Shown: piece after piece, positions 1 through 64,000 of the stretch
Layout of the letters: each line of letters opens with the position of its first letter
Position numbering within the stretch: the first letter of the stretch is position 1
Assembly: GCF_964355755.1 (NCBI RefSeq)
Contig: NC_092670.1
Location: 33,095,795 to 33,159,794, forward strand
DNA from: Antedon mediterranea
Taxonomy: Eukaryota; Echinodermata; Crinoidea; Comatulida; Antedonidae
Direction: 5' to 3'
DNA length: 64,000 nucleotides
Translations under genes and position numbers: made by a program
The notes under the pieces: generated by a model
Database searches by the model: none
Told to the model about the DNA's origin: nothing
What the model saw: only the letters and a program-made list of their open reading frames with translations

Positions 1-156
1 GTATATACGATTTTATCCAGGCCGGACCAGTTTTGGCGGCCAAAATTGATCCGGCCGGACAGGTTTTGGCAGCCATAAATGTTCTCCCGGACTGATTTTG
101 GCAGCCAAAACTGGTCCGCCGGACCGATTTTGGCCCGGACTGATTTTGGTGTGACT
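1..156. repeat. Terminus of a foldback element with a 16-bp motif array
   Basis: The first 156 bases contain about seven copies, in alternating orientation, of a 16-bp motif close to CCGGACCAGTTTTGGC. The same array forms the inverted termini of the element at 24013-27901, and here the order and the flanking GATTTTA match its right end. I read this as the right end of a related copy whose body lies outside the window. No coding sequence. The boundary near 153-156 is by analogy. Confidence 0.6.
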
Positions 157-592
157 GACAGGCCTATCTATCTAGGCCTACCCTATAGGCCTATTTCAAA
201 CCTCAAAGTGCAAATTTGTTAAATAAAATGGTCAGTCTACCGTAATGTACATTTTTGCCTTCTACGATTCAATTTAATCTTTATTTCGTTAAAAAAATCC
301 AATCTAGGCCCTAGGCTTATAGACGATAGCCGACCGTCGCCGGTGAGAAGGCTAGCCGCATGAATTGGGGTAAGTAGGGCCCTAGCCTAGGCCTAGCCTC
401 TAGCTAGGCCTAACTAAGCCACAATACACACTGGCATGACGGAAGAATATCGTAGTTATCTACTAGGGAATTGTTAATTATACAATAAAGTTATACAATA
501 ATTTTTTAGTAAAAGAGATAGGCCTAGTACTACTAACCAATTTAATAACTGTGTTTGAAGTTGAATATTCTCTGCTTGAATTGTAGGTAGGC
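157..592. other. Non-coding, TAGGCCTA-rich stretch
   Basis: I see no gene here. The stretch has many short TAGGCCTA-type palindromes, also scattered elsewhere in the window, and AT-rich sequence. Confidence 0.5.
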
Positions 593-820
593 CTAGGTGA
601 CGGTCGCCGTCGCCATCTTCTGATGATGAAGAATCGTCAGAACTACATGTACATGTACGGCCAAATTAATTTCATCGACATTCCATTCAATATTTCGATT
701 GTTAAACAAAATAGTTTCTCCTTCATTCTCCTCAGTTTCGCATTCCACTATCAATGTTTCCTCTTCTAATTCCTCTGACGAAGAACTGTCAAAATCATAC
801 GCGATATACGTGTTGACATC
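593..820 (-). CDS. Possible acidic exon, unidentified
   Basis: On the minus strand an open frame follows an AG acceptor-like site near 820 and runs to a TAG at 593. It is rich in Asp, Glu and Ser (for example DSSSSEELEEE) and a neighbouring frame is also acidic. It sits next to a transposon end, so it could be a transposase N-terminus or a host exon. I do not recognise it and cannot exclude chance. Confidence 0.2.
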   Translation of the reverse strand, partial: DVNTYIAYDFDSSSSEELEEETLIVECETEENEGETILFNNRNIEWNVDEINLAVHVHVVLTILHHQKMATATVT

Positions 821-1079
821 CTAGTTTGTACAGTCAGCTCAGGCACGCGAAAAAGTTTCTTCATCTCATGACGTCACTATCAGAGGTTACTGGAAAATGC
901 CGAAAAAACCCGAATAGTCGTGAACTGAGAGCAGTTGCGCGAAATAGCAGAAAACACTTTAATTATGTCCTGAAAACTTTTAATTTATTGTCTGTTTAAT
1001 ATCCATCAAGGGGAACAACTATAATACTAGTCTACTATTTTGCATAAACATCAAATACCATGTTCCATGATCTTTAAAA
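821..1079. other. No gene seen
   Basis: AT-rich sequence without a convincing frame or repeat. Confidence 0.4.
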
Positions 1080-1215
1080 CAGTAATATATTTCATTTACA
1101 ATATTGATAAAATCAGGGGCTAGTAAAATTCACTTTTCTATATAAAATCCATTAAAACAGTGATAAAATTCAGTTAAAACAGTGATAAAATTCAGTTAAA
1201 ACAGTGCTGGAAATA
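1080..1215. repeat. Degenerate short tandem repeat (ATTCAGTTAAAACAGTG type)
   Basis: Several degenerate copies of a roughly 22-bp unit containing TTCAGTTAAAACAGTG follow each other. A longer array of the same unit occurs at 59640-59960, in the matching position of the paralogous copy C locus. Confidence 0.7.
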
Positions 1216-2872
1216 TAAATCCATTAGACAACATTGAAACAATGATCTAATGTAGGTTAGTGATTATGTTTAATAGCGAAAACTACTAGTTCTGATCAAA
1301 AGTGATTTGAACGTAATATTAATAAAATCATTCCGACATAAAACCAAACTTGTTTTTATACTGAGGAGGAAACGTTTTAGATTATAATTATTAAGTCTAA
1401 CATCACTTACATTGATAACTGGTATCCATAATCATAATCGTAATCATTATAGAGTGTAAAACCAAGTTTCGTATTCTTCTTTCAATATACGAATACGATA
1501 TGCTTTAGTCTATCATCTATCTACTGTCTTTGTTGTTAAATTACTAAGGACTCAAACAAGGTTGTTGTCATTGTAAACGGTTATTCTTTCCAGCTTGCCT
1601 GATAAAAACATCGCTCTCATGTATAATATGTCCCTAATTGAAACACGTGCGTTGATTAGTAAGATATAAATTAAAGGAAATGGAAGAATGAGAAGAGAAA
1701 GAAAGAAAAGAATGACCGAAAACAAATAAATTGAAATAATGAAATAAGACAAAGGAATGACAAAAAGAAAAAATGGTAAAAATAAATAGGAAAGAAAAAG
1801 AAAGATTAAAGAAAAAAACAAGAAAGAAAATAATGAAAGAAGAGAAAGTAATGAAAGAAGAGAAAATAATGAAAAAAAAGCAAAAGATGAAAGAAAATAA
1901 TGAAAGAAAAAAAAATAATGAAAAAAAAATGAAAGAAATTACAAAATAAAATATGGAAGAAAGGGAATAAAGATCTTGTCTCATCCAAAGTTATTTGTCT
2001 CGTTATTCAGATGAGAGATTAAGCACAAACTTACATAATGCGAACATTCTCTCGATTCTTCATGTCTGTTGTCAGACCACAGCTTAATTATATTTTTTTT
2101 TGGAAATACAATACTTTATACTTCATTGACAATATCACAAAATAAAAAAGTAAAACAGAACAAACACATTTATTTTGGTTTTCTGTGCTTCCATGGTATT
2201 AATTATCTTGTCTTTTTAGTCACATGCAACTCGGTTGGTCGGTCGGTTGGTTGGTCGGTTTACACCAACTTGAGCAATCGACTGCAGCATTGTATATGGC
2301 CTTGTGTTTTGCTGTCCTCTTCTGATTCTGTATATAATATAGTATAATACCAATATTATTAAAACATTCTTTTTCTTAACTGGCTAGCCGTCAATTTTTT
2401 TTTTAGGGAGACCTTCAAATGTTGTTACTTCTTGGGGTTTGCCTATTTATTCTTTATATTAAAATTTGTATTTTTGTTGACATTGAAAGAGAAAAAAACA
2501 GAAAAAAAGAAAATCAATTTATTTATTTATTCAAAATCTAACATTTTCAAGCAGTCGAGTTTTGCTTTTTAGAAATCATGGTGATTAGGCTGTCGCAGCG
2601 TCGAATCAACTGTTTTTAACCTTTCTAACTGTCATGTCAGGAATGAAAGCAGACATTTAATCAATGGATAGCAAAATTAGCTAATCGTCTGGAAACAGTG
2701 TACTTCTCTTAGATTGAAACATTCAATTATATAATACAATTTTTATCAGTAATTATTCAAATAATCCAAACTAACAAACTATGTTGAAATGACTCTCCTA
2801 GAAATTGTCAGGTAAAACGTTTCAAAAATATATTAATACAAAAAGCATAGATATGTAAACTCACTTTTTGTG
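1216..2872. other. Non-coding 3' flank of lectin copy A, with low-complexity tract
   Basis: This matches 59970-61380 downstream of lectin copy C, so it belongs to a duplicated block. It includes a purine-rich run (about 1670-1960, GAAA/AATGAAA motifs) that opens spurious Phe-rich frames on the minus strand, and a GGTC/GGTT run near 2235-2260. I see no exon besides the ones listed separately. Confidence 0.6.
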
Positions 2873-2985
2873 TTAAAGATCCTGCTGGTTCTTTGATGGA
2901 TCGTGGATCGAAAGTTTCATTTCAGTGAATCTGCTTGTAACAGTTGATATCTGACACTTGGATTCTTTTTGTATATATGTCTTGG
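2873..2985 (-). CDS. Lectin copy A, probable terminal coding exon
   Basis: On the minus strand a polypyrimidine tract and GTAG precede a 37-codon frame ending in TAA. The frame fits a phase-1 intron, as in the other exons of this family. The paralogous exon of copy C (61389-61504) encodes nearly the same peptide, beginning KTYIQKESKCQISTVTSRFT, and differs by one in-frame codon indel. Conservation of frame and stop between diverged copies argues for coding. The peptide is basic with no membrane segment. Its function is unknown. Confidence 0.45.
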
Positions 2986-3382
2986 CTACCATTAATAAAA
3001 TAAAATGCTAGGCGTGAGTAAACGTTATCTTATCGAGTGATGAAGATTATTTCGAGGTCAGTTTTTAGATGGTAGGCTTTAGATCTATCAATAAGATTTA
3101 TACATAAAAAAATAATGTGCATTCACTTCTAAACCATGGTTTGTCTTTTAAAAACAATGGTTTGTCTTCGATTAAAAAAAATGCCATAGTTTTTCTTCTA
3201 CAAACCATTTTTTTTCCATTTAGAAACCATCATTGTCTTTTAAGGGAGACAAACTGTGGTTTGTAAAAGCAGACTAGAGTTTGTTTGTAGTGTCTCGAAT
3301 GGCACCCGTAGTAGACCTAGCGTTAACTGCACAAGCTTATAATTGTATAGGCATACACATTGTATACGTCTATGTTACTTAC

Positions 3383-3610
3383 ATTCAACTATTATTACAA
3401 AATTACAGCGCCTTGTGTTGTTACACGCATCCCTAACATTTGAACATAAAAAGGAAATACATCTACTAGATTCGGTGAGATTTTCAATGGTTCTTTGTTT
3501 GTCAGTTGCAATAATATCGGCTGAATAGTCAACGGTGGCCGTGGGTTTATTGAAAAAAGTTAATACTATCAAATTGTTAGACGGACATGTCAAAACAGGA
3601 GTTTCGATAT
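3383..3610 (-). pseudogene. Lectin copy A, HYR-domain exon, damaged
   Basis: The minus-strand frame contains the HYR start VLTCPSNN and the end CNN..CNF, as in copy C. Relative to copy C there is a 2-nt deletion after IIATD, so about 17 residues are read in a shifted frame, and a later deletion restores the frame; the exon is 27 nt shorter. The acceptor dinucleotide used in copy C (TAG) is TGG here. An upstream AG in a compatible phase could replace it. The donor is a good GTAAGT. HYR domains are adhesive extracellular modules common in deuterostome proteins. Probably not functional. Confidence 0.6.
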
Positions 3611-3721
3611 CCATGGAAAATAAGATGTCTCAGTGACGATAGTGCTTCACTAAAATAGATATTAAATTACTGTGAAACTACAGCTCCCTTATTGACACTA
3701 ACATATGTCTTCCATACTTAC

Positions 3722-3844
3722 ATATTTCACATATAGCTACAAAATGATGTTCACAGTTGTAATCATTCCAACTTTGTCTATTTCGAACCGAAGCCACGCA
3801 ATCTTCGTTGTTGTCCGAATTGCTAGGTTCATTGGATTTCCAAT
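3722..3844 (-). CDS. Lectin copy A, second CTLD exon
   Basis: This 123-nt minus-strand exon (41 codons, phase 1 on both sides) is flanked by a TTTAG acceptor and a GTAAGT donor. It encodes the C-terminal half of a C-type lectin domain: WKSNEPS, then a Cys, WNDYNCE and VAICE. The EPS and WND positions correspond to the calcium and sugar-binding long loop. EPS instead of EPN differs from copy C and may alter ligand choice. The exon itself is intact, although the locus is damaged on both sides. Confidence 0.75.
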
Positions 3845-4190
3845 CTAAATGATCAATAACTATAAAACAAACTAAGCAACATTTTCGCCGTCACCAGCTT
3901 CGTCGTCGTCATTATCATCATCATCATCAGGAACTTTTATATTTTCATAATTATGCGCATGCATTCTGCCAAATTTAAGAACTTGTTCAATGGCATTTTG
4001 CCGTTCGCTCACAAACTACGAGTGAAATATGATTTCATAACACTGAACAAGTTTATCAAACTCACTATCACCATCATCATCATGTATCACCGTGCTTAAA
4101 ATACAAGGAGGCGCATTTGGGCCAGGACGGTTGTGAAAGTAACTCCATTACGGGGATTTAATATGTACAAGAAATAAAACCATAGGCCTA

Positions 4191-4392
4191 CTTGTATAGT
4201 TTGAATTGCTTCCTGACAACCACTCAAATTGTCCTCTTTTTAAATCATTGTATCCAATCCAAGCTTTGTTTAGTAAATTCCGGATAATCAATTGGTTAAG
4301 TAGTATCCACAAGTCTTCACTTTCACTTGAAAATTCAACCAAATTCCCACTAAAATTATAGCATACATCTTTCTCGGAATTCCACTTCGGAA

Positions 4393-4394
<2 letters not shown>
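4191..4394 (-). pseudogene. Lectin copy A, first CTLD exon, 5' truncated
   Basis: Minus-strand sequence encodes the N-terminal half of the CTLD, including AWIGYNDLK and FEWLSG, with the same GT donor as copies B and C. It has one in-frame codon gain and one codon loss relative to copy C. At 4394 the coding sequence stops abruptly in a (CAT)n array, losing the GCPPGWHYS start and the acceptor. Beyond the array lies a second copy of nearby intron sequence, which suggests unequal exchange at the trinucleotide repeat. Confidence 0.7.

Positions 4395-4457
<63 letters not shown>
4395..4457. repeat. (CAT)n microsatellite
   Basis: About 20 uninterrupted CAT units. The same trinucleotide type occurs in the intron near 4065-4085 and in copy C near 62480-62590. 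Confidence 0.95.
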
Positions 4458-4458
<1 letters not shown>

Positions 4459-4574
4459 GTCATCAAGGACTTTTAGATTTCCACGTCGACTATGGACGAC
4501 TGATACCCTAAAACGTCATCTTCATAATTATGAGCATGCATACTGCCAAATTTAAGAACTTGTTTAATGATATG

Positions 4575-4870
4575 ATAACTGAAAGGGCAGTGGACATTCA
4601 TAAAGATGTATACATGTGTTTCATAGACTACACCAAGGCATTTGACGAAGTAAGGAATGAGCTGCATCAGCTATCAAGAACTTAGCAAGCTTGACCTACA
4701 TGGAAAGGATCTTCGATTGTTGCAAAATTTGTACTAAAATCAGACTGCATGCATGAGGGTAGATGGAGAGTGCAATGACTACACAAGTATTGGAAGAGGA
4801 GTGAGCCTCAATAGTTAACTACTTTATCGAATGAGAAGGGTTTTAGAGTATGCGGTAGAAATATACCGCA
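4575..4870 (+). mobile_element. LINE fragment (RT palm), decayed
   Basis: Plus-strand sequence matches the reverse transcriptase at about 59000-59270 on the minus strand, including the motif CFIDYTKAFD and the region up to ICGRN. It has stops and small indels and is truncated at both ends: copy A intron-like sequence on the left, a (TA)n tract on the right. It belongs to the same family as 21389-22980 and 58147-59578. Confidence 0.8.
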
Positions 4871-4897
4871 TAAACAATATAAACAAATCAGGCAAAG

Positions 4898-4899
<2 letters not shown>

Positions 4900-4937
<38 letters not shown>
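4900..4937. repeat. (TA)n microsatellite
   Basis: A near-perfect TA run. Similar runs border almost every Penelope and tRNA-repeat block up to 17760. Confidence 0.95.
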
Positions 4938-4940
<3 letters not shown>

Positions 4941-5283
4941 CCAAAGGCAAATTCCTGAAAAAAATGAAAATGCTGTGGGTATCAGTGGCTGGATCTCAAT
5001 GGAGATACAAAAATAAAAAGCAAAAAGCTAAATCAAAACGATAAAGAAAACAGCCAGAAAAGTTAGCAGAGCTTTCGGGCAACACTAGCCCTTCATCAGT
5101 GCAAGTGAAGGAATTTGGATAACGTCATAGTATAAAGCTGCCAAGTGCTGCCTGGGTGGACAGGATTAAATGGTGACGATACCCGACACGTTTCTCGGAC
5201 AGGCGACGTAATTTGGTAAAGTTATCCAAAATAACCTCCATAATTACAGCAAATTCAGATCAAAATTGATACAAACAGTAGAA
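4938..5283 (-). mobile_element. Penelope-like element terminal repeat (pLTR), copy a
   Basis: This matches the 3' segment of the Penelope-like element at 9255-10892 and the inverted copy near 17400-17735. It is followed in the same orientation by a second copy (5284-5457 plus 6821-6963), so the two form a tandem pair, as described for Penelope pseudo-LTRs. It carries a hammerhead ribozyme on the minus strand. No coding part of the element is attached. Confidence 0.7.
5066..5103 (-). ncRNA. Hammerhead ribozyme, family 1, copy a
   Basis: On the minus strand the core CTGATGA is followed by a GGGC/GCCC stem II and GAAA, then AGCT and C at the expected cleavage position. A 3-bp stem I (GCA/TGC) brackets the core. 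The very short, self-complementary AGCT stem III fits hammerheads of Penelope-like elements, which are thought to work as dimers. Confidence 0.7.
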
Positions 5284-5457
5284 AATATATATAAATCCAA
5301 AGGCAAATTACTGGAAAAAATGACAATGCTGTGGGTATCAGTGGCTGGATCTCAATGGAGATACGAAAATAAAAAGCGAAAAGCTAAATAAAACCGATAA
5401 AGTAAGCAGCCAGAAAAGTTAGCAGAGCTTTCGGGCAACACAGCCCTTCATCAGTGC
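5284..5457 (-). mobile_element. Penelope pLTR, copy b, first part
   Basis: Second tandem copy of the terminal repeat, interrupted at 5457 by the DNA element 5458-6812. It continues at 6821. The interrupted sequence otherwise reads straight through when compared with copy a. Confidence 0.7.
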
Positions 5458-5458
5458 A
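5422..5458 (-). ncRNA. Hammerhead ribozyme, family 1, copy b, disrupted
   Basis: Same core as copy a, with a shortened stem II loop. The DNA element at 5458-6812 is inserted at the base of stem I, separating the ribozyme from its upstream sequence, although the 8-bp target duplication repeats part of the core. Confidence 0.65.
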
Positions 5459-6812
5459 TGGATTAAAGAATAAAAGGATATGCATCGACGTGAGATCAAG
5501 GTTCCTTGACTCTCGCCGACAGACCGCGGACCGCCCACAATGTTATTAGTTTAATTAACCGCATGGTAACAACGAAACGTCCGCGTGCCTAATATATTGT
5601 TTACTGCACATGTGCAACGACATTTAACCTTGTTGGCTACGCTTCTTTCACGCGTTCTTTGGTGGCATGATGTTTTAGCGCTAGCAACAATGGCGACGAA
5701 CAATTTATACGACGACGTATTTAGTTATAACCTGTTACCTTTCTGATGAGGAATTGTAGATGCTATAAATGTAATTAGTATAGGTTTCTGCCGCGATTGA
5801 TCTAGGCCTACGCTAATGTTTTTATGACATTAAAGTAGCATTTTATGACCTGTAGTAGCCCTAAATAACTATTTGTTGTCTCAGCCTACATGTACAATTA
5901 CAAAATCAGCAAGGATACTAGGCCTAGGCCTTCTAGGCTTACTAGTAAACCATATGATTTGCCGACATTGATACTGCCTAGGTAGGCCTAGGCTAATATT
6001 AAGTGTAGTAGATACAACGTGTAATCATGAGCTATATACTCACCGTTGTCTTACTTCTTGTGTGAATAATAATAGGTACTTCGTTTGTTCGTGATTAAGT
6101 TTGCCCTGCGTGTACTTTTCAAAACGACCGATAGGTAACGAATCGCAACTATACATAGCCAGCCAATCCCGGATCAGGGATCGCTGTTTTCATTCAATTA
6201 GACCCGGTGATTGGATGTGATGTGGATGACATAATCACTAGCCAATCACCAGGCACTACAATTTAAATATAATCACATCGATAAATAAGGAGATTTATGA
6301 AGAAACCACTGCTTAGCCATATATTAAAAACACGATTGTTGTATGGGTGAACACCGGCCACGATAACAACATACATGGTCAAATGCATAATTTAATATTC
6401 TATAGATTAACGCAATTTTTAATGACAGAAGATGGCAGGCTAATAATGATAATTCAAATATAAAAATTGCATATTTTATTAATATTACCAACTACTTTAA
6501 ATTACCAGTCGTAAGAAAGTGAACTTTTTGTAGTCCGATTGTGATGAAACTAAAACAGAATTATTCAGCAATATATTTTTGTTGTCAATTAATCATCGAC
6601 GCAGACATGTCAATAGAATATTCAGACTGCGCATACAATTTCTACATGGTTACGTTTTGGTCTAAAAAAATGTAACAGTTGAATCGCAGCGGAGACACGG
6701 AGTTCAATGAGCGTGTTTGTTTGATTGGCAGCAGTGTTTTAGTATAGGCAAGCGCGTTGTAAAATCGTTTGATGTCACCGTCGATGCATATCCTTCTATT
6801 CTTTAATCCATG
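5458..6812. mobile_element. Non-autonomous DNA element with 8-bp target duplication
   Basis: The ends are inverted repeats of about 33 bp starting ATGGATTAAAGAATA. ATCAGTGC occurs at 5450-5457 and again at 6813-6820, and the flanks join to give uninterrupted pLTR sequence. The 1355-bp interior has no transposase frame. An 8-bp (or 7-bp, if the outer C belongs to the element) duplication fits hAT or P superfamilies. I cannot choose between them. Confidence 0.8.
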
Positions 6813-6820
6813 ATCAGTGC

Positions 6821-6963
6821 AAGTGAAGGAATTTGGGTAACGTCATAGTATAAAGCTGGCAAATGCTGCCTGGGTGGACAGGAATAAATGGTGACGATAC
6901 CTGACACGTTTTTCGGACAGCCGACGTAATTTGGTAAAGTTATCCAAAGTACCCTCCATAATG
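6821..6963 (-). mobile_element. Penelope pLTR, copy b, second part
   Basis: Continuation of the pLTR interrupted at 5457. It ends in a (TA)n tract at 6964-6993. Confidence 0.7.

Positions 6964-6993
<30 letters not shown>
6964..6993. repeat. (TA)n microsatellite
   Basis: TA run between the pLTR and the tRNA-bearing tandem repeat. Confidence 0.9.
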
Positions 6994-6997
<4 letters not shown>

Positions 6998-7104
6998 AAA
7001 TCAGGCACAGAACATTAATTCTAAACCGCCCGGTGATATACTGAAATTTAATTAATTAATTTGAAACGATAAAGATGAGGAAATCTGTGAGAACGAGAAA
7101 AAGT

Positions 7105-7176
7105 CGCCCCAACCGAGACTCGAACTCGGACCGCCTGCTTGATATGCAGATGTCCTAACCATTAGACCACTGGGGC
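7105..7176 (-). tRNA. tRNA-like sequence, cloverleaf with ATC anticodon (Asp codon GAT)
   Basis: The 72 nt fold into a full cloverleaf: acceptor GCCCCAG with TTGGGGC, D arm GTCT/GGAC, anticodon stem TCTGC/GCAGG with loop ATATCAA, and T arm CCGAG/CTCGG with loop TTCGAGT, discriminator G. By position the anticodon is ATC, decoding GAT. A 5-T run follows a few bases downstream, as for pol III. Repeated placement in a mobile repeat suggests a tRNA-derived element rather than a host gene, though it could still be transcribed. Confidence 0.7.
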
Positions 7177-7468
7177 TTTCATGGTATTGTTCGAACTCGA
7201 TTGGATAGCGACTCTTTAACATTCTCGGCGTGGTACGGCGGAACAGCACTAGTCATCAGTTGTACGCACGCGCACCAGAGATCAAATTGATACGCCCTCA
7301 TCTTACAGTATTTTTATTCACGAGGCGGGATCTCAGAAGAGATACTTTTATATATATAAACAAATCAGGCACAGAACATTAATTCTAAACCGCCCGGTGA
7401 TATACTAAAATTTAATTAATTAATTTGAAACGATAAAGATGAGGAAATCTGTGAGAATGAGAAAAAGT

Positions 7469-7540
7469 CGCCCCAACCGAGACTCGAACTCGGACCGCCT
7501 GCTTGATATGCAGATGTCCTAACCATTAGACCACTGGGGC
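7469..7540 (-). tRNA. tRNA-like sequence (ATC), second unit
   Basis: Identical in the 72-nt tRNA part to the first unit, in the next 364-bp repeat. Confidence 0.7.
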
Positions 7541-7832
7541 TTTCATGGTATTGTTCGAACTCGATTGGATAGCGACTCTTTAACATTCTCGGCGTGGTAC
7601 GGCGGAACAGCACTAGTCCTCAGTTGTACGCACGCGCACCAGAGATCAAATTGATACGCCCTCATCTTACAGTATTTTTATTCACGAGGCGGGATCTCAG
7701 AAGAGATACTTTTATATATATAAACAAATCAGGCACAGAACATTAATTCTAAACCGCACGGTGATATACTGAAATTTAATTAATTAATTTGAAACGATAA
7801 AGATGAGGAAATCTGTGAGAATGAGAACAAGT

Positions 7833-7904
7833 CGCCCCAACCGAGACTCGAACTCGGACCGCCTGCTTGATATGCAGATGTCCTAACCATTAGACCACTG
7901 GGGC
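7833..7904 (-). tRNA. tRNA-like sequence (ATC), third unit
   Basis: Same 72-nt sequence in the truncated third unit. The T run downstream is changed by one base. Confidence 0.7.
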
Positions 7905-8047
7905 TTTCATGAATACTGTAAGATGAGGGCGTATCAATTTGATCTCTGGTGCGCGTGCGTACAACTGAGGACTAGTGCTGTTCTGCCGTACCACGCGGAG
8001 AATGTTAAAGAGTCGCTATCCAATCGAGTTCGAACAATACCATGAAA

Positions 8048-8119
8048 GCCCCAGTGGTCTAATGGTTAGGACATCTGCATATCAAGCAGGCGGTCCGAGT
8101 TCGAGTCTCGGTTGGGGCG
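8048..8119 (+). tRNA. tRNA-like sequence (ATC), inverted unit
   Basis: Same 72-nt cloverleaf, now on the plus strand in the inverted unit, facing the copy at 7833-7904 across a junction near 7912. A 5-T run follows the 3' end. Confidence 0.7.
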
Positions 8120-8161
8120 ACTTTTTCTCATTCTCACAGATTTCCTCATCTTTATCGTTTC

Positions 8162-8165
<4 letters not shown>

Positions 8166-8211
<46 letters not shown>
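8166..8211. repeat. (TA)n microsatellite
   Basis: TA run separating the two tRNA-bearing repeat families. Confidence 0.95.
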
Positions 8212-8214
<3 letters not shown>

Positions 8215-8322
8215 CATACTTTAAATTATAGAAACAGTGCTCATATTCGGAACATGATCTCATAATCGCGTCGAGCATAGCTCATTGGCGAAAGTTCCGT
8301 ATTTTTTAGTTGTATGAAAAAA

Positions 8323-8394
8323 TGTCTCTGGCGGGATTCGAACCTGCAACCTCTCGCTTACAGGGCGAGTATCATACCACTAGACCACAGAGCC
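8323..8394 (-). tRNA. tRNA-like sequence, Pro-like body with apparent TGT anticodon
   Basis: The 72 nt resemble a tRNA-Pro in the D arm (GTCTAGTGGTATGAT) and anticodon stem (CTCGC/GCGAG), but the loop reads CCTGTAA, giving TGT (a Thr codon) with C instead of T at position 33. The acceptor and T stems each have one mismatch. It looks like a tRNA-derived repeat, not a working host tRNA. Confidence 0.6.
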
Positions 8395-8689
8395 ATGTAT
8401 GGTATTATCACAGATTTTCACCCACCAGATACGTTCTCTCATACAACAAACGCTCTCACAATCAGTGGAGGCTTAACAAGTCAGAATAAATTCCAACTTT
8501 AATTCGCAACGGTTTTTTAAATAATATTTTGTATATGTAAATCAATGATGTTGCGTAGCACTGTGTAAATTATATATAAATCATACTGTAAATTATAGAA
8601 ACAGTGCTCATATTCGGAACATGATCTCATAATCGCGTCGAGCATAGCTCATTGGCGAAAGTTCCGTATTTTTTAGTTGTATGAAAAAA

Positions 8690-8761
8690 TGTCTCTGGCG
8701 GGATTCGAACCTGCAACCTCTCGCTTACAGGGCGAGTATCATACCACTAGACCACAGAGCC
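8690..8761 (-). tRNA. tRNA-like sequence (TGT), left palindrome arm
   Basis: Same 72-nt sequence as at 8323-8394, in the left arm of the palindrome. Confidence 0.6.
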
Positions 8762-8875
8762 ATGTATGGTATTATCACAGATTTTCACCCACCAGATACG
8801 TTCTTTGTATGAGAGAACGTTTGTTGTATGAGAGAACGTATCTGGTGGGTGAAAATCTGTGATAATACCATACAT

Positions 8876-8947
8876 GGCTCTGTGGTCTAGTGGTATGATA
8901 CTCGCCCTGTAAGCGAGAGGTTGCAGGTTCGAATCCCGCCAGAGACA
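8876..8947 (+). tRNA. tRNA-like sequence (TGT), right palindrome arm
   Basis: Inverted partner of 8690-8761. The two tRNA-like sequences face each other across the 28-bp spacer. Confidence 0.6.
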
Positions 8948-9091
8948 TTTTTTCATACAACTAAAAAATACGGAACTTTCGCCAATGAGCTATGCTCGAC
9001 GCGATTATGAGATCATGTTCCGAATATGAGCACTGTTTCTATAATTTACAGTATGATTTATATATAATTTACACAGTGCTACGCAACATCA

Positions 9092-9094
9092 TTG

Positions 9095-9182
<88 letters not shown>

Positions 9183-9254
9183 CATACTGTAAATTATAGA
9201 AACAGTGCTCATATTCGGAACATATCATTGATTATATATATATATATATATATA
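9092..9254. repeat. Two (TA)n tracts with a short repeat fragment between
   Basis: TA runs at about 9098-9179 and 9233-9254 enclose a 49-bp fragment of the preceding tRNA-bearing unit. The second run directly precedes the Penelope terminal repeat. Confidence 0.9.
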
Positions 9255-9386
9255 CACAAATCCAAAGGCAAATTACTGAAACAAATGACAATGCTGTGGG
9301 TATCAGTGGCTGGATCTCAATGGAGATACAACAATAAAAAGCGAAAAGCTAAATCAAAACGATAAAGTAAACAGTCAGAAAAGCTA

Positions 9387-9424
9387 GCAGAGCTTTCGGG
9401 CAACACTAGCCCTTCATCAGTGCA
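9387..9424 (-). ncRNA. Hammerhead ribozyme, family 1, copy c
   Basis: Same 38-nt core as copy a, 3' to the coding region of the left family-1 element: CTGATGA, GGGC/GCCC stem II, GAAA, AGCT, C. Confidence 0.7.
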
Positions 9425-9651
9425 AGTGAAGGAATTTGGATAACGTCATAGTATAAAGCTGGCAAGTGCTGCCTGGGTGGACAGGAATAAAAGAAATATA
9501 ACAAAGGGAGCCAAGGTGGAGTCTGAATCTGAAGAGTAGAAAAAAAGAAGGTAGCTTGGTAGAGATATAAACAATTTTGGAATGAGACTAAAAAACAGCT
9601 TAAATGGTGGTTAATATTGAAACTTAAATTTTGGTAGTCAATGGAATAATT

Positions 9652-10848
9652 TTACCGATCTGGGAGTATGTTCCTAATGTAAATTCCAAAAAGTTTTGTG
9701 GTTTTAAGTAGTAATTCCCAGTGGTTTTCTTTGTATTTGCGAGTTTTGTCGCTCCATTTGACATCGTGGTCTATTGCAATAACTCTGAAATTTGCAATCG
9801 GGTGACCAGCTGAAATAAAATGTTCGGCTACATGTTGATCAAGCTTTAATTTTTTGATAGCTGATCTATGTTGTGTCATTCTCATACGGAGAGTGTTTTT
9901 TGTTTCTCCGACGTACTGTTTGCCACAAATATTACAGTTTATGAGATAAATGACGTTTTTGGTTAGACAATTAATTGATTGTCTTATCCGAAAAATGCGG
10001 CCAGTTTGGTTACTCTCAAATTTTTCAGTAGAATCAACCAATGAACAAGTTTTGCAAGATTTGCCGCAAAAGTGACTGCTCAAATTTTGGCTATCATAAG
10101 AGTTAATTTCACTCTTAAATTTGGATCGGACTAATATATCACGAAGGTTGGGAGGTCTACGAAATGCAATAATGGATGGTTCCCAAAAAACAGTCCTGAG
10201 ACGTTCTGTGGACTGTATAATGGGCATATGTTTCTTCTCAATAATAGCCCGTAATGGAGGCAACCTAGGGTGGTAGGTTGTGACCAATGGCACTCTGGTC
10301 GAATGTTTTGGGTGACGTGGTTTGTACGTCAGTGTTTGACATCGAGGAATATCTTTTGCTTGTTTTATAGCAGTTTCGATGTATTCCTTCTTGTAATTTC
10401 TCTTCCGGAGATGTCCAGTTAGTTCTTCGGTACGATTCTGAAAATCTAAATCTGAAGAACAGATAGGTCTGATACGTAATGCTTGACTGTACGGTATGTT
10501 TTTAGTACAGTGTCGGGGGTGACAACTGCTAGGGAGCAGGTACATATTTTTATCCGTGGGTTTACGGAATAGGTCAGTTTTGAGTGTACCATTTTCTATG
10601 GTCACTATAGTGTCCAAAAAATCAACGCTACTAGTGGATTTGGTAGCTGTAAATTTGATAGTGGGGTGGCCTGAATTAATATTGAGAAGAAAAGATTCCA
10701 AATTATCTTCACCATGGGTCCAGATCATGAAGATGTCGTCAATGTATCTAAACCAAACAAGTGGTTTATTTGGTTGGAGGGACAGAAAATTGGCCTCAAA
10801 TTGTCCCATAAATAAATTTGCAAAAGATGGCGCCATTTGTGTGCCCAT
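9652..10848 (-). pseudogene. RT (C-terminal part) plus GIY-YIG endonuclease, Penelope family 1
   Basis: This 398-codon frame remains open upstream of the first ATG to the truncation. Residues 1-10 carry GTQMAPSFAN, about 35-40 the catalytic YIDDIF, and about 70-80 SVDFLDTIV. A Cys-rich linker (CGKSCKTCS, about 265) precedes the GIY-YIG domain, which starts at NCNICGKQYVGET (about 305) with R and H residues downstream (RMRMTQHR). RT copies the element RNA and GIY-YIG nicks the target. The RT start is missing, so this copy cannot be autonomous, although the remaining frame is intact. Confidence 0.85.
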
Positions 10849-10889
10849 TGCTGTGCCATGAATTTGAAGGTAATGGTCATTTCCAAAAA

Positions 10890-10892
<3 letters not shown>

Positions 10893-10934
<42 letters not shown>
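10893..10934. repeat. (TA)n microsatellite
   Basis: TA run at the 5' truncation point of the family-1 Penelope copy and next to the 3' end of a family-2 copy. Confidence 0.95.
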
Positions 10935-10936
<2 letters not shown>

Positions 10937-11028
10937 GGTTCAATGTAACCGTCTAAAAAGTGCTCAATACGGTAAAGTAGAGCTAAAATATACGTTAAGT
11001 CTGGAAAAGAAGTAAAAACTACAGTTTG

Positions 11029-11077
11029 GTCTCTACAGGCTTGTTTCGTGAGTCGTGCAACTCACTCATCAGGAGAC
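11029..11077 (-). ncRNA. Hammerhead ribozyme, family 2, intact core
   Basis: Minus strand: stem I GTCTC/GAGAC (5 bp), core CTGATGA, stem II GTGAGT/ACTCAC (6 bp) with loop TGCACG, GAAA, 2-bp stem III CA/TG with loop AGCC, and cleavage triplet GTA. Every conserved hammerhead position is present. The minimal stem III is typical for Penelope elements. It lies 3' of the GIY-YIG frame. Confidence 0.85.
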
Positions 11078-11131
11078 TATAATGAGAACAATCAATTACA
11101 ACGTTGCTTATAAGCACATTTACTTGTAGAA

Positions 11132-11680
11132 TTAGCATTTACAGGTGATATGTTTTGGAAGGTCAGCTGTTATGTAACAATGCTTTCTGTGCCGGCAGGC
11201 GGACACGAGTTCGTTGCGTTTGTTTAATGTCGATAATTCAGGGTGGCGGATGATAAATAATTTCTCTTTGAGGCAGAGGTTGCATTTTTTGTTTGCGCTA
11301 CTGTATGCTTTAGCAGATTCCAAGATGCGCCATGAGATTGAATAGTCTGTGTTGTTGTCCTTGAGTGTCCAAATATGTTTACTGAGTTCGGTTGAGTTTC
11401 TAGAACGTGTATGACGGAATGATGAGGTGTGATTTCTGTATCGTGTTTTAAAATCATTTTCAGTGAGTCCGATAGAAGTTTCCGAGGTAGATTTGTCTTT
11501 GCGTGTAACTGTGGCTTGGTATATTACAGATGATTGTAGGCAATTTCCGTTTAGCGAGCATGTGTTTTTCTGTCGGCAGTTGCATGTTTTGATTTCTTGC
11601 GTGTTTTCCATGGATGTTGTTTCGGGCTGGTTGAGTATTCTCTTGTTGTGACTGTCTATTATCTGTTTCATATTGTTCAT
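11132..11680 (-). pseudogene. GIY-YIG endonuclease part, Penelope family 2 (left)
   Basis: The 182-codon frame begins at the end of the RT (MNNMKQII). It has a Cys cluster (CNCRQKNTCSLNGNC, about 33-48), then an endonuclease region with SIGLTENDFKTRYRNH (about 69-84) and a His/Cys-rich end. Where the inverted copy has TYIGLT this one has TSIGLT, so the Tyr of the YIG motif is lost. The domain probably no longer cuts, although the frame is open. Confidence 0.75.
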
Positions 11681-11689
11681 ACAACTGTA

Positions 11690-12267
11690 GCTAATCTTGA
11701 TGGTGTTTCGGTTGAATATTTTTCTTAGTTTGTTATCTTTTGGAAAATGTTTGTCTACTAGGGATAGGAATTTCTGTCCAATGTTTGTGCTGACTTTTTT
11801 GCTGAACGGTGGGTTGTACCACAGAATGTCGTTTCATTGTCTGTTTTTTTGTCTTGTCTGGGTTACCGGCTCGTATTTTAGTGTGTACTGGTATCCACTG
11901 TCGTTGAGAGTTTTCTGGTATACAGGGGCGGCTTGGTTGAATGAATTCTTGTCGGATGACAAGGACGAGAGTCGTTTGTTTATTCCGGCGGGTATATTTT
12001 TTAGGATGGTCGGTGGGTGGTTACTTTGTTGATGGATATACTGTAACGTGGCGTTTGGATTGGTGTAGGGCTGGTATGTGTTCCTCGATAGGTTTAGTTT
12101 GACGTCTAAGAAGTTAATGACTTGTTTGTTTGCTTCTATGGTAATGCGTAGGCCGTTATCTTTGAATATTTGGCATATGTCTTTTTTAATGTTTTCTGTG
12201 CTTTTAGGTGTGGTGTTTGTGACGGCAAGGCCGTCATCTCTGTAAAGTCCTATGTTGATTCCTAGTT
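11690..12267 (-). pseudogene. RT C-terminal part, Penelope family 2 (left)
   Basis: Minus-strand translation, with a stop and frame changes near 11860, follows the inverted copy: RDDGLAV, INFLDVKLNL, HPPTILKNIPAGINKRLSSL. The 5' neighbouring part of the RT is displaced to 13821-14696 by the Helitron-like insertion. Confidence 0.75.
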
Positions 12268-13820
12268 TCTATATATAAATTTACGTAAGGGCAAAATTCG
12301 GTAAATCGCGCCTTACTTCTAGAATTTTTACTCGATGGTATATAAAGTTGGTTCGTACTTTCGGTACTGATTTTAACCACCTGATGTAACCCTGTTTACT
12401 AATTAAATTAAGTTAGATAATTAGTTATTGACGATTAAAACGAATTTAGGTTCAACGATTTGCCCCAAATAGGGGTGTTTTCCGATCGTGGTATACACTG
12501 TCTAATGGATGTTCATCTTGAAAAATACCCGCCACAAAAATGCGAGGAGGCTTCGCATTTTCCTATCTCCTCCTACGATAATTGTTTTTAATAGCTGAAA
12601 ACCGGTTGAACAGTTCGAGTACAGCATCATAATGTTGAAGACAGGCCGATTTTCTTTAAAAAATACTATTTTGATACATTTAATATACGTTTTTACAAAT
12701 GTATTGATTTGTGATGAATGGAACATTCCAAATTATTTGGTTTAACCATAGAGGTTTAGATTTATGGACCCCCTTGGAGAATAAACATAAATAGTATTGC
12801 AATGCTGTACAATACTGTTAAGGTATTAACTACTTTTGATCGCAATTTGAATCGCAAATTTCTTACTGTGAGTGTTGGTACTGTTAGATGTAATATAAAA
12901 ATATATACAAATAAACTTTATTACTGTGAGTGTGGGTAGGCCCTACTGTTAGATTATAAACATATAATATACAAATAAACATTCCAAATTATTTGGTTTA
13001 ACCATAGAGGTATAGATTTAGATTTATGGGCCCCCTTGGAGAATAAACATAAATAGTATTGCAATGCTGTACAATACTGTTAAGGTATTAACCACTTTTG
13101 ATCGCAATTTGAATCGCAAATTTCTTACTGTGAGTGTTGGTACTGTTAGATGTAATATAAAAATATATACAAATAAACTTTATTACTGTGAGTGTGGGTA
13201 GGCCCTACTGTTAGATTATAAACATATAATATACAAATAAATTAACGTTATTACTGACAGTTGCTTCTCAACGTTTGTATTAATTAATAATTTAAAAATA
13301 TATAAACGTCGTAGTGGTGTATCGTTACATGTACTTTACTATTTCAATCGACTATGACAGTGAGAGTTTTAACAAAGTACCGTATTAAATCGTAAATGTT
13401 TTACTGTATTTAGTGGTATATTATTTATAGGCCTATAACACATTTAAAACAATATTTCGTTACTGAGTGGATAAGAATATATTTTAAAATGTTTCCTCTT
13501 TGTACCTATCTTCTTCCCCCATCCCTCAACTCTTAATGTTACATACAAAACACAAATTGGGTTTGTTTAAATGAGTCCAAATAAAAAAATTTGACTCATT
13601 TTGTTTCTCTCTCGGAAGTAATTCCCAGGGTGCTAATTTTGGTTGACTACATAAATAATTGTGTATATTTATTCGTTTCTGTAAACGACAATGTATTATA
13701 GTCCTGCGGTACGTACATTTGAAATCTCCATTTTTTTTCTCGCTGGAAATACTGTGTATTCGAGAACCATCTGTGGGCACGACCTAGATGGTACGCGAGC
13801 GAAGCGAGCGTGCCATCTAG
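12268..13820 (+). mobile_element. Helitron-like non-autonomous element, copy H1
   Basis: It starts TCTATATATAAATTTACG and ends in a hairpin, CTAGATGGTACGC/GCGTACCATCTAG type, closing with CTAG. Its flanks join exactly to the uninterrupted RT sequence of the inverted Penelope copy without a target duplication, and the 3' flank starts with T. TC...CTRR ends, a 3' hairpin and no duplication are Helitron hallmarks. No Rep/helicase frame is present. Related copies: 30384-32558 and 45572-46998. Confidence 0.75.
12724..13240. repeat. 256-bp tandem duplication inside H1
   Basis: Two nearly identical direct copies start at 12724 and 12980 with CATTCCAAATTATTTGG. The tandem duplication seems specific to H1. 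Confidence 0.85.
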
Positions 13821-14696
13821 TCTGTTGTAATTGGTGTAACAGGAAGCTTCCAACAAGTTCACACGTTTCTGCGCCATCATAACTACCCATAGTCACATCG
13901 AATGCTGTGGGGCCTTTCTTTTGCCATGGTTGCTGTTTGTGTGATAATATTGATTTTCTGGTATGTACGATGATTTCTCTTTTGTCGTTGGTAATATCAT
14001 CGTATCTATTAGCAAAGTATAGTGCTTTGTTCAGCAGGTCATTGCGGATAGAGGGGTAAAATTCTACGGTTTCGAAGCATATAAAGTTGTGTTGTTGTTT
14101 CTTGTCGATGCTCTTAAACCATTCGATGACCGATGAGGTATATTTCCATTGGTTGGTGCGAAGTTTTGTTGTAATTTTGCTGTTAATATGATCGAGTATA
14201 GTTTTGGTTATCTTGCCTATCTCGGATTTGGTCGGGTTTATTAATCGGCAAGTCGGTTTGTTAGTGAAGTTCGGTTTGTGGTCTTTAAGGGTTATGAAAG
14301 CATCTTTATTTGCAGTTGTATCCACTCTGTCGGCGATGTTCAATTTTGTTGCAATCCTTTTGTTTTTTCTATGAATCGTTTGTACGAGTTCAGGTTCTGC
14401 TTTCTTGTATGATTTGGTGATGTTTTCTTCTAGGAGGTTGTCATACGTCGGTGGGTCTAGTTTGTAGAAATTTGTGGTTTTGTCGGCTGCAATTAAAAGT
14501 TCGGGCTCGTTTTCAATTTTCTTGGAGTTGGTTTTTAACTTGTTGAGTAGAGGGTTGTCTACGTTTTTTAATGTTGTCGATTGTATCAGATGGAGTATGT
14601 CATCTTCGAATTTGTATAGTTCTTCGATCGGTGGTGGGTTTTTGGTAGACTTGAGCCAAATGTTTGCTTGGATGATGTGGTGGTGCCGATTAATAT
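13821..14696 (-). pseudogene. RT N-terminal part, Penelope family 2 (left)
   Basis: Minus-strand frame includes, in order, an N-terminal region (IIQANIWLKSTKNPPP), ADKTTNFYKLD, ITLKDHKPNF, motif A and TMGSYDGAETCELVG. Motif A reads CFETVEFYPSI, while the inverted copy has CFDIVEFYPSI, so the catalytic Asp is Glu here. The open frame extends across both palindrome junctions by chance, giving non-element residues at each end. About 410 bp (14280-14690) have no partner in the right arm and form the palindrome spacer. Confidence 0.75.
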
Positions 14697-15544
14697 ACCT
14701 GACCAAATCCGAGATAGGCAAGATAAGCAAAACTATACTCGATCGTATTAACAGCAAAATTACATCAAAACTTTGCACCAACAAATGGAAAAATACCTCA
14801 TCGGTCATCGAATGGTTTAAGAGCATCGACAAGAAACAACAACACAACTTTATATGCTTCGACATCGTAGAATTTTACCCCTCTATCAGCAATGACCTGC
14901 TGAACAAAGCACTAGACTTTGCTAATAGATACGATGATATTACCAACGACGAAAGAGACATCATTGTACATACCAAAAAATCAATATTATCACACAAACA
15001 GCAACCATGGCAAAAGAAAGGCCTCACAGCATTCGATGTGACTATGGGTAGTTATGATGGCGCAGAAACGTGTGAACTTGTTGGAAGCTTCCTGTTACAC
15101 CAATTACAACAGAAACTAGGAATCAACATAGGACTTTACAGAGATGACGGCCTTGCCGTCACAGACACCACACCTAAAAGCACAGAAAACATTAAAAAAG
15201 ACATATGCCAAATATTCAAAGATAACAGCCTACGCATTACCATAGAAGCAAACAAACAAGTCATTAACTTCTTAGACGTCAAACTAAACCTATCGAGGAA
15301 CACATACCAGCCCTACACCAAACCAAACGCCACGTTACAGTATATCCATCAACAAAGTAACCACCCACCGACCATCCTAAAGAATATACCCGCCGGAATA
15401 AACAAACGACTCTCGTCCTTGTCATCCGACAAGAATTCATTCAACCAAGCCGCCCCTGTATACCAGAAAACTCTCAATGACAGTGGATACCAGTACACAC
15501 TAAAATACGAGCCGGTAACCCAGACAAGACGAAAAAACAGATAA
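14697..15544 (+). pseudogene. RT, Penelope family 2 (right)
   Basis: The frame shows motif A CFDIVEFYPSI, then TMGSYDGAETCELVG, GLYRDDGLAV with both catalytic Asp, INFLDVKLNL and IPAGINKRLSSL, ending at a TAA after TRRKNR. In length it is only the palm and thumb; the N-terminal part seen in the left copy is absent. The unusual RDD, where many RTs have an aromatic residue plus DD, is shared by both copies and so is a family trait. Confidence 0.8.
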
Positions 15545-15640
15545 CGAAACGACATTCTGTGGTACAACCCACCGTTCAGCAAAAACGTCAGCACAAACAT
15601 TGGACAGAAATTCCTATCCCTAGAGATTAGCTACAGTTGT

Positions 15641-16160
15641 ATGAACAATATGAAACAGATAATAGACAGTCACAACAAGAGAATACTCAACCAGCCCGAA
15701 ACAACATCCATGGAAAACACGCAAGAAATCAAAACATGCAACTGCCGACAGAAAAACACATGCCCGCTAAACGGAAATTGCCTACAATCATCTGTAATAT
15801 ACCAAACCACAGTTACACGCAAAGAAAATCCACCTCGGAAACTTATATCGGACTCACTGAAAATGATTTTAAAACACGATACAGAAATCACACCTCATCA
15901 TTCCGTCATACACGTTCTAGAAACTCAACCGAACTCAGTAAACATATTTGGACACTCAAGGACAACAACACAGACTATTCAATCTCATGGGGCATTTTGG
16001 CATCTGCTAAAGCATACAGTAGCGCAAACAAAAAATGAAACCTCTGCCTCAAAGAGAAATTATTTATCATCCGCCACCCTAAATTATTGACATTAAACAA
16101 ACGCAACGAACTTGTGTCCGCCTGCCGGCACAGAAAGAAAGCATTGTTACATAACAGCTG
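15641..16160 (+). pseudogene. GIY-YIG endonuclease part, Penelope family 2 (right), broken
   Basis: It starts MNNMKQII like the left copy and keeps the Cys cluster. A 1-nt loss near 15828 shifts the frame, so SETYIGLTENDFKTRYRNH lies in another frame. A TGC-to-TGA change near 16036 ends the second frame early. The YIG Tyr is preserved here, unlike the left copy: the two copies have decayed at different places. Confidence 0.75.
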
Positions 16161-16246
16161 ACCTTCCAAAACATATCACCCCTAAATGCTAATTCTACAA
16201 GTAAATGTGCTTATAAGCAACTTTGTAATTGATTGTTCTCATTATA

Positions 16247-16295
16247 GTCTCCTGATGCATGAGTTGCACGACTCACGAAACAAGCCTGTAGAGAC
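16247..16295 (+). ncRNA. Hammerhead ribozyme, family 2, core mutated
   Basis: Same stems as the family-2 ribozyme at 11029-11077, but the core reads CTGATGC and the first stem II base changes too. The last A of CTGATGA is invariant in active hammerheads, so this copy is probably dead. Confidence 0.75.
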
Positions 16296-16330
16296 CAAAC
16301 TGTAGTTTTTACTTCTTTTCCAGACTTAAC

Positions 16331-16352
16331 GTATATATATATATATATATAT
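16331..16352. repeat. (TA)n microsatellite
   Basis: TA run between the family-2 and family-1 right-arm copies, in the mirror position of 10893-10934. Confidence 0.9.
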
Positions 16353-16374
16353 TTTATATAGTAGCGTTGATTTT

Positions 16375-17338
16375 TTGGACACTATAGTGACCATAGAAAA
16401 TGGTACACTCAAAACTGACCTATTCCGTAAACCCACGGATAAAAATATGTACCTGCTCCCTAGCTGTTGTCACCCCCAACACTGTACTAAAAACATACCG
16501 TACAGTCAAGCATTACGTATCAGACGTATCTGTTCTTCAGATTTAGATTTTCAGAATGGTACCGAAGAACTAACCGGACATCTCCGGAATAGAAATTACA
16601 AGAAGGAATACATCGAAACTGCTATAAAGAAAGCAAAAGATATTCCTCGATGTCAAACACTGACGTACAAACCACGTCAGCAAAAAAAATCGACCAGAGT
16701 GCCATTGGTCACAACCTACCACCATAGGTTGCCTCCATTACGGGCTATTATTGAGAAACATATGCCCATTCTACAGTCCACAGAACGTCTCAGGACTGTT
16801 TTTCCGGAACCACCCATTATTGCATTTCGTAGACCTTCCAACCTTCGTGATATATTAGTCGGATCCAAATTTAAGAGTGAAATTAACTCTCATGACAGCC
16901 AAAATTTGGGCAGTCACCTTTGCGGCAAATCTTGCAAAATTTGTTCATTGGTTGATTCTACTGAAAAATTTGAGAGTAACCAAACTGGCCGCATTTTTCG
17001 GATAAGACAATCAATTAATTGTCTAACCAAAAACGTCATTTATCCCATATACTGTAATATTTGTGGCAAACAGTACGTCGGAAAAACAAAAAAACACTCT
17101 CCGTATGAGAATGACACAACATAGATCACCTATCAAAACATTAAAGCTTGATCAACCTGTAGCCAAACATTTTAATTCAGCTGGTCACTCGATTGCAAAT
17201 TTCAGAGTTATTGCAATAGACCACGATGTCAAATGGAGCGACAAAACTCGCAAAGACAAAGAAAACCACTGGGAATTACTACTTAAAACCACAAAACCTT
17301 TTGGACTTAACATTAGGAACATACTCCCAGATCGGTAA
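16375..17338 (+). pseudogene. RT end plus GIY-YIG endonuclease, Penelope family 1 (right)
   Basis: The first frame (to 17124) encodes the RT end and the start of GIY-YIG (CNICGKQYVG). A frameshift in an A run near 17090 moves the rest (RMRMTQHRSPIK to NILPDR) to the next frame, ending at 17338. It closely follows the left copy otherwise. Non-functional because of truncation and frameshift. Confidence 0.8.
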
Positions 17339-17564
17339 AATTATTCCATTGACTACCAAAATTTAAGTTTCAATATTAACCACCATTTAAGCTGTTTTTT
17401 AGTCTCATTCCAAAATTCTTTATATCTCTACCAAGCTACCTTCTTTGTTTTCCACTCTTATTCAGACTCCACCCTGGCTCCCTTTGTTATATTTCTTTTA
17501 TTCCTGTCCATCCACGCAGCACTTACCAGCTTTTATACTATGATGTTATCCAAATTCCTTCACT

Positions 17565-17602
17565 TGCACTGATGAAGGGCTAGTGTTGCCCGAAAGCTCT
17601 GC
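17565..17602 (+). ncRNA. Hammerhead ribozyme, family 1, copy d
   Basis: Plus-strand TGCA, CTGATGA, GGGC/GCCC stem II with loop TAGTGTT, GAAA, AGCT, C, TGC. All core bases are intact. It mirrors copy c at 9387-9424. Confidence 0.7.
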
Positions 17603-17756
17603 TAACTTTTCTGGCTGTTTACTTTATCGTTTTGATTTAGCTTTTCGCTTTTTATTTTTGAATCTCCATTGAGATCAAGCCACTGATACCCACAGCATTG
17701 TCATTTTTTTTCAGTAATTTGCCTTTGGATTTATATATATATTTTATATATATATT

Positions 17757-18436
17757 TATGAATTAGATAGAACACGGGCGTCTATTACACGGTGTTTCAC
17801 GTTAAACGATCTTCAGATAGACTGAACAATACCGTATCTCGAGGTGTTATAAGGCTTTAGTCAGGTGGTATGTAAATTTTCTTGTTATGACAACATTTTG
17901 AAATCAGTTCAGACCTCTTGTTTAACAAATTTGTTTTGTTTGCATTTAGATTACATAGCTTTTCATCTAAACAAAGACTACAGCAACGCCCATAAGCCGC
18001 GTTCTTAGTGGAGGAATATTTAATTACTTTCCATTTAATTGTAAACATTACGTCATCACTTTTCAAAGACCATACGTACTAGAGAGCTCTGATTCTTTAC
18101 TGTACGTTTCTTTTTTGAAAGATTCCTTGTGATTGTTAAACCTAGTTTTAAACTGCCCACCCGTCATACCAATATATGTTTTAGTTTCGTTATTGGTTAT
18201 GAAGTTGGCGGAGTAGACAATTTCAGATGCGAGGCATGAACCATTTAGGGGGCATTCGGGTTTGTTGCGGCAATTGCACGCACTTTCTCGTTCTGTGTGG
18301 GGGTTCAGTACATTGTGGTTATGCTTGCTAATTACATTTTTTACACATGTCATACAACTATAGCTTACTTTAACATTGTTCTTATTAAATATTTTATGTA
18401 ATACGTGTCCATTGGAAAAAATGTTTTTTAATTAAT
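17757..18436 (-). mobile_element. Penelope-like element, family 3, 5' truncated
   Basis: Minus strand: a GIY-YIG part with MTCVKNVISKHN, Cys cluster CNCRNKPECPLNGSC and KTYIGMTGGQFKTRFNNH (18063-18353), a frame break, then CCSLCLDEKLCNL to the end near 17866. It is distinct in sequence from families 1 and 2. The RT is missing; the element stops at the deleted LTR at 18437. A degenerate hammerhead follows the coding part. Confidence 0.75.
17780..17822 (-). ncRNA. Hammerhead-like motif, family 3
   Basis: Minus strand: stem I GTCTAT/ATAGAC (6 bp, perfect), core CTGAAGA (position 7 is variable in hammerheads), GAAA, short stem III from CAC/GTG, and GTA cleavage site. Stem II is weak: CG/CG with a T-T mismatch at its base. 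Probably a degraded ribozyme. Confidence 0.5.
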
Positions 18437-18485
18437 TGTAAAAAGGTTCGTGCGAAATTTGTCTAATTACGATCACAGGTTACAC

Positions 18486-18505
18486 TGGTGCCGCAGACCA
18501 AGACG
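18486..18505 (+). promoter_or_regulatory. Probable tRNA primer-binding site
   Basis: TGGTGCCGCAGACCAAG begins one base after the LTR end. TGG is the expected complement of a tRNA CCA end. I cannot name the tRNA. Confidence 0.5.
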
Positions 18506-18699
18506 TTTTTTAACTTCTAACGGAAAAAGCAGTCGAATTAAAATGTCTTTTTACCCTCCTGCTGTCATCGACATCGGTATATGCTTCGTACTTGTATTCG
18601 CCCGTCACACCGGTCATTAACACGCTCAATCGTCCGGCAGTTTCATTTCTACATTGACTCGTTTGTTCACGGAAGTAAAGGGTTGTATTTCTTTTTTTT

Positions 18700-19530
18700 A
18701 TATTTTCATTTTTGTTTCACAATGGCAACCGATACATATTAGTAATTGGTGATTATTACACTAAATATTTGGTATTATTTTCAATTCCCAACCAGACTGA
18801 AACCACTGTTGTTAAATGTTTATGCGATGATTTTATTAAACGGCATGGAGTACCAGCTTCTATCCACACCGACCAAGGTGCTCAATTTGAATCGAATTTA
18901 ATATAAAAAAATTGCAAGTACTTTGGTATCACAAAAACAAAAACCACACCATACCACCCCAGCCTGATGGCATGATCGAAAGATTTAACAGAACCATGAA
19001 GGATCAATTGGCAAAGCAGTTATACAGAAGGTCACGATCGGGACAATTTACTCAGGCAGATCGAATACAGTACAATGCGATAGTGCACGAAACTACAGGA
19101 TATAGTCCGTTTTATTTAGTCCATGGAAGAGAACCAATATTGGCATGCAACGTTTTGTACGAAACAAATCCATCACCTAACCAAACTACTCAAGAGTATG
19201 TTGCGGACTTACTTAATCGCAACCATAAAGCTTCCGATTTTGTGACTGAAAAAGTAGCCATTCAAAAAAATAAGCAGAAGTCATTTTATGATCGAAAACA
19301 GTCTCAACCTCACAAAATTGGAGAGAAAGTTTGGCTTGATGATCCTGTGAGATGGAAAGGACCATACGCAGTTGTAGAGGTGAAAAAGTTTAGTGTACAA
19401 ATTGCAAGACAGTAGTGGTAAATATCCCAGACAAGTCCACTACAACCGTTTGAAACCATATATTCAACCATCGGAGAAAGCTGAAACATCATCAGATAAC
19501 TTCCTGATAAAACCAACAACATCCCGTTAA
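18700..19530 (+). pseudogene. Integrase of a Ty3/Gypsy element, broken
   Basis: The catalytic DDE core is visible: VIGDYYTKY (first Asp), HTDQGAQFES (second Asp) and GMIERFNRT (Glu), then a chromodomain-less C-terminal part ending in a HYNRLKPY-type motif. It is broken by an in-frame TAA near 18903, a frameshift near 18955 and another near 19405. The region before it (18506-18700) shows no gag or RT. The integrase would have joined element DNA to the genome. Confidence 0.8.
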
Positions 19531-19775
19531 AGTCTACGAGATCTGGCAGAAGTGTGAATCGACCTTCCAGATTCTTACAAGAATGAACTTTTTATTATTA
19601 TAGAACTGATAAATACTTTCTATAAAATTGTTGTTACAGTATAACATAAGCATGCCAAGTCAATGCATTTTCATTAGATATGAACAGAATTTGGTTGTAC
19701 ACAGATTTTAAGATAAACGTTAATTGTTTATTGTTTAAAGTTAATTGCTTTTCAATTATGTTTAAAAAAAAGGAA

Positions 19776-21388
19776 TGTAAAAGTTAAATATTTAGTTAGT
19801 ATTTGAGATCACCTAATTCACATTGTGTAGTAATTTTTCATATGCCAATAATATCTTAAAAAGTAAGAACTGTAGCTGCTCTGAGATGATTTTGATATGT
19901 TTTGTATGCATTATGTAAATGTTTGTGGTTTGTATGTACTGTACGCCATTCGTATACTACATTGTTTCATGTTATGTACTGTATGCCATTCGTATACTAC
20001 ATTGTTTCATGTTATGTACTGTACGCCATTCGTACACTACATTGTTTCATGTTATGTACTGTACGCCATTCGTATACTATATTGTTTCATGTTATGTACT
20101 GTATGCCATTCGTATACTACATTGTTTCATGTTATGTACTGTACGCCATTCGTACACTACATTGTTTCATGTTATGTATTGTACGCCATTCATGCACTAC
20201 ATTGTTTCATGTTATGTACTGTATGCCATTCGTATACTACATTGTTTCATGTTATGTACTGTATGCCATTCGTATACTACATTGTTTAGTGTATGTACTG
20301 TACGCCATTCGTACACTACATTGTTTCATGTTATGTACTGTACGCCATTCGTACACTACATTGTTTTGTGTATGTACTGTACGCCATTCGTACACTACAT
20401 TGTTTTGTGTATGTACTGTACGCCATTCGTACACTACATTGTTTCATGTTATTTACTGTACGCCATTCGTACACTACATTGTTTTGTGTATGTACTGTAC
20501 GCCATTCGTACACTACATTGTTTTGTGTATGTACTGTACGCCATTCGTATACTACATTGTTTTGTGTATGTACTGTACGCCATTCGTACACTACATTGTT
20601 TCATGTTATTTACTGTACGCCATTCGTACACTACATTGTTTTGTGTATGTACTGTACGCCATTCGTACACTACATTGTTTCATGTTATTTACTGTACGCC
20701 ATTCGTACACTACATTGTTTTGTGTATGTACTGTACGCCATTCGTACACTACATTGTTTTGTGTATGTACTGTACGCCATTCGTACACTACATTGTTTCA
20801 TGTTATTCACTGTACGCCATTCGTATACTACATTGTTTTGTGTATGTACTGTACGCCATTTGTATACTACATTGTTTAGTGTATGTACTGTACGCCATTC
20901 GTACACTACATGATTTCATGTTATGTACTGTACGCCATTCGTACACTACATTGTTTCATGTTATTTACTGTACGCCATTCGTATACTAAATTGTTTTGTG
21001 TATGTACTGTACACCATTCGTACACTACATTGTTTCATGTTATGTACTGTACGCACCTCGTATACTACATTGTTTATATGTCATGTATGTCATTTATGCA
21101 ACACATGTTTTGTGTTGTCTTTTCTTGTAGTGAGTGATCATAATCTACAGAGTAATAATCACAATAGCCATTTCAATAATATTCTCCCTCGTGTAAGATA
21201 TTTAGAGAAGTTAAGGTCACGCTATATAGGGCGTTCATAGAAAGAACCTCGTGGGTTGAAGAGGTGAGATACATCATGGCGATGTAAGGTTTATAATAAC
21301 CCAATAAAGGAGTACGTTTAAAGAGCTGGATGTCAAGATTGTTTATTGACTACTGTTATACTATCACTAATTATGATCACAGGTTACA
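19776..21388 (+). repeat. 3' LTR of the Gypsy element, containing a minisatellite
   Basis: It begins TGTAA right after a polypurine run (AAAAAAAAGGAA) and ends TTACA, giving a 5-bp inverted terminus. An AATAAA occurs at 21303. Only the last 24 or so bases can be compared with the 5' remnant, so the left boundary rests on the polypurine tract and TG. Most of its 1.6 kb is the minisatellite. Confidence 0.6.
19936..21065. repeat. 39/40-bp minisatellite, about 28 units
   Basis: Unit GTACTGTACGCCATTCGTAC followed by ACTACATTGTTTCATGTTAT (40 bp) or the variant ending TTTTGTGTAT (39 bp). The 40-bp type fills the left part and the two types interleave on the right. The array creates open frames in several phases on both strands. 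These are repeat artefacts. Confidence 0.95.
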
Positions 21389-21436
21389 ATAAGATGGGTC
21401 TGTCTATAAATTGTAGCAAGACAGAGTGTTTAGTAG
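21389..21436 (+). mobile_element. LINE fragment, part 1
   Basis: Encodes KMGLSINCSKTECLV, matching the RT of the LINE at 58147-59578. It starts directly after the LTR end and is split from part 2 by the element at 21437-22349. Confidence 0.8.
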
Positions 21437-22349
21437 GGCGCTACTGCAGTCTCGCACCACACAGTTATATCTTCGACTTCTCACCTAAATTATTTCTCAC
21501 ACCCACATCATACAATTTGGGGCCATCATGTAACATGTTCCCATGATTTAGCCACCGTTAAATTACATTTATTACAATAAAAAATACCTTTAAAAACAGC
21601 TCCTTTTCCGGAAATACTTTGATCAAACTGTGGCCATTTTAGAATCAGAAAATTGCCAGAAACCAATGTATCTTTTCATTTTATTTTTTATTTTTAAACT
21701 ACAGAGTTTGGTTTTATACTAGAACCTGCTGTATCAACACGGCGACGATATGAGTCCGTACATATAACATTTTTTTTTTTTTTTAATTCACAATTTTAAA
21801 AATCATAAACCATATATTTTAATTTCATTATGTAAAACACATATCTAAGATCGTCATCATCATAGCAAATACTGTATTGTTATCTCACTGTATTAAAAAA
21901 TAGAAAATGATTTGTTTTCCTTTTTGTGAAATATTAATTTTCTTTAATAGGCCCTAATAATATGAATAATAATATTAATGAAATATTAATTTAACCTTAC
22001 TACACCATCTGAAAACATTTCTTGCCTTTCAAAAGTAAATACACATGTGTAATCGGATTTTATAACACTACCCTCTGTAGCTTCTACATTTTTGTACATT
22101 TTTGGAAAATGAAGCATACATTCTGGCAATCAATTGTTCAATACCAGATGACGAACATTCGCAGTGTGACAACGAGTTCAGAGTATCGTTAAAAATGTCT
22201 TGAAAAGTATTGTTATTTAAAACAAATTACTTCGTAAGTGATCGAACCGTATAGACATGTTACATACTATTATGTTGTGAGTGTGAAAAAAGAAAGTTTA
22301 GGTGAGAAATCGAAGATATAACAGTGTGGTGCAAAACTGCAGTAGCGCC
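21437..22349. mobile_element. MITE-like DNA element MT, copy 1
   Basis: Terminal inverted repeats of about 60 bp start GGCGCTACTGCAGT and contain CACCACAC.GTTATATC. GTTTAGTAG occurs at 21428-21436 and 22350-22358, and removal joins the LINE frame. No transposase. The 8-9-bp duplication fits hAT or Mutator. A second copy with its own duplication is at 37153-37913. Confidence 0.85.
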
Positions 22350-22980
22350 GTTTAGTAGTGTCAAAAAAGGAGAGTCCAACATGTAACCTTAGAGCAGGAG
22401 ACAAAATTCAGCAGGTGTCATCTTTTTACTATATTGGGAACAAAATAACAGATGATGCCAGGTGTGTAGCGGAGATAAAAAGAAGGATAGTCCTTGCAAA
22501 ATCCGCATTTCGAGAAATAGAAAATATCTTGAAGAACTGTGCTGATGTATGGAAGTGAAGCCTGGTCAATAGCAACTGACCTCAGAAAAAGATTGGAAAG
22601 CTGTGAGATATGGTTTCTAAGGAGATTGTTGAGAATTCCATGGACAGATAGCGTTAGTAATGAAGATGTGTTGATAAGAGCTGGATGGAGTGTGCAGAAA
22701 GCTACTGAAGGATATTGGGATTAGACAGATGAAGTTCATGGGACAAGTGTTGAGGACTTGGCATTAACTGGACAGACAGAAGGAAGAAGGAGCAGGGAAG
22801 AAAAAGAGTCACTTGGTTGGCTAGTATAGCTGAATGGATTCGGAATAGAGGTGAGAATACCAAAGAAGTAGAGTTGTTAATAATAATAATTATTATTGAA
22901 CATGTTGTCGTTAAGTTGTTGAACATGGAAATAGACAGACAATTGTGGCACAACATGATCCGGCACTTTGAGAGAGTTCA
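22350..22980 (+). mobile_element. LINE fragment, part 2 (RT C-terminus and 3' end)
   Basis: Encodes KKESPTCNL, ITDDARC, EIKRRIVLAKSAF, then MYGSEAWSIATDLRKRLES and RRLLRIPWTDSVSNEDV, as in 58169-59557, with frameshifts and a deletion. It ends in a GGCACTTTGAGAGAG 3' terminus next to lectin copy B intron sequence. Confidence 0.8.
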
Positions 22981-23194
22981 ATGACATTTTGCCTGTCGCT
23001 TGTCAAGTACGAGTGAAGTATGACGTCATAACATTGACAAAGTTTACCAAACTCACCATCACCATCATCGTCATGTATCGCCGTGCTTAAAATACAACGA
23101 GGCGCATTTGGGCTAGGACGGTTGTGACAGTAACTCCATTACGTGGATATAATAATATAATGAACATGATACATATACATAACAATAGGCCTAC
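22981..23194. other. Lectin copy B intron remnant
   Basis: Matches the intron between the two CTLD exons of copies A (about 4000-4190) and C (about 62600-62771). The second CTLD exon of copy B, expected further left, is gone. Confidence 0.7.
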
Positions 23195-23455
23195 TTGTAT
23201 ACTTTGATTTGCTTCCTGACAACCACTCAAATTGTCCTTCTTTATTTAAATCATTGTATCCAATCCAAGCTTCGTTTAGTGAATTTCCTATAATCAATTG
23301 GTTAAGTATCCACATGTCTTCGCTTTTACTTGAAATTTCAACCAAATTCCCACTAAGACTATAGCATACATCTCTCCCGGAATTCCACGTACCAGGAGAT
23401 GTGAGATAGTAGCATTTTAAAAATTGAGAGCTATAGTGCCATCCAGTTGGACACC
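23195..23455 (-). CDS. Lectin copy B, first CTLD exon
   Basis: Complete 261-nt minus-strand exon (87 codons, phase 1 in and out) with a TTTGTAG acceptor and a GT donor in CAAGTAGGCC. It encodes GCPTGWHYSS, CYYLTSPGTW, DVCYSLSGNLV and AWIGYNDL, FEWLSG: the N-terminal half of a C-type lectin domain with its first disulfide Cys residues. Joined in phase to the signal-peptide exon at 28933. No second CTLD exon remains downstream, so the locus is probably a pseudogene or needs a distant exon. Confidence 0.75.
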
Positions 23456-24012
23456 CTACAAATAAAATAATATTCGTACTATTATTGCGAACAAATAAAT
23501 TTGCTTACAGTCTACTGTAGACCTAATTCAATTCAATAAAAATGCGTATTATTAGGCGGATTAATAAGAATAAGATATTAATAGAAGGTGAGCTCGCTTT
23601 GGACGCTCATCCTCTAATAAATGCCGTAGGCCTAACTGGTATTTTCAATACTTTATTTTGTTTTTTTTTTAATTTCTGACATTTTAATTGTATATACTGA
23701 TTTTACAATACTCCGATGATTTATGAATTTATTTGACTTGAACGTTAACATTTTTTGCAGTATAAATTTTTTTTGCTAAAATCTCCCAGACTTTGTATCA
23801 GTTGCGTTCCCTTTATAATATACAAATTTGCACCCAATTTTAATCCTGTGTACAGCTGTGTAGACCTAACAGTTATTTTGACAACAAAATAGATGTTGTC
23901 CATTCCTATATAAGATGTCCATGTATACTTAAAAACCATAAAACACTGTGTTGTATTTGTCCCAAAAGCTTCAAACGCGACAAAAGCTAATAACTAGTAG
24001 GTAGGCCTGTAA
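23456..24012. other. Lectin copy B intron, left of the foldback insertion
   Basis: Paralogous to 63036-63615 of copy C. It includes a short hairpin-like GTGAGCTCGCTT...GCTCATCCTCTAA segment near 23590. No gene. Confidence 0.7.
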
Positions 24013-24389
24013 CGCGAAATTTGGTCCGGGGCCAAAACTGATCCGGCCCGATCAATTTTGGCGTTGAAACAACCGCTAAAACAGGTCCGGCTAGGCCAAA
24101 ACTGGTCTGGCCTTCAAAATCGCTTATTTATCCTTAAAAATGTCATAAGAAGCCTGGAAAAAGTCCAAATGGTTAATGTAAACTATGCTTAGAGTAAATA
24201 TCCTAAATATTACCGTGAAATCGAAAAGAAATTATCGAAACGGAGTGATTCAAAATGTGCAAGGGATAAATCGGCGTTTCGGTTCGGAATCTTCCATTAT
24301 TCCATTGTAAAAATCGTAGTAGCGTAGTAAAAAAAGGACTTTTCATTCATTGTTGTATTTATATATTTTGATTAAATAAGGTTTGATTA

Positions 24390-25550
24390 TATATTCTCAC
24401 ATATTTCCTCATTTTCCAATTTATCTTATTCGCAGATGATAACAATATTTTCTTTTCTCACAAAAATTTAAACACTCTTGTTAATGTTAATTCTGAGCTT
24501 GATAGTTTCTTTAGGTTTAGGCCTACACATCTAAAACTAACTTCATCTACTTTACACAAAAGAACAGCCGTAACAATACTTTTCCTTTTGAAATTATAAC
24601 CGATGGAAACCCAATATAAAAAGGAAACAATTTAAAATTTGTTTGGGTTCAAATTCAAATTGATTCAAAATTGAACTGGCAAACACACATTGCGATTACT
24701 AATAAAACAGTGTCTAAAAATGTTGGTGTTTTAAGTAAATTAAAATATATTCTTCCATACAATATTTTATTTTTGCTTTACAACACTCTCATTTTACCAT
24801 ACTTAACCTACTGTAATATTGCTTGGGCTTCAATTTCTAACAACATTTTGCAGACTGATCCTTGGACTATTCCATCAACATCCAAAATTCACTGTCTCTT
24901 TAAGCTTCAAAAGAAGGCTCTAAGGATTGGCACTGGAGAAACCCCAAGATCCCATACAAGGCAATTATTCCATCAGGTAAACACTTTAAACATATTTGAT
25001 ATTAACAAACTGCAAACTCTTGTATTTATGTTTCATGTTATTAATAACCAAAACTCCTTTCTCATTTTAACTCGTTGTTTACAGTGTTTAGTTAGCGTCA
25101 TCCTTATAAGACGAGGTCATCTACCCGGAAACATTTTATTTATGAAAAGTACACTATAGCCCTCAGGAAAAATTCTTTCATTTTTAACTGACCATTTTTA
25201 TCGAATAATTTAACTTTAAACATTAGATTATCACGAACATTACTTTCGTTTTAAAAAAAATACAAACAGTTCTTAATCCATCTATTCTTTAGATAGTTAA
25301 TAAGTTTGTTACTATGGAATTTATTTCTTACTTTTCCTTCTATTTATATTCAATCAAATCTGAATGGCTTTTTTGTTCGTTTTTTTTAGAAAGCAATTTA
25401 CGTTACCATGTACAATGTGATGTATTTGGCTTATTGAGTTTCCACACATAAACAAATAATTAACCAGGTTTTTAAAATTGTTTTCTTTGTCTTGTCTTGT
25501 CATATCTTATGTGGAACAATAAAATGAATGAATAAATGAATGTTATCGTT
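24390..25550 (+). mobile_element. LINE fragment (RT C-terminal half), decayed
   Basis: The RT motif LFADDNNIFF appears near 24425, followed by a region with stops, then a 162-codon frame (24671-25159) with NWQTHIAITNKTVSKNVGVL, PYLTYCNIAW and LQKKALR, typical of Jockey/CR1-type RT thumbs. The 3' end has AATAAAATGAATGAATAAATG repeats. It is 5' truncated, nested in the foldback element, and distinct from the other LINEs here. Confidence 0.75.
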
Positions 25551-25600
25551 CCAAATTAATACATTTTCAGTATATCACCGATCGGTTTAGAATTTGCACT
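25545..25600 (+). repeat. Fragment of the 364-bp tRNA-bearing repeat
   Basis: Sequence around TTCAGTATATCACCG.TCGGTTTAG matches the part of the 364-bp repeat 3' of its tRNA-like segment. The tRNA-like part is absent. Confidence 0.6.
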
Positions 25601-27649
25601 GAAGGGTTTAAAAAAGAGGGTTCTCATATAATATTGTTTGTTGAATATTCCATTTTAATCGATTTTGAATTTGTCATCTTCGTGTTTGATTATGATAACG
25701 TCGTCATACCAATGATGTGTGTTTCGTAATTTCACCTATGCTACATTGTATATAGTAAATACTGTATATTGTATATGAAACATACACAACTCAGCACTAT
25801 AATAAGCGTAGCCTATGCATCAGCTCATAGGATGACACATCAACGTTTTGCGCGATCGTATTTTAACGTAACTGCATGCATCTGTTTTAAAATGAAATGT
25901 CAGTAAAATTATAAAATGATCACCTATTTATTCTTCAAAGTGAGGATTTAAATTTTAGTTATTCTTTGTCTGCATACATATTACAAAATTTAGATTTCAG
26001 AAATACTCATGGTTTCAGCCGATACGATAGTAAATGAATTTGACACGAATTTAGACGAGCACGATATAAAAGAATACTTTTATTGTTTTTTTAATTTATG
26101 AGGACTACTGAGCCTTCCTTTCCGCCAAAAAAAAAGAAAAAAAAATGTTTTCACTTATATTTATAAAAATAAAAAACAAACGGTTATATTAAACCAAAAG
26201 CCCATTGGCTGTTGGTACGTTTTTTTCAGGAAAACAAAATTGTTTTGATCCATTTTTGGTCAAAGTGAATAACTATTATGGAACATTACCATTTTTCAGG
26301 GGAAAATACATCCTCAATGCATCAACAAATGTCCCTCCTAAAACTTTAGGTTTTTTCAAAATTATTTCGCATTTAAAAATAGCTAGATTGTGTCGTTAAT
26401 ATAGTTAAGTTTCGCCAAGACACTCTGTGCGCCATCTATTTCGTGTAGAAAAGTACAGTAGGCCTATAATCTACATGATAATGCAAAAAAATACATTTTA
26501 TATACAGTATACTCGGTGTTGAACACGTCGGTTCCCACTTGTGATGACACGCAAGTTTGTTCTTAAGGCGCACTATGCGTCGATCTGGAAACTAATTCCA
26601 GCTCTTAAAATATTTCCCGGGCCAAATTTGGCAGAATATATTCAAATTATGATTTGACAAGAAGTAAAAAGAACGAACGATATAGGCATCAGCGTTCTGC
26701 AAATTTTGGTTATAAATCGGTCGTTTCCTGCGACATATCATCTGTTTCACGGCTTCCATAATTCCGAATAATTATGCCATTATGTCAACGTTCACAAAGA
26801 TAAAAGCCATTCAAAACAAAGATTGAAATAAAAAATATTCCCTCCAAAATTACAAGTTGCCGATTTTGTTACGGTTCCAATGTGATTAGTGACGATAGTG
26901 TGTTCACGTTTAATTTATTTTTTCGCTAAGACTATTACGAAACTCGTGTTCATCATTCGTCGTATAGCCAAATTCTTGAATGTGGGAACCGGTCGTTCCA
27001 CTGTGGTGTCGTTTGTCGATTTTTGATCTTAGTATTGCTACCCATATCGATTGTTATTATCGTTGTTGTTTTATACTATTAATAATAAGAGGCACTTGGT
27101 GGCCACTTGTGTCCCAAAATGTGGACTGGGAAAAAATAAGGCAGGTATAATTTCTTACAAAGGAAAAAAAAAATACTGATAGCAGTAATGACAACAACCT
27201 AAAATAATTATACTAATAATAATTAACGTTCTATATTTTATTATTAATCATTATTAAATACGCCCAAGACGTATTCAGTTTGTACATAATATCTAAGATC
27301 TTCTTAGACATAATATAAAATTACTAATAATAATAATAATGTTATTGTTTCTCTTTATATAACAGAGGCACAATTCTCAAGAGATGTGCAACAAAATAAA
27401 ATAAATATAGACTTATCTTAATACAAAATCAAATGCAACCATTTATAAAATATTATTACATTAAAAAGTATATAAACACTAGGTTATAAAAATACATTCA
27501 ATACATTTAAGCGAAAAGTAAAAGATTGTGTTATGGAAGGATATTATTATAAATTTCATTGCGTTACTAGAGGGCGCTATTAGTTTTAAACAAACTGAAC
27601 AATAGAATATCCCAAAATCCGATTAGAGTCTCTTTAATTAGTGTTTCGA
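25601..27649. other. Interior of the foldback element, no gene seen
   Basis: AT-rich sequence with short open frames only. I recognise no transposase domain, so this copy looks non-autonomous or is filled by unknown repeats. Confidence 0.5.
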
Positions 27650-27901
27650 TAATTTCTTTTCGTTTGTACGGTAATATTTAGTATATTTACTTTAAGCTTA
27701 GTTTACTTTAACCATTTGAACTGTTTGCAGGCTTCTTAACACATTTTAAAGAATAAATAAGCGATTTTAAAGGCCGGACCAGTTTTGGCCTAGCCGGACC
27801 GGTTTTAGCGGCTGTTCAACGCCAAAATCGATCCGGCCGGACCAGTTTTGGCGGCAAAAACTGATCCGGCCGGACCGATTTTGGCCGGATCAATTTTGGC
27901 G

Positions 27902-28101
27902 TGATAACAGACAGAAACATGGATTACACGTCGACATCAATCGTCATTGTAGTAGACCGAACTGCTAGTTATTTAAAACAACGTTACACACTGCCTTCTA
28001 TTGTACTGACTGCCGCCAAAGAGACAATTAGCGTCAGGTTATATTAAATCATACATATACACGTGTAACTAATCACTACAATTAGCACGCAAATGTACGA
28101 T
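27902..28101. other. Lectin copy B intron, right of the foldback insertion
   Basis: Starts AACAGACAGAAACATGGATT and matches 63620-63800 of copy C closely. No gene. Confidence 0.7.
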
Positions 28102-28420
28102 GAGTGAATGACCGAGCGGTTAAGACAGTGGAACCGTAATTACGTAGCCATAACATCGGCAGGGGTTCGAGGCTCACTCACTCCATGGTTCTGGTGGTAT
28201 AACGAGTCTTCTCGGATAAGGACTATAAACCGTAGGTCCAGTGTACACGTCTAGCTCGTGTGCACTTTAAAGAACCTAGTACATCTTTCGAGACAAGTAG
28301 GGGGTTACCCAGGTGTATTAGTACATCACAGCCACTGATCACCAACTGGGCCCTCTGGGAGACCAGTCTTTGACTGCTGAAGAGGTTACCCAGTATAAAT
28401 ATAAATTTCAATCAATCAAT
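28102..28420 (+). mobile_element. tRNA-derived SINE, copy 1
   Basis: The 5' part is a type-II tRNA-like head (A box within TGACCGAGCGGTTAAGAC, B box GGGTTCGAGGCTC, acceptor-like GAGTGA/TCACTC, Leu/Ser-like), then a conserved 230-bp body and a TTTCAATCAATCAAT tail. Copy C lacks it at about 63808, showing a real insertion. A second copy is at 51969-52279, about 95% identical. It would be transcribed by pol III and moved by a LINE. Confidence 0.85.
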
Positions 28421-28932
28421 TTCAATGTTTATTGGTCTTGGTTAACATGTTTTGAATAACAGAGCCATGGGTTTAAGTCATGGTTCTGTAACAACATCCG
28501 AACTTATCTTACGACTAGTTAATTTTGAGTATGTAAAATGTTGGATATAGAGTACTGCGGTGCTGACATCGATGTGTAGACGATAGGTAGCGCTGCGTGG
28601 TTGCTAGCCAACCAAAAAAGCGTTAAACCTTCCTGACACCGATGGTTTTGAATAGGCTTATTGAATAGTCATTTTAAAACATAATAACTTTCAATAAAAA
28701 GAAACTAACATTTCAAAAGAGCACTAAATATTTGTTTTTAATAATTTACGTATTCTTCAACTCCATTTTAAGTTTTTAAAAATCAAGCTAAGATACATAG
28801 TTTGATAGAAATACAGATTTATATAGTTTATCGAACGCACTTCTTGGTTGGCTAGCAACGATACTTCCGGGTAATAATTATGGTACAAAAAAAAATACTG
28901 CTATACTAAAGTAGAAATATTTTCAAACTCAC
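28421..28932. other. Lectin copy B intron, distal part
   Basis: The first 80 bases match 63810-63907 of copy C. Beyond that the copies diverge. No gene seen. Confidence 0.5.
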
Positions 28933-28999
28933 CAGCATCACCAATGACGTAGTATGTACCAACTAAAATTGACAGTAAAATACGTTTTTTTGGTATCAT
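28933..28999 (-). CDS. Lectin copy B, signal-peptide exon
   Basis: Minus-strand ATG at 28999 opens MIPKKRILLSILVGTYYVIG, a basic start followed by a hydrophobic core: a signal peptide. The frame runs to a strong GGTGAGT donor after DAG, phase 1. Joining to the CTLD exon at 23455 gives ...GDA-GCPTGWHYS in frame. The intron would be about 5.5 kb, enlarged by the foldback element and a SINE. The promoter is not recognisable. Copy C should have such an exon beyond the window. Confidence 0.65.
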
Positions 29000-29435
29000 T
29001 TTGACACCAAATACTATAATCGGTGTATATACAAGCAAAAATATCACTGAACTTATTCCACTGATTGGAATTTTTTTGTGCACTAAATAATCAATACGAG
29101 AATAAACTAACGAAATGCCAAGGATAAAATTAGACGTGTCATGACATCTGATATTGTTATATCAAATGTACTATAGAATAATATTATTTTGTATCATGTT
29201 TTAAAAGCTACTATCATATTACCTCACATCGTTGTATTAATAAACTACTTATAATTAGCACAGGAAAACTGACATGTAACAAAGTATAATATATCGCTTA
29301 CAATATTAGCTTGTCAATTCCAAATAGTATTAATTACTACTAGATTCATTTATGGTTTGAAAACTGTAGATTCAAAATGAATTATATACTTGAGCAATTA
29401 CAAAAATACATGTCAAATATGGAGGGCAGTATGAT
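29000..29435. other. No gene seen
   Basis: AT-rich sequence upstream of the signal-peptide exon. A promoter would be expected here but no element is convincing. Confidence 0.4.
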
Positions 29436-29645
29436 TTTACTTACAAATGTATTGTCCCCTTTACTAATTCCCCCCCCCCCCCCCACAAAAAAAAATATAT
29501 GAAAAAAAAGATTGTGAAAAAAAGTGGGTCATTTTAAAGTATCATAATAGTTATTAACTTTCACCGAAAATTAGTCGAAAAAAAAAATCATTTAACTGAA
29601 ATACAGACGTTTTTTTGTTTAATAAAATAACTGACTACTCTAAAA
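29436..29645. mobile_element. Left-end fragment of the TTAA-type element
   Basis: ATGTATTGTCCCCTTTACTA and the following 190 bp match the left end of the element at 30063 (including AAAGTGGGTCATTTT and TATTAACTTTCACC). The right end is not visible. A poly-C run lies at 29471-29484. Confidence 0.7.
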
Positions 29646-30062
29646 AAGTATGCAAAAAAGTGTTTGCACAAACCAAAAAACAACGAGAGCTCTGAAGAAA
29701 GAGTCCGAAAATGAAGTCAAGACGACAGAAGAAAAAACAAAGTGTATTGAAAAAAGAAGATTAAGAAAGAGAAATCTTAATAATATGTATTATAAATATT
29801 GTAATTTCCTTGTTAAGCTCTTTATATGGCAAGCCTCAGCTGTCTGAAGTATTCAAAATATTATATTATTATATCATTTTTTTATTATATTATAAATTGC
29901 ATTGTAATGAATTATACGTTTTGCATTATATTACTTGGTTTTAGCATTATATTATATCTATTTAAAATATATTATGTTACAAATATAACAAATTATTGAC
30001 TTTTTGTATTATATTATTCGGTTTTGGCATTATATTATGAACATTTACTATTATATTATTAA

Positions 30063-32783
30063 AGATGTATTGTCCCTTTGACTATAATTCCAAAATATTT
30101 TTTTTTTTAATTTCGAAAAAAAGTGGGTCATTTTGAAGTATCATAATAGTTATTAACTTTCACCAAAAATTAGTAAAAAAAAAAATAATTTAACCGAAAT
30201 ACAGATGTTTTTTTTGTTCAAAAAATAACTTTGACTTCCAGTCAAAGTTTTCAATCAAAACATATCCCATAATGCAATGCGCTTGTTTGGCTACTCTGTA
30301 TGCATAATCATAAACTTCCTCGCGATCTGTGTGAAAACACCTTCTCAAACGTGATGAGTTGTAAACAATCCTAATTATCATCACTAGATGGTAGGCTCGC
30401 TTCGCTCGCGTACCATCTAGGTCGTGCCCACAGATGGTTCTCGAATACATAATAATTTCAGCGTTAAAAAACTGGCGATTTCAAATGTACGTACCGCAGG
30501 ACAATAATACATGTCGTTTACAGGAACGAATAAATAGACACTGTGATTTATGTACTCAACTAAAATTAGCACCCTATTACTTCCGAAAGAGAAACTTGTC
30601 ACAAAATAAGACCAATAATTGTTTAAGTCAAAATATATTCTTTATCCATTTAGTAACGAAATATTAATTGCTTTCATGTTTTACAAATAATATACCACTA
30701 AACACAGTAAAACATTGCGATGTAATACTTTGTTGGAACTATCACCGTCCTAGTCGATTGAAATAGTACAGCACATGTAACGATACATCACTGTGACCTC
30801 CAGTCACGTGTAAAAGGCAAATAACAGAAACTTGTAACGCGTTATTGTGTCAAACGGTTTTAACTGAAATTTAATAGAAAAAATAAACAAGAATTAACAT
30901 CAAATACTAATTAAGCACTGTATTGTACATACTGAAGATTTCTATAGTCAATTCCTTTATATAACATATAAACAATCTTATTGGCCTATTCTGCAGCTGC
31001 GCACTACTTGTGCTCAGTCAAGCGTAACAAACATAATTCTGCACGCCGTGATAACTCACATGGTCTATCCATGAAGAATTCTATATTGAAATATAAGTTT
31101 CCAATTACATAGCTAATCTAACTACACATGAACTACTAAAATGTTGATCACATAAACTACAATATCGTAGGTAAATCTACCACAGAATACGATGAATGTC
31201 AATCATAATATATAAAGTTATAATATAATTAAAAGCTTCCAACTAATCTATATAGTCAGGCGAACAGCGCTAATCGCATCTTTTAGGCTAGCATAATGCT
31301 GCACACAATGGATGGTAACAATCAAGGATGATCGAAACTTAAACTTACAAAATAAAGAAAACTATAAAGTTACAAATACTAAATCTTACGTCATATGATT
31401 CCTAAGTTATTAATTAAATGTATGATAATAATTAAAAGCATATAAAAACATACATCTATCTGTGACTATGCCTTTTGGAATAAAACATGGTGAAGATGAC
31501 TGCTCACTTTTCGGAGAAAACAACACAGTAACCTCGGTAACATGAGAAGCAAGGCAATTTAAATAAAGTATGGGACGCCAAATGCGTCGTACTCAAGCTG
31601 TAACAATCACTACCACGTGTATATGTTTATATAATGTAAAGCAATTTGTGAAAACCACCTCTATTCGGAGAAAATCATAAATTCGATTTAATCGTCAATA
31701 AATATTAAATTATCTAACTCAACTTAATTAGTAGGCCTAATGGTTTTCAATTGTTTCTTAGAGCCAATTCATACTTAAGTTGGTTCCTACCCTACCCACC
31801 AAAGTTGTTCTGCGTTTAGGGCATGTGATGTACCGTAGGCCTATTCTCTACTGGTTTTACAACGCTACTCATGCCAGTGAGGGAAAGGTGATGATGTGGG
31901 TGGGTTAACTGCAATAATAAAGATTTGTACATAATATACGGCGAGTGAAAACGCTAGCTCATTATCCGTTTAAAAAAAAAATATATCCAACCTCTGCAGC
32001 ACAGATTGAAAACAAAATTGGATCGAATTTCGAGTATACAGTACTGTACTTGCCTTTACGACGCCTGAGGGAATAGACACTTGTGAAACAGAGATTGGAA
32101 TGTTCCATTCATCGCAAATCAATACATTTGTATAATCGTATATTAAATCTATCAAAATAGTATTTTTTAAAGAAAATCGGCCTGTCTTCAACATTATGAT
32201 GCTGTACTCTAGCTGTTCAACCAGTTTTCAGCTATTAAAAACAATTATCGTAGGAGGAGATAGGAAAATGCGAAGCCTCCTCGTTTTTTTGTGGCGGGTA
32301 TTTTTCAAGATGGACATCCATTAGACAGTGTATACCACGATCGGAAAACACCCCTATTTGGGGCAAATCGTTGAACCTAAATTCGTTTTAATCGTCAATA
32401 ACTAATTACCTAACTCAATTTAATTAGTAAACAGGGTTACATCAGATGGTTAAAATTAGTACCTAAAGTATGAACCAACTTTATATACCATCGAGTAAAA
32501 ATTCTAGAAATAAACCGAGATTTACCGAATTTTGCCCTTACGTAAATTTATATATAGATGCATAATGCATACTCATGGTTTGAAATATTTGTTTACTTTC
32601 GCTTGCGACGATTTCTCAGACGAAATGTAATCTAATTAATTTACCTGTTAATTACGTAAACTGTTGTTTTTGGCTTGAATTTTCGACTTAAAGTGAATAA
32701 CTTTAATATTACTTTGATATGGCCAATTTAAATTTAGAATATTTATTTTTTTCATTTTTTGTGTTTCAAGGGACAATACATCT
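30063..32783. mobile_element. TTAA-type DNA element holding a Helitron-like insertion
   Basis: Inverted ends AGATGTATTGTCCCTT are flanked by TTAA (30059-30062 and 32784-32787). The other arm of the giant foldback shows the empty TTAA site near 42836. Without the nested H2 the element is about 550 bp. TTAA duplication fits piggyBac or Kolobok. No transposase is visible. A related left end is at 29436. Confidence 0.85.
30384..32558 (-). mobile_element. Helitron-like element, copy H2
   Basis: Minus orientation: the 3' hairpin with CTAGATGG/CCATCTAG is at 30384-30420 and the 5' end TCTATATATAAATTTACG at 32558. The flanks are A and T, the canonical Helitron target. It shares several long blocks with H1 and H3 (for example the GTGGCGGGTATTTTTCAAGA region). 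Between them lie 2.1 kb without a Rep/helicase frame. Confidence 0.75.
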
Positions 32784-33014
32784 TTAATAAAATACATTAT
32801 ATTATAATATAATTGTATTCTATTAAACCCATTTACCGTACTTTATAACATACAACATTATTATATTATACGGATTCGTTAGTTAGATTATTATTTTGTA
32901 TGATGTTTATTATACGTCACGGCTTATTTCACTTCTTCTAACTCTTTCTCTCCCTCCCCCTGTTCAATAGCAATCAGCGGCAGAATCTGAATTGTGTGAC
33001 TGTTGAAGAATAAC

Positions 33015-33044
33015 CAGGGAGTTGTTATTAGTAACAACTCCCTG
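33015..33044. mobile_element. 30-bp palindromic insertion with 7-bp target duplication
   Basis: The insert is a 13-bp perfect inverted repeat, starting CAGGGAGTTGTTA, with a TTAG loop. GAATAAC stands on both sides (33008-33014, 33045-33051). The other foldback arm has a single GAATAAC near 42600 with no insert. See the similar insert at 44061. Confidence 0.8.
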
Positions 33045-33519
33045 GAATAACTATACTACTAGGCCTGCTAGGGGATTACAATAATACTACTACAATAACT
33101 ACTACAACTGCTACTACTTAGGCCTAGCTAGTAGAGTACTAGGTAGCTACTACTAGGCCTAGGCTCTCTAGGGCGTATGTATGATGTCAACTACTAGGCT
33201 TCTAGGCCTACTAGTAGTACTAGGCTAGGCCTAGACTTAAGTTGTAGTAGGCTAGGGCCGGGACTGCTGCCTTTGGCTAGGCTACTACTACTACTACTAC
33301 TACTACTACCAGGCAGCCAGCCAGCCCATGATGGGTACGAGTAAGCCAAAATGTTGGATACAAGTAAACCAAAATTTAGGTACGAGCGAGTTGGCATGGC
33401 ACGGGTACGGATTGACCTGTATCCTTCTAGCTAATCGTACTAGGCCTAGGCCTCTAGTAAGTCTACGCTACCCAGTCCGGCTACAATATGGTCTATTTTG
33501 TTTTATAGCTTTATTGATA

Positions 33520-33590
33520 GCTGGGTTCAAATCTGGGTTGGGACGACTTTTTCTCATTCTAAAACAGATTTCTTTATCATAATAAAATAA
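33520..33590 (+). repeat. Decayed 3' half of a tRNA-like repeat, left arm
   Basis: GGGTTCAAATCTGGGTTGGG followed by ACGACTTTTTCTCATTCT matches the T arm, acceptor and trailer of the 364-bp tRNA-bearing repeat. The mirror copy is at 36440-36510 in the right arm. Confidence 0.65.
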
Positions 33591-33924
33591 TATATGAATT
33601 TATTTGTAATATTGTAATGTATACATAATATAAGATTAGTAATAGCCATTGCATTTATTATTATTAATTTTATATTATACGGTTACCCCTTAATTATACT
33701 ATAGTATAATCTCCTTGTTATATTTTACAATATTTTCTTCATAATTCTACAATTTTGTCTTTCACAGCACAAATTTATCATACTGAATCATCACACACCA
33801 AGTCTCATAAATCTCTACTGTATTTGTCCAAGCTACTCCAGCTACATGGCCTCATGCCTTGAGGCTAAACTACACGGTATACTGGGACTACCATCATTCC
33901 TGGCTCGTCAACCTGGACCACATA

Positions 33925-34110
33925 AGCACAGTTTCAGTTTCAGTTTATTTACCATTTCAATTTCTGAACATAAGAGATGAACAACTTATATGGAGAGATA
34001 ACCGTAAGAGCGAAGCTCGTTTACCGGTCACCCGTTAGTGCAGTGACATTACAGACAACACAGGACAGCAATACATAACAAGACATGTGAACACTTGTGT
34101 TTGCCATCCC
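33925..34110. repeat. 3'-end-like retroelement fragment, left arm
   Basis: Contains CAGTTTCAGTTTCAGTTTAT, the complement of a (GAAACT)n tail, and is mirrored at about 35930-36100. It was therefore present before the arms duplicated. Family unknown. Confidence 0.4.
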
Positions 34111-34708
34111 TTGGATAAAATAATATATTTATATAAATGAGAAAGTTAGATATTATAATATTTCTTTTTGATCATACAATGATAATTTTTTAATTACTTC
34201 TTAAGAAGTCATACTACTGATTCAACATAGTGACTTACACCCTTTGGTCAAGGCTTTTTTTGCTCTTATGCTTATTTCCTCCAACATACAGAGTACCATG
34301 GAGTAAGAAAGTACATAGGACTTTTTGTATTCATAACTGTTGAATTGCACTCCCAATACATAGTACCTATTGGTATTATATCTAAAAATAAAAAGGCGGC
34401 TAACACAGATAGTTCCATATACAGTACTCTCTTATAAATAGATGTATCTCTCCAGTCTACTCCCTAATCTAATAATAGTACTACAGTATTAGCATACTAC
34501 TATACACTTGTAGACAAGAAGTAAGTTGTATACACCTAGAGGACTTATGGTAGTACAGTCGAACGCCTTCTCACTGGCCCGGTCAACATAATCTATACCT
34601 AAATTATTACAGTAATTAAAGTACATTATTACAGAGATTTTTTTTTTTTTTGCAGAAATCGAAGTTATGTGTATAGAAAGCTTACTCGTATTAAAAACTA
34701 AGCAGGTT

Positions 34709-35444
34709 GTACTCTTGAACGCAAACTGGCAGGATATTTTGAAAATTTTTTATTGTTGAAATGAATGGAATCCTAACTTCTTTGCAACAACTGGAGACGA
34801 AGACATATTATGACCCTTTTATTTAAATTTATTTGAATAGACCTCCATGTAAATTCATTAAAGGCTATATGTTTGTTTTATATTTTAATATGTAATAGTA
34901 GAAAATCATTGTGTATAATGAGGACTATGAATCTGATATTCACTTACATTCTCATCTTTTTTAAATTTTATTTATAATGCTGGTAATGAGTTTAAAATTT
35001 AATTATATTGACTAGTTTTGATAATCATTATGTCCTTATAAATGCATTTATATTTCTTTTGTGTAATATAGTTCATATATTATGTATTAAATAAATTGGT
35101 AAGGCCCTATACTGTTATTATTTAATGAAAGTTTATATACACTTATTTTATGCCTACCAATATTAGTATTAATTGTTAATATAAATATTTTGTCTAATTG
35201 CCTTGATTTTTTGTATAGGCCAATGGCATCAATGTTTTTCTCAAAGCAAATTAGCCTAATAATGCCACCTTTAGACACATGATTCATTGATTTCTGATAT
35301 TCTGTACTTGTGTATGCATTACTAAAATAGTAGTTAATATATTTTATAATGTATGTATAAACATATATTCATATTTTTTTTAACATTTTTAAATTTAAAA
35401 ATTATTACAATACCTATCTAATAAAAAAATACCTATCTATCTAA
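34709..35444. other. Spacer of the giant foldback, no gene seen
   Basis: AT-rich, unpaired between the arms. The longest frame (35087-35287, minus) has no recognisable domain. Confidence 0.5.
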
Positions 35445-36439
35445 AACCTGCTTAGTTTTTAATACGAGTACTGTTTCTATACACATAACTTAGATTTCTG
35501 AAAAAAAAAAATCTCTGTAATAATGTACTTTAATGACTGTAATAATTAGATTAGGTAGTTGGGAGTAGTTTGGAGAGATACATCTATTTATAAGAGAGTA
35601 CTGTATATATGAGAAACCTATCTGTGTTAGCCACCTTTGTATTTTTAGATATAATACCAATAGGTACTATGTATTGGGAGGCAATTCAACAGTTATGAAT
35701 ACAAAAAGTCCTATGTACTCTGTATGTTGGAGGAAATAAGCATAAGAGCAAATAAAGCCTTGACCAAAGGGTGTAAGTCACTATTTTGAATCAGTAGTAT
35801 GACTTCTTAAGAAGTAATTTAAAAATCATCATCATTGTATGATCAAAAAGAAATATTATAATATCTAACTTTCTCCTTTATATAAAATTAATATATTATT
35901 TTATCCAAGGGGTTGCAAACACAAGTGTTCACATGTCTTGTTATGTATTGCACCTTTGTCCTGTGTTGTCTGTAATGTCACTGCACTAACGGGTGACCGG
36001 TAAACGAGCTTCGCTCTTACGGTTATCCTTCCATATAAGTTGTTCATCTCTTATGTTCAGAAATTGAAATGGTAAATAAACTGAAACTGAAACTGTGCTT
36101 ATATGGTCCAGGTTGACGAGCCAGGAATGATGGTAGTGCCAGTATACCGTGTAGTTTAGCCTCAAGGCAATACCATTAGCTGGAGTAGCTTGGACAAATA
36201 CAGTAGAGATTTATGAGACTTGGTGTCTGATGATTCAGTATGATAAATTTGTGCTGTGAAAGACAAAATTGTAGAATTATGAAGAAAATATTGTAAAATA
36301 TAACAAGGAAATTATACTATAGTCGTATAATTAAGGGGTAAACGTATAATATATAATTAATAATAATAATTGCAATGGCAATTACTAATCTTATATTATG
36401 TATACATTACAATATTACAAATAAATTCATATATTATTT

Positions 36440-36510
36440 TATTATGATAAGAAAATATGTTTTAGAATGAGAAAAAGTCGTCCCAACCCAGATTTGAACC
36501 CAGCTATCAA
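36440..36510 (-). repeat. Decayed 3' half of a tRNA-like repeat, right arm
   Basis: Mirror copy of 33520-33590: GAGAAAAAGTCGTCCCAACC followed by CAGATTTGAACC. Confidence 0.65.
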
Positions 36511-36854
36511 TAAAGCTATAAAACAAAATAGACCATATTTTAGCCGGACTGGTAGCGTAGACTTACTTGAGGCCTAGTACGATTAGCTAGAAGGATACAG
36601 TACAGGTCAATCCGTACCCATGCCATGCCAACTCACTCGTACCCACATTTTGGTTTACTTATATCCAAAATGTTGGCTTACTCGTACCTATAATGGGTTG
36701 GCTGCCTGGTAGTAGTAGTAGTAGTAGTAGCCTAGCCGAAGGCAGCAGGCCCGGCCCTAGCCTACTACAACTTAAGTCTAGGCCTAGCCTAGTACTACTA
36801 GTAGGCCTAGGCCTAGCTAGTAGTTAACATCATACATACGCCCTAGAGCCTAGT

Positions 36855-37110
36855 ATCAGTATTCAGTATTTATTGGTACTCACTTTCGAATCAGTGGCAC
36901 ACACCTTTCGGTGGTGCGTCCATACAAATATAAACAACAACATATAAAAGGTAAATGATGATAAAACTTAATAAAAACATAATTAACTTACATTGAAAAA
37001 AAAAAAAACAAGACAAAAACAAATGTACAGTAGTAATTGCACACTTGAGTAGATACTTAAAAACAATTGTATAACGAGCAAATAAATAAATCGATGCAAT
37101 AGGTCAGTAG
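36855..37110. repeat. Insertion of about 255 bp in the right arm only
   Basis: The left arm reads straight through here (about 33160). The inserted sequence has a GTGGCACACACCTTTCGGTG segment and A-rich stretches. I do not recognise the family and see no clear target duplication. Confidence 0.5.
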
Positions 37111-37152
37111 TAGTAGTAGTAGCTACCTAGTACTCTACTAGCTAAGCATAAG

Positions 37153-37913
37153 GCCGCTACTGCAGTTTTGCACCACACTGTGATATCTTTGATTTCTCGC
37201 TTAATTTTTTTCTCACACCCACATCATACAATTTTGGGCCATTATGTAACATGTTCCCATGATTTAGCCACCGTTAATTACCTTTATCATAACAAAAAAT
37301 GCATTTCAAAACAGCTTCTTTTTTCGCGAATACTTCGATCGAACTGTGGCCATTTTAGAATCAGAAAATTGCCAGAAATCAATGTATGTTTTATTTTCTG
37401 TTTTTATGTTTAAAAAGAGTGGTTTTTATAAAGAACCAGCTGTTGTACATCCATATCAAAACGGCGACGATATGAGTCCGTACATAAAACATTGATAGGA
37501 ACCATTAATATGAATAATAATACTAATAATGAAATATTAATTTAACCTTTATTATTTCGTCGACAGCTGAAAACATTTCTTGCTTTTCAAAACTAAATAG
37601 GCCTAGGCCTATATGTGTAATCGGATTTTATAACACTGCCCTCTATAGTTTATACAATTTTTTGGGTAAAAAGAAGCATAAATTCTGGCAATTGAGTGAT
37701 AAATATAAGATGGCGAACATTTCGCAGTGTGTTGACAGCGGGTTCAGTATTGTTTAAAATGTTTTGAAAAGTATTGTTATTTAAAAAAAATTACTTAGTA
37801 AGTGGTCGAATCGTATAAACATGTTACATAATATTATGTTGTGAGTGTAAAAAACGAAAGTTTAGGTAAGAAATCGAAGATATAACGGTGTGGTGCGAAA
37901 CTGCAGTAGCGCC
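37153..37913. mobile_element. MITE-like DNA element MT, copy 2
   Basis: Same termini and interior as 21437-22349. AGCATAAG flanks both sides (37145-37152, 37914-37921). The left arm of the foldback has no insertion at the matching site (near 33115). Confidence 0.85.
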
Positions 37914-38899
37914 AGCATAAGTAGTAGCAGTTGTAGTAGTTATTGTAGTAGTATTATTGTATTGTAGTATTAGTTGTAGCTGTCCGGTGGTCCTTGGTCA
38001 CTGTCTAACTAGCTACGTCTAGGCTAGATCAAAGAATATAATTATATCACAAGAATGAGTAATCCGCGATTTTCCATGTAACAGTAATATTGTCCATGTA
38101 GTAGGGCGCCGCCATAAGTGAGGATGTGTCTGGTATGTATACAACTTTTTGTGACGGTTTCACTAATCAAAGGCTGGACCACCGGTAGTATTTTCATGAT
38201 AAAAAATGTTATCAACTACATGCTAACATCATGTTAAATGCTGTTTGGATATTTAATTGTTCGTTTTATGCAATTTATTTAGTAAAAACTGCCGTATAAA
38301 CAGTTCACTTTAGCAACCGGGCGCTACGAATGCGTAACCGGGCGTGTTGGTGTTTACGCGTTTTCAAAAAGGATAGTTTAAAAATATTCCTATATATAAA
38401 TTGTTTCTGGTAAAACAAATAACTGTTAATGAAATTTAACATTTTATCTTATTAATAACATGTATTTTATACTAATTTATATCATAAAAACAATTATACT
38501 TAATTTACCGGGCGTAGAGTAGTACGCGGCAATGGTAAAGAATAGGCCGTGTGCTGAGTAACGATTCGTTGATTTTTTGTGTTGCTGTGTTAGGCCTTTT
38601 TTGTGAACTAATTTAGCATGTTAGTAAATAATTGTCTGTAAAAGTGAATGTACACTAGTTTGTTAATAAATATGTATTATAAAATAGTTTACAATTGTAA
38701 AATATATTATCATAATTCTATTTAATGTGACATGTATAATATCTATTAAATCAAGTCTTATTTAGTATGTATCAAAGATCTTATTATACTAAAGATGGGA
38801 CACTCTCGAAATTTTACGTGCAATTCATGTAACACACATGGAGCTCATTTTATAGGGCGCCCTCTCGCTCAAACAAGTAGATTTATGGATCAGATATGT

Positions 38900-39616
38900 C
38901 TACTGTATTGTAACTTGTAACTTTTTTCATCACAATAATTGCGGTAGTGTGCGATTAAATTATAATGATAGACTTATTTCCTGTACTTTGTATATCTCTA
39001 TTTGTTTTAATTACTGAATATTGTTGTTATTATTGAATGTTTATCATCATCCTCAAAATCATCATCTAGGAGTAATCATCACTCACATCACTATACTACT
39101 TATTTATGCGAGTCGGTCCCTCTGGTATTAACACTAAGCGCATAATATTCCGTTTTTGTTCTTGATGTGTTCTTCTTTTTCATCCAGCAGCAAAACAGTG
39201 CAGATTAGGAAAATATATTAGCCAAAGAGTGTGTTATAAACAATTAAAAAAGAACAAGAAGTCACTTTTTAAAATCACTACTGTACTTCGACTATTTTAG
39301 TGCAGTAATTTTTCGGAATATATTTTATAAACAATCATAGGTAAGCCTACAGCCATGATGAAACACATTATGATAGTCAATTCTGAGACAATTCATACTA
39401 GGCATACATGTACCCATCATTCGCCATGACATTCATTTATTATTATAATTTATTTAAAACATGAGATAACAATTAGTTATGTTATAGTAGTGTCAGTTTA
39501 AAATTAACTCAATAACTATTGCGAAATGATGCACGGGCCACCGAGAGGAAATATAAAAAATGTAGAAACATTGAAATAAAATCATCATATTTACAATTAT
39601 TCATCATACCAGACCG
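38900..39616. other. P-like element interior, no gene seen
   Basis: AT-rich, no recognisable transposase parts. Confidence 0.4.
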
Positions 39617-41275
39617 TCGTAATGTCGTGAGGTGGTTTCCCGATTAATCGTACGATCAAAACGGTACTGGGTATGATCAACTAGCGTTCGTGTTCCCACC
39701 TAATCATCCATTCATAGAAGTACTGATGAAGATATCAATCTGTGGTGACAATAGAATGGACCCGAGACCTGGCTATTTTCGACTTTTAAATAATAGAAAG
39801 TTTAGAAAAATGTTTTTGTTAAAATAGAAATGTACGTTGTATGTATATAGAAAAAAATGGTTGTAGTTTTCAAAATTACGTTGTATAAGTTGCGATGTGA
39901 AAAACTGTTATTTGATCGTTAGTTGTCGTGTACATAAAGCAAAAATATAAATAGCCTATAATAAAATAAAATAAAAATCATTAGTAAAACTTTTAAAAAG
40001 AGTAAAGATATAAGGAAGAAAAGCAAAGAGATCATGGAGCGGCTGTACAAGAATATACAACACTAAGTATTGTAAAGTTAAAAACTAAAAATTTAGGCGA
40101 TCTTGTCAAAGGTCAAGCGCCTTCAGCCTGCCACGTTTCGATATTCAATATTGAATATCGAAACGTGGCAGGCTGAAGGCGCTTGACCTTTGACAAGATC
40201 GCCTAAATTTTTAATATAATATTAACTTTACAATACTTAGTGTTGTATATTCTGCTACAGCCGCTCCATAATCTCTTTGCTTTTCTTCCTTATATCTATA
40301 TTTTTTAATTTATACTAACAAATATCTTTTTTATTAATATAATAATAATAATATATCAAAAATTTATTAAATAATATTCATCGCATAATTTGCAATCTAG
40401 GCCTACGATAATTTAATTAATTGATATAACAAATGTATTAAATACATAACATCATTGGAATAAAAAGAACAAATCACATATCTACACATAATAATCATAA
40501 CATCGTATACTCTATCTCTATCTAACAATTTATTCAATCTTCTATCGACTAAAGCCGAAGTATAGTCGTTATCTCGGGACCGTTCTATGGCCACCACCAG
40601 GTAGGCTTACTTCATTAAGGCTTCTATGAATGGATGTACTGGTTGGGAGCAGAAAATCTAGTAGACCATACCCAGTACCGTTTTGATTACGATCAATCGG
40701 GAATTTACCTCACAAGGTCAAGTTCAATATTGAATATCGAAACGTGGCAGGCTGAAGGCGCTTGACCTTTGACAAGATCGCCTAACTTTTTAGTTTTAAC
40801 TTTACAATACTTAGTGTTGTATATTCTGGTACAGCCGCTCCATGATCTCTTTGCTTTTCTTCCTTATATCTTTTACTCTTTTTTAAAGTTTTACTAACGA
40901 TTTTTATTTTATTTTATTTTATTATATTTATGTTTTTGCTTTATGTACACGACAACTGACGATCAAATAACAGTTTTCACATCGCAACTTATACAACGTA
41001 ATTTTGAAAACTTATACAACGTAATTTTGAAAACTACAACCATTTTTCTATATACATACAACGTACATTTCTAGTCTAACAAAAACTTTTCTAAACTTTC
41101 TATTATTTAAAAGTTGAAGATAGCCAGGTCTCGGGTCCATTCTATTGTCGCCACAGATTGATATCTTCATCAGTACTTCTATGAATGGATGATTAGGTGG
41201 AAACACGAACGCTAGTTGATCATACCCAGTACCGTTTGATCGTACGATTAATCGGGAAACTACCATACGACATTA
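39617..41275. repeat. Compound palindrome (three copies of one 530-bp arm)
   Basis: A left arm (39617-40149) meets its inverted copy at a perfect centre, GATATTCAATATTGAATATC. The first inverted copy is interrupted at about 40331-40545 and ends at 40711, where a second, full inverted copy (40712-41275) begins at the same centre. Outer ends contain CCCGATTAATCGTACGATC. No coding capacity. It is nested in the P-like element. Confidence 0.85.
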
Positions 41276-41966
41276 TGATCATCATTTCTAGCCGATAATG
41301 CACAGACCGGGGCGCGTACAGACCTCCTACAACTTTACCATACCTCAGAAATGTAAATTTGTTACTCTTCTTCTTCTGATTATGTCTCTGTTGAAGAATT
41401 TAACAGCATAGAATATGCGTAGGTTTACTTATGTTTCAATTAGCAATGTTTCAATTGCTGGTGAACAAACATTAACTTCATACCAAATCTATGTAACATG
41501 GTAGCGATTTTTAACTTTATTTTTCTGATGATGTTTTATGTATGTAAGTATTTGTTAAAGTTAGAAACAAAAATCTTTTCACAAATAGATAGGACATTAA
41601 CTACATTGTCAGTAGGCATAATTAATCCTCCGAAGTCGGTACTGGTTGATGGGCATATAAGACTTAAAATGTGTTAGGAACTGCTTTGGGTCTTCCAGTT
41701 TTCGATTGGTTTCTCGCATCGCACTGTTACTACAGATATCGCACTTACTTTCTTGACGACGTAACCGGCTACATAATTATACTAAAGTATAAGTAGAGTC
41801 ATCTCAAAGTCTTCTAAGCGGCAGTCGTCGTCAGTGGTGGCATCGTTGTCTTCTTGATCGGCAACATGATGTGGCGTTGATGATGATGATGATTGGGCCA
41901 TCATTATTGCATCAATTCCATTTAGCTGTACTGTCGATCAGTGTCTTCTAGGCAATTCGAATTCCC
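41276..41966. other. No gene seen
   Basis: AT-rich stretch between the compound palindrome and the transposase remnant. It may hold lost transposase introns. Confidence 0.4.
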
Positions 41967-42229
41967 CTAACGGAACAACATCCTGTTGAACATAACTTCC
42001 TTCAGGGAGGCTCTAAATTCATCTACCATCTGGTTATAGCAATGACCCCCTCTCCCTCTGACAATAGAAAATAAGTTCTCATTGCAATCTTGATTTAGTC
42101 TGCCTGTGACCATCAGTATTTGAGATTCTTCGAAATGAATGTTGCACAAGTGGCAATTACGGTGTAAATAGGAACTTGGTTTCCTTCTCAAATCCACGCG
42201 TCGTGTGTTCTGGGCCCATTTTGCACACC
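41967..42229 (-). pseudogene. THAP9/P-element-like transposase, internally deleted fusion
   Basis: After an AG acceptor (TTTACAG) the frame reads CAKWAQNTRRVDLRRKP, then HRNCHLCNIHFEESQ, the second half of a THAP zinc finger. It passes directly into VTGRLNQDCNENLFSIVRGR, a motif from the C-terminal part of P-type transposases, and stops after about 87 codons. The RNase H-like and GTP-binding regions between them are missing, as in internally deleted P elements. The first THAP Cys pair would be in an upstream exon not identified. Confidence 0.8.
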
Positions 42230-42369
42230 TGTAAATTAATAATTGTCATACAAACTTTGGCGCGAAAACTCAATCCCTAAAGAATACTGCGATCGTCACG
42301 CAAAAGTTCGTTACTTGTTTAAGCGAGGGGGCGCACTATAATTTGACGCTTCTAAAGTGTTACGCGTAA

Positions 42370-42445
42370 ACGCGGGTAGTGTCACATCTTTAGTATAATA
42401 AGATAAACGCGGGTAATGTCACGTCTTTAGTATAATAAGATCTTT
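42370..42445. repeat. Two tandem copies of a roughly 35-bp subterminal sequence
   Basis: ACGCGGGTA.TGTCAC.TCTTTAGTATAATAAGAT occurs twice at the right end of the P-like element. The left end has one copy. Confidence 0.8.
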
Positions 42446-43075
42446 TGTATGTATACATCCGCCCTTATGAGGGCGGGCATCACTCTCTGGAGCTCTCTGT
42501 TACAAATTTCTCATGCAAAAATCGCGGAATACTCATTCTTGTGATATATATTTTTTGGCTAGATCCCCTAGTAGGCATAGGCTAGGCCTAGTACGTAGTA
42601 TAGTTATTCTTCAACAGTCACACAATTCAGATTCTGCCGCTGATTGCTAGTGAACATGGGGAGGGAGAGAAAGAGTTAGAAGAAGTGAAATAAGCAGCCG
42701 TGACGTATAATAAACATCATACAAAATAATAATATAACTAACGAATCCGTATAATATAATAATGTTGTATGTTATAAAGTACGGTAAATGGGTTTAATAT
42801 AATACAATTATATTATAGTATAATGTATTTTATTAATAATATAATAGTAAATGTTCATAATATAATGCCAAAACCGAATAATAAAATACAAAAAGTCAAT
42901 AATTTGTTAAATTTTTAAAATAATATATTAGAAATAGATATAATATAATGCTAAAACCAAGTAATATAATGCAAAACGTATAATTCATTACAATACAATA
43001 TATAATATAATAAAAAATCATATAATAATATAATATTTTGAATACTTCAAACAGCTGAGGCTTGCCATATCTTTA

Positions 43076-43393
43076 CTCTACTTTTATGAATTTACATTCA
43101 ATTCAATTCAATTTCTTTTTATTTCGGAAATATCATCCATATTAATAAACGTATAAACAGAACAAAAATAAAATAAAAAATCGTAAACTCTAAACTTAAG
43201 TATATACATTGTATAACACTAAACGTTAGAGGAGCTATAGAAATATAAATAAGCAACATAAACTTTTCCATAAAATCAGAATATGTTTGGGAAGGAGAAG
43301 CGATCCATAGTATAAGTAATTCACATAGTAGATGAGTGTCTATACTATTACGAAAAGGTCTTTAATGCAAAATGGTTAAAAAGCTTACTGATA
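43076..43393. other. No gene seen; AT-rich repeat-like
   Basis: CAATTCAATTCAATTTC near 43098 resembles a LINE or SINE 3' tail in reverse. No frame. Confidence 0.4.
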
Positions 43394-44968
43394 CTAGAGG
43401 GTGAGCTCATTTCGTTCGCTCCCCTTCTAGTTAGGAAGTGTAGATGATGGATCTCTGAATGATAATGACTCTGGTAAAAAGGACGTTCTCCTTGTACATC
43501 TCCGGTTACCATTATTGAAAATACTTAACATTCGTAAAACTAAACCTACTCTGTTTCACAGTGTCTTAGATGATTATAGTAGTATAGTGTTTATTGTTTG
43601 GTAGGGCCATTATAGGGCCAAGTTGGGGAGGCGGAGTTCTTTTGAGGGAGGTGCTTATTTGAGGGATATGTTTTATTTTTTTTGTTTTAATCATATTGTA
43701 ACATTTATAATAAAAAATCCTCTAATTGATATGAAAAGTGATAAAAAAGAAAATTAAATGCTTGGTAAATTGTAAATATAAGTCCGATGAATTCTAATAC
43801 AAGTATAACTGTATTAAAAATATATAAAAAAAAAATGCGATTATTATTCTAAGTAAATAAAATCCAAAGTGGTATAATTATTACATGATTTAGTTTAGTT
43901 CAATTCAGTCAGTCACACAGAGTGGACGTGTTGTTTGGGAGTCTCCTTGGCTGTAAGATGCCAGTGATAGGCAAACATCCTAGGCCTACACCTGTGGATT
44001 ATCTTGCCTGAAGACCACACTGCTTATTATTTTATTTTCTACTATCATACTACATTAAACCAGGGAAGAGTTAAATTAACTCTTCCCTGATTAAACTATG
44101 GAAGAATGTTGAAGAGAGACTGTATTTGCGAGTCTACTGTAATACCAGTCTTCCCCAAATCACCGACGGAGGATTGATTTGCGAAAGTAAGTGAACAGTC
44201 AGTGAATAAATATCGTTAACATTTTTACTAATCTACATTATTTTATTCTCATCAAAGACACTTTTGGAAATAAGTACCTGTATTAACATCTATACTAAAT
44301 GCAAATTTCAAGTCCACACGCCTCATACCGGACACGTAAACAATACCTGGCTTTATATTCCGCTACTTGTACTACAGCAGCTACAGATTTTATACGCACA
44401 GTCAATCATAGCCTCTACCCGTAAACAACATATGATCCACACTCCGTTGAATACTACTTCAACTGCGTGGGCCGTGTTTTGTCCTAAGAATGAGGAAGAC
44501 GTTTTAGACGGTTTGCAATATGGGCAGAATTATCTCAGGGTCCTAATTGAACACAGATAGCCCACAGTTATTCTTACCAGGTTACTCAATAACTCAGCTA
44601 CCAGAATTTCAAACAAAATGTCTTAGTTCTCCCTATGTACGTAAGCATATACTATTCTCCACAATACACTCGGATGCTTTATGGCGTATATTTAATATTC
44701 TACTGGACCTTCACACGTGTGGTCCGAAAATTAAAAAAAAAACTAAAATGGCTATCGCCACCAACAGCCAACTTAGTTGAAACCAGGAAGTTGCAAGGTG
44801 AACCCGTTGACTCATCGTGAACCCAGAGATTACTAACTACCGCGCACATTAAAAATCGACCGATGGACACAAATTCGGTTTCAAAACCCTTTATAATATC
44901 TTTCTAAGATAGAAATAATGGAGCAATATCGTAATAGTTGGAAACTAATGTTTTCAAATTTACGTTTC
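43394..44968 (-). mobile_element. Hairpin-ended repeat E, copy 1
   Basis: It begins with a hairpin, CTAGAGGGTGAGCTC...CCCCTTCTAG, similar in design to the Helitron-like 3' end. Blocks match copy 2 (47018-48985): TTTCACAGTGTCTTAGATGA, GAGGGAGGTGCTTATT and the ATAGCC.ACAGTTATTCTT region. The short frames in it (44264-44820) are not conserved in copy 2. It carries the 29-bp palindromic insertion. Confidence 0.6.
44061..44089. mobile_element. 29-bp palindromic insertion with 7-bp target duplication
   Basis: A 14-bp perfect inverted repeat starting CAGGGAAGAGTTAA around one central A. ATTAAAC flanks both sides (44054-44060, 44090-44096). The CAGGGA...TCCCTG ends are shared with the 30-bp insert at 33015. 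Confidence 0.75.
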
Positions 44969-45571
44969 ACCCTTCCCTCACTGGCATGAGTAGCGTTGTA
45001 AAACCAGAAGAGGATGGGCCTACGGTACATCACGTGCCCTAAACGCAGAACAACTTTGGAGGGTAGGGTAGGAACCAACTTAAGTATGAATTGGCTCTAA
45101 GAAACAATTGAAAACCATTATGCCTATTAATTAAGTTTAGTTAGATAATTTAATATTTATTGACCATTAAATCGAATTTATGATTTTGCCCGAATAGAGG
45201 TGGTTTTCACAAATTGTTTTAAATTATAAAAACATATTATACACGTCGTAGTGATGTATCGTTACATGTACTATACTATTTCAATCGACGGTGATAGTTT
45301 CAACAAAGTATTAATTCGCAATGTTTTATTGTGTATAGTGGTATATTATTTGTAAAACATGTTAAACAATTGTCTCATTTTGTGACAAGTTTCTCTTTCG
45401 GAAGTAATTCCCAGGGTGCTAATTTTAGTTGTGTACATAAATCACAGTGTCTATTTATTCGTTCCTGTAAACGACATGTATTATTGTCCTGCGGTACGTA
45501 CATTTGAAATCGCCAATTCTTTAACGCTGAAATTATTATGTATTCGAGAACCATCTGTGGGCACCATCTAG
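44969..45571 (+). mobile_element. Helitron-like element, 3' fragment H4
   Basis: Matches the 3' part of H3 (46230-46998), including CCTTCCCTCACTGGCATGAG. It ends in CCATCTAG, but the hairpin has lost about 33 bp. H3 begins at the next base. Confidence 0.75.
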
Positions 45572-46998
45572 TCTATATATAAATTTACGTAAGGGCAAAA
45601 TTCGGTAAATCGCGCGTTATTTCTAGAATGATTACTCGATGGTATATAAAGTTGGTTCGTACTTTCGGTACTGATTTTAACCGCCTGATGTAACCCTTTT
45701 TACTAATTAAATTGAGTTCGATAATTAGTTATTGACGATTAAAACGAATTTAGGTTCAACGATTTGCCCCAAATAGGGATGTTTTTCGATCGTGGTATAC
45801 ACTGTCTAATGGATGTCCGTCTTGAAAAATACCCGCAGACGATAATACGAGGATGCTTCGCATTTTCCTATCTTCTCGTACGATAATTGTTTTTAATGGC
45901 TGAAAACCGGTTGAACAGCTCGAGTACAGCATCATAATGTTGAAGACAGGCCAATTTTCTTAAAAAAATACTATTTTGATAGATTTAATATACGTTTATA
46001 CAAATGTATTGATTTGCGATGAATGGAACATTCCAATCTCTGTTCCACAAATGTCTATTCCCTCAGTCGTCGTAAAGGCAAGTGCTGTATACTCATAACA
46101 GAAATTCGATCCATTTTTTTTCCCAATCTGTGCTGCAGAGGTTGGATATAGGCCTAGATTTTTTCTAACGGATAATAATGAGCTAGTGTTTTCTGTCGCC
46201 GCGGGCGTATATTATGTGCAAATCTTTAAACCACCCCGGGAACCACCCACATCATCACCCTTCCCTCACTGGCATGAGTAGCGTTGTAAAGCCAGTAGAG
46301 GATAGGCCTACGGTGGTACGAAGGATCAACAACAACTTCGGGTGGGTAGGGTAGGAACCAACTTAAATATGAATTGGCTCTAGAAACAATTGAAAACCAT
46401 TAGGCCTACTAATTAAGTTGAGTTAGATAATTTAATATGTATTAACGATTAAATCGAATTTATGATTTTGCCCCAAATAGAGAGGTGGTTTTCACAAATT
46501 GTTTAACATCATATACATAATATATATTATATACGTCGTAGTGTATCGTTACATGTACTGTACTATTTCAATCGACTAGGACGGTGATAGTTTCAATTAC
46601 ATCGCAATGTTTTACTGTGTTTAGTGGTATATTATTTGTAAAACATGAAAACAATTAATATTTCGTTACTAAATGGATAAAGAATATATTTAAAAATTGT
46701 TCCTCTTTGCACCCATCCTCTTCCCCATCCCTCAACCATAATGTTACATACAAAACACAAATAAAGTTTGTTTAAATTTGACTTAAACAATTGGTCTCAT
46801 TTTGCGAAAAGTTTCTCTTTCGGAAGTAATTCCCAGGGTGCTAATTTTAGCCGAGTACATAAATCACAGTGTCTTATTGTCCTGCATTATTGTACATTTG
46901 AAATCTTCAGTTTTTTAACGCTGAAATTATTATGTATTTGAGAACCATCTGTGGGCACGACCTAGATGGTACGCGAGCGAAGCGAGCGTACCATCTAG
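45572..46998 (+). mobile_element. Helitron-like element, copy H3
   Basis: Complete TCTATATATAAATTT start and hairpin end with CTAG; 1427 bp, no Rep/helicase frame. It lies directly behind the CTAG of H4, so the two are in tandem. The 3' hairpin loop contains GCGAAGC, known as an unusually stable DNA mini-hairpin. Confidence 0.75.
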
Positions 46999-47017
46999 TT
47001 AATCATAATTTATATAG

Positions 47018-48985
47018 CTAGAGAATGAGCTCGCTTCGCTCCCCCCCCCCCCTACCCCTCTAGGAAGTGTAGACGATGGTTCTCGGAATGAGAATGTTCT
47101 CCTTGTATGTTTTTCTGTCGGTTACCATTATTGAAAATGCTTGTTATTCGTAAAACTAAACTATTCTGTTTCACAGTGTCTTAGATGATTAATAACATTT
47201 TAAAATATAGTCTTTATTGTTTGGTAGGGAATTTATAGGGCGGAGGTGGGGAGCTGGAGTTCATTTGAGGGAGGTGCTTATTCAAGAAAGAAAACATTTA
47301 TACGAGTTGCAACATGGGCAGACATCTCGATTCCAAACGGACACAGATGTCACACAGCCGCAATTACGGCTCTTTCGGACATGTAATATCTGGTAACCAC
47401 CGGTAAACAACGGTAAATAGCCACAACTGTACACATATATAAATGTAAAAAGTAAATTTAATAATAATCTTTGACAAATAATTCTTCCTTTTATAATCCA
47501 AACCCCCCAAAAAATACCACAGCAAAAACCCAACCAATTCTCAAACAATGATACAGTATCCCTATTCCCCACACAATTTATACCCTTTCCCAAATTCCCA
47601 ATTCTTCCAGACAAAATATCAACAATCTTCTTATTGTAAAATAAATCCCAGAAACCTCCCCCTCTAAATACAATAATATCACAAGATGAATAATTAAACA
47701 ATAATAAATGTCCACAATATCGTTCCTTCTTGCCTTTTCTCCTACGCTGACACAAAAACAAATTCGAAAGATAAAAGTTAAAACGATTCTGCAACTAAAC
47801 AACTCCCACGCCTCTGCTCCCGTTCTGCTTGTATTCCCAATTATAATTCTTCTCAAACTGCAACTATTTTCTGACATAAATAAATGAAATATAAAGTTAA
47901 AATGTTTCTTGATGTCTTTCTGTACTGCCTTATAGTATTACTTCCAACTCACAATTTATTAACTTCATGTATATCACCTTATTTCCTTTCCGCTTCAGCT
48001 CTATATCACCATAATTCTTTCCAACCAACACTTTATTAACTTCATATATATCACTTTACTTCCTTTCTGCTTCAACATAACATAGCCCTCCTTCTCTGTC
48101 TCCTCTCAATTTTCATCTCCCTCAAAATTTCCTCAATTATACACATACCACCACCTTATCCTTCTCAACCAATCAGCAACTCACACACCAACTCAACTCT
48201 TACACCTCTCCTCCAATCAGTAACCTCCACACACTCCTTCTCTGCACACAAACACTCTGCTCCACTGGCTTCAAACAAAAGTCTCCTAAAACAAAAGAAA
48301 GGTTAAAATAATGAAAACAAAAGGAAAAGTAAGAATGACTTGCAAAATAAATACAAAACTTATGTCACTTGTGACAACAGATAGCCTACAGTTATTCCTG
48401 CCAGCTAACTTAATAAAACTCAGCTTTCGGGATTTCACTCGATTAATGTCTTATCATCAAATCTCCCTATGTAATTGTATAATACTATTCCCCACAATAT
48501 ATTCCGATTCTTTATGGCGAACAGTATATTTAATTTGATCTTTATTAATTTGCAGTATAATTTTTATTTTTTAACTACTGTACCTTTCACACGCTCGGTC
48601 CGTTCCTAAAATAAACAAATCAAAAAGAATGGCTATGACTATAGCCAACTTAAGCTCCAGTCCTACTATCTGTTTTTTTCTTCCGTCTTCCAAAGGGACA
48701 CTGTATTGGTTGATGGAAAGTGCCTGTTTCCAGTCACCTTTAGGGTCAAATCTATTATTTTAACTGCTCCCTTGTGTATAAAAGAGAGAAAATAGTTGAA
48801 ATCATGTTGCTGGAAGGTGAACTCATCGTAAACCCGGAAATTACTTAACCGCGAAGAATTGAAATTGATTGAAAATATATTGTTGAAATTATAAATGTTG
48901 TTAAAAAACTCTTTATAATATCTTCCTAAGATAGAAATATGGAACAATAGCATTGATCTGAACACTAATGTTATCAAATCTACGT
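47018..48985 (-). mobile_element. Hairpin-ended repeat E, copy 2
   Basis: Begins CTAGAGAATGAGCTCGCTTC then a poly-C run (47039-47052) and TCTAG. Matches copy 1 in blocks and in its right end (TTTATAATATCTT.CTAAGATAGAAAT). A 170-codon minus frame (47282-47794) occurs only here, has no recognisable domain and is probably chance. Confidence 0.6.
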
Positions 48986-48989
48986 TTCG

Positions 48990-49020
48990 CGGTACATCTC
49001 ACCGTAACTCACCGTAACTC
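48990..49020. repeat. Short tandem repeat
   Basis: Three near copies of CTCACCGTAA at the right border of repeat E, copy 2. Confidence 0.7.
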
Positions 49021-49084
49021 ACCGTACACCACTCTAAATGAGTGGTGCAAGAGGATGGTGGGCCGGTCGTGGCCCTCTATTAGC

Positions 49085-50175
49085 CCCTCTCGTCTTCTGA
49101 AATTGTCTTTTAAATAGTATGGTTGTGTCAATTTCTACTGTACTGGCAGGAGAGCATTCCATGAATTTACGACTCATTAGGTAAAAAAATGACTACGGCA
49201 ATTTAATTGAGCATTATTCTTTTTCAATTTATGTTTATGGCCACTAGTGGCGGTATATTCAGACTTTTGAAAAAGTAAATCAATATCAATAGTCTCTTTG
49301 TTAGAAAGAAAATTATATGTTTGAATCATATCCTCTCTATATCGTCTTTCTTCTAAGGTTGTTAAATTAAAACCTTTTAACCTATCTGCATAGGGCATGC
49401 CATGCAAACTACAGTAGGTGGTAGCCTAGTTGCTCTCCTCTGAACTTTTTCTAATAAAAGAATGTCCTTCCTTAGTTGAGGAGACCATGCCTGGACTGCA
49501 AATTTGAGATGAGGCCTGACTAATCCAATATAAAGCAATTTATTCATATCAACTGATTTATATTTAATGGATCTTTTAATAGTACCTAATACTCGTTTTG
49601 CTGTTTTGGCTGCTGCTACACATTGTTTACTAGTCTTAAGAGATTTATCAATAATCACTCCCAAGTCTTTTTGTTCTGTTACTTTATCTAGGATAACCCC
49701 ATCAAGTTCATAAGATTGATTCGGATTATTAAATCCCAGGTGCATGACATTGCATATACTAATATTAAAGCTCATTAGCTCAAAGTGATAACTTGTCAAT
49801 ATCATTTTGTATTACTCAAGGATCGACCTCGGAATGCACACTTCAAAACAATTTAATATCATCAGCAAATTTCAACAATGAAGAATCAAAGGAAAAATCT
49901 ATGTCATCAATAAAAATGAGAAAAAGCACCGGTCCGAGGAGTGGAGTTGTGGCTTGGTGGTTATGATGCTTGGTTACCACTGCACTCTAAGGGTCCTGGG
50001 TTCAAGTCCCATCACATGTCAGGATTTTTTCTAAGGACCAAATTACTCCACTCCAAAAGACTTGTAATAAGACTTTGTTTATGTAGAGCATTTTGTGTAT
50101 ATGTTTGTCTTGTGAACCTCTGAGGGTCCCTAATTATCAACAATTAATAGCTGGATGGATCACCCTCATTAAATA

Positions 50176-50206
<31 letters not shown>

Positions 50207-50440
50207 CCCTGAGGCACACCACTATAAACAGGGGCCCACTCAGATTTCCTACCATTCACAACAACCCTTTGAGATCTATCACTAAGCCAATTTTGTATCC
50301 ACATGCCAAATGGAATTTCAATACCATGATACCATTAGCCTAAACTGTTTTCATCAACCTTACATGAGAAACTTTATAGAAGGCTTTTTGGAAATCAAAA
50401 TAAATTACATCTACTGGTAAACCTTCGGTAGGTGTATATC
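49085..50440 (-). mobile_element. CR1/L2-like LINE, 3' part, broken
   Basis: Minus strand, from upstream: YFDFQKAF.KVSHVRLM (RT motif A region, about 50330-50420), the VPQG...VLGPVLFLIFIDDI motif split by a SINE, DLGVIIDKSLKTSKQC, RRSIKYK-type thumb, LVRPHLKFAVQAWSPQLRKD, LEKVQRRATR, then a C-terminal RLKGFNLTTLEERRYREDM. This order is typical of CR1/L2-like RTs. Stops and frameshifts (near 49390 and 49200) disrupt it. The 5' end is missing. Confidence 0.75.
49943..50205 (+). mobile_element. tRNA-derived SINE with poly(A)
   Basis: The head has an A box (TGGCTTGGTGG) and B box (GGGTTCAAGTCCC), then a body and a run of about 25 A. It sits in the LINE RT between the codons for GVPQG and GPVLF, in the opposite orientation. 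Unrelated in the body to the SINE at 28102. Confidence 0.8.
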
Positions 50441-51044
50441 ACATACGTATGTTCTAACACAAAAGTCGGCATACGTCGACAACTCATTCATTGAGCTCTG
50501 ATTGGTTGCGAAATTGTTCATTCCTCAAAAAGTAGAAACTACACATTTTATCGTATAAAACTGCTTGCCTATAGGCTACCTGAATGAATGGATACAATGA
50601 TTAACATCACCATTTATACGCCGAGGAATTTGAGCGATGGAAACTTTCCCACAAAATATTTTCGGACTTCGCAATTAATAACTACATTCATGTTTTTAAA
50701 AAACTTCTTCACAGTCACAATTGTTTCTCGTTTAATCAACGATGACCTAGAATCTTTAAGTTGTTGTTTGTAACTATTTTAATTGTGATTTTTAGCCTTG
50801 TAATACACATTTAATTATACATGATGTATTTGGCAATACATTCGAACTTAAAATGGCTGCTTGTAAAAAAAATTGGTTGAAGATAACGTCTAAGTAAAAT
50901 TCACACAAATAATAACACTTTTTTTTATTTGTATAAACACGTTGTAATGATCATTTTTACACACATTATACATATTATACTGTAAGTAAAAATAGATAAA
51001 TACGATTCCCTCAGTAACATTTCAGAAACGATTAATATGTGATT
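50441..51044. other. No gene seen
   Basis: AT-rich, short frames only. Confidence 0.4.
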
Positions 51045-53010
51045 CAGATAAAATAGTTTGGTGCAAAATAAAAAACGATCAAAACAAAAATACAGTTATT
51101 GGAATTATTTATAGACCACCCAGCGGCTCAACATACGCTGATAACAATTTAAACATACTCCAAATTCTCTCGCGTGAATAAGCAAATTACAAAAATAACT
51201 ACCATACATTGTCGGTAATTTCAATGAAAGGACCGGGAAAAATCTAGAACTTATTATAAGTGACGAATGCCCACATGGATGGGACAATGAACTATATAAT
51301 ATTGATCACAAAATTCTAATTAGAACAAATTGCGATGTGGTTGTGAATGGTTTTGGTAATGATATGCTTGAGTTTTGCAGAGAAACTGGTTTAAAAATCA
51401 CCAATGGAAGGATATTCTTTGACACTTCAAACGAATTTACCTTTGTAAGCCACCAAGGCAAAAGCGTATATGTGAGTATGTACTAACATCGCCCGACGCG
51501 TTTAATTCTATTGACAGACTAGGTAATGACCGTATTGAATCTGATCATATGCCAATATAATTTAATATTAAAAATATATTACCACAGCCCATTAGATAAT
51601 GACAACATAAATAATACCCATCAATAACTAAAATGTTACTTTTGGAACATCAATTTATTACCTTCATTTAACTCAAGATAGCAACAAACTTTTATTACAG
51701 ATCTTAACAAAACATTACCACATCAGAACTCACGGCCACTAATATATTTTTAAATAATATTTATATTGTATTTGAATATTTCTGTACAAGCTTTATATGG
51801 CATCCAATATTATCTTCGCCTATTATCAACTGGTATGACAAAAATTTGCTTTAATTAAACGTTATATTAGAAAATGTGTACGAGGGTTTAGATATCACCG
51901 TGACCTAATATCACTTGGGAAATATTTAAATGCGAAAAAGAGATATACACACATTATTTTTAACGAGTGAGTGAGTGGCCGAGCGGTTAAGACAGTGGAA
52001 CCGTAATTACGTAGCCATAACATCGGCAGGGGTTCGAGGCTCACTCACTCCATGGTTCTGGTGGTAGAACGAGTCTTCTCGGATAAGGACTATAAACTGT
52101 AGGTCCAGTGTACACATCTAGCTCGTGTGCACTTTAAAGAACCTAGTACATCTTTCGAGACGAGTAGGGGGTTACCCCGGTGTATTAGTACATCACAGCC
52201 ACTGATCACCAACTGGGCCCTCTGGGAGACCAGTCTTTGACTGAAGAGGTTACCCAGTATAAATATAAATTTCAATCAACAAAAAACGTAATCACTTAGA
52301 AAAACAAAGACCTGATCTTATCTCTAATCTGAACGAACGTACCAGCAAACTATATTGGTTTAAATTGAAATATTAACTATTACCCCATATATCGACTTCT
52401 ATATTTTACACTTATTTTTAATCAATATACCAACATGATGGCACTAATGATATCATTGCAAATGAATTAAATTAAATATTGATAATAATCAAAATACATA
52501 CTGACAAACTAAACAATGATTTTACCGTCGAGGAACTTACAGATGCAATCAAAACTAAAAAAAAAAAAATCACACGGAATCGATAGTTTATTAATAGATT
52601 GTTTTATTCATGCACTAAATTTTGTTATTGTATTGATTGCTAAGTTGTTTAAGTTAATTTTCCAAAATGGAAACTTTCCACAAACATGGGCAACTAGTCT
52701 TATCGTACCAGTATTTAAAAAGGCCACCGCAAATTGCCAGAAAATTACAGAGGCAGATCTCTAATCCCGGCAAAAGAAAAAATATTTTTTTATATTTTAA
52801 ATTGTAGACTTAACGATTCGGTTGAAGACACAGATTTCTTTTTTCAAGAACAAGCTGGATTCAGAAAAAAATTTAGAACGACGGATAATATTTTTATCTT
52901 AGATTCAATAATTAACAAATATCTTTTCAAAAAAAGACCGAATGGCCGAATTTACGTTTCTTTCATTGATCTTAAAATGTGCATTTGATTCAAATAATCA
53001 TAACTATCTT
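51045..53010 (+). mobile_element. LINE family L3, decayed copy a
   Basis: Compared with the better copy at 53027 it encodes an endonuclease part (IGIIYRPPSGSTYAD, DHMPI region near 51545) full of stops, then after a gap the RT start (GNFPQTWATSLIVPVF, EQAGFRKKFRTTDNIFILD) up to motif A. A SINE (51969-52279) is inserted in the middle. It stops where copy b begins. Confidence 0.75.
51969..52279 (+). mobile_element. tRNA-derived SINE, copy 2
   Basis: Same SINE as 28102-28420, with the better-kept tRNA-like head (GTGGCCGAGCGGTTAAG) and a TTTCAATCAAC tail, inserted in L3 copy a. Confidence 0.85.
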
Positions 53011-53026
53011 ATTTATATATTAAATA

Positions 53027-53260
53027 ATGTCCAAAAATAGAGCACTCAAAAGGAAAATGACTGGAAATAAATCAAAAATTAACATGGGTGAAGATTATAC
53101 TTTCAGAGTCCGTAAAATTAGAAAAGGCCTACAACCAAGGATACAACAAGCAATAAAAAACAACGACCGTTTTCGGCTCAGATATGATAAGCTGTTTATA
53201 GGCGACGAAGTATATACATTCAACGTAGAAGACAACAAAATCATAAACCTCACAAAATAG
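53027..53260 (+). pseudogene. ORF1 end-like frame of L3 copy b
   Basis: The 77-codon frame is basic and ends with FRLRYDKLFIGDEVYTF, reminiscent of the C-terminus of LINE ORF1 proteins. It stops at TAG, 40 bases before the endonuclease frame. ORF1 is otherwise missing, so copy b is 5' truncated. Confidence 0.4.
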
Positions 53261-53302
53261 GGTTTTGGCCGTGGTCCTAATGAAGAACAATCTGAACCAT
53301 CT

Positions 53303-54526
53303 TTGAAAGTCACTAAACACATTGATTGTATTTCTTGGAATATTAACGGTATTAATAACAAATTCGCTGATTCTGACTTTATTGAGTATGTTAACAAATT
53401 TGACATAATTTGTTTTAGTGAAACATGGGATAAATATCGGAACGATTACAATATTAAAGGTTTTACTTGCATATCAAAATTACCAGATAAAACAAGTCGA
53501 CATAGAAGAAATAGTGGAGGCGTAATGGTATATTATAAATTAAATCTCGTCGTTGAAGAACTGCCAAGTGCATCGAATAACATTATTTGGTTAAGGATTA
53601 CTCTATCCCCAACCGACACTGTTGTAATCGGTTTTTTGTATAGACCACCAAGTACATCCAGTTACGCGACAACTGACTTTTTTGACATTTTATCTAACGA
53701 ATATTTGCATTACAGCTCCCAAATATCAGACATAGTATATGTAGTTGGCGACTTTAATGGTAGAACTGGTTCGGAGGACGATTACATATCCGCTGACGAA
53801 AATGACACATGGAACAATAATCTATATCTGGAAGACAACATCCGGATTGAAAGTAGAACGAATTCTGATTGTATACTAAATTGCTACGGTAAAGATATAT
53901 TAGAATTTTGCAAAGAAACTGGTATGCGAATCACAAATGGTAGAATTGATAAAGAATCATCCAGTGGTTTTACATTTATCAGTTCACAAGGTAAAAGTGT
54001 ATGTGATTACCTTCTTACTAACTCAAACAACTTTAAACTAATATCTTATTTAAGAATTGATGACCGTGTTGAATCGGATCATATGCCAATTGCCTTTAGT
54101 ATTCAATTCAAAGACAAAGAACACACCAAATTGATTGTCAATGAAGATGACACGTTTACCCAGAGTACGTTCAAATGGTCCAACAGTTACATTAAAGCAT
54201 CCAAAGTCAGATGGGAACATGATATCATTGAAACTATTGATAATGATTTTATGAATGCTATCTCTCAAAATAAAATTGATGAGGCAGTTTCACATTTATG
54301 TAAAATTTTTGAATACGTATGTAAAGGAATTAAGTATACACAAACAAGTAAATCTTCAACTTCTACAAAACGAAACGAATGGTTTGATAAAGATTGTAAG
54401 AACCTTAAAATGCAGGTTAAACAATCATTAAAGAGATTTAAAATTATGCGCACTCAACCTTTTTTAAATAATTATATTCAGATAAAAAAGCAATATAAAT
54501 CGCTATTAAAATGCAAAAAAAAATAA
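53303..54526 (+). pseudogene. APE-type endonuclease of L3 copy b (ORF2, piece 1)
   Basis: Residues show the endonuclease motifs in order: SWNINGI (Asn, about 10), CFSETWD (Glu, about 37), IGFLYRPPS, VVGDFNGRTG (about 149) and SDHMPI (near 260). The catalytic set N, E, D, D, H is present. The frame then enters the RT spacer and ends at 54526, where a run of nine A makes a frameshift. The domain would nick target DNA. Confidence 0.85.
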
Positions 54527-54529
54527 CTT

Positions 54530-55205
54530 TCATAAAAGAATACGCAAACAAATTATCGATTCACTCAATACAAAGGATAGCAAAACGTTTTGGATGAAGT
54601 TGAAGACAAAACAGAAATTATCTTGCAAACTTTCTATTAATCAATGTTATATTCATTTTAAGAACCTATTTAAAAACGATGAGGCTATTGGTAGCGATGA
54701 GTTGTCAAAAATCACAGAATGCCAACAGAATGAAGACGATAATAATTTAGACCACGACATAACGTTGGATGAAATAAAAAAAGCATTTAATTCTCAAAAT
54801 AGAGGAAAAGCTCTCGGCATTGATGGAATGAATTTTGAATTTTTGCTAAACGCCCCCAACATTATTTTTGATATTTTAAAAATTCTTTTTAACGCCATAT
54901 TTTTAGTTGGAAAATTTCCCAAACAATGGGCAACAAGCTTAATCGTTCCAATTTTAAAAAATGGAGATAAAAACAAACCTGAAAATTATAGAGGTATTTC
55001 TTTAATTCCAATCCTAGGAAAAATATTTTTACATATTCTTAATTCTAGGTTAACACAATTTACAAATAGTAAAAAGTTAATTCATGAGGAACAAGCAGGC
55101 TTTCGTAAGGGATATAGAACGACAGATAATATATTCATTTTAGATACCCTCATCTCTAAATACTTAGATAAAAAGCGGGGTAGGATTTTTGTTTGTTTTG
55201 TTTGA
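54530..55205 (+). pseudogene. RT N-terminal part of L3 copy b (ORF2, piece 2)
   Basis: Starts after the first frameshift. It includes NRGKALGIDGMNFEF, PKQWATSLIVPILKNGDK, PENYRGISLIPILGKIF and EEQAGFRKGYRTTDNIF, the usual LINE RT start. The second frameshift is near 55195, within IFVCFV just before motif A. Confidence 0.85.
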
Positions 55206-56694
55206 TCTTAAACGTGCCTTTGACTCTATAAATCATACACTTTTACTACATAAGTTGAAATGTATCGGTGTTTCAGGCAGAATGTTACACATAATAAATT
55301 CCTTATACCAAAACTTATCTGCTCATGTTAAAATTGGCAACAAACTTAGTCCATCTTTTAATTGTTCGATTGGAGTACAACAAGGTTCTCCGTTGTCGTC
55401 TTTACTCTTTAATATTTACATTAATGATTTGAGTGGTATACTTAATCAGGTAAACGATTTCATTCAAATTGGAGATTGTCATATGAATCATCTTCTTTAT
55501 GCAGATGACTTAGTGCTTGTTAGTGATACGGTGAAAGGTCTCCAAAAATTAATAAATAAACTTGAACTTTATTGTGATACTTGGAAACTTACTGTAAACA
55601 CTACAAAATCCAAAATTATGGTTTTTAAAAATGGCCGCAATTTAAGGAACATTGAAAAATGGAAGTATAAACATATTCAATTAAAAATTGTTAATTCGTA
55701 TAATTATCTTGGTTTTATTTTTAGTTCAAATGGTGCATGGAACAAGTCAACGCAACATAATCAACAAAAAGCAAATCAAAGTTTATTCTGCTTAAAATCA
55801 TTTATTTATCGTAACTTATCTTTTCTTCCAATTAATACATGGAACCATATTTTTGATGTGAAAATACTTCCTATTTTAACGTATGGAAGCGAAATCTGGG
55901 GAATGTCAGATAGCACAAACATTATAGAAAAAACACATACTAAATTTTGTAGATATTTATTGCAAGTTGGAAAAAATGCACCAAATGCCGCTGTTACTTC
56001 TGAGTTAGGTAGATTACCACTTTCTTTGGATTGTTTAGTTACAGTTATAAGATTTTGGTTACATATTATTACTTTAGATCATGACAGATTCATTTTTAAG
56101 TGTTATGAGTTTCAACTTAGAAAAGTTAACCGTAATGAGAATTGTTGGGCACAACAGGTCAAACACTTACTCTTTTCTACTGGTTTTGGTTATATATGGT
56201 TACAACAATATGTTAATAGTAAAGGTTTATTTTTGAGAGAATTTAAGTTGCGCTTATGTGATATTGAAAAACAAAAATGCATTCAAAAATTTAGTTTACA
56301 TAATAAGTTAAGGCTCTTTTCTCTTTATAAAAAAGAAATATGTTTAAGTTATCACTTGACCAACATCATTAATTTTAAACAAAGAAGATTATTAACTAAG
56401 TTACGTTTAGGGATATTAGAGCTAGAAATTGAAAAGGGCAGATGGGAGGGTGTAGAAAGATATAAGAGAACGTGTAAATTATGTAAAAAGAACATTGTTG
56501 AGGATGAATATCATTTTATTTTGCAATGCACATTTTATAATGATTTAAGAAAAAGTTTTATTCCAAGATTTATTCGTGTTTTTCCTTCTATTAATAAGCT
56601 TTGTTTATTACTTTCCAACACAAATTTTACTTATAATTTAGGAAAATACGTCTACTTTGCTTTTGAAAGAAGAAACAATTATCTTAAGTTATAG
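55189..56694 (+). pseudogene. RT and C-terminal part of L3 copy b (ORF2, piece 3)
   Basis: The 501-codon frame has motif A FDLKRAFDSINH (residue 5), GVQQGSPLSSLLFN (about 64), catalytic LLYADDLVL (about 103), a thumb with YGSEIWGMS, and near the end CKLCKKNIVEDEYHFILQC, a Cys/His motif before the stop at 56694. No stops within. It would reverse-transcribe the element RNA if ORF2 were not frameshifted. Confidence 0.9.
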
Positions 56695-56761
56695 TTAATT
56701 TTTATTTGTTTGTATTAGGGCCAAAGGCCAATATACTTTGAACCAATAAATTCCTTGAAAA

Positions 56762-58146
56762 TGGAAAGAAGAATATTAAAAAATGCTGGTATAAATGGTA
56801 GAATGCAAATATAATTATTTCTCTCTATTTTAAGTTAATTGCACATGTTAAAGTGGGAAACAACATTAGTCAGACTTTTAAATGTTCTATTGGTATACAG
56901 AAGGGTTCACCTTTATCCAGTTTCCCTTTCAATCTTTTTATTAATGATATGAGTAAACATTTAAATTTATCCAGTGATACAGACAAAGTGCAATTTGGCG
57001 ATTTACGCATTAATCACTCTTACTTTATGCCAATGATTTAGCTCTTTTTGCCGAAACAATCAGAGGTTTACTGCGGTTTTTAAAGAAAATTTCTTTTTTT
57101 GTGACACATAGGGTCTGACCATCAACGTTACCAAAACGAAAACTGTTCTCTTTAAAAAAAGGTGGCAAACTCAGAAAGACAGAAAGTTGGTACTACAAAG
57201 ACTCTACTATAAAAATCATTAATCAATTTAAATATCTTGATGTAGTATTTAGTTCAACTGGTTTCAGGAACAAAACAATTGAAACAAACTATACTCAAGC
57301 GACTAAAGCATTATTTTTATTAAAAACTAATATTTTAAAGCGATTTGGCGATTTTCCCAATAATATGCGGAATTTACTTTTTGATATAAAAATTATACCT
57401 ATTTTATGGAAGCAAAATATGGGGATACACATATTTTAGCACCATAGAAAGTCTCCAAAGTAGGTTCTCAAAATACATACTTGGAATTACAAAAAAATGC
57501 TCCGAATATAACCACTACAGGAGAATGCGATCGATTATCTTTGTCTGGTCACTGTTACCTAAGTTTGATTTGTTACTGGATACATATTCTGAATGTGGAT
57601 CGTAACCGTATTATTTATAATTATTACACATTATCGTTACGTCAATTAGAAAAAAATGAGCCCTGCTGGTTATCACATGTAAAACGTATTCTTGGTACTG
57701 TTGGTTTTGGTGATATGGAGATCACAGCATGTTACAGATAGTCATCTTTTAAATTAAGACTCACCGATATAAAAAGACAGAAATTTCACCAAGAAATTAA
57801 AAAAAAAATATCTAGACTACCTTATTATTGTAATTTTTAAACTAATTTTATTTTTTCAAACACCTTATCAAAACTATCAATTATAAGCATAGAAACATCC
57901 AAACAAAACTTTAAATAGAAGAAGGAAAATGGCATAATATATACCAAAAACCAACAGAACTTGCAAAATGTGTAATTTAAATTGATGTATTGAGGATGAA
58001 TATCATTTTACCTTAGTTAGCCATTTTTATTCTACCATCAGAAAGAATCTATTACCTCGATTTTATTGCATTGATCCATGTCATTTTAAGCAAAATATGT
58101 TTATGATTGTTTTGAAAAAAGACAAAGTGTATTATAATTTAAGACT
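56762..58146 (+). mobile_element. LINE family L3, decayed copy c
   Basis: Starts within the RT (AHVKVGNNISQTFKCSIG, KGSPLSSFPFN) and follows copy b to the Cys/His motif (IEDEYHF, near 57995) with many stops and frameshifts. It is interrupted at 58147 by another LINE and resumes at 59590 (DKVYYN-LRL...). The three L3 copies lie in the same orientation head to tail. Confidence 0.75.
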
Positions 58147-59578
58147 CTCTCTCTCTCGAAGTGCCATATCATGAGACTTTGGCGATCATGTTGTGCCACA
58201 ATTCTCTGTCTATTGCCATATTCAGCAACTCCACTTCTTTGGTATTCTCGCCTCTATTCTGAATCCATTCAGCTATGCTGGCCAACCAAGTGACTCTTTT
58301 CCTCCTCCTGCTCCTTCTTCCTTCTATTTTCCCCGTTAATGCCAAGTTCTCCAGACCTCCCTTCCTCAACACATGTCCCATGAATCTCATCTGTCTAATC
58401 CTAATATCCTTCAGTAGTTTCCTGCATACTCCAGCTCTTATCAATACATCTTCATTACTAACTCTATCTGTCCATGGAATTCTCATCATTCTCCTTAGAA
58501 ACCACATATCACAGCTTTCCAATCTTTTTCTGAGGTCAGTTGTGATTGACCAGGCTTCACTTCCATACATCAGCACAGGATAGATGTAGCAGTTTAATAT
58601 ACGCAACCTGGTTTCCATACTCATCGCACCGTTCTTCAAGATATTCTCCATTTCTCCAAATGCGGATTTCGCAAGGACTATCCTTCTCTTTATCTCCGTT
58701 ACACACCTGGCATCATCTGTTATTTTACTCCCAGGATAGTTAAAAGAGGACACCTGCTGAATTAACTGGTCTTCTGCTTGAAGGTTACACGTTGGACTCT
58801 CCTTTTTTAACACTACTAAACACGCTGTCTTAATACAATTTATAGACAGACCCATCTTTTCGCTCTCTACTACAACCACATTCAGCAACCTTTGGAAATC
58901 TTCAGCTGACTTTGCCAGTAGAACTGTGTCATCTGCATATCTGATGTTTGTAATATTTCTACCACAAATTCTCAAACCCTTCTCATTATCTAGCTCCCTC
59001 AAGATCAACTCGCTATAGTAGTTAAACAAGTCTGGTGACATTACACAGCCCTGTCTCACTCCTCTTCCAATACTTGTGTAGTCACTGCACTCCCCATCTA
59101 CCCTCATGCATGCAGTTTGTTTCCAGTACAAATTTTGCAACAATCTAAGATCCTTTCCATGTAGGTCAAGCTTGCTAAGTTCTTGAAATAGCTGCTCATG
59201 CCTTACTTTGTCAAATGCCTTGGTGTAGTCTATGAAACACATGTATACATCTTTCTGAATCTCCACTGCCCTTTCAGTTATCATTCTTATCACAAAGATG
59301 GCATTCCTGGTGCCTGAATCCTTTACAAAACCAAACTGCTCACTCCCAATCTCTGGTTTTAATCTGCTTCTTGCTCTCATAAGTAGTATCCTCAGAATGA
59401 TCTTGGTGACATGACTCATGAGGCTGATTGTACGATGTTTTTCACATTCTACAGCACCTGGTTTCTTCGGAAGGGCAATAAAAATGGACTTACTCAAGTC
59501 CTCAGGGAAGCTTCCATCCTCGTATATCTTATTGATCACTTCAGTTAACTTTTCCACTCCATACTCTTCTAATGCCTC
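58147..59578 (-). mobile_element. 5'-truncated LINE with 11-bp target duplication
   Basis: Flanked by AATTTAAGACT at 58136-58146 and 59579-59589. The 3' end is on the left, ending in a (GA)n tail. The 5' end is cut within the RT frame (EALEEYGVEKL). Target-primed insertion with 5' truncation is normal for LINEs. Fragments of the family at 4575 and 21389-22980. Confidence 0.9.
58169..59557 (-). CDS. Reverse transcriptase of a 5'-truncated LINE
   Basis: Open over 462 codons: SIFIALPKKPGAVECEKHRT (about 25-44), motif A CFIDYTKAFDKV (about 106), GRGVRQGCVMSPDLFN (about 162), catalytic NIRYADDTVLLAKS (about 206), MGLSINCIKTACLV, EIKRRIVLAKSAFGEME, MYGSEAWSITTDLRKRLES and RMMRIPWTDRVSNEDVLIRAG, ending SMAIDRELW-like before TGA. 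All RT catalytic residues are intact; the endonuclease part is missing. The open frame implies a recent insertion. It resembles the endonuclease/RT proteins often seen in invertebrates; the exact clade is unsure. Confidence 0.85.
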   Translation of the reverse strand: MEKLTEVINKIYEDGSFPEDLSKSIFIALPKKPGAVECEKHRTISLMSHVTKIILRILLMRARSRLKPEIGSEQFGFVKDSGTRNAIFVIRMITERAVEIQKDVYMCFIDYTKAFDKVRHEQLFQELSKLDLHGKDLRLLQNLYWKQTACMRVDGECSDYTSIGRGVRQGCVMSPDLFNYYSELILRELDNEKGLRICGRNITNIRYADDTVLLAKSAEDFQRLLNVVVVESEKMGLSINCIKTACLVVLKKESPTCNLQAEDQLIQQVSSFNYPGSKITDDARCVTEIKRRIVLAKSAFGEMENILKNGAMSMETRLRILNCYIYPVLMYGSEAWSITTDLRKRLESCDMWFLRRMMRIPWTDRVSNEDVLIRAGVCRKLLKDIRIRQMRFMGHVLRKGGLENLALTGKIEGRRSRRRKRVTWLASIAEWIQNRGENTKEVELLNMAIDRELWHNMIAKVS

Positions 59579-59639
59579 AATTTAAGACTACTGTACCGTA
59601 TATAATTTTCATGTATAATGTAAACAAAATAAAAAAAAC

Positions 59640-59960
59640 TGTGATTTTACAACAAAACAATTTTTTCACATGAAATACAGTTAAAAAAGTAATACATTTC
59701 AGTTAAAACAGTGTTAAAAATTCAGTTAAAACATTTCTAAAATAAGGAAGTAAAATCCAGTTAAAACAGTAATAGATTTCATAACATATTGATAAAATAA
59801 TGTACTAGTAAAATTCGCTTTTCCTTATAAAATTCATTTAAAACGGTGACAAAATTCATATAAAACCGTAACAGAATTCAGTTAATTGTGATAACATTCA
59901 GTTAAAACAGTAATACAATTCATTTAAAACTTAAAATTCAGTTGAAACAGTGCTAGAAAT
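59640..59960. repeat. Degenerate short tandem repeat (ATTCAGTTAAAACAGTG type)
   Basis: About a dozen degenerate copies of the 20-24-bp unit also seen at 1080-1215. Confidence 0.75.
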
Positions 59961-60116
59961 ATAAATCCATTTGATAACATTTAAAAAATGTTCTAAGGTA
60001 GGTAAGTGATTCAGTTTGATAGGGAAAACCACTAGTTCTGATCAAAAGTGATTTGTGAACGTAATATTAATAACAGCATTCCGACATAAAACACACTTTT
60101 ATAATGGAGAAGAAAC

Positions 60117-60194
60117 CAGTGGTGGCGCCAGGATTTGCTCGACGGAGGGCGGGGGTGGGGGGGGGGGGGGAATATTCTTCGACGCCACCACTTG
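60117..60194. mobile_element. 78-bp hAT-like remnant with G-run
   Basis: Inverted ends CAGTGGTGGCGCCAGG and CGACGCCACCACTTG. The matching site near 1370 in copy A lacks it. The flanks GAAGAAAC and GGAAAAC look like a decayed 8-bp duplication. The CAGTGG..CCAGG end is typical of hAT elements. The core has about 22 G in 24 bases. Confidence 0.65.
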
Positions 60195-61388
60195 GGAAAA
60201 CGATTTTAATTATTAAGTCTAACATCATTTACATAAATAAATAGTATCCATAATCATGACAATCATTATAGAGATTCTTATTCTTCTTTTAAAATACGAA
60301 CATACTGTTTGCTTAGTCTATTATCTATTTAATATCTTTGTTGTTATATTATTACTAAAGATTTAAACATGATTGTTATTATCGTAAACATTTATCCTGT
60401 CCACCTTAACTGAAAAATATTTTTCTACAAATAAAAACATATCGCTATTATGTATATGACTATTGAACCACGTGCGTTGATTGCTAAGATAGAAATTAAA
60501 GAAAATGAAAAAAAAAAGAAAAAGAAGAGAAATAAAAAAAGGAATGAAAGAAAACAATAAATTGAAAAAGGGAAAGCATAAAGAAAAAAAATTAAGAAAA
60601 GAAAGAAAATAATGAAAACAAAAATGACCAAAGAAAATAATGAAAGAAATAAAATAATGAAAAAAAAAAGAAAGATGAAATGATAAAAGATATAACAAAA
60701 TACAAATATGGAAGAAATGAAAATAAAATCTTGTCTCATCCAAAGTGATTTTTCTCAATATTTAGATGAGAAATTAAGCATGACAAACTTACAGAATGAG
60801 AACTTTCTTTCAATTCACCACAGCCTAATTATCTTTTTTTCTATGCTTCCATGGTATTAATCATCTTGTCTTTTTGTGCTTTGCTGTCCTCTTTTGTTTC
60901 TGTATGTTAAATCAAAAATCAATATGATTACAATTTATTTATTCTTTCTTAACTAGCCAGCCTTCACAAGTTTTTTTTATTTTATTATTTAAATTAAAAT
61001 TTGTATTTTTGCTTAAATTGAAAGAGAAAAAAAAAATAAATGTATTTATTTTTTTTAATTTTTTTTTTTTTTTCAAAATCTAATATTTTCAAGCAGTCGA
61101 TTTTGGTTTTTTAAAGATCATTGTGATAATATCCAATCAACCTTTCTAACTATCATGTCAGGAATGAAAGCAGACATTTGATCATTGGATGTCAAAATCA
61201 GATAATCGTCTAAAAACAGTGTACTTAAATTACATTGAAACCTAAAATTATATTATACAGTTGTAATTATTCAAATAATTCAAACTAACAAACTACGTGA
61301 AACTGACTCTCCTAGAAATTGTCAGGTAAAACGTTCCAAAAATATATTAGTACAAAAATACAATAGATCTGAAAACTCACCTCTTGAG
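60195..61388. other. Non-coding 3' flank of lectin copy C
   Basis: Paralogous to 1380-2872. It includes the purine-rich tract (about 60490-60730) and T-rich runs near 61040-61075. No gene. Confidence 0.6.
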
Positions 61389-61504
61389 TTAAAGATCTTG
61401 CAGGTTCTTTGATGGATCATCGTGGATCACAAATTTCATCTTAGTGAATCTGCTTGTAACAGTTGATATCTGACATTTGGATTCCTTTTGTATATATGTC
61501 TTGG
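61389..61504 (-). CDS. Lectin copy C, probable terminal coding exon
   Basis: Minus strand: GTAG acceptor after a T-rich tract, a phase-1 frame of 38 codons from KTYIQKESKCQ to KNLQDL, then TAA. A GGTGAGT lies just after the stop, so a 3' UTR intron is possible. The copy A exon at 2873 keeps frame and stop and differs by an in-frame codon. No transmembrane segment; the product is probably secreted. Confidence 0.45.
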
Positions 61505-61917
61505 CTACCGTTAATAAAATAAAATGCTAGGCGTGAGTAAACGTTATCTTATGTTTATTTTTATCGAGTAATGAAGATTATTTTGATGTCAGTCTTTAGC
61601 TGTTAGGCTTTAGATCTATCAATATGATTTATACATACAAATATAATGTTCATTCATTTCTAAACCATGGTTTGTCATTTAAAAACAATGTTTAGTCTTC
61701 GATGATAAAAAAGTACTATAGTTTTTCTTCTATAAAAGATGGCTTTTTATTAATAAACCATCATTGCCTTTCAAGGGAGACAAACTATGGTTTGTAAAAG
61801 CATACAAGGGTTTGTTTGAAGTGTGTCGGTTGGCGCTCGTAGTAGACCTAACTTTAACTACACAAGCTTATATTTTTACAGGCATACACTACACTTTTAT
61901 ACTTCTATGTTACTAAC

Positions 61918-62172
61918 ATTTAACTGCTATTGTAAAATTACAGCTCCCTGTGTTGTTATACGCATCCGCAACATTGAACACAAACAGATGACTTCCAATC
62001 GCAAGAACAGAAGGAAATACATCTACTGGATTCGGTGAGATTTTCAATGGTTCTTTGAAGTTGTCAGTTGCAATAATATCGGCTGAATAGTCAATGGTGG
62101 CCGTGGGTTTATTAAAATCAGTTAATACTATCACATTGTTAGACGGACAAGTCAAAACAGGAGGTATGATAT
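61918..62172 (-). CDS. Lectin copy C, HYR-domain exon
   Basis: Exon of 255 nt (85 codons, phase 1 both sides) with a CCATAG acceptor and a GTTAGT donor. It encodes PPVLTCPSNN, KPTATIDYSADI, PNPVDVFPSVLAIGSHLF, and NNTGSCNFTI: a complete HYR (hyalin repeat) domain with both Cys residues. HYR domains mediate extracellular adhesion. Intact, in contrast to copy A. Confidence 0.8.
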
Positions 62173-62224
62173 CTATGGAAAATGAGTAAAATTGATCAAT
62201 CTATATTTATTTTCTTGTAAATAA

Positions 62225-62250
62225 ACGGAGACATCATATGATGTCTCCGT
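62225..62250. repeat. 26-bp perfect palindrome in a lectin intron
   Basis: ACGGAGACATCAT and its exact inverse meet without spacer. Copy A (near 3628) has only the right half (GATGTCTC.GTGACGATAG). Confidence 0.85.
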
Positions 62251-62317
62251 GACGATAGATATTTTTTGTAAAACTACAGCTCCCTTATTAACACAAACAT
62301 ATGTCTTACATACTTAC

Positions 62318-62440
62318 ACATTTCACATATAGCTACATAACGATTTTCACAGTTGTAATCACCCCAACGTTTTGTCTTTCGAAACCAAGCCACGCAATCT
62401 TCGTTATTGCCCCAATTGTTTGGTTCATTGGATTTCCAAT
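62318..62440 (-). CDS. Lectin copy C, second CTLD exon
   Basis: 123-nt exon with a CATTTAG acceptor and GTAAGT donor, phase 1 both sides. It encodes WKSNEPNNWGNNEDCVAW, WGDYNC and YVAICEM. EPN at the calcium site is the form associated with mannose-type sugars; WGD replaces WND. The three Cys residues expected for this half are present. Joins in frame to the first CTLD exon and the HYR exon. Confidence 0.85.
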
Positions 62441-62479
62441 CTAAATGATCAATAACTATAATAAAACAAACTCACCAAC

Positions 62480-62592
62480 AGCGTCATCGTCGCCGTCTCC
62501 AACGTCTTCGTCGTCATCGTAATCGTCATCGTCATCATCATCATCACCGTCACCGTCACCGTCACCGTCATCGTCATCGTCATCGTCATCGC
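62480..62592. repeat. Trinucleotide microsatellite (GTC/ATC types)
   Basis: Runs of TCGTCA, TCATCA and CCGTCA units in the intron between the CTLD exons. In copy A similar repeats truncated the gene. Confidence 0.9.
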
Positions 62593-62771
62593 AAACTACG
62601 AGTGAAGTATGACGTCATAACACTGAACAAGTTTACCAAATTCACCATCAACATCATCGTTATGTATTGCCGTGCTTAAAATACAACGAGGCGCATTTGG
62701 ACTAGGACTGTTGTGACAGTAACTCCATTACGCGAATATAATATGTACAAGATATAAAAACATAGGCCTAC

Positions 62772-63035
62772 TTGTATAGTTCGATTTTCTTCCTGACAAC
62801 CACTCAAAATGTCCTTCTCTTTTTAAATCATTGTATCCAATCCAAGCTTTGTTTAGTGAATTTCGGATAATCAATTGGTTAAGTATCCACAAGTCTTCGC
62901 TTTTACTTGAAATTTCAACCAAATTCCCACTAATATTATAGCATACATCTTTCCCGGAATTCCACGTATCAGGTTCATCGGTGAGATGGTAGCATTTAAA
63001 AAAATGAGAGCTATAGTGCCATCCAGGTGGACATC
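62772..63035 (-). CDS. Lectin copy C, first CTLD exon
   Basis: 264-nt exon (88 codons) with a GTGTAG acceptor and the shared GT donor. It encodes GCPPGWHYSSHFFKCYHLTD, WNSGKDVCYNISGNLVEISS, KAWIGYNDLKREG and FEWLSG. With the next exons it forms a full CTLD followed by HYR. The upstream signal-peptide exon should lie beyond 64000, as copy B's is about 5.5 kb from its CTLD exon. Confidence 0.85.
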
Positions 63036-64000
63036 CTACACACAAAATGTATACATACTATGTGTATTGCGAACAAATACATTTGCCTACAGTCTACTGT
63101 AGGCCTAATTTAATTCAATAAAAAATCGTATTATTAGGCGGATTAATAAGAATAAGATATTAATAGAAGGTAAGCTCGCTTCCGGCACTCATCCTCTAAT
63201 AAATGCGGTAGACCTAATTGGTATTTTCAATACTTTATTTTGTTTCTTTTTTTCTTTCGATTTCTAACTTATTAATTTGATATACTAATTTTACAATATA
63301 ATCCGATGATTTATGAATATATTTGATTTGAATTTTATTATTATAAATTGTTTTTGCTAAAATGTCCCAGACTTCGTACAGTTGCGTTCCCTTTAAAATA
63401 TACAAATTCGCACCCAGTTTTAATCCTACGTACAGTTATGTATACCTAACAGTTATTTCAACAACAAAATAGATGTTGTCCATTCCTATATTAGATGTCC
63501 ATATAACCATTCCTATATTAGATGCCCATGTACTTAATAACCATAAAATACTTGTTAATTGTATTTGTCCCAAAAGCACCAAACGATAGAAAGCTAACTA
63601 GTAGGTAGGCCTGCCTAAACAGACAAAAACATGGATTACATGTCGACATCAATCGTCATTGTAGTAGACCGAATTGCCAGGTAATTAAAACAACGTCACA
63701 TAGAGCCTTCTATTTTACTGACTGCCACCGAAGAGGCAGCTAGCGTCAAGTTATATTAAATCATACATATACACGTGTTCCTTATCACTACAATTAGCAT
63801 GCAAATTTAATATGTTTATTGGTCTTGGTTAACATGTTTTGAATCACAGAGCCATGAGTTTAAGTCATGGTTCTGTAACAACATCAGAATTTATCTTACG
63901 ACTAGTTAAGAGGCATTGTCTGTAAGAATCAAAGAAATATCCAAAATGGAAAAAAAAAATTGATTTCTTTAAAATTGTGCACATGGTTGTATATGTGTTG
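63036..64000. other. Lectin copy C intron
   Basis: Paralogous to the copy B intron. It shows the empty sites for the foldback element (about 63615) and the SINE (about 63808). No exon found up to the window end. Confidence 0.7.

Follow-up and report, generated by a model that had tools for sequence, protein, structure and literature searches.

Positions 29825-43069 of the window (the whole 64,000-nucleotide stretch of Antedon mediterranea DNA that we analyzed) belong to a dispersed transposon family, of which they are an old, worn and interrupted copy. The family consists of non-autonomous DNA transposons, most commonly in the form of a near-perfect palindrome of 7.2 kb. The first-pass annotation of the window had suggested a search for other loci with the same end, and we carried this out in the window's own 354-Mb genome, using the reversed pattern as a control. 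The results show 142 exact matches to the end TATGGCAAGCCTCAGC and 0 to the control, and these ends form 57 end pairs on 10 contigs, 33 of which span 7.0-7.4 kb. We consider it likely that this palindromic family is moved by an IS3EU-type transposase supplied from elsewhere, and that it inserts beside its own copies.

Each of the 13 near-full copies tested forms a single palindrome, in which 3.5-kb arms enclose a loop of about 183 bp. In all 13, arm pairing runs from the ends as far as this loop, either as a single block or as two; inverted repeats make up 97.5% of L044, the copy measured. With the loop removed, the two arms of a near-full copy diverge by a mean of 1.55% (range 0.8-2.0%), which is similar to the divergence between copies (1.3-1.6%). 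At 40 loci, the best 40 of 319 candidates, a 301-base stretch across the asymmetric loop shows 97-100% identity. Near-consistent differences between the arms (9-13 of 13 per side) are confined to the last ~400 columns before the loop, and a scheme with one “A” and one “B” arm per copy was dropped, as its diagnostic sites sat in non-homologous halves of the loop. The three copies checked contain no ORF above 113 aa, and the two longest gave no Pfam match above the cut-off. With its long inverted repeats and little or no middle domain, the family has the form of a foldback element.

Of the 21 copies read directly, 15 lie between exact 6-bp target duplications: 12 of 18 fetched copies, the window copy (with TCTTTA, as first noted), L022 (a 62-bp internal-deletion derivative) and the copy bounded by L007/L008. 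L037 and L038 also agree with the 6-bp rule once the insertion of L037 into the junction of L038 is considered. Among the six directly read copies without an exact 6-bp duplication, L033 has one of 7 bp, and L031, L032, L035, L040 and L043 have none abutting. The family has moved recently, since L048 and L049 are near-identical (5 differences in 7158 sites) yet carry different duplications; their 60-bp flanks are also unlike. A lack of other copies, or unduplicated flanks, had been named as the outcome that would point to a one-off segmental inversion; copies are many and most of those read have duplicated flanks, and such an inversion is thus excluded. Although long palindromes are known to cause assembly errors, it is extremely improbable that the feature is an isolated segmental inverted duplication or an assembly artefact of palindromic reads, given 57 end pairs on 10 contigs, differing 6-bp duplications on 15 of 21 copies, an asymmetric loop common to the copies and arms that differ by 0.8-2.0%.

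In the window copy, the left end TATGGCAAGCC at 29825 and the right end GGCTTGCCATA finishing at 43069 are exact, each occurring once in the window, and TCTTTA abuts both (29819-29824 and 43070-43075, no strand assigned), as the first-pass annotation had it. The left arm, on the plus strand, comprises a terminal part beginning TATGGCAAGCCTCAGC (29825-30062), a continuation (32784-33014) and an inner part that reaches element position 2884 (33047-35420). The right arm, on the minus strand, comprises an inner part corresponding to element positions 5091-6633 (35445-36855), a fragment (37924-38002) and a terminal part finishing GGCTTGCCATA (42566-43069). Self-comparison of the window pairs these arms block by block, at about 90-98% identity. 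In the coordinates of an intact copy, the left arm corresponds to positions 1-2884 and the right arm to 5091-7255, and the paired part is therefore about 2.16 kb, in agreement with the two inverted arms of about 2.1 kb originally described. The middle, which is unpaired, consists of left-arm sequence; its partner is absent from the window copy, as is the true centre, and the palindrome centre and about 2.2 kb are missing at 35421-35444. What had been seen as a giant foldback is hence a real foldback, but a degraded one, the commonest form of the family being 7.2 kb long and nearly all palindrome.

The window copy is interrupted by inserts, all given on the plus strand. The left arm holds a TTAA-flanked element with 16-bp perfect terminal inverted repeats, AGATGTATTGTCCCTT (30063-32783), which is bracketed by TTAA at 30059-30062 and 32784-32787 and whose empty site is present in the other arm, as well as a 32-bp hairpin, CCAGGGAG..CTCCCTGG (33015-33046), which has AATAA on either side and is missing from the other arm. 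The right arm holds a 258-bp insert to which no class is given (36856-37113), an insert with inverted ends and a relative at 21435-22349 (37151-37914), and element M (38031-42556), whose inverted ends lie at 38043-38073 and 42518-42548 and whose 9-bp duplications, GGCTAGATC, lie at 38022-38030 and 42557-42565 (no strand). Nested in M is an element whose ends are inverted repeats (38773-42446), flanked by the 8-bp GTATGTAT (38765-38772 and 42447-42454) and containing a compound palindrome (39617-41278, no strand). Both the nest in the right arm and the TTAA element in the left arm had been recognized at first pass, and our reading confirms them; the labels given there, P-like for the nested element and Helitron-like for an element within the TTAA insert, are putative. 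The further proposal that each arm provides the empty site for insertions in the other holds for the TTAA insert and fails for M, whose empty site comes from the genomic copy L044 because the left arm is deleted at M's place.

Copies of the family also lie side by side: among the 57 end pairs, 15 gaps between neighbours are below 1 kb, against 0.009 expected, and there are ten runs of adjoining copies, with up to four copies each. Tandem duplication through recombination, rather than insertion beside existing copies, could yield runs of up to four, as palindromes promote rearrangement, and L043, which lies in a further, fourth run, shows no duplication. However, three of the ten runs could be read at the flanks of every member, and there the duplications differ between neighbours (AGTAAG/ATGAAT; AAAAGA/TTATAT/ATCTTA; AACATA/ATATCA, where AACATA is offset by 2 bases and is not an exact abutting repeat), and in one nest of end pairs the outer length minus the inner length, taken from coordinates, is 7164 bp, that is, a full element. 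These observations make tandem duplication unlikely, and insertion beside existing copies is the reading that we prefer. Doubled ends, 22-25 or 90 bp apart, were seen in seven cases; insertion into the end of another copy may explain one of them, where it matches the length, slippage being possible for the others.

The family is a new variant, of unusual purity, among the known foldback elements, and is probably IS3EU-like in affiliation. IS3EU elements have TA..TA termini and usually 6-bp duplications, according to parts of PMC10045372, and sections of PMC12730594 give rust-fungus IS3EU families the ends TAYGG..CCRTA, 6-bp duplications and inverted ends longer than 30 bp. The termini of the crinoid family, TATGGCAAGCC..GGCTTGCCATA (TATGG..CCATA), satisfy TAYGG..CCRTA at 142 exact ends, and the 3.5-kb arms in 13 of 13 copies exceed 30 bp. 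Affiliation with IS3EU is likely because both the ends and the 6-bp duplications match these published features. No IS3/IS481-related DDE transposase was found inside the three copies searched for ORFs, and we call the family IS3EU-like, not a member of IS3EU, because it is non-autonomous. The initial view of an undescribed family without a known transposase thus stands insofar as no transposase was found, and is modified by this likely affiliation. Polintons end in AG..TC and carry virus-like genes, whereas the family ends in TA..TA, and no long reading frame was seen in the three copies checked. A remnant or terminal fragment of a Polinton/Maverick is therefore a most improbable origin, even though these elements also have long terminal inverted repeats and, in the relevant part of PMC10045372, 6-bp duplications. 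A second family in the genome, a sister to the present one, begins with the same 11 bases (TATGGCAAGCCAA; 74 matches, 3 in the control). The inverted ends of a 4.2-kb member differ at 2 of the 80 bases read; this member has CAGAGC on both sides and no long ORF in its central 801 bases. Sister elements lie at C2:18964285-18968508 and C10:12766727-12770611.

The first-pass annotation had also envisaged a full-length relative with a transposase, and no autonomous copy with the family ends was found among end variants, integrase neighbourhoods and a minority of the long-copy interiors. The rva_4 profile, which we take to be the IS3EU integrase, has 77 matches in the genome, with convergent pairs on C6, C4, C1 and C9. 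None of the 77 is closer than 170 kb to any of the 142 ends or closer than 65 kb to any sister end among the 74, and on contig C1 a TAYGGCAAGC site lies within 39 kb of an rva_4 match in 0 of 13 cases. Only two places have another base immediately after an exact match to bases 1-20 of the end, and neither is a partner; L019 was rejected as it has the family end in common only over the first 20 bases. The IS481 profile has 61 matches; 10 of these loci were fetched, and nine look by eye like Gypsy-type polyproteins. The tenth and best, L052/L064, carries a gene for an integrase-plus-OTU protein with one internal stop and has a diverged second copy, L065, that aligns over about 3.2 kb. It was not accepted as a partner, since exact TATGGCAAGC is absent from both L064 and L065. 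L064 does have near-matches with 1-2 mismatches near either boundary of its aligned segment, but these do not form an inverted pair, and L065 lacks equivalents at the same boundaries; by eye, the inverted repeats next to the gene resemble tRNA-derived short repeats. Copies above 7.4 kb, such as the pairs C3:12420611-12436460, C4:16854145-16869414 and C1:24343405-24360181, are candidates; in the minority of such interiors that were read, the inserts are a TTAA element and a tandem-repeat-rich stretch, not a transposase. The apparent end pair C5:8437643-8445561 was rejected, as its ends diverge after 13 bases and its flanks are unmatched.

In the mechanism that we propose, a DDE transposase of IS3EU type, produced from another locus in the genome, would bind the TATGGCAAGCC ends and join them to target DNA cut with a 6-bp stagger. 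Sequence exchange between the two arms would keep them alike, and new copies would land beside old ones because such sites are marked as targets, either by the transposase or by the palindromic end DNA. More tentatively, a transposon superfamily might be able to maintain and recently amplify 7-kb whole-element palindromes in this way, with arms kept alike by exchange and runs produced by a transposase that targets the neighbourhood of existing copies. Long near-perfect palindromes are usually considered hard to replicate and keep; dozens of them, 7.2 kb long and some nearly identical, in one genome are natural material on the survival of such DNA, and the family lets one ask what keeps the arms similar and why copies gather next to one another. 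If IS3EU-like, it would represent a foldback form in this superfamily, of which we found no mention in the portions of the literature that our search returned.

Among known systems, the insertion sequences IS911 and IS30, which are bacterial, short and autonomous, target their own ends; the likeness lies in new copies placed beside existing ends, by a mechanism that is only putative in the crinoid family. A 6-bp duplication is compatible with other superfamilies because parts of PMC10045372 give 4-10 bp for the IS256/MuDR (Mutator) group, and a hAT group with 6 bp is cited in a section of PMC12730594. A foldback of Mutator, P, hAT or another superfamily, like Tetris, Tm1 or Galileo, that makes 6-bp duplications would share the general anatomy of long inverted repeats without genes: the longest D. 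willistoni copy of Galileo (P superfamily), of 9021 bp, consists of TIRs only (4246 and 4680 bp), without transposase (PMC4168063, in part), and sections of PMC4079207 assign most foldbacks to Mutator, including Tetris, which its authors describe, like other foldbacks, as non-autonomous, with long inverted repeats and a partner not known. Yet that Galileo copy is a single extreme, whereas 33 of 57 pairs here span 7.0-7.4 kb, and the same excerpts give duplications of 8-10 bp for Tetris and 7-8 bp for D. willistoni Galileo, against exactly 6 bp in 15 of 21 copies here (among the fetched copies, 6 bp in 12 of 18 and 7 bp in 1 of 18). As the ends, moreover, match the published TAYGG..CCRTA, we regard another superfamily as quite unlikely and favor the IS3EU-like affiliation. 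As far as the published excerpts go, the family has in common with IS3EU/GingerRoot the TA..TA termini, the TAYGG..CCRTA pattern, inverted ends longer than 30 bp and 6-bp duplications; it differs in that no transposase was found within or linked to it, and in inverted repeats that extend to 3.5 kb.

The window copy (window 29825-43069) has exact outer ends, with TATGGCAAGCC at 29825 and GGCTTGCCATA running up to 43069, and TCTTTA lies directly outside each of them. Self-comparison pairs its arms in several blocks of about 90-98% identity, in agreement with the inverted arms, ends and flanks described in the first-pass annotation. The nested duplications GGCTAGATC, GTATGTAT and TTAA are likewise present where that annotation had placed them, and the inserts that they enclose carry inverted ends. 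Its proposal that each arm supplies the empty site for insertions in the other holds for the TTAA insert and for a 32-bp hairpin insert, both of which have their empty site in the right arm, but not for M, an element inserted in the right arm (38031..42556): the left arm is deleted at this site, and M's empty site was therefore taken from another genomic copy, L044. The window copy diverges by 3-5% from young copies and has lost the palindrome centre.

Other features accompany it in the window. Seven tRNA matches lie at 7105-8947, where 364-bp units are repeated in tandem and also occur as inverted copies, and a large inverted duplication at 9234-17755, which we take to be Penelope-like, has weak GIY-YIG and reverse transcriptase matches, below the cut-off. 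A 40-bp tandem repeat of about 29 copies, with a higher-order period of 118 bp, spans 19931-21116, and an exon-like ORF with a C-type lectin domain lies at 23139-23504. Two retrotransposon relics follow, one with endonuclease and reverse transcriptase matches (53261-56694) and one with a reverse transcriptase match (58169-59581).

The same 16-base end is found at many other loci: across the 354 Mb and 18 contigs of the window's own genome it occurs exactly 142 times (77 forward, 65 reverse; all enumerated by splitting the pattern on the preceding base, 75 + 67), while the reversed-pattern control gave 0 occurrences. Pairing exact ends at most 40 kb apart, with nesting permitted, yielded 57 forward/reverse pairs, 33 of them 7.0-7.4 kb long, and left 28 ends without a partner. 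Sequence was fetched for 20 stretches. Over its entire length one copy, L037, can be aligned with its reverse complement. All 13 near-full copies tested have arms of about 3.5 kb that match each other, in one or two blocks, all the way from the outer ends to a loop of about 183 bp; in L044 the arms account for 97.5% of the copy. A 301-base stretch over the loop is found at at least 40 loci at 97-100% identity (the best 40 of 319 candidates). The ends are densely gathered at C4:16.7-19.4 Mb, where many are unpaired, and at C7:21.5-22.8 Mb, perhaps reflecting a low-recombination region or duplicated segments. A TTAA-flanked element at about position 660 of the arm is common to L011, L013 and L016 (99.9-100% identical); all three end loci belong to a single 40-kb cluster, so its presence in them may equally reflect local duplication or spread along with the palindrome.

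An exact 6-bp duplication flanks 12 of the 18 fetched copies examined; that of L033 is 7 bp, and L031, L032, L035, L040 and L043 have no abutting duplication. With the window copy (TCTTTA), L022 (CCCCCG) and the L007/L008 copy (AGTAAG), exact duplications of the kind first seen in the window amount to 15 of 21 copies. At any one set position, six bases would match exactly by chance with a computed probability of about 0.0004 per copy. L038 is flanked by ATCTTA, and L037 appears to have inserted into its junction, the target TTATAT consisting of three bases of the L038 flank and L038's first three; given this nesting, both also fit a 6-bp duplication. An ungapped alignment of L048 with L049 over 7158 sites has 5 differences, and the two copies have different duplications and dissimilar 60-bp flanks, showing that the family moved very recently. 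L022 is a 62-bp derivative in which 56 bases come from one end and only TTGCCATA is in common with the other; its perfect duplication indicates, from this one derivative, that long arms are apparently not needed for movement itself.

Copies also lie side by side. Fifteen of the 57 pairs start less than 1 kb past another pair's end (13 less than 500 bp, 5 less than 100 bp), whereas random placement predicts 0.009 such neighbours, with a maximum of 2 in 20,000 simulations. There are 10 runs with gaps of at most 1.5 kb; the longest, at C7:21551418-21582297 and C7:21929558-21960123, have four copies each. For three runs the flanks of all members were read, and neighbours there have different duplications (that of L040 is shifted by two bases), the pattern that separate insertions would produce; a fourth run includes L043, which lacks a duplication. 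The foldback is real and more than had been claimed: it belongs to a family, largely uniform and recently active, whose members are palindromes over the whole element and neighbour each other.

With the loop removed, the arms within one copy differ by a mean of 1.55% (0.8-2.0%), as much as arms between copies (1.3-1.6%), and near-consistent left-right differences are confined to roughly the final 400 alignment columns next to the loop, which suggests that the arms exchange sequence with each other, most fully in their outer parts. A stronger claim, that every copy has one arm of each of two classes, was rejected as an artefact of the loop.

None of the three copies listed (L037, L043, L045) has a reading frame above 113 aa, and two of their reading frames gave no Pfam match above the cut-off; the transposase that moves the family is presumably supplied from elsewhere. 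The profile PF24764 (rva_4), which we take to be a likely IS3EU integrase, gave 77 matches in the window's own genome and none in 14 control genomes. The match nearest any of the 142 palindrome ends is 171 kb away, that nearest any of the 74 ends of a sister family is 67 kb away, and none of 13 matches on contig C1 has TAYGGCAAGC within 39 kb. The matches are often arranged in convergent inverted pairs, separated by about 3-10 kb, in which one partner is strong and the other weaker or broken (C6:31605812-31615575, C4:20154973-20159001, C1:26565674-26569695, C1:5573765-5584234, C1:19510076-19520726 and C9:15661611-15670726); such pairs are possibly autonomous elements, themselves foldbacks. A further locus, L064 (C7:21684500-21692500), carries a gene that combines an integrase-like region with an OTU protease region and has one internal stop; L065 contains a diverged second copy of this gene.

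Since no rva_4 match lies near the ends, the family is provisionally assigned to IS3EU by its ends and duplication length only. Both match published descriptions: in the passages drawn on, the termini of complete IS3EU families are always TA..TA and their duplications usually 6 bp (PMC10045372), and those of rust fungi have TAYGG..CCRTA, 6-bp duplications and TIRs above 30 bp (PMC12730594). Against this assignment, duplication length would also suit membership of IS256/MuDR, whose 4-10 bp range includes 6 bp (PMC10045372), or of hAT, some elements of which are reported with 6-bp duplications (a title cited in PMC12730594). The sister family in this genome has the first 11 bases, TATGGCAAGCCAA, in common with the palindromes (74 matches versus 3 in the control). 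Its member at C2:18964285-18968508 (ends L066 and L067, centre L070) is flanked on either side by CAGAGC, a perfect 6-bp duplication, and its inverted ends show 2 differences across the 80 bases read.

The suggestion of an undescribed family stands in reduced form: both the ends and the length of the duplications agree with those of a known superfamily, and foldbacks with long arms are already a known kind. Literature searches on IS3EU, GingerRoot and palindromic foldbacks listed no account of an IS3EU family built as a palindrome; the passages drawn on are from PMC10045372, PMC9587614, PMC2836005, PMC12730594, PMC4079207 and PMC4168063. Among the foldbacks they cover, Tetris was assigned to Mutator through its 8-10-bp duplications (PMC4079207), and the closest precedent in them for whole-element palindromes is a 9021-bp copy of Galileo in which two TIRs, 4246 and 4680 bp long, are all that is present (PMC4168063).
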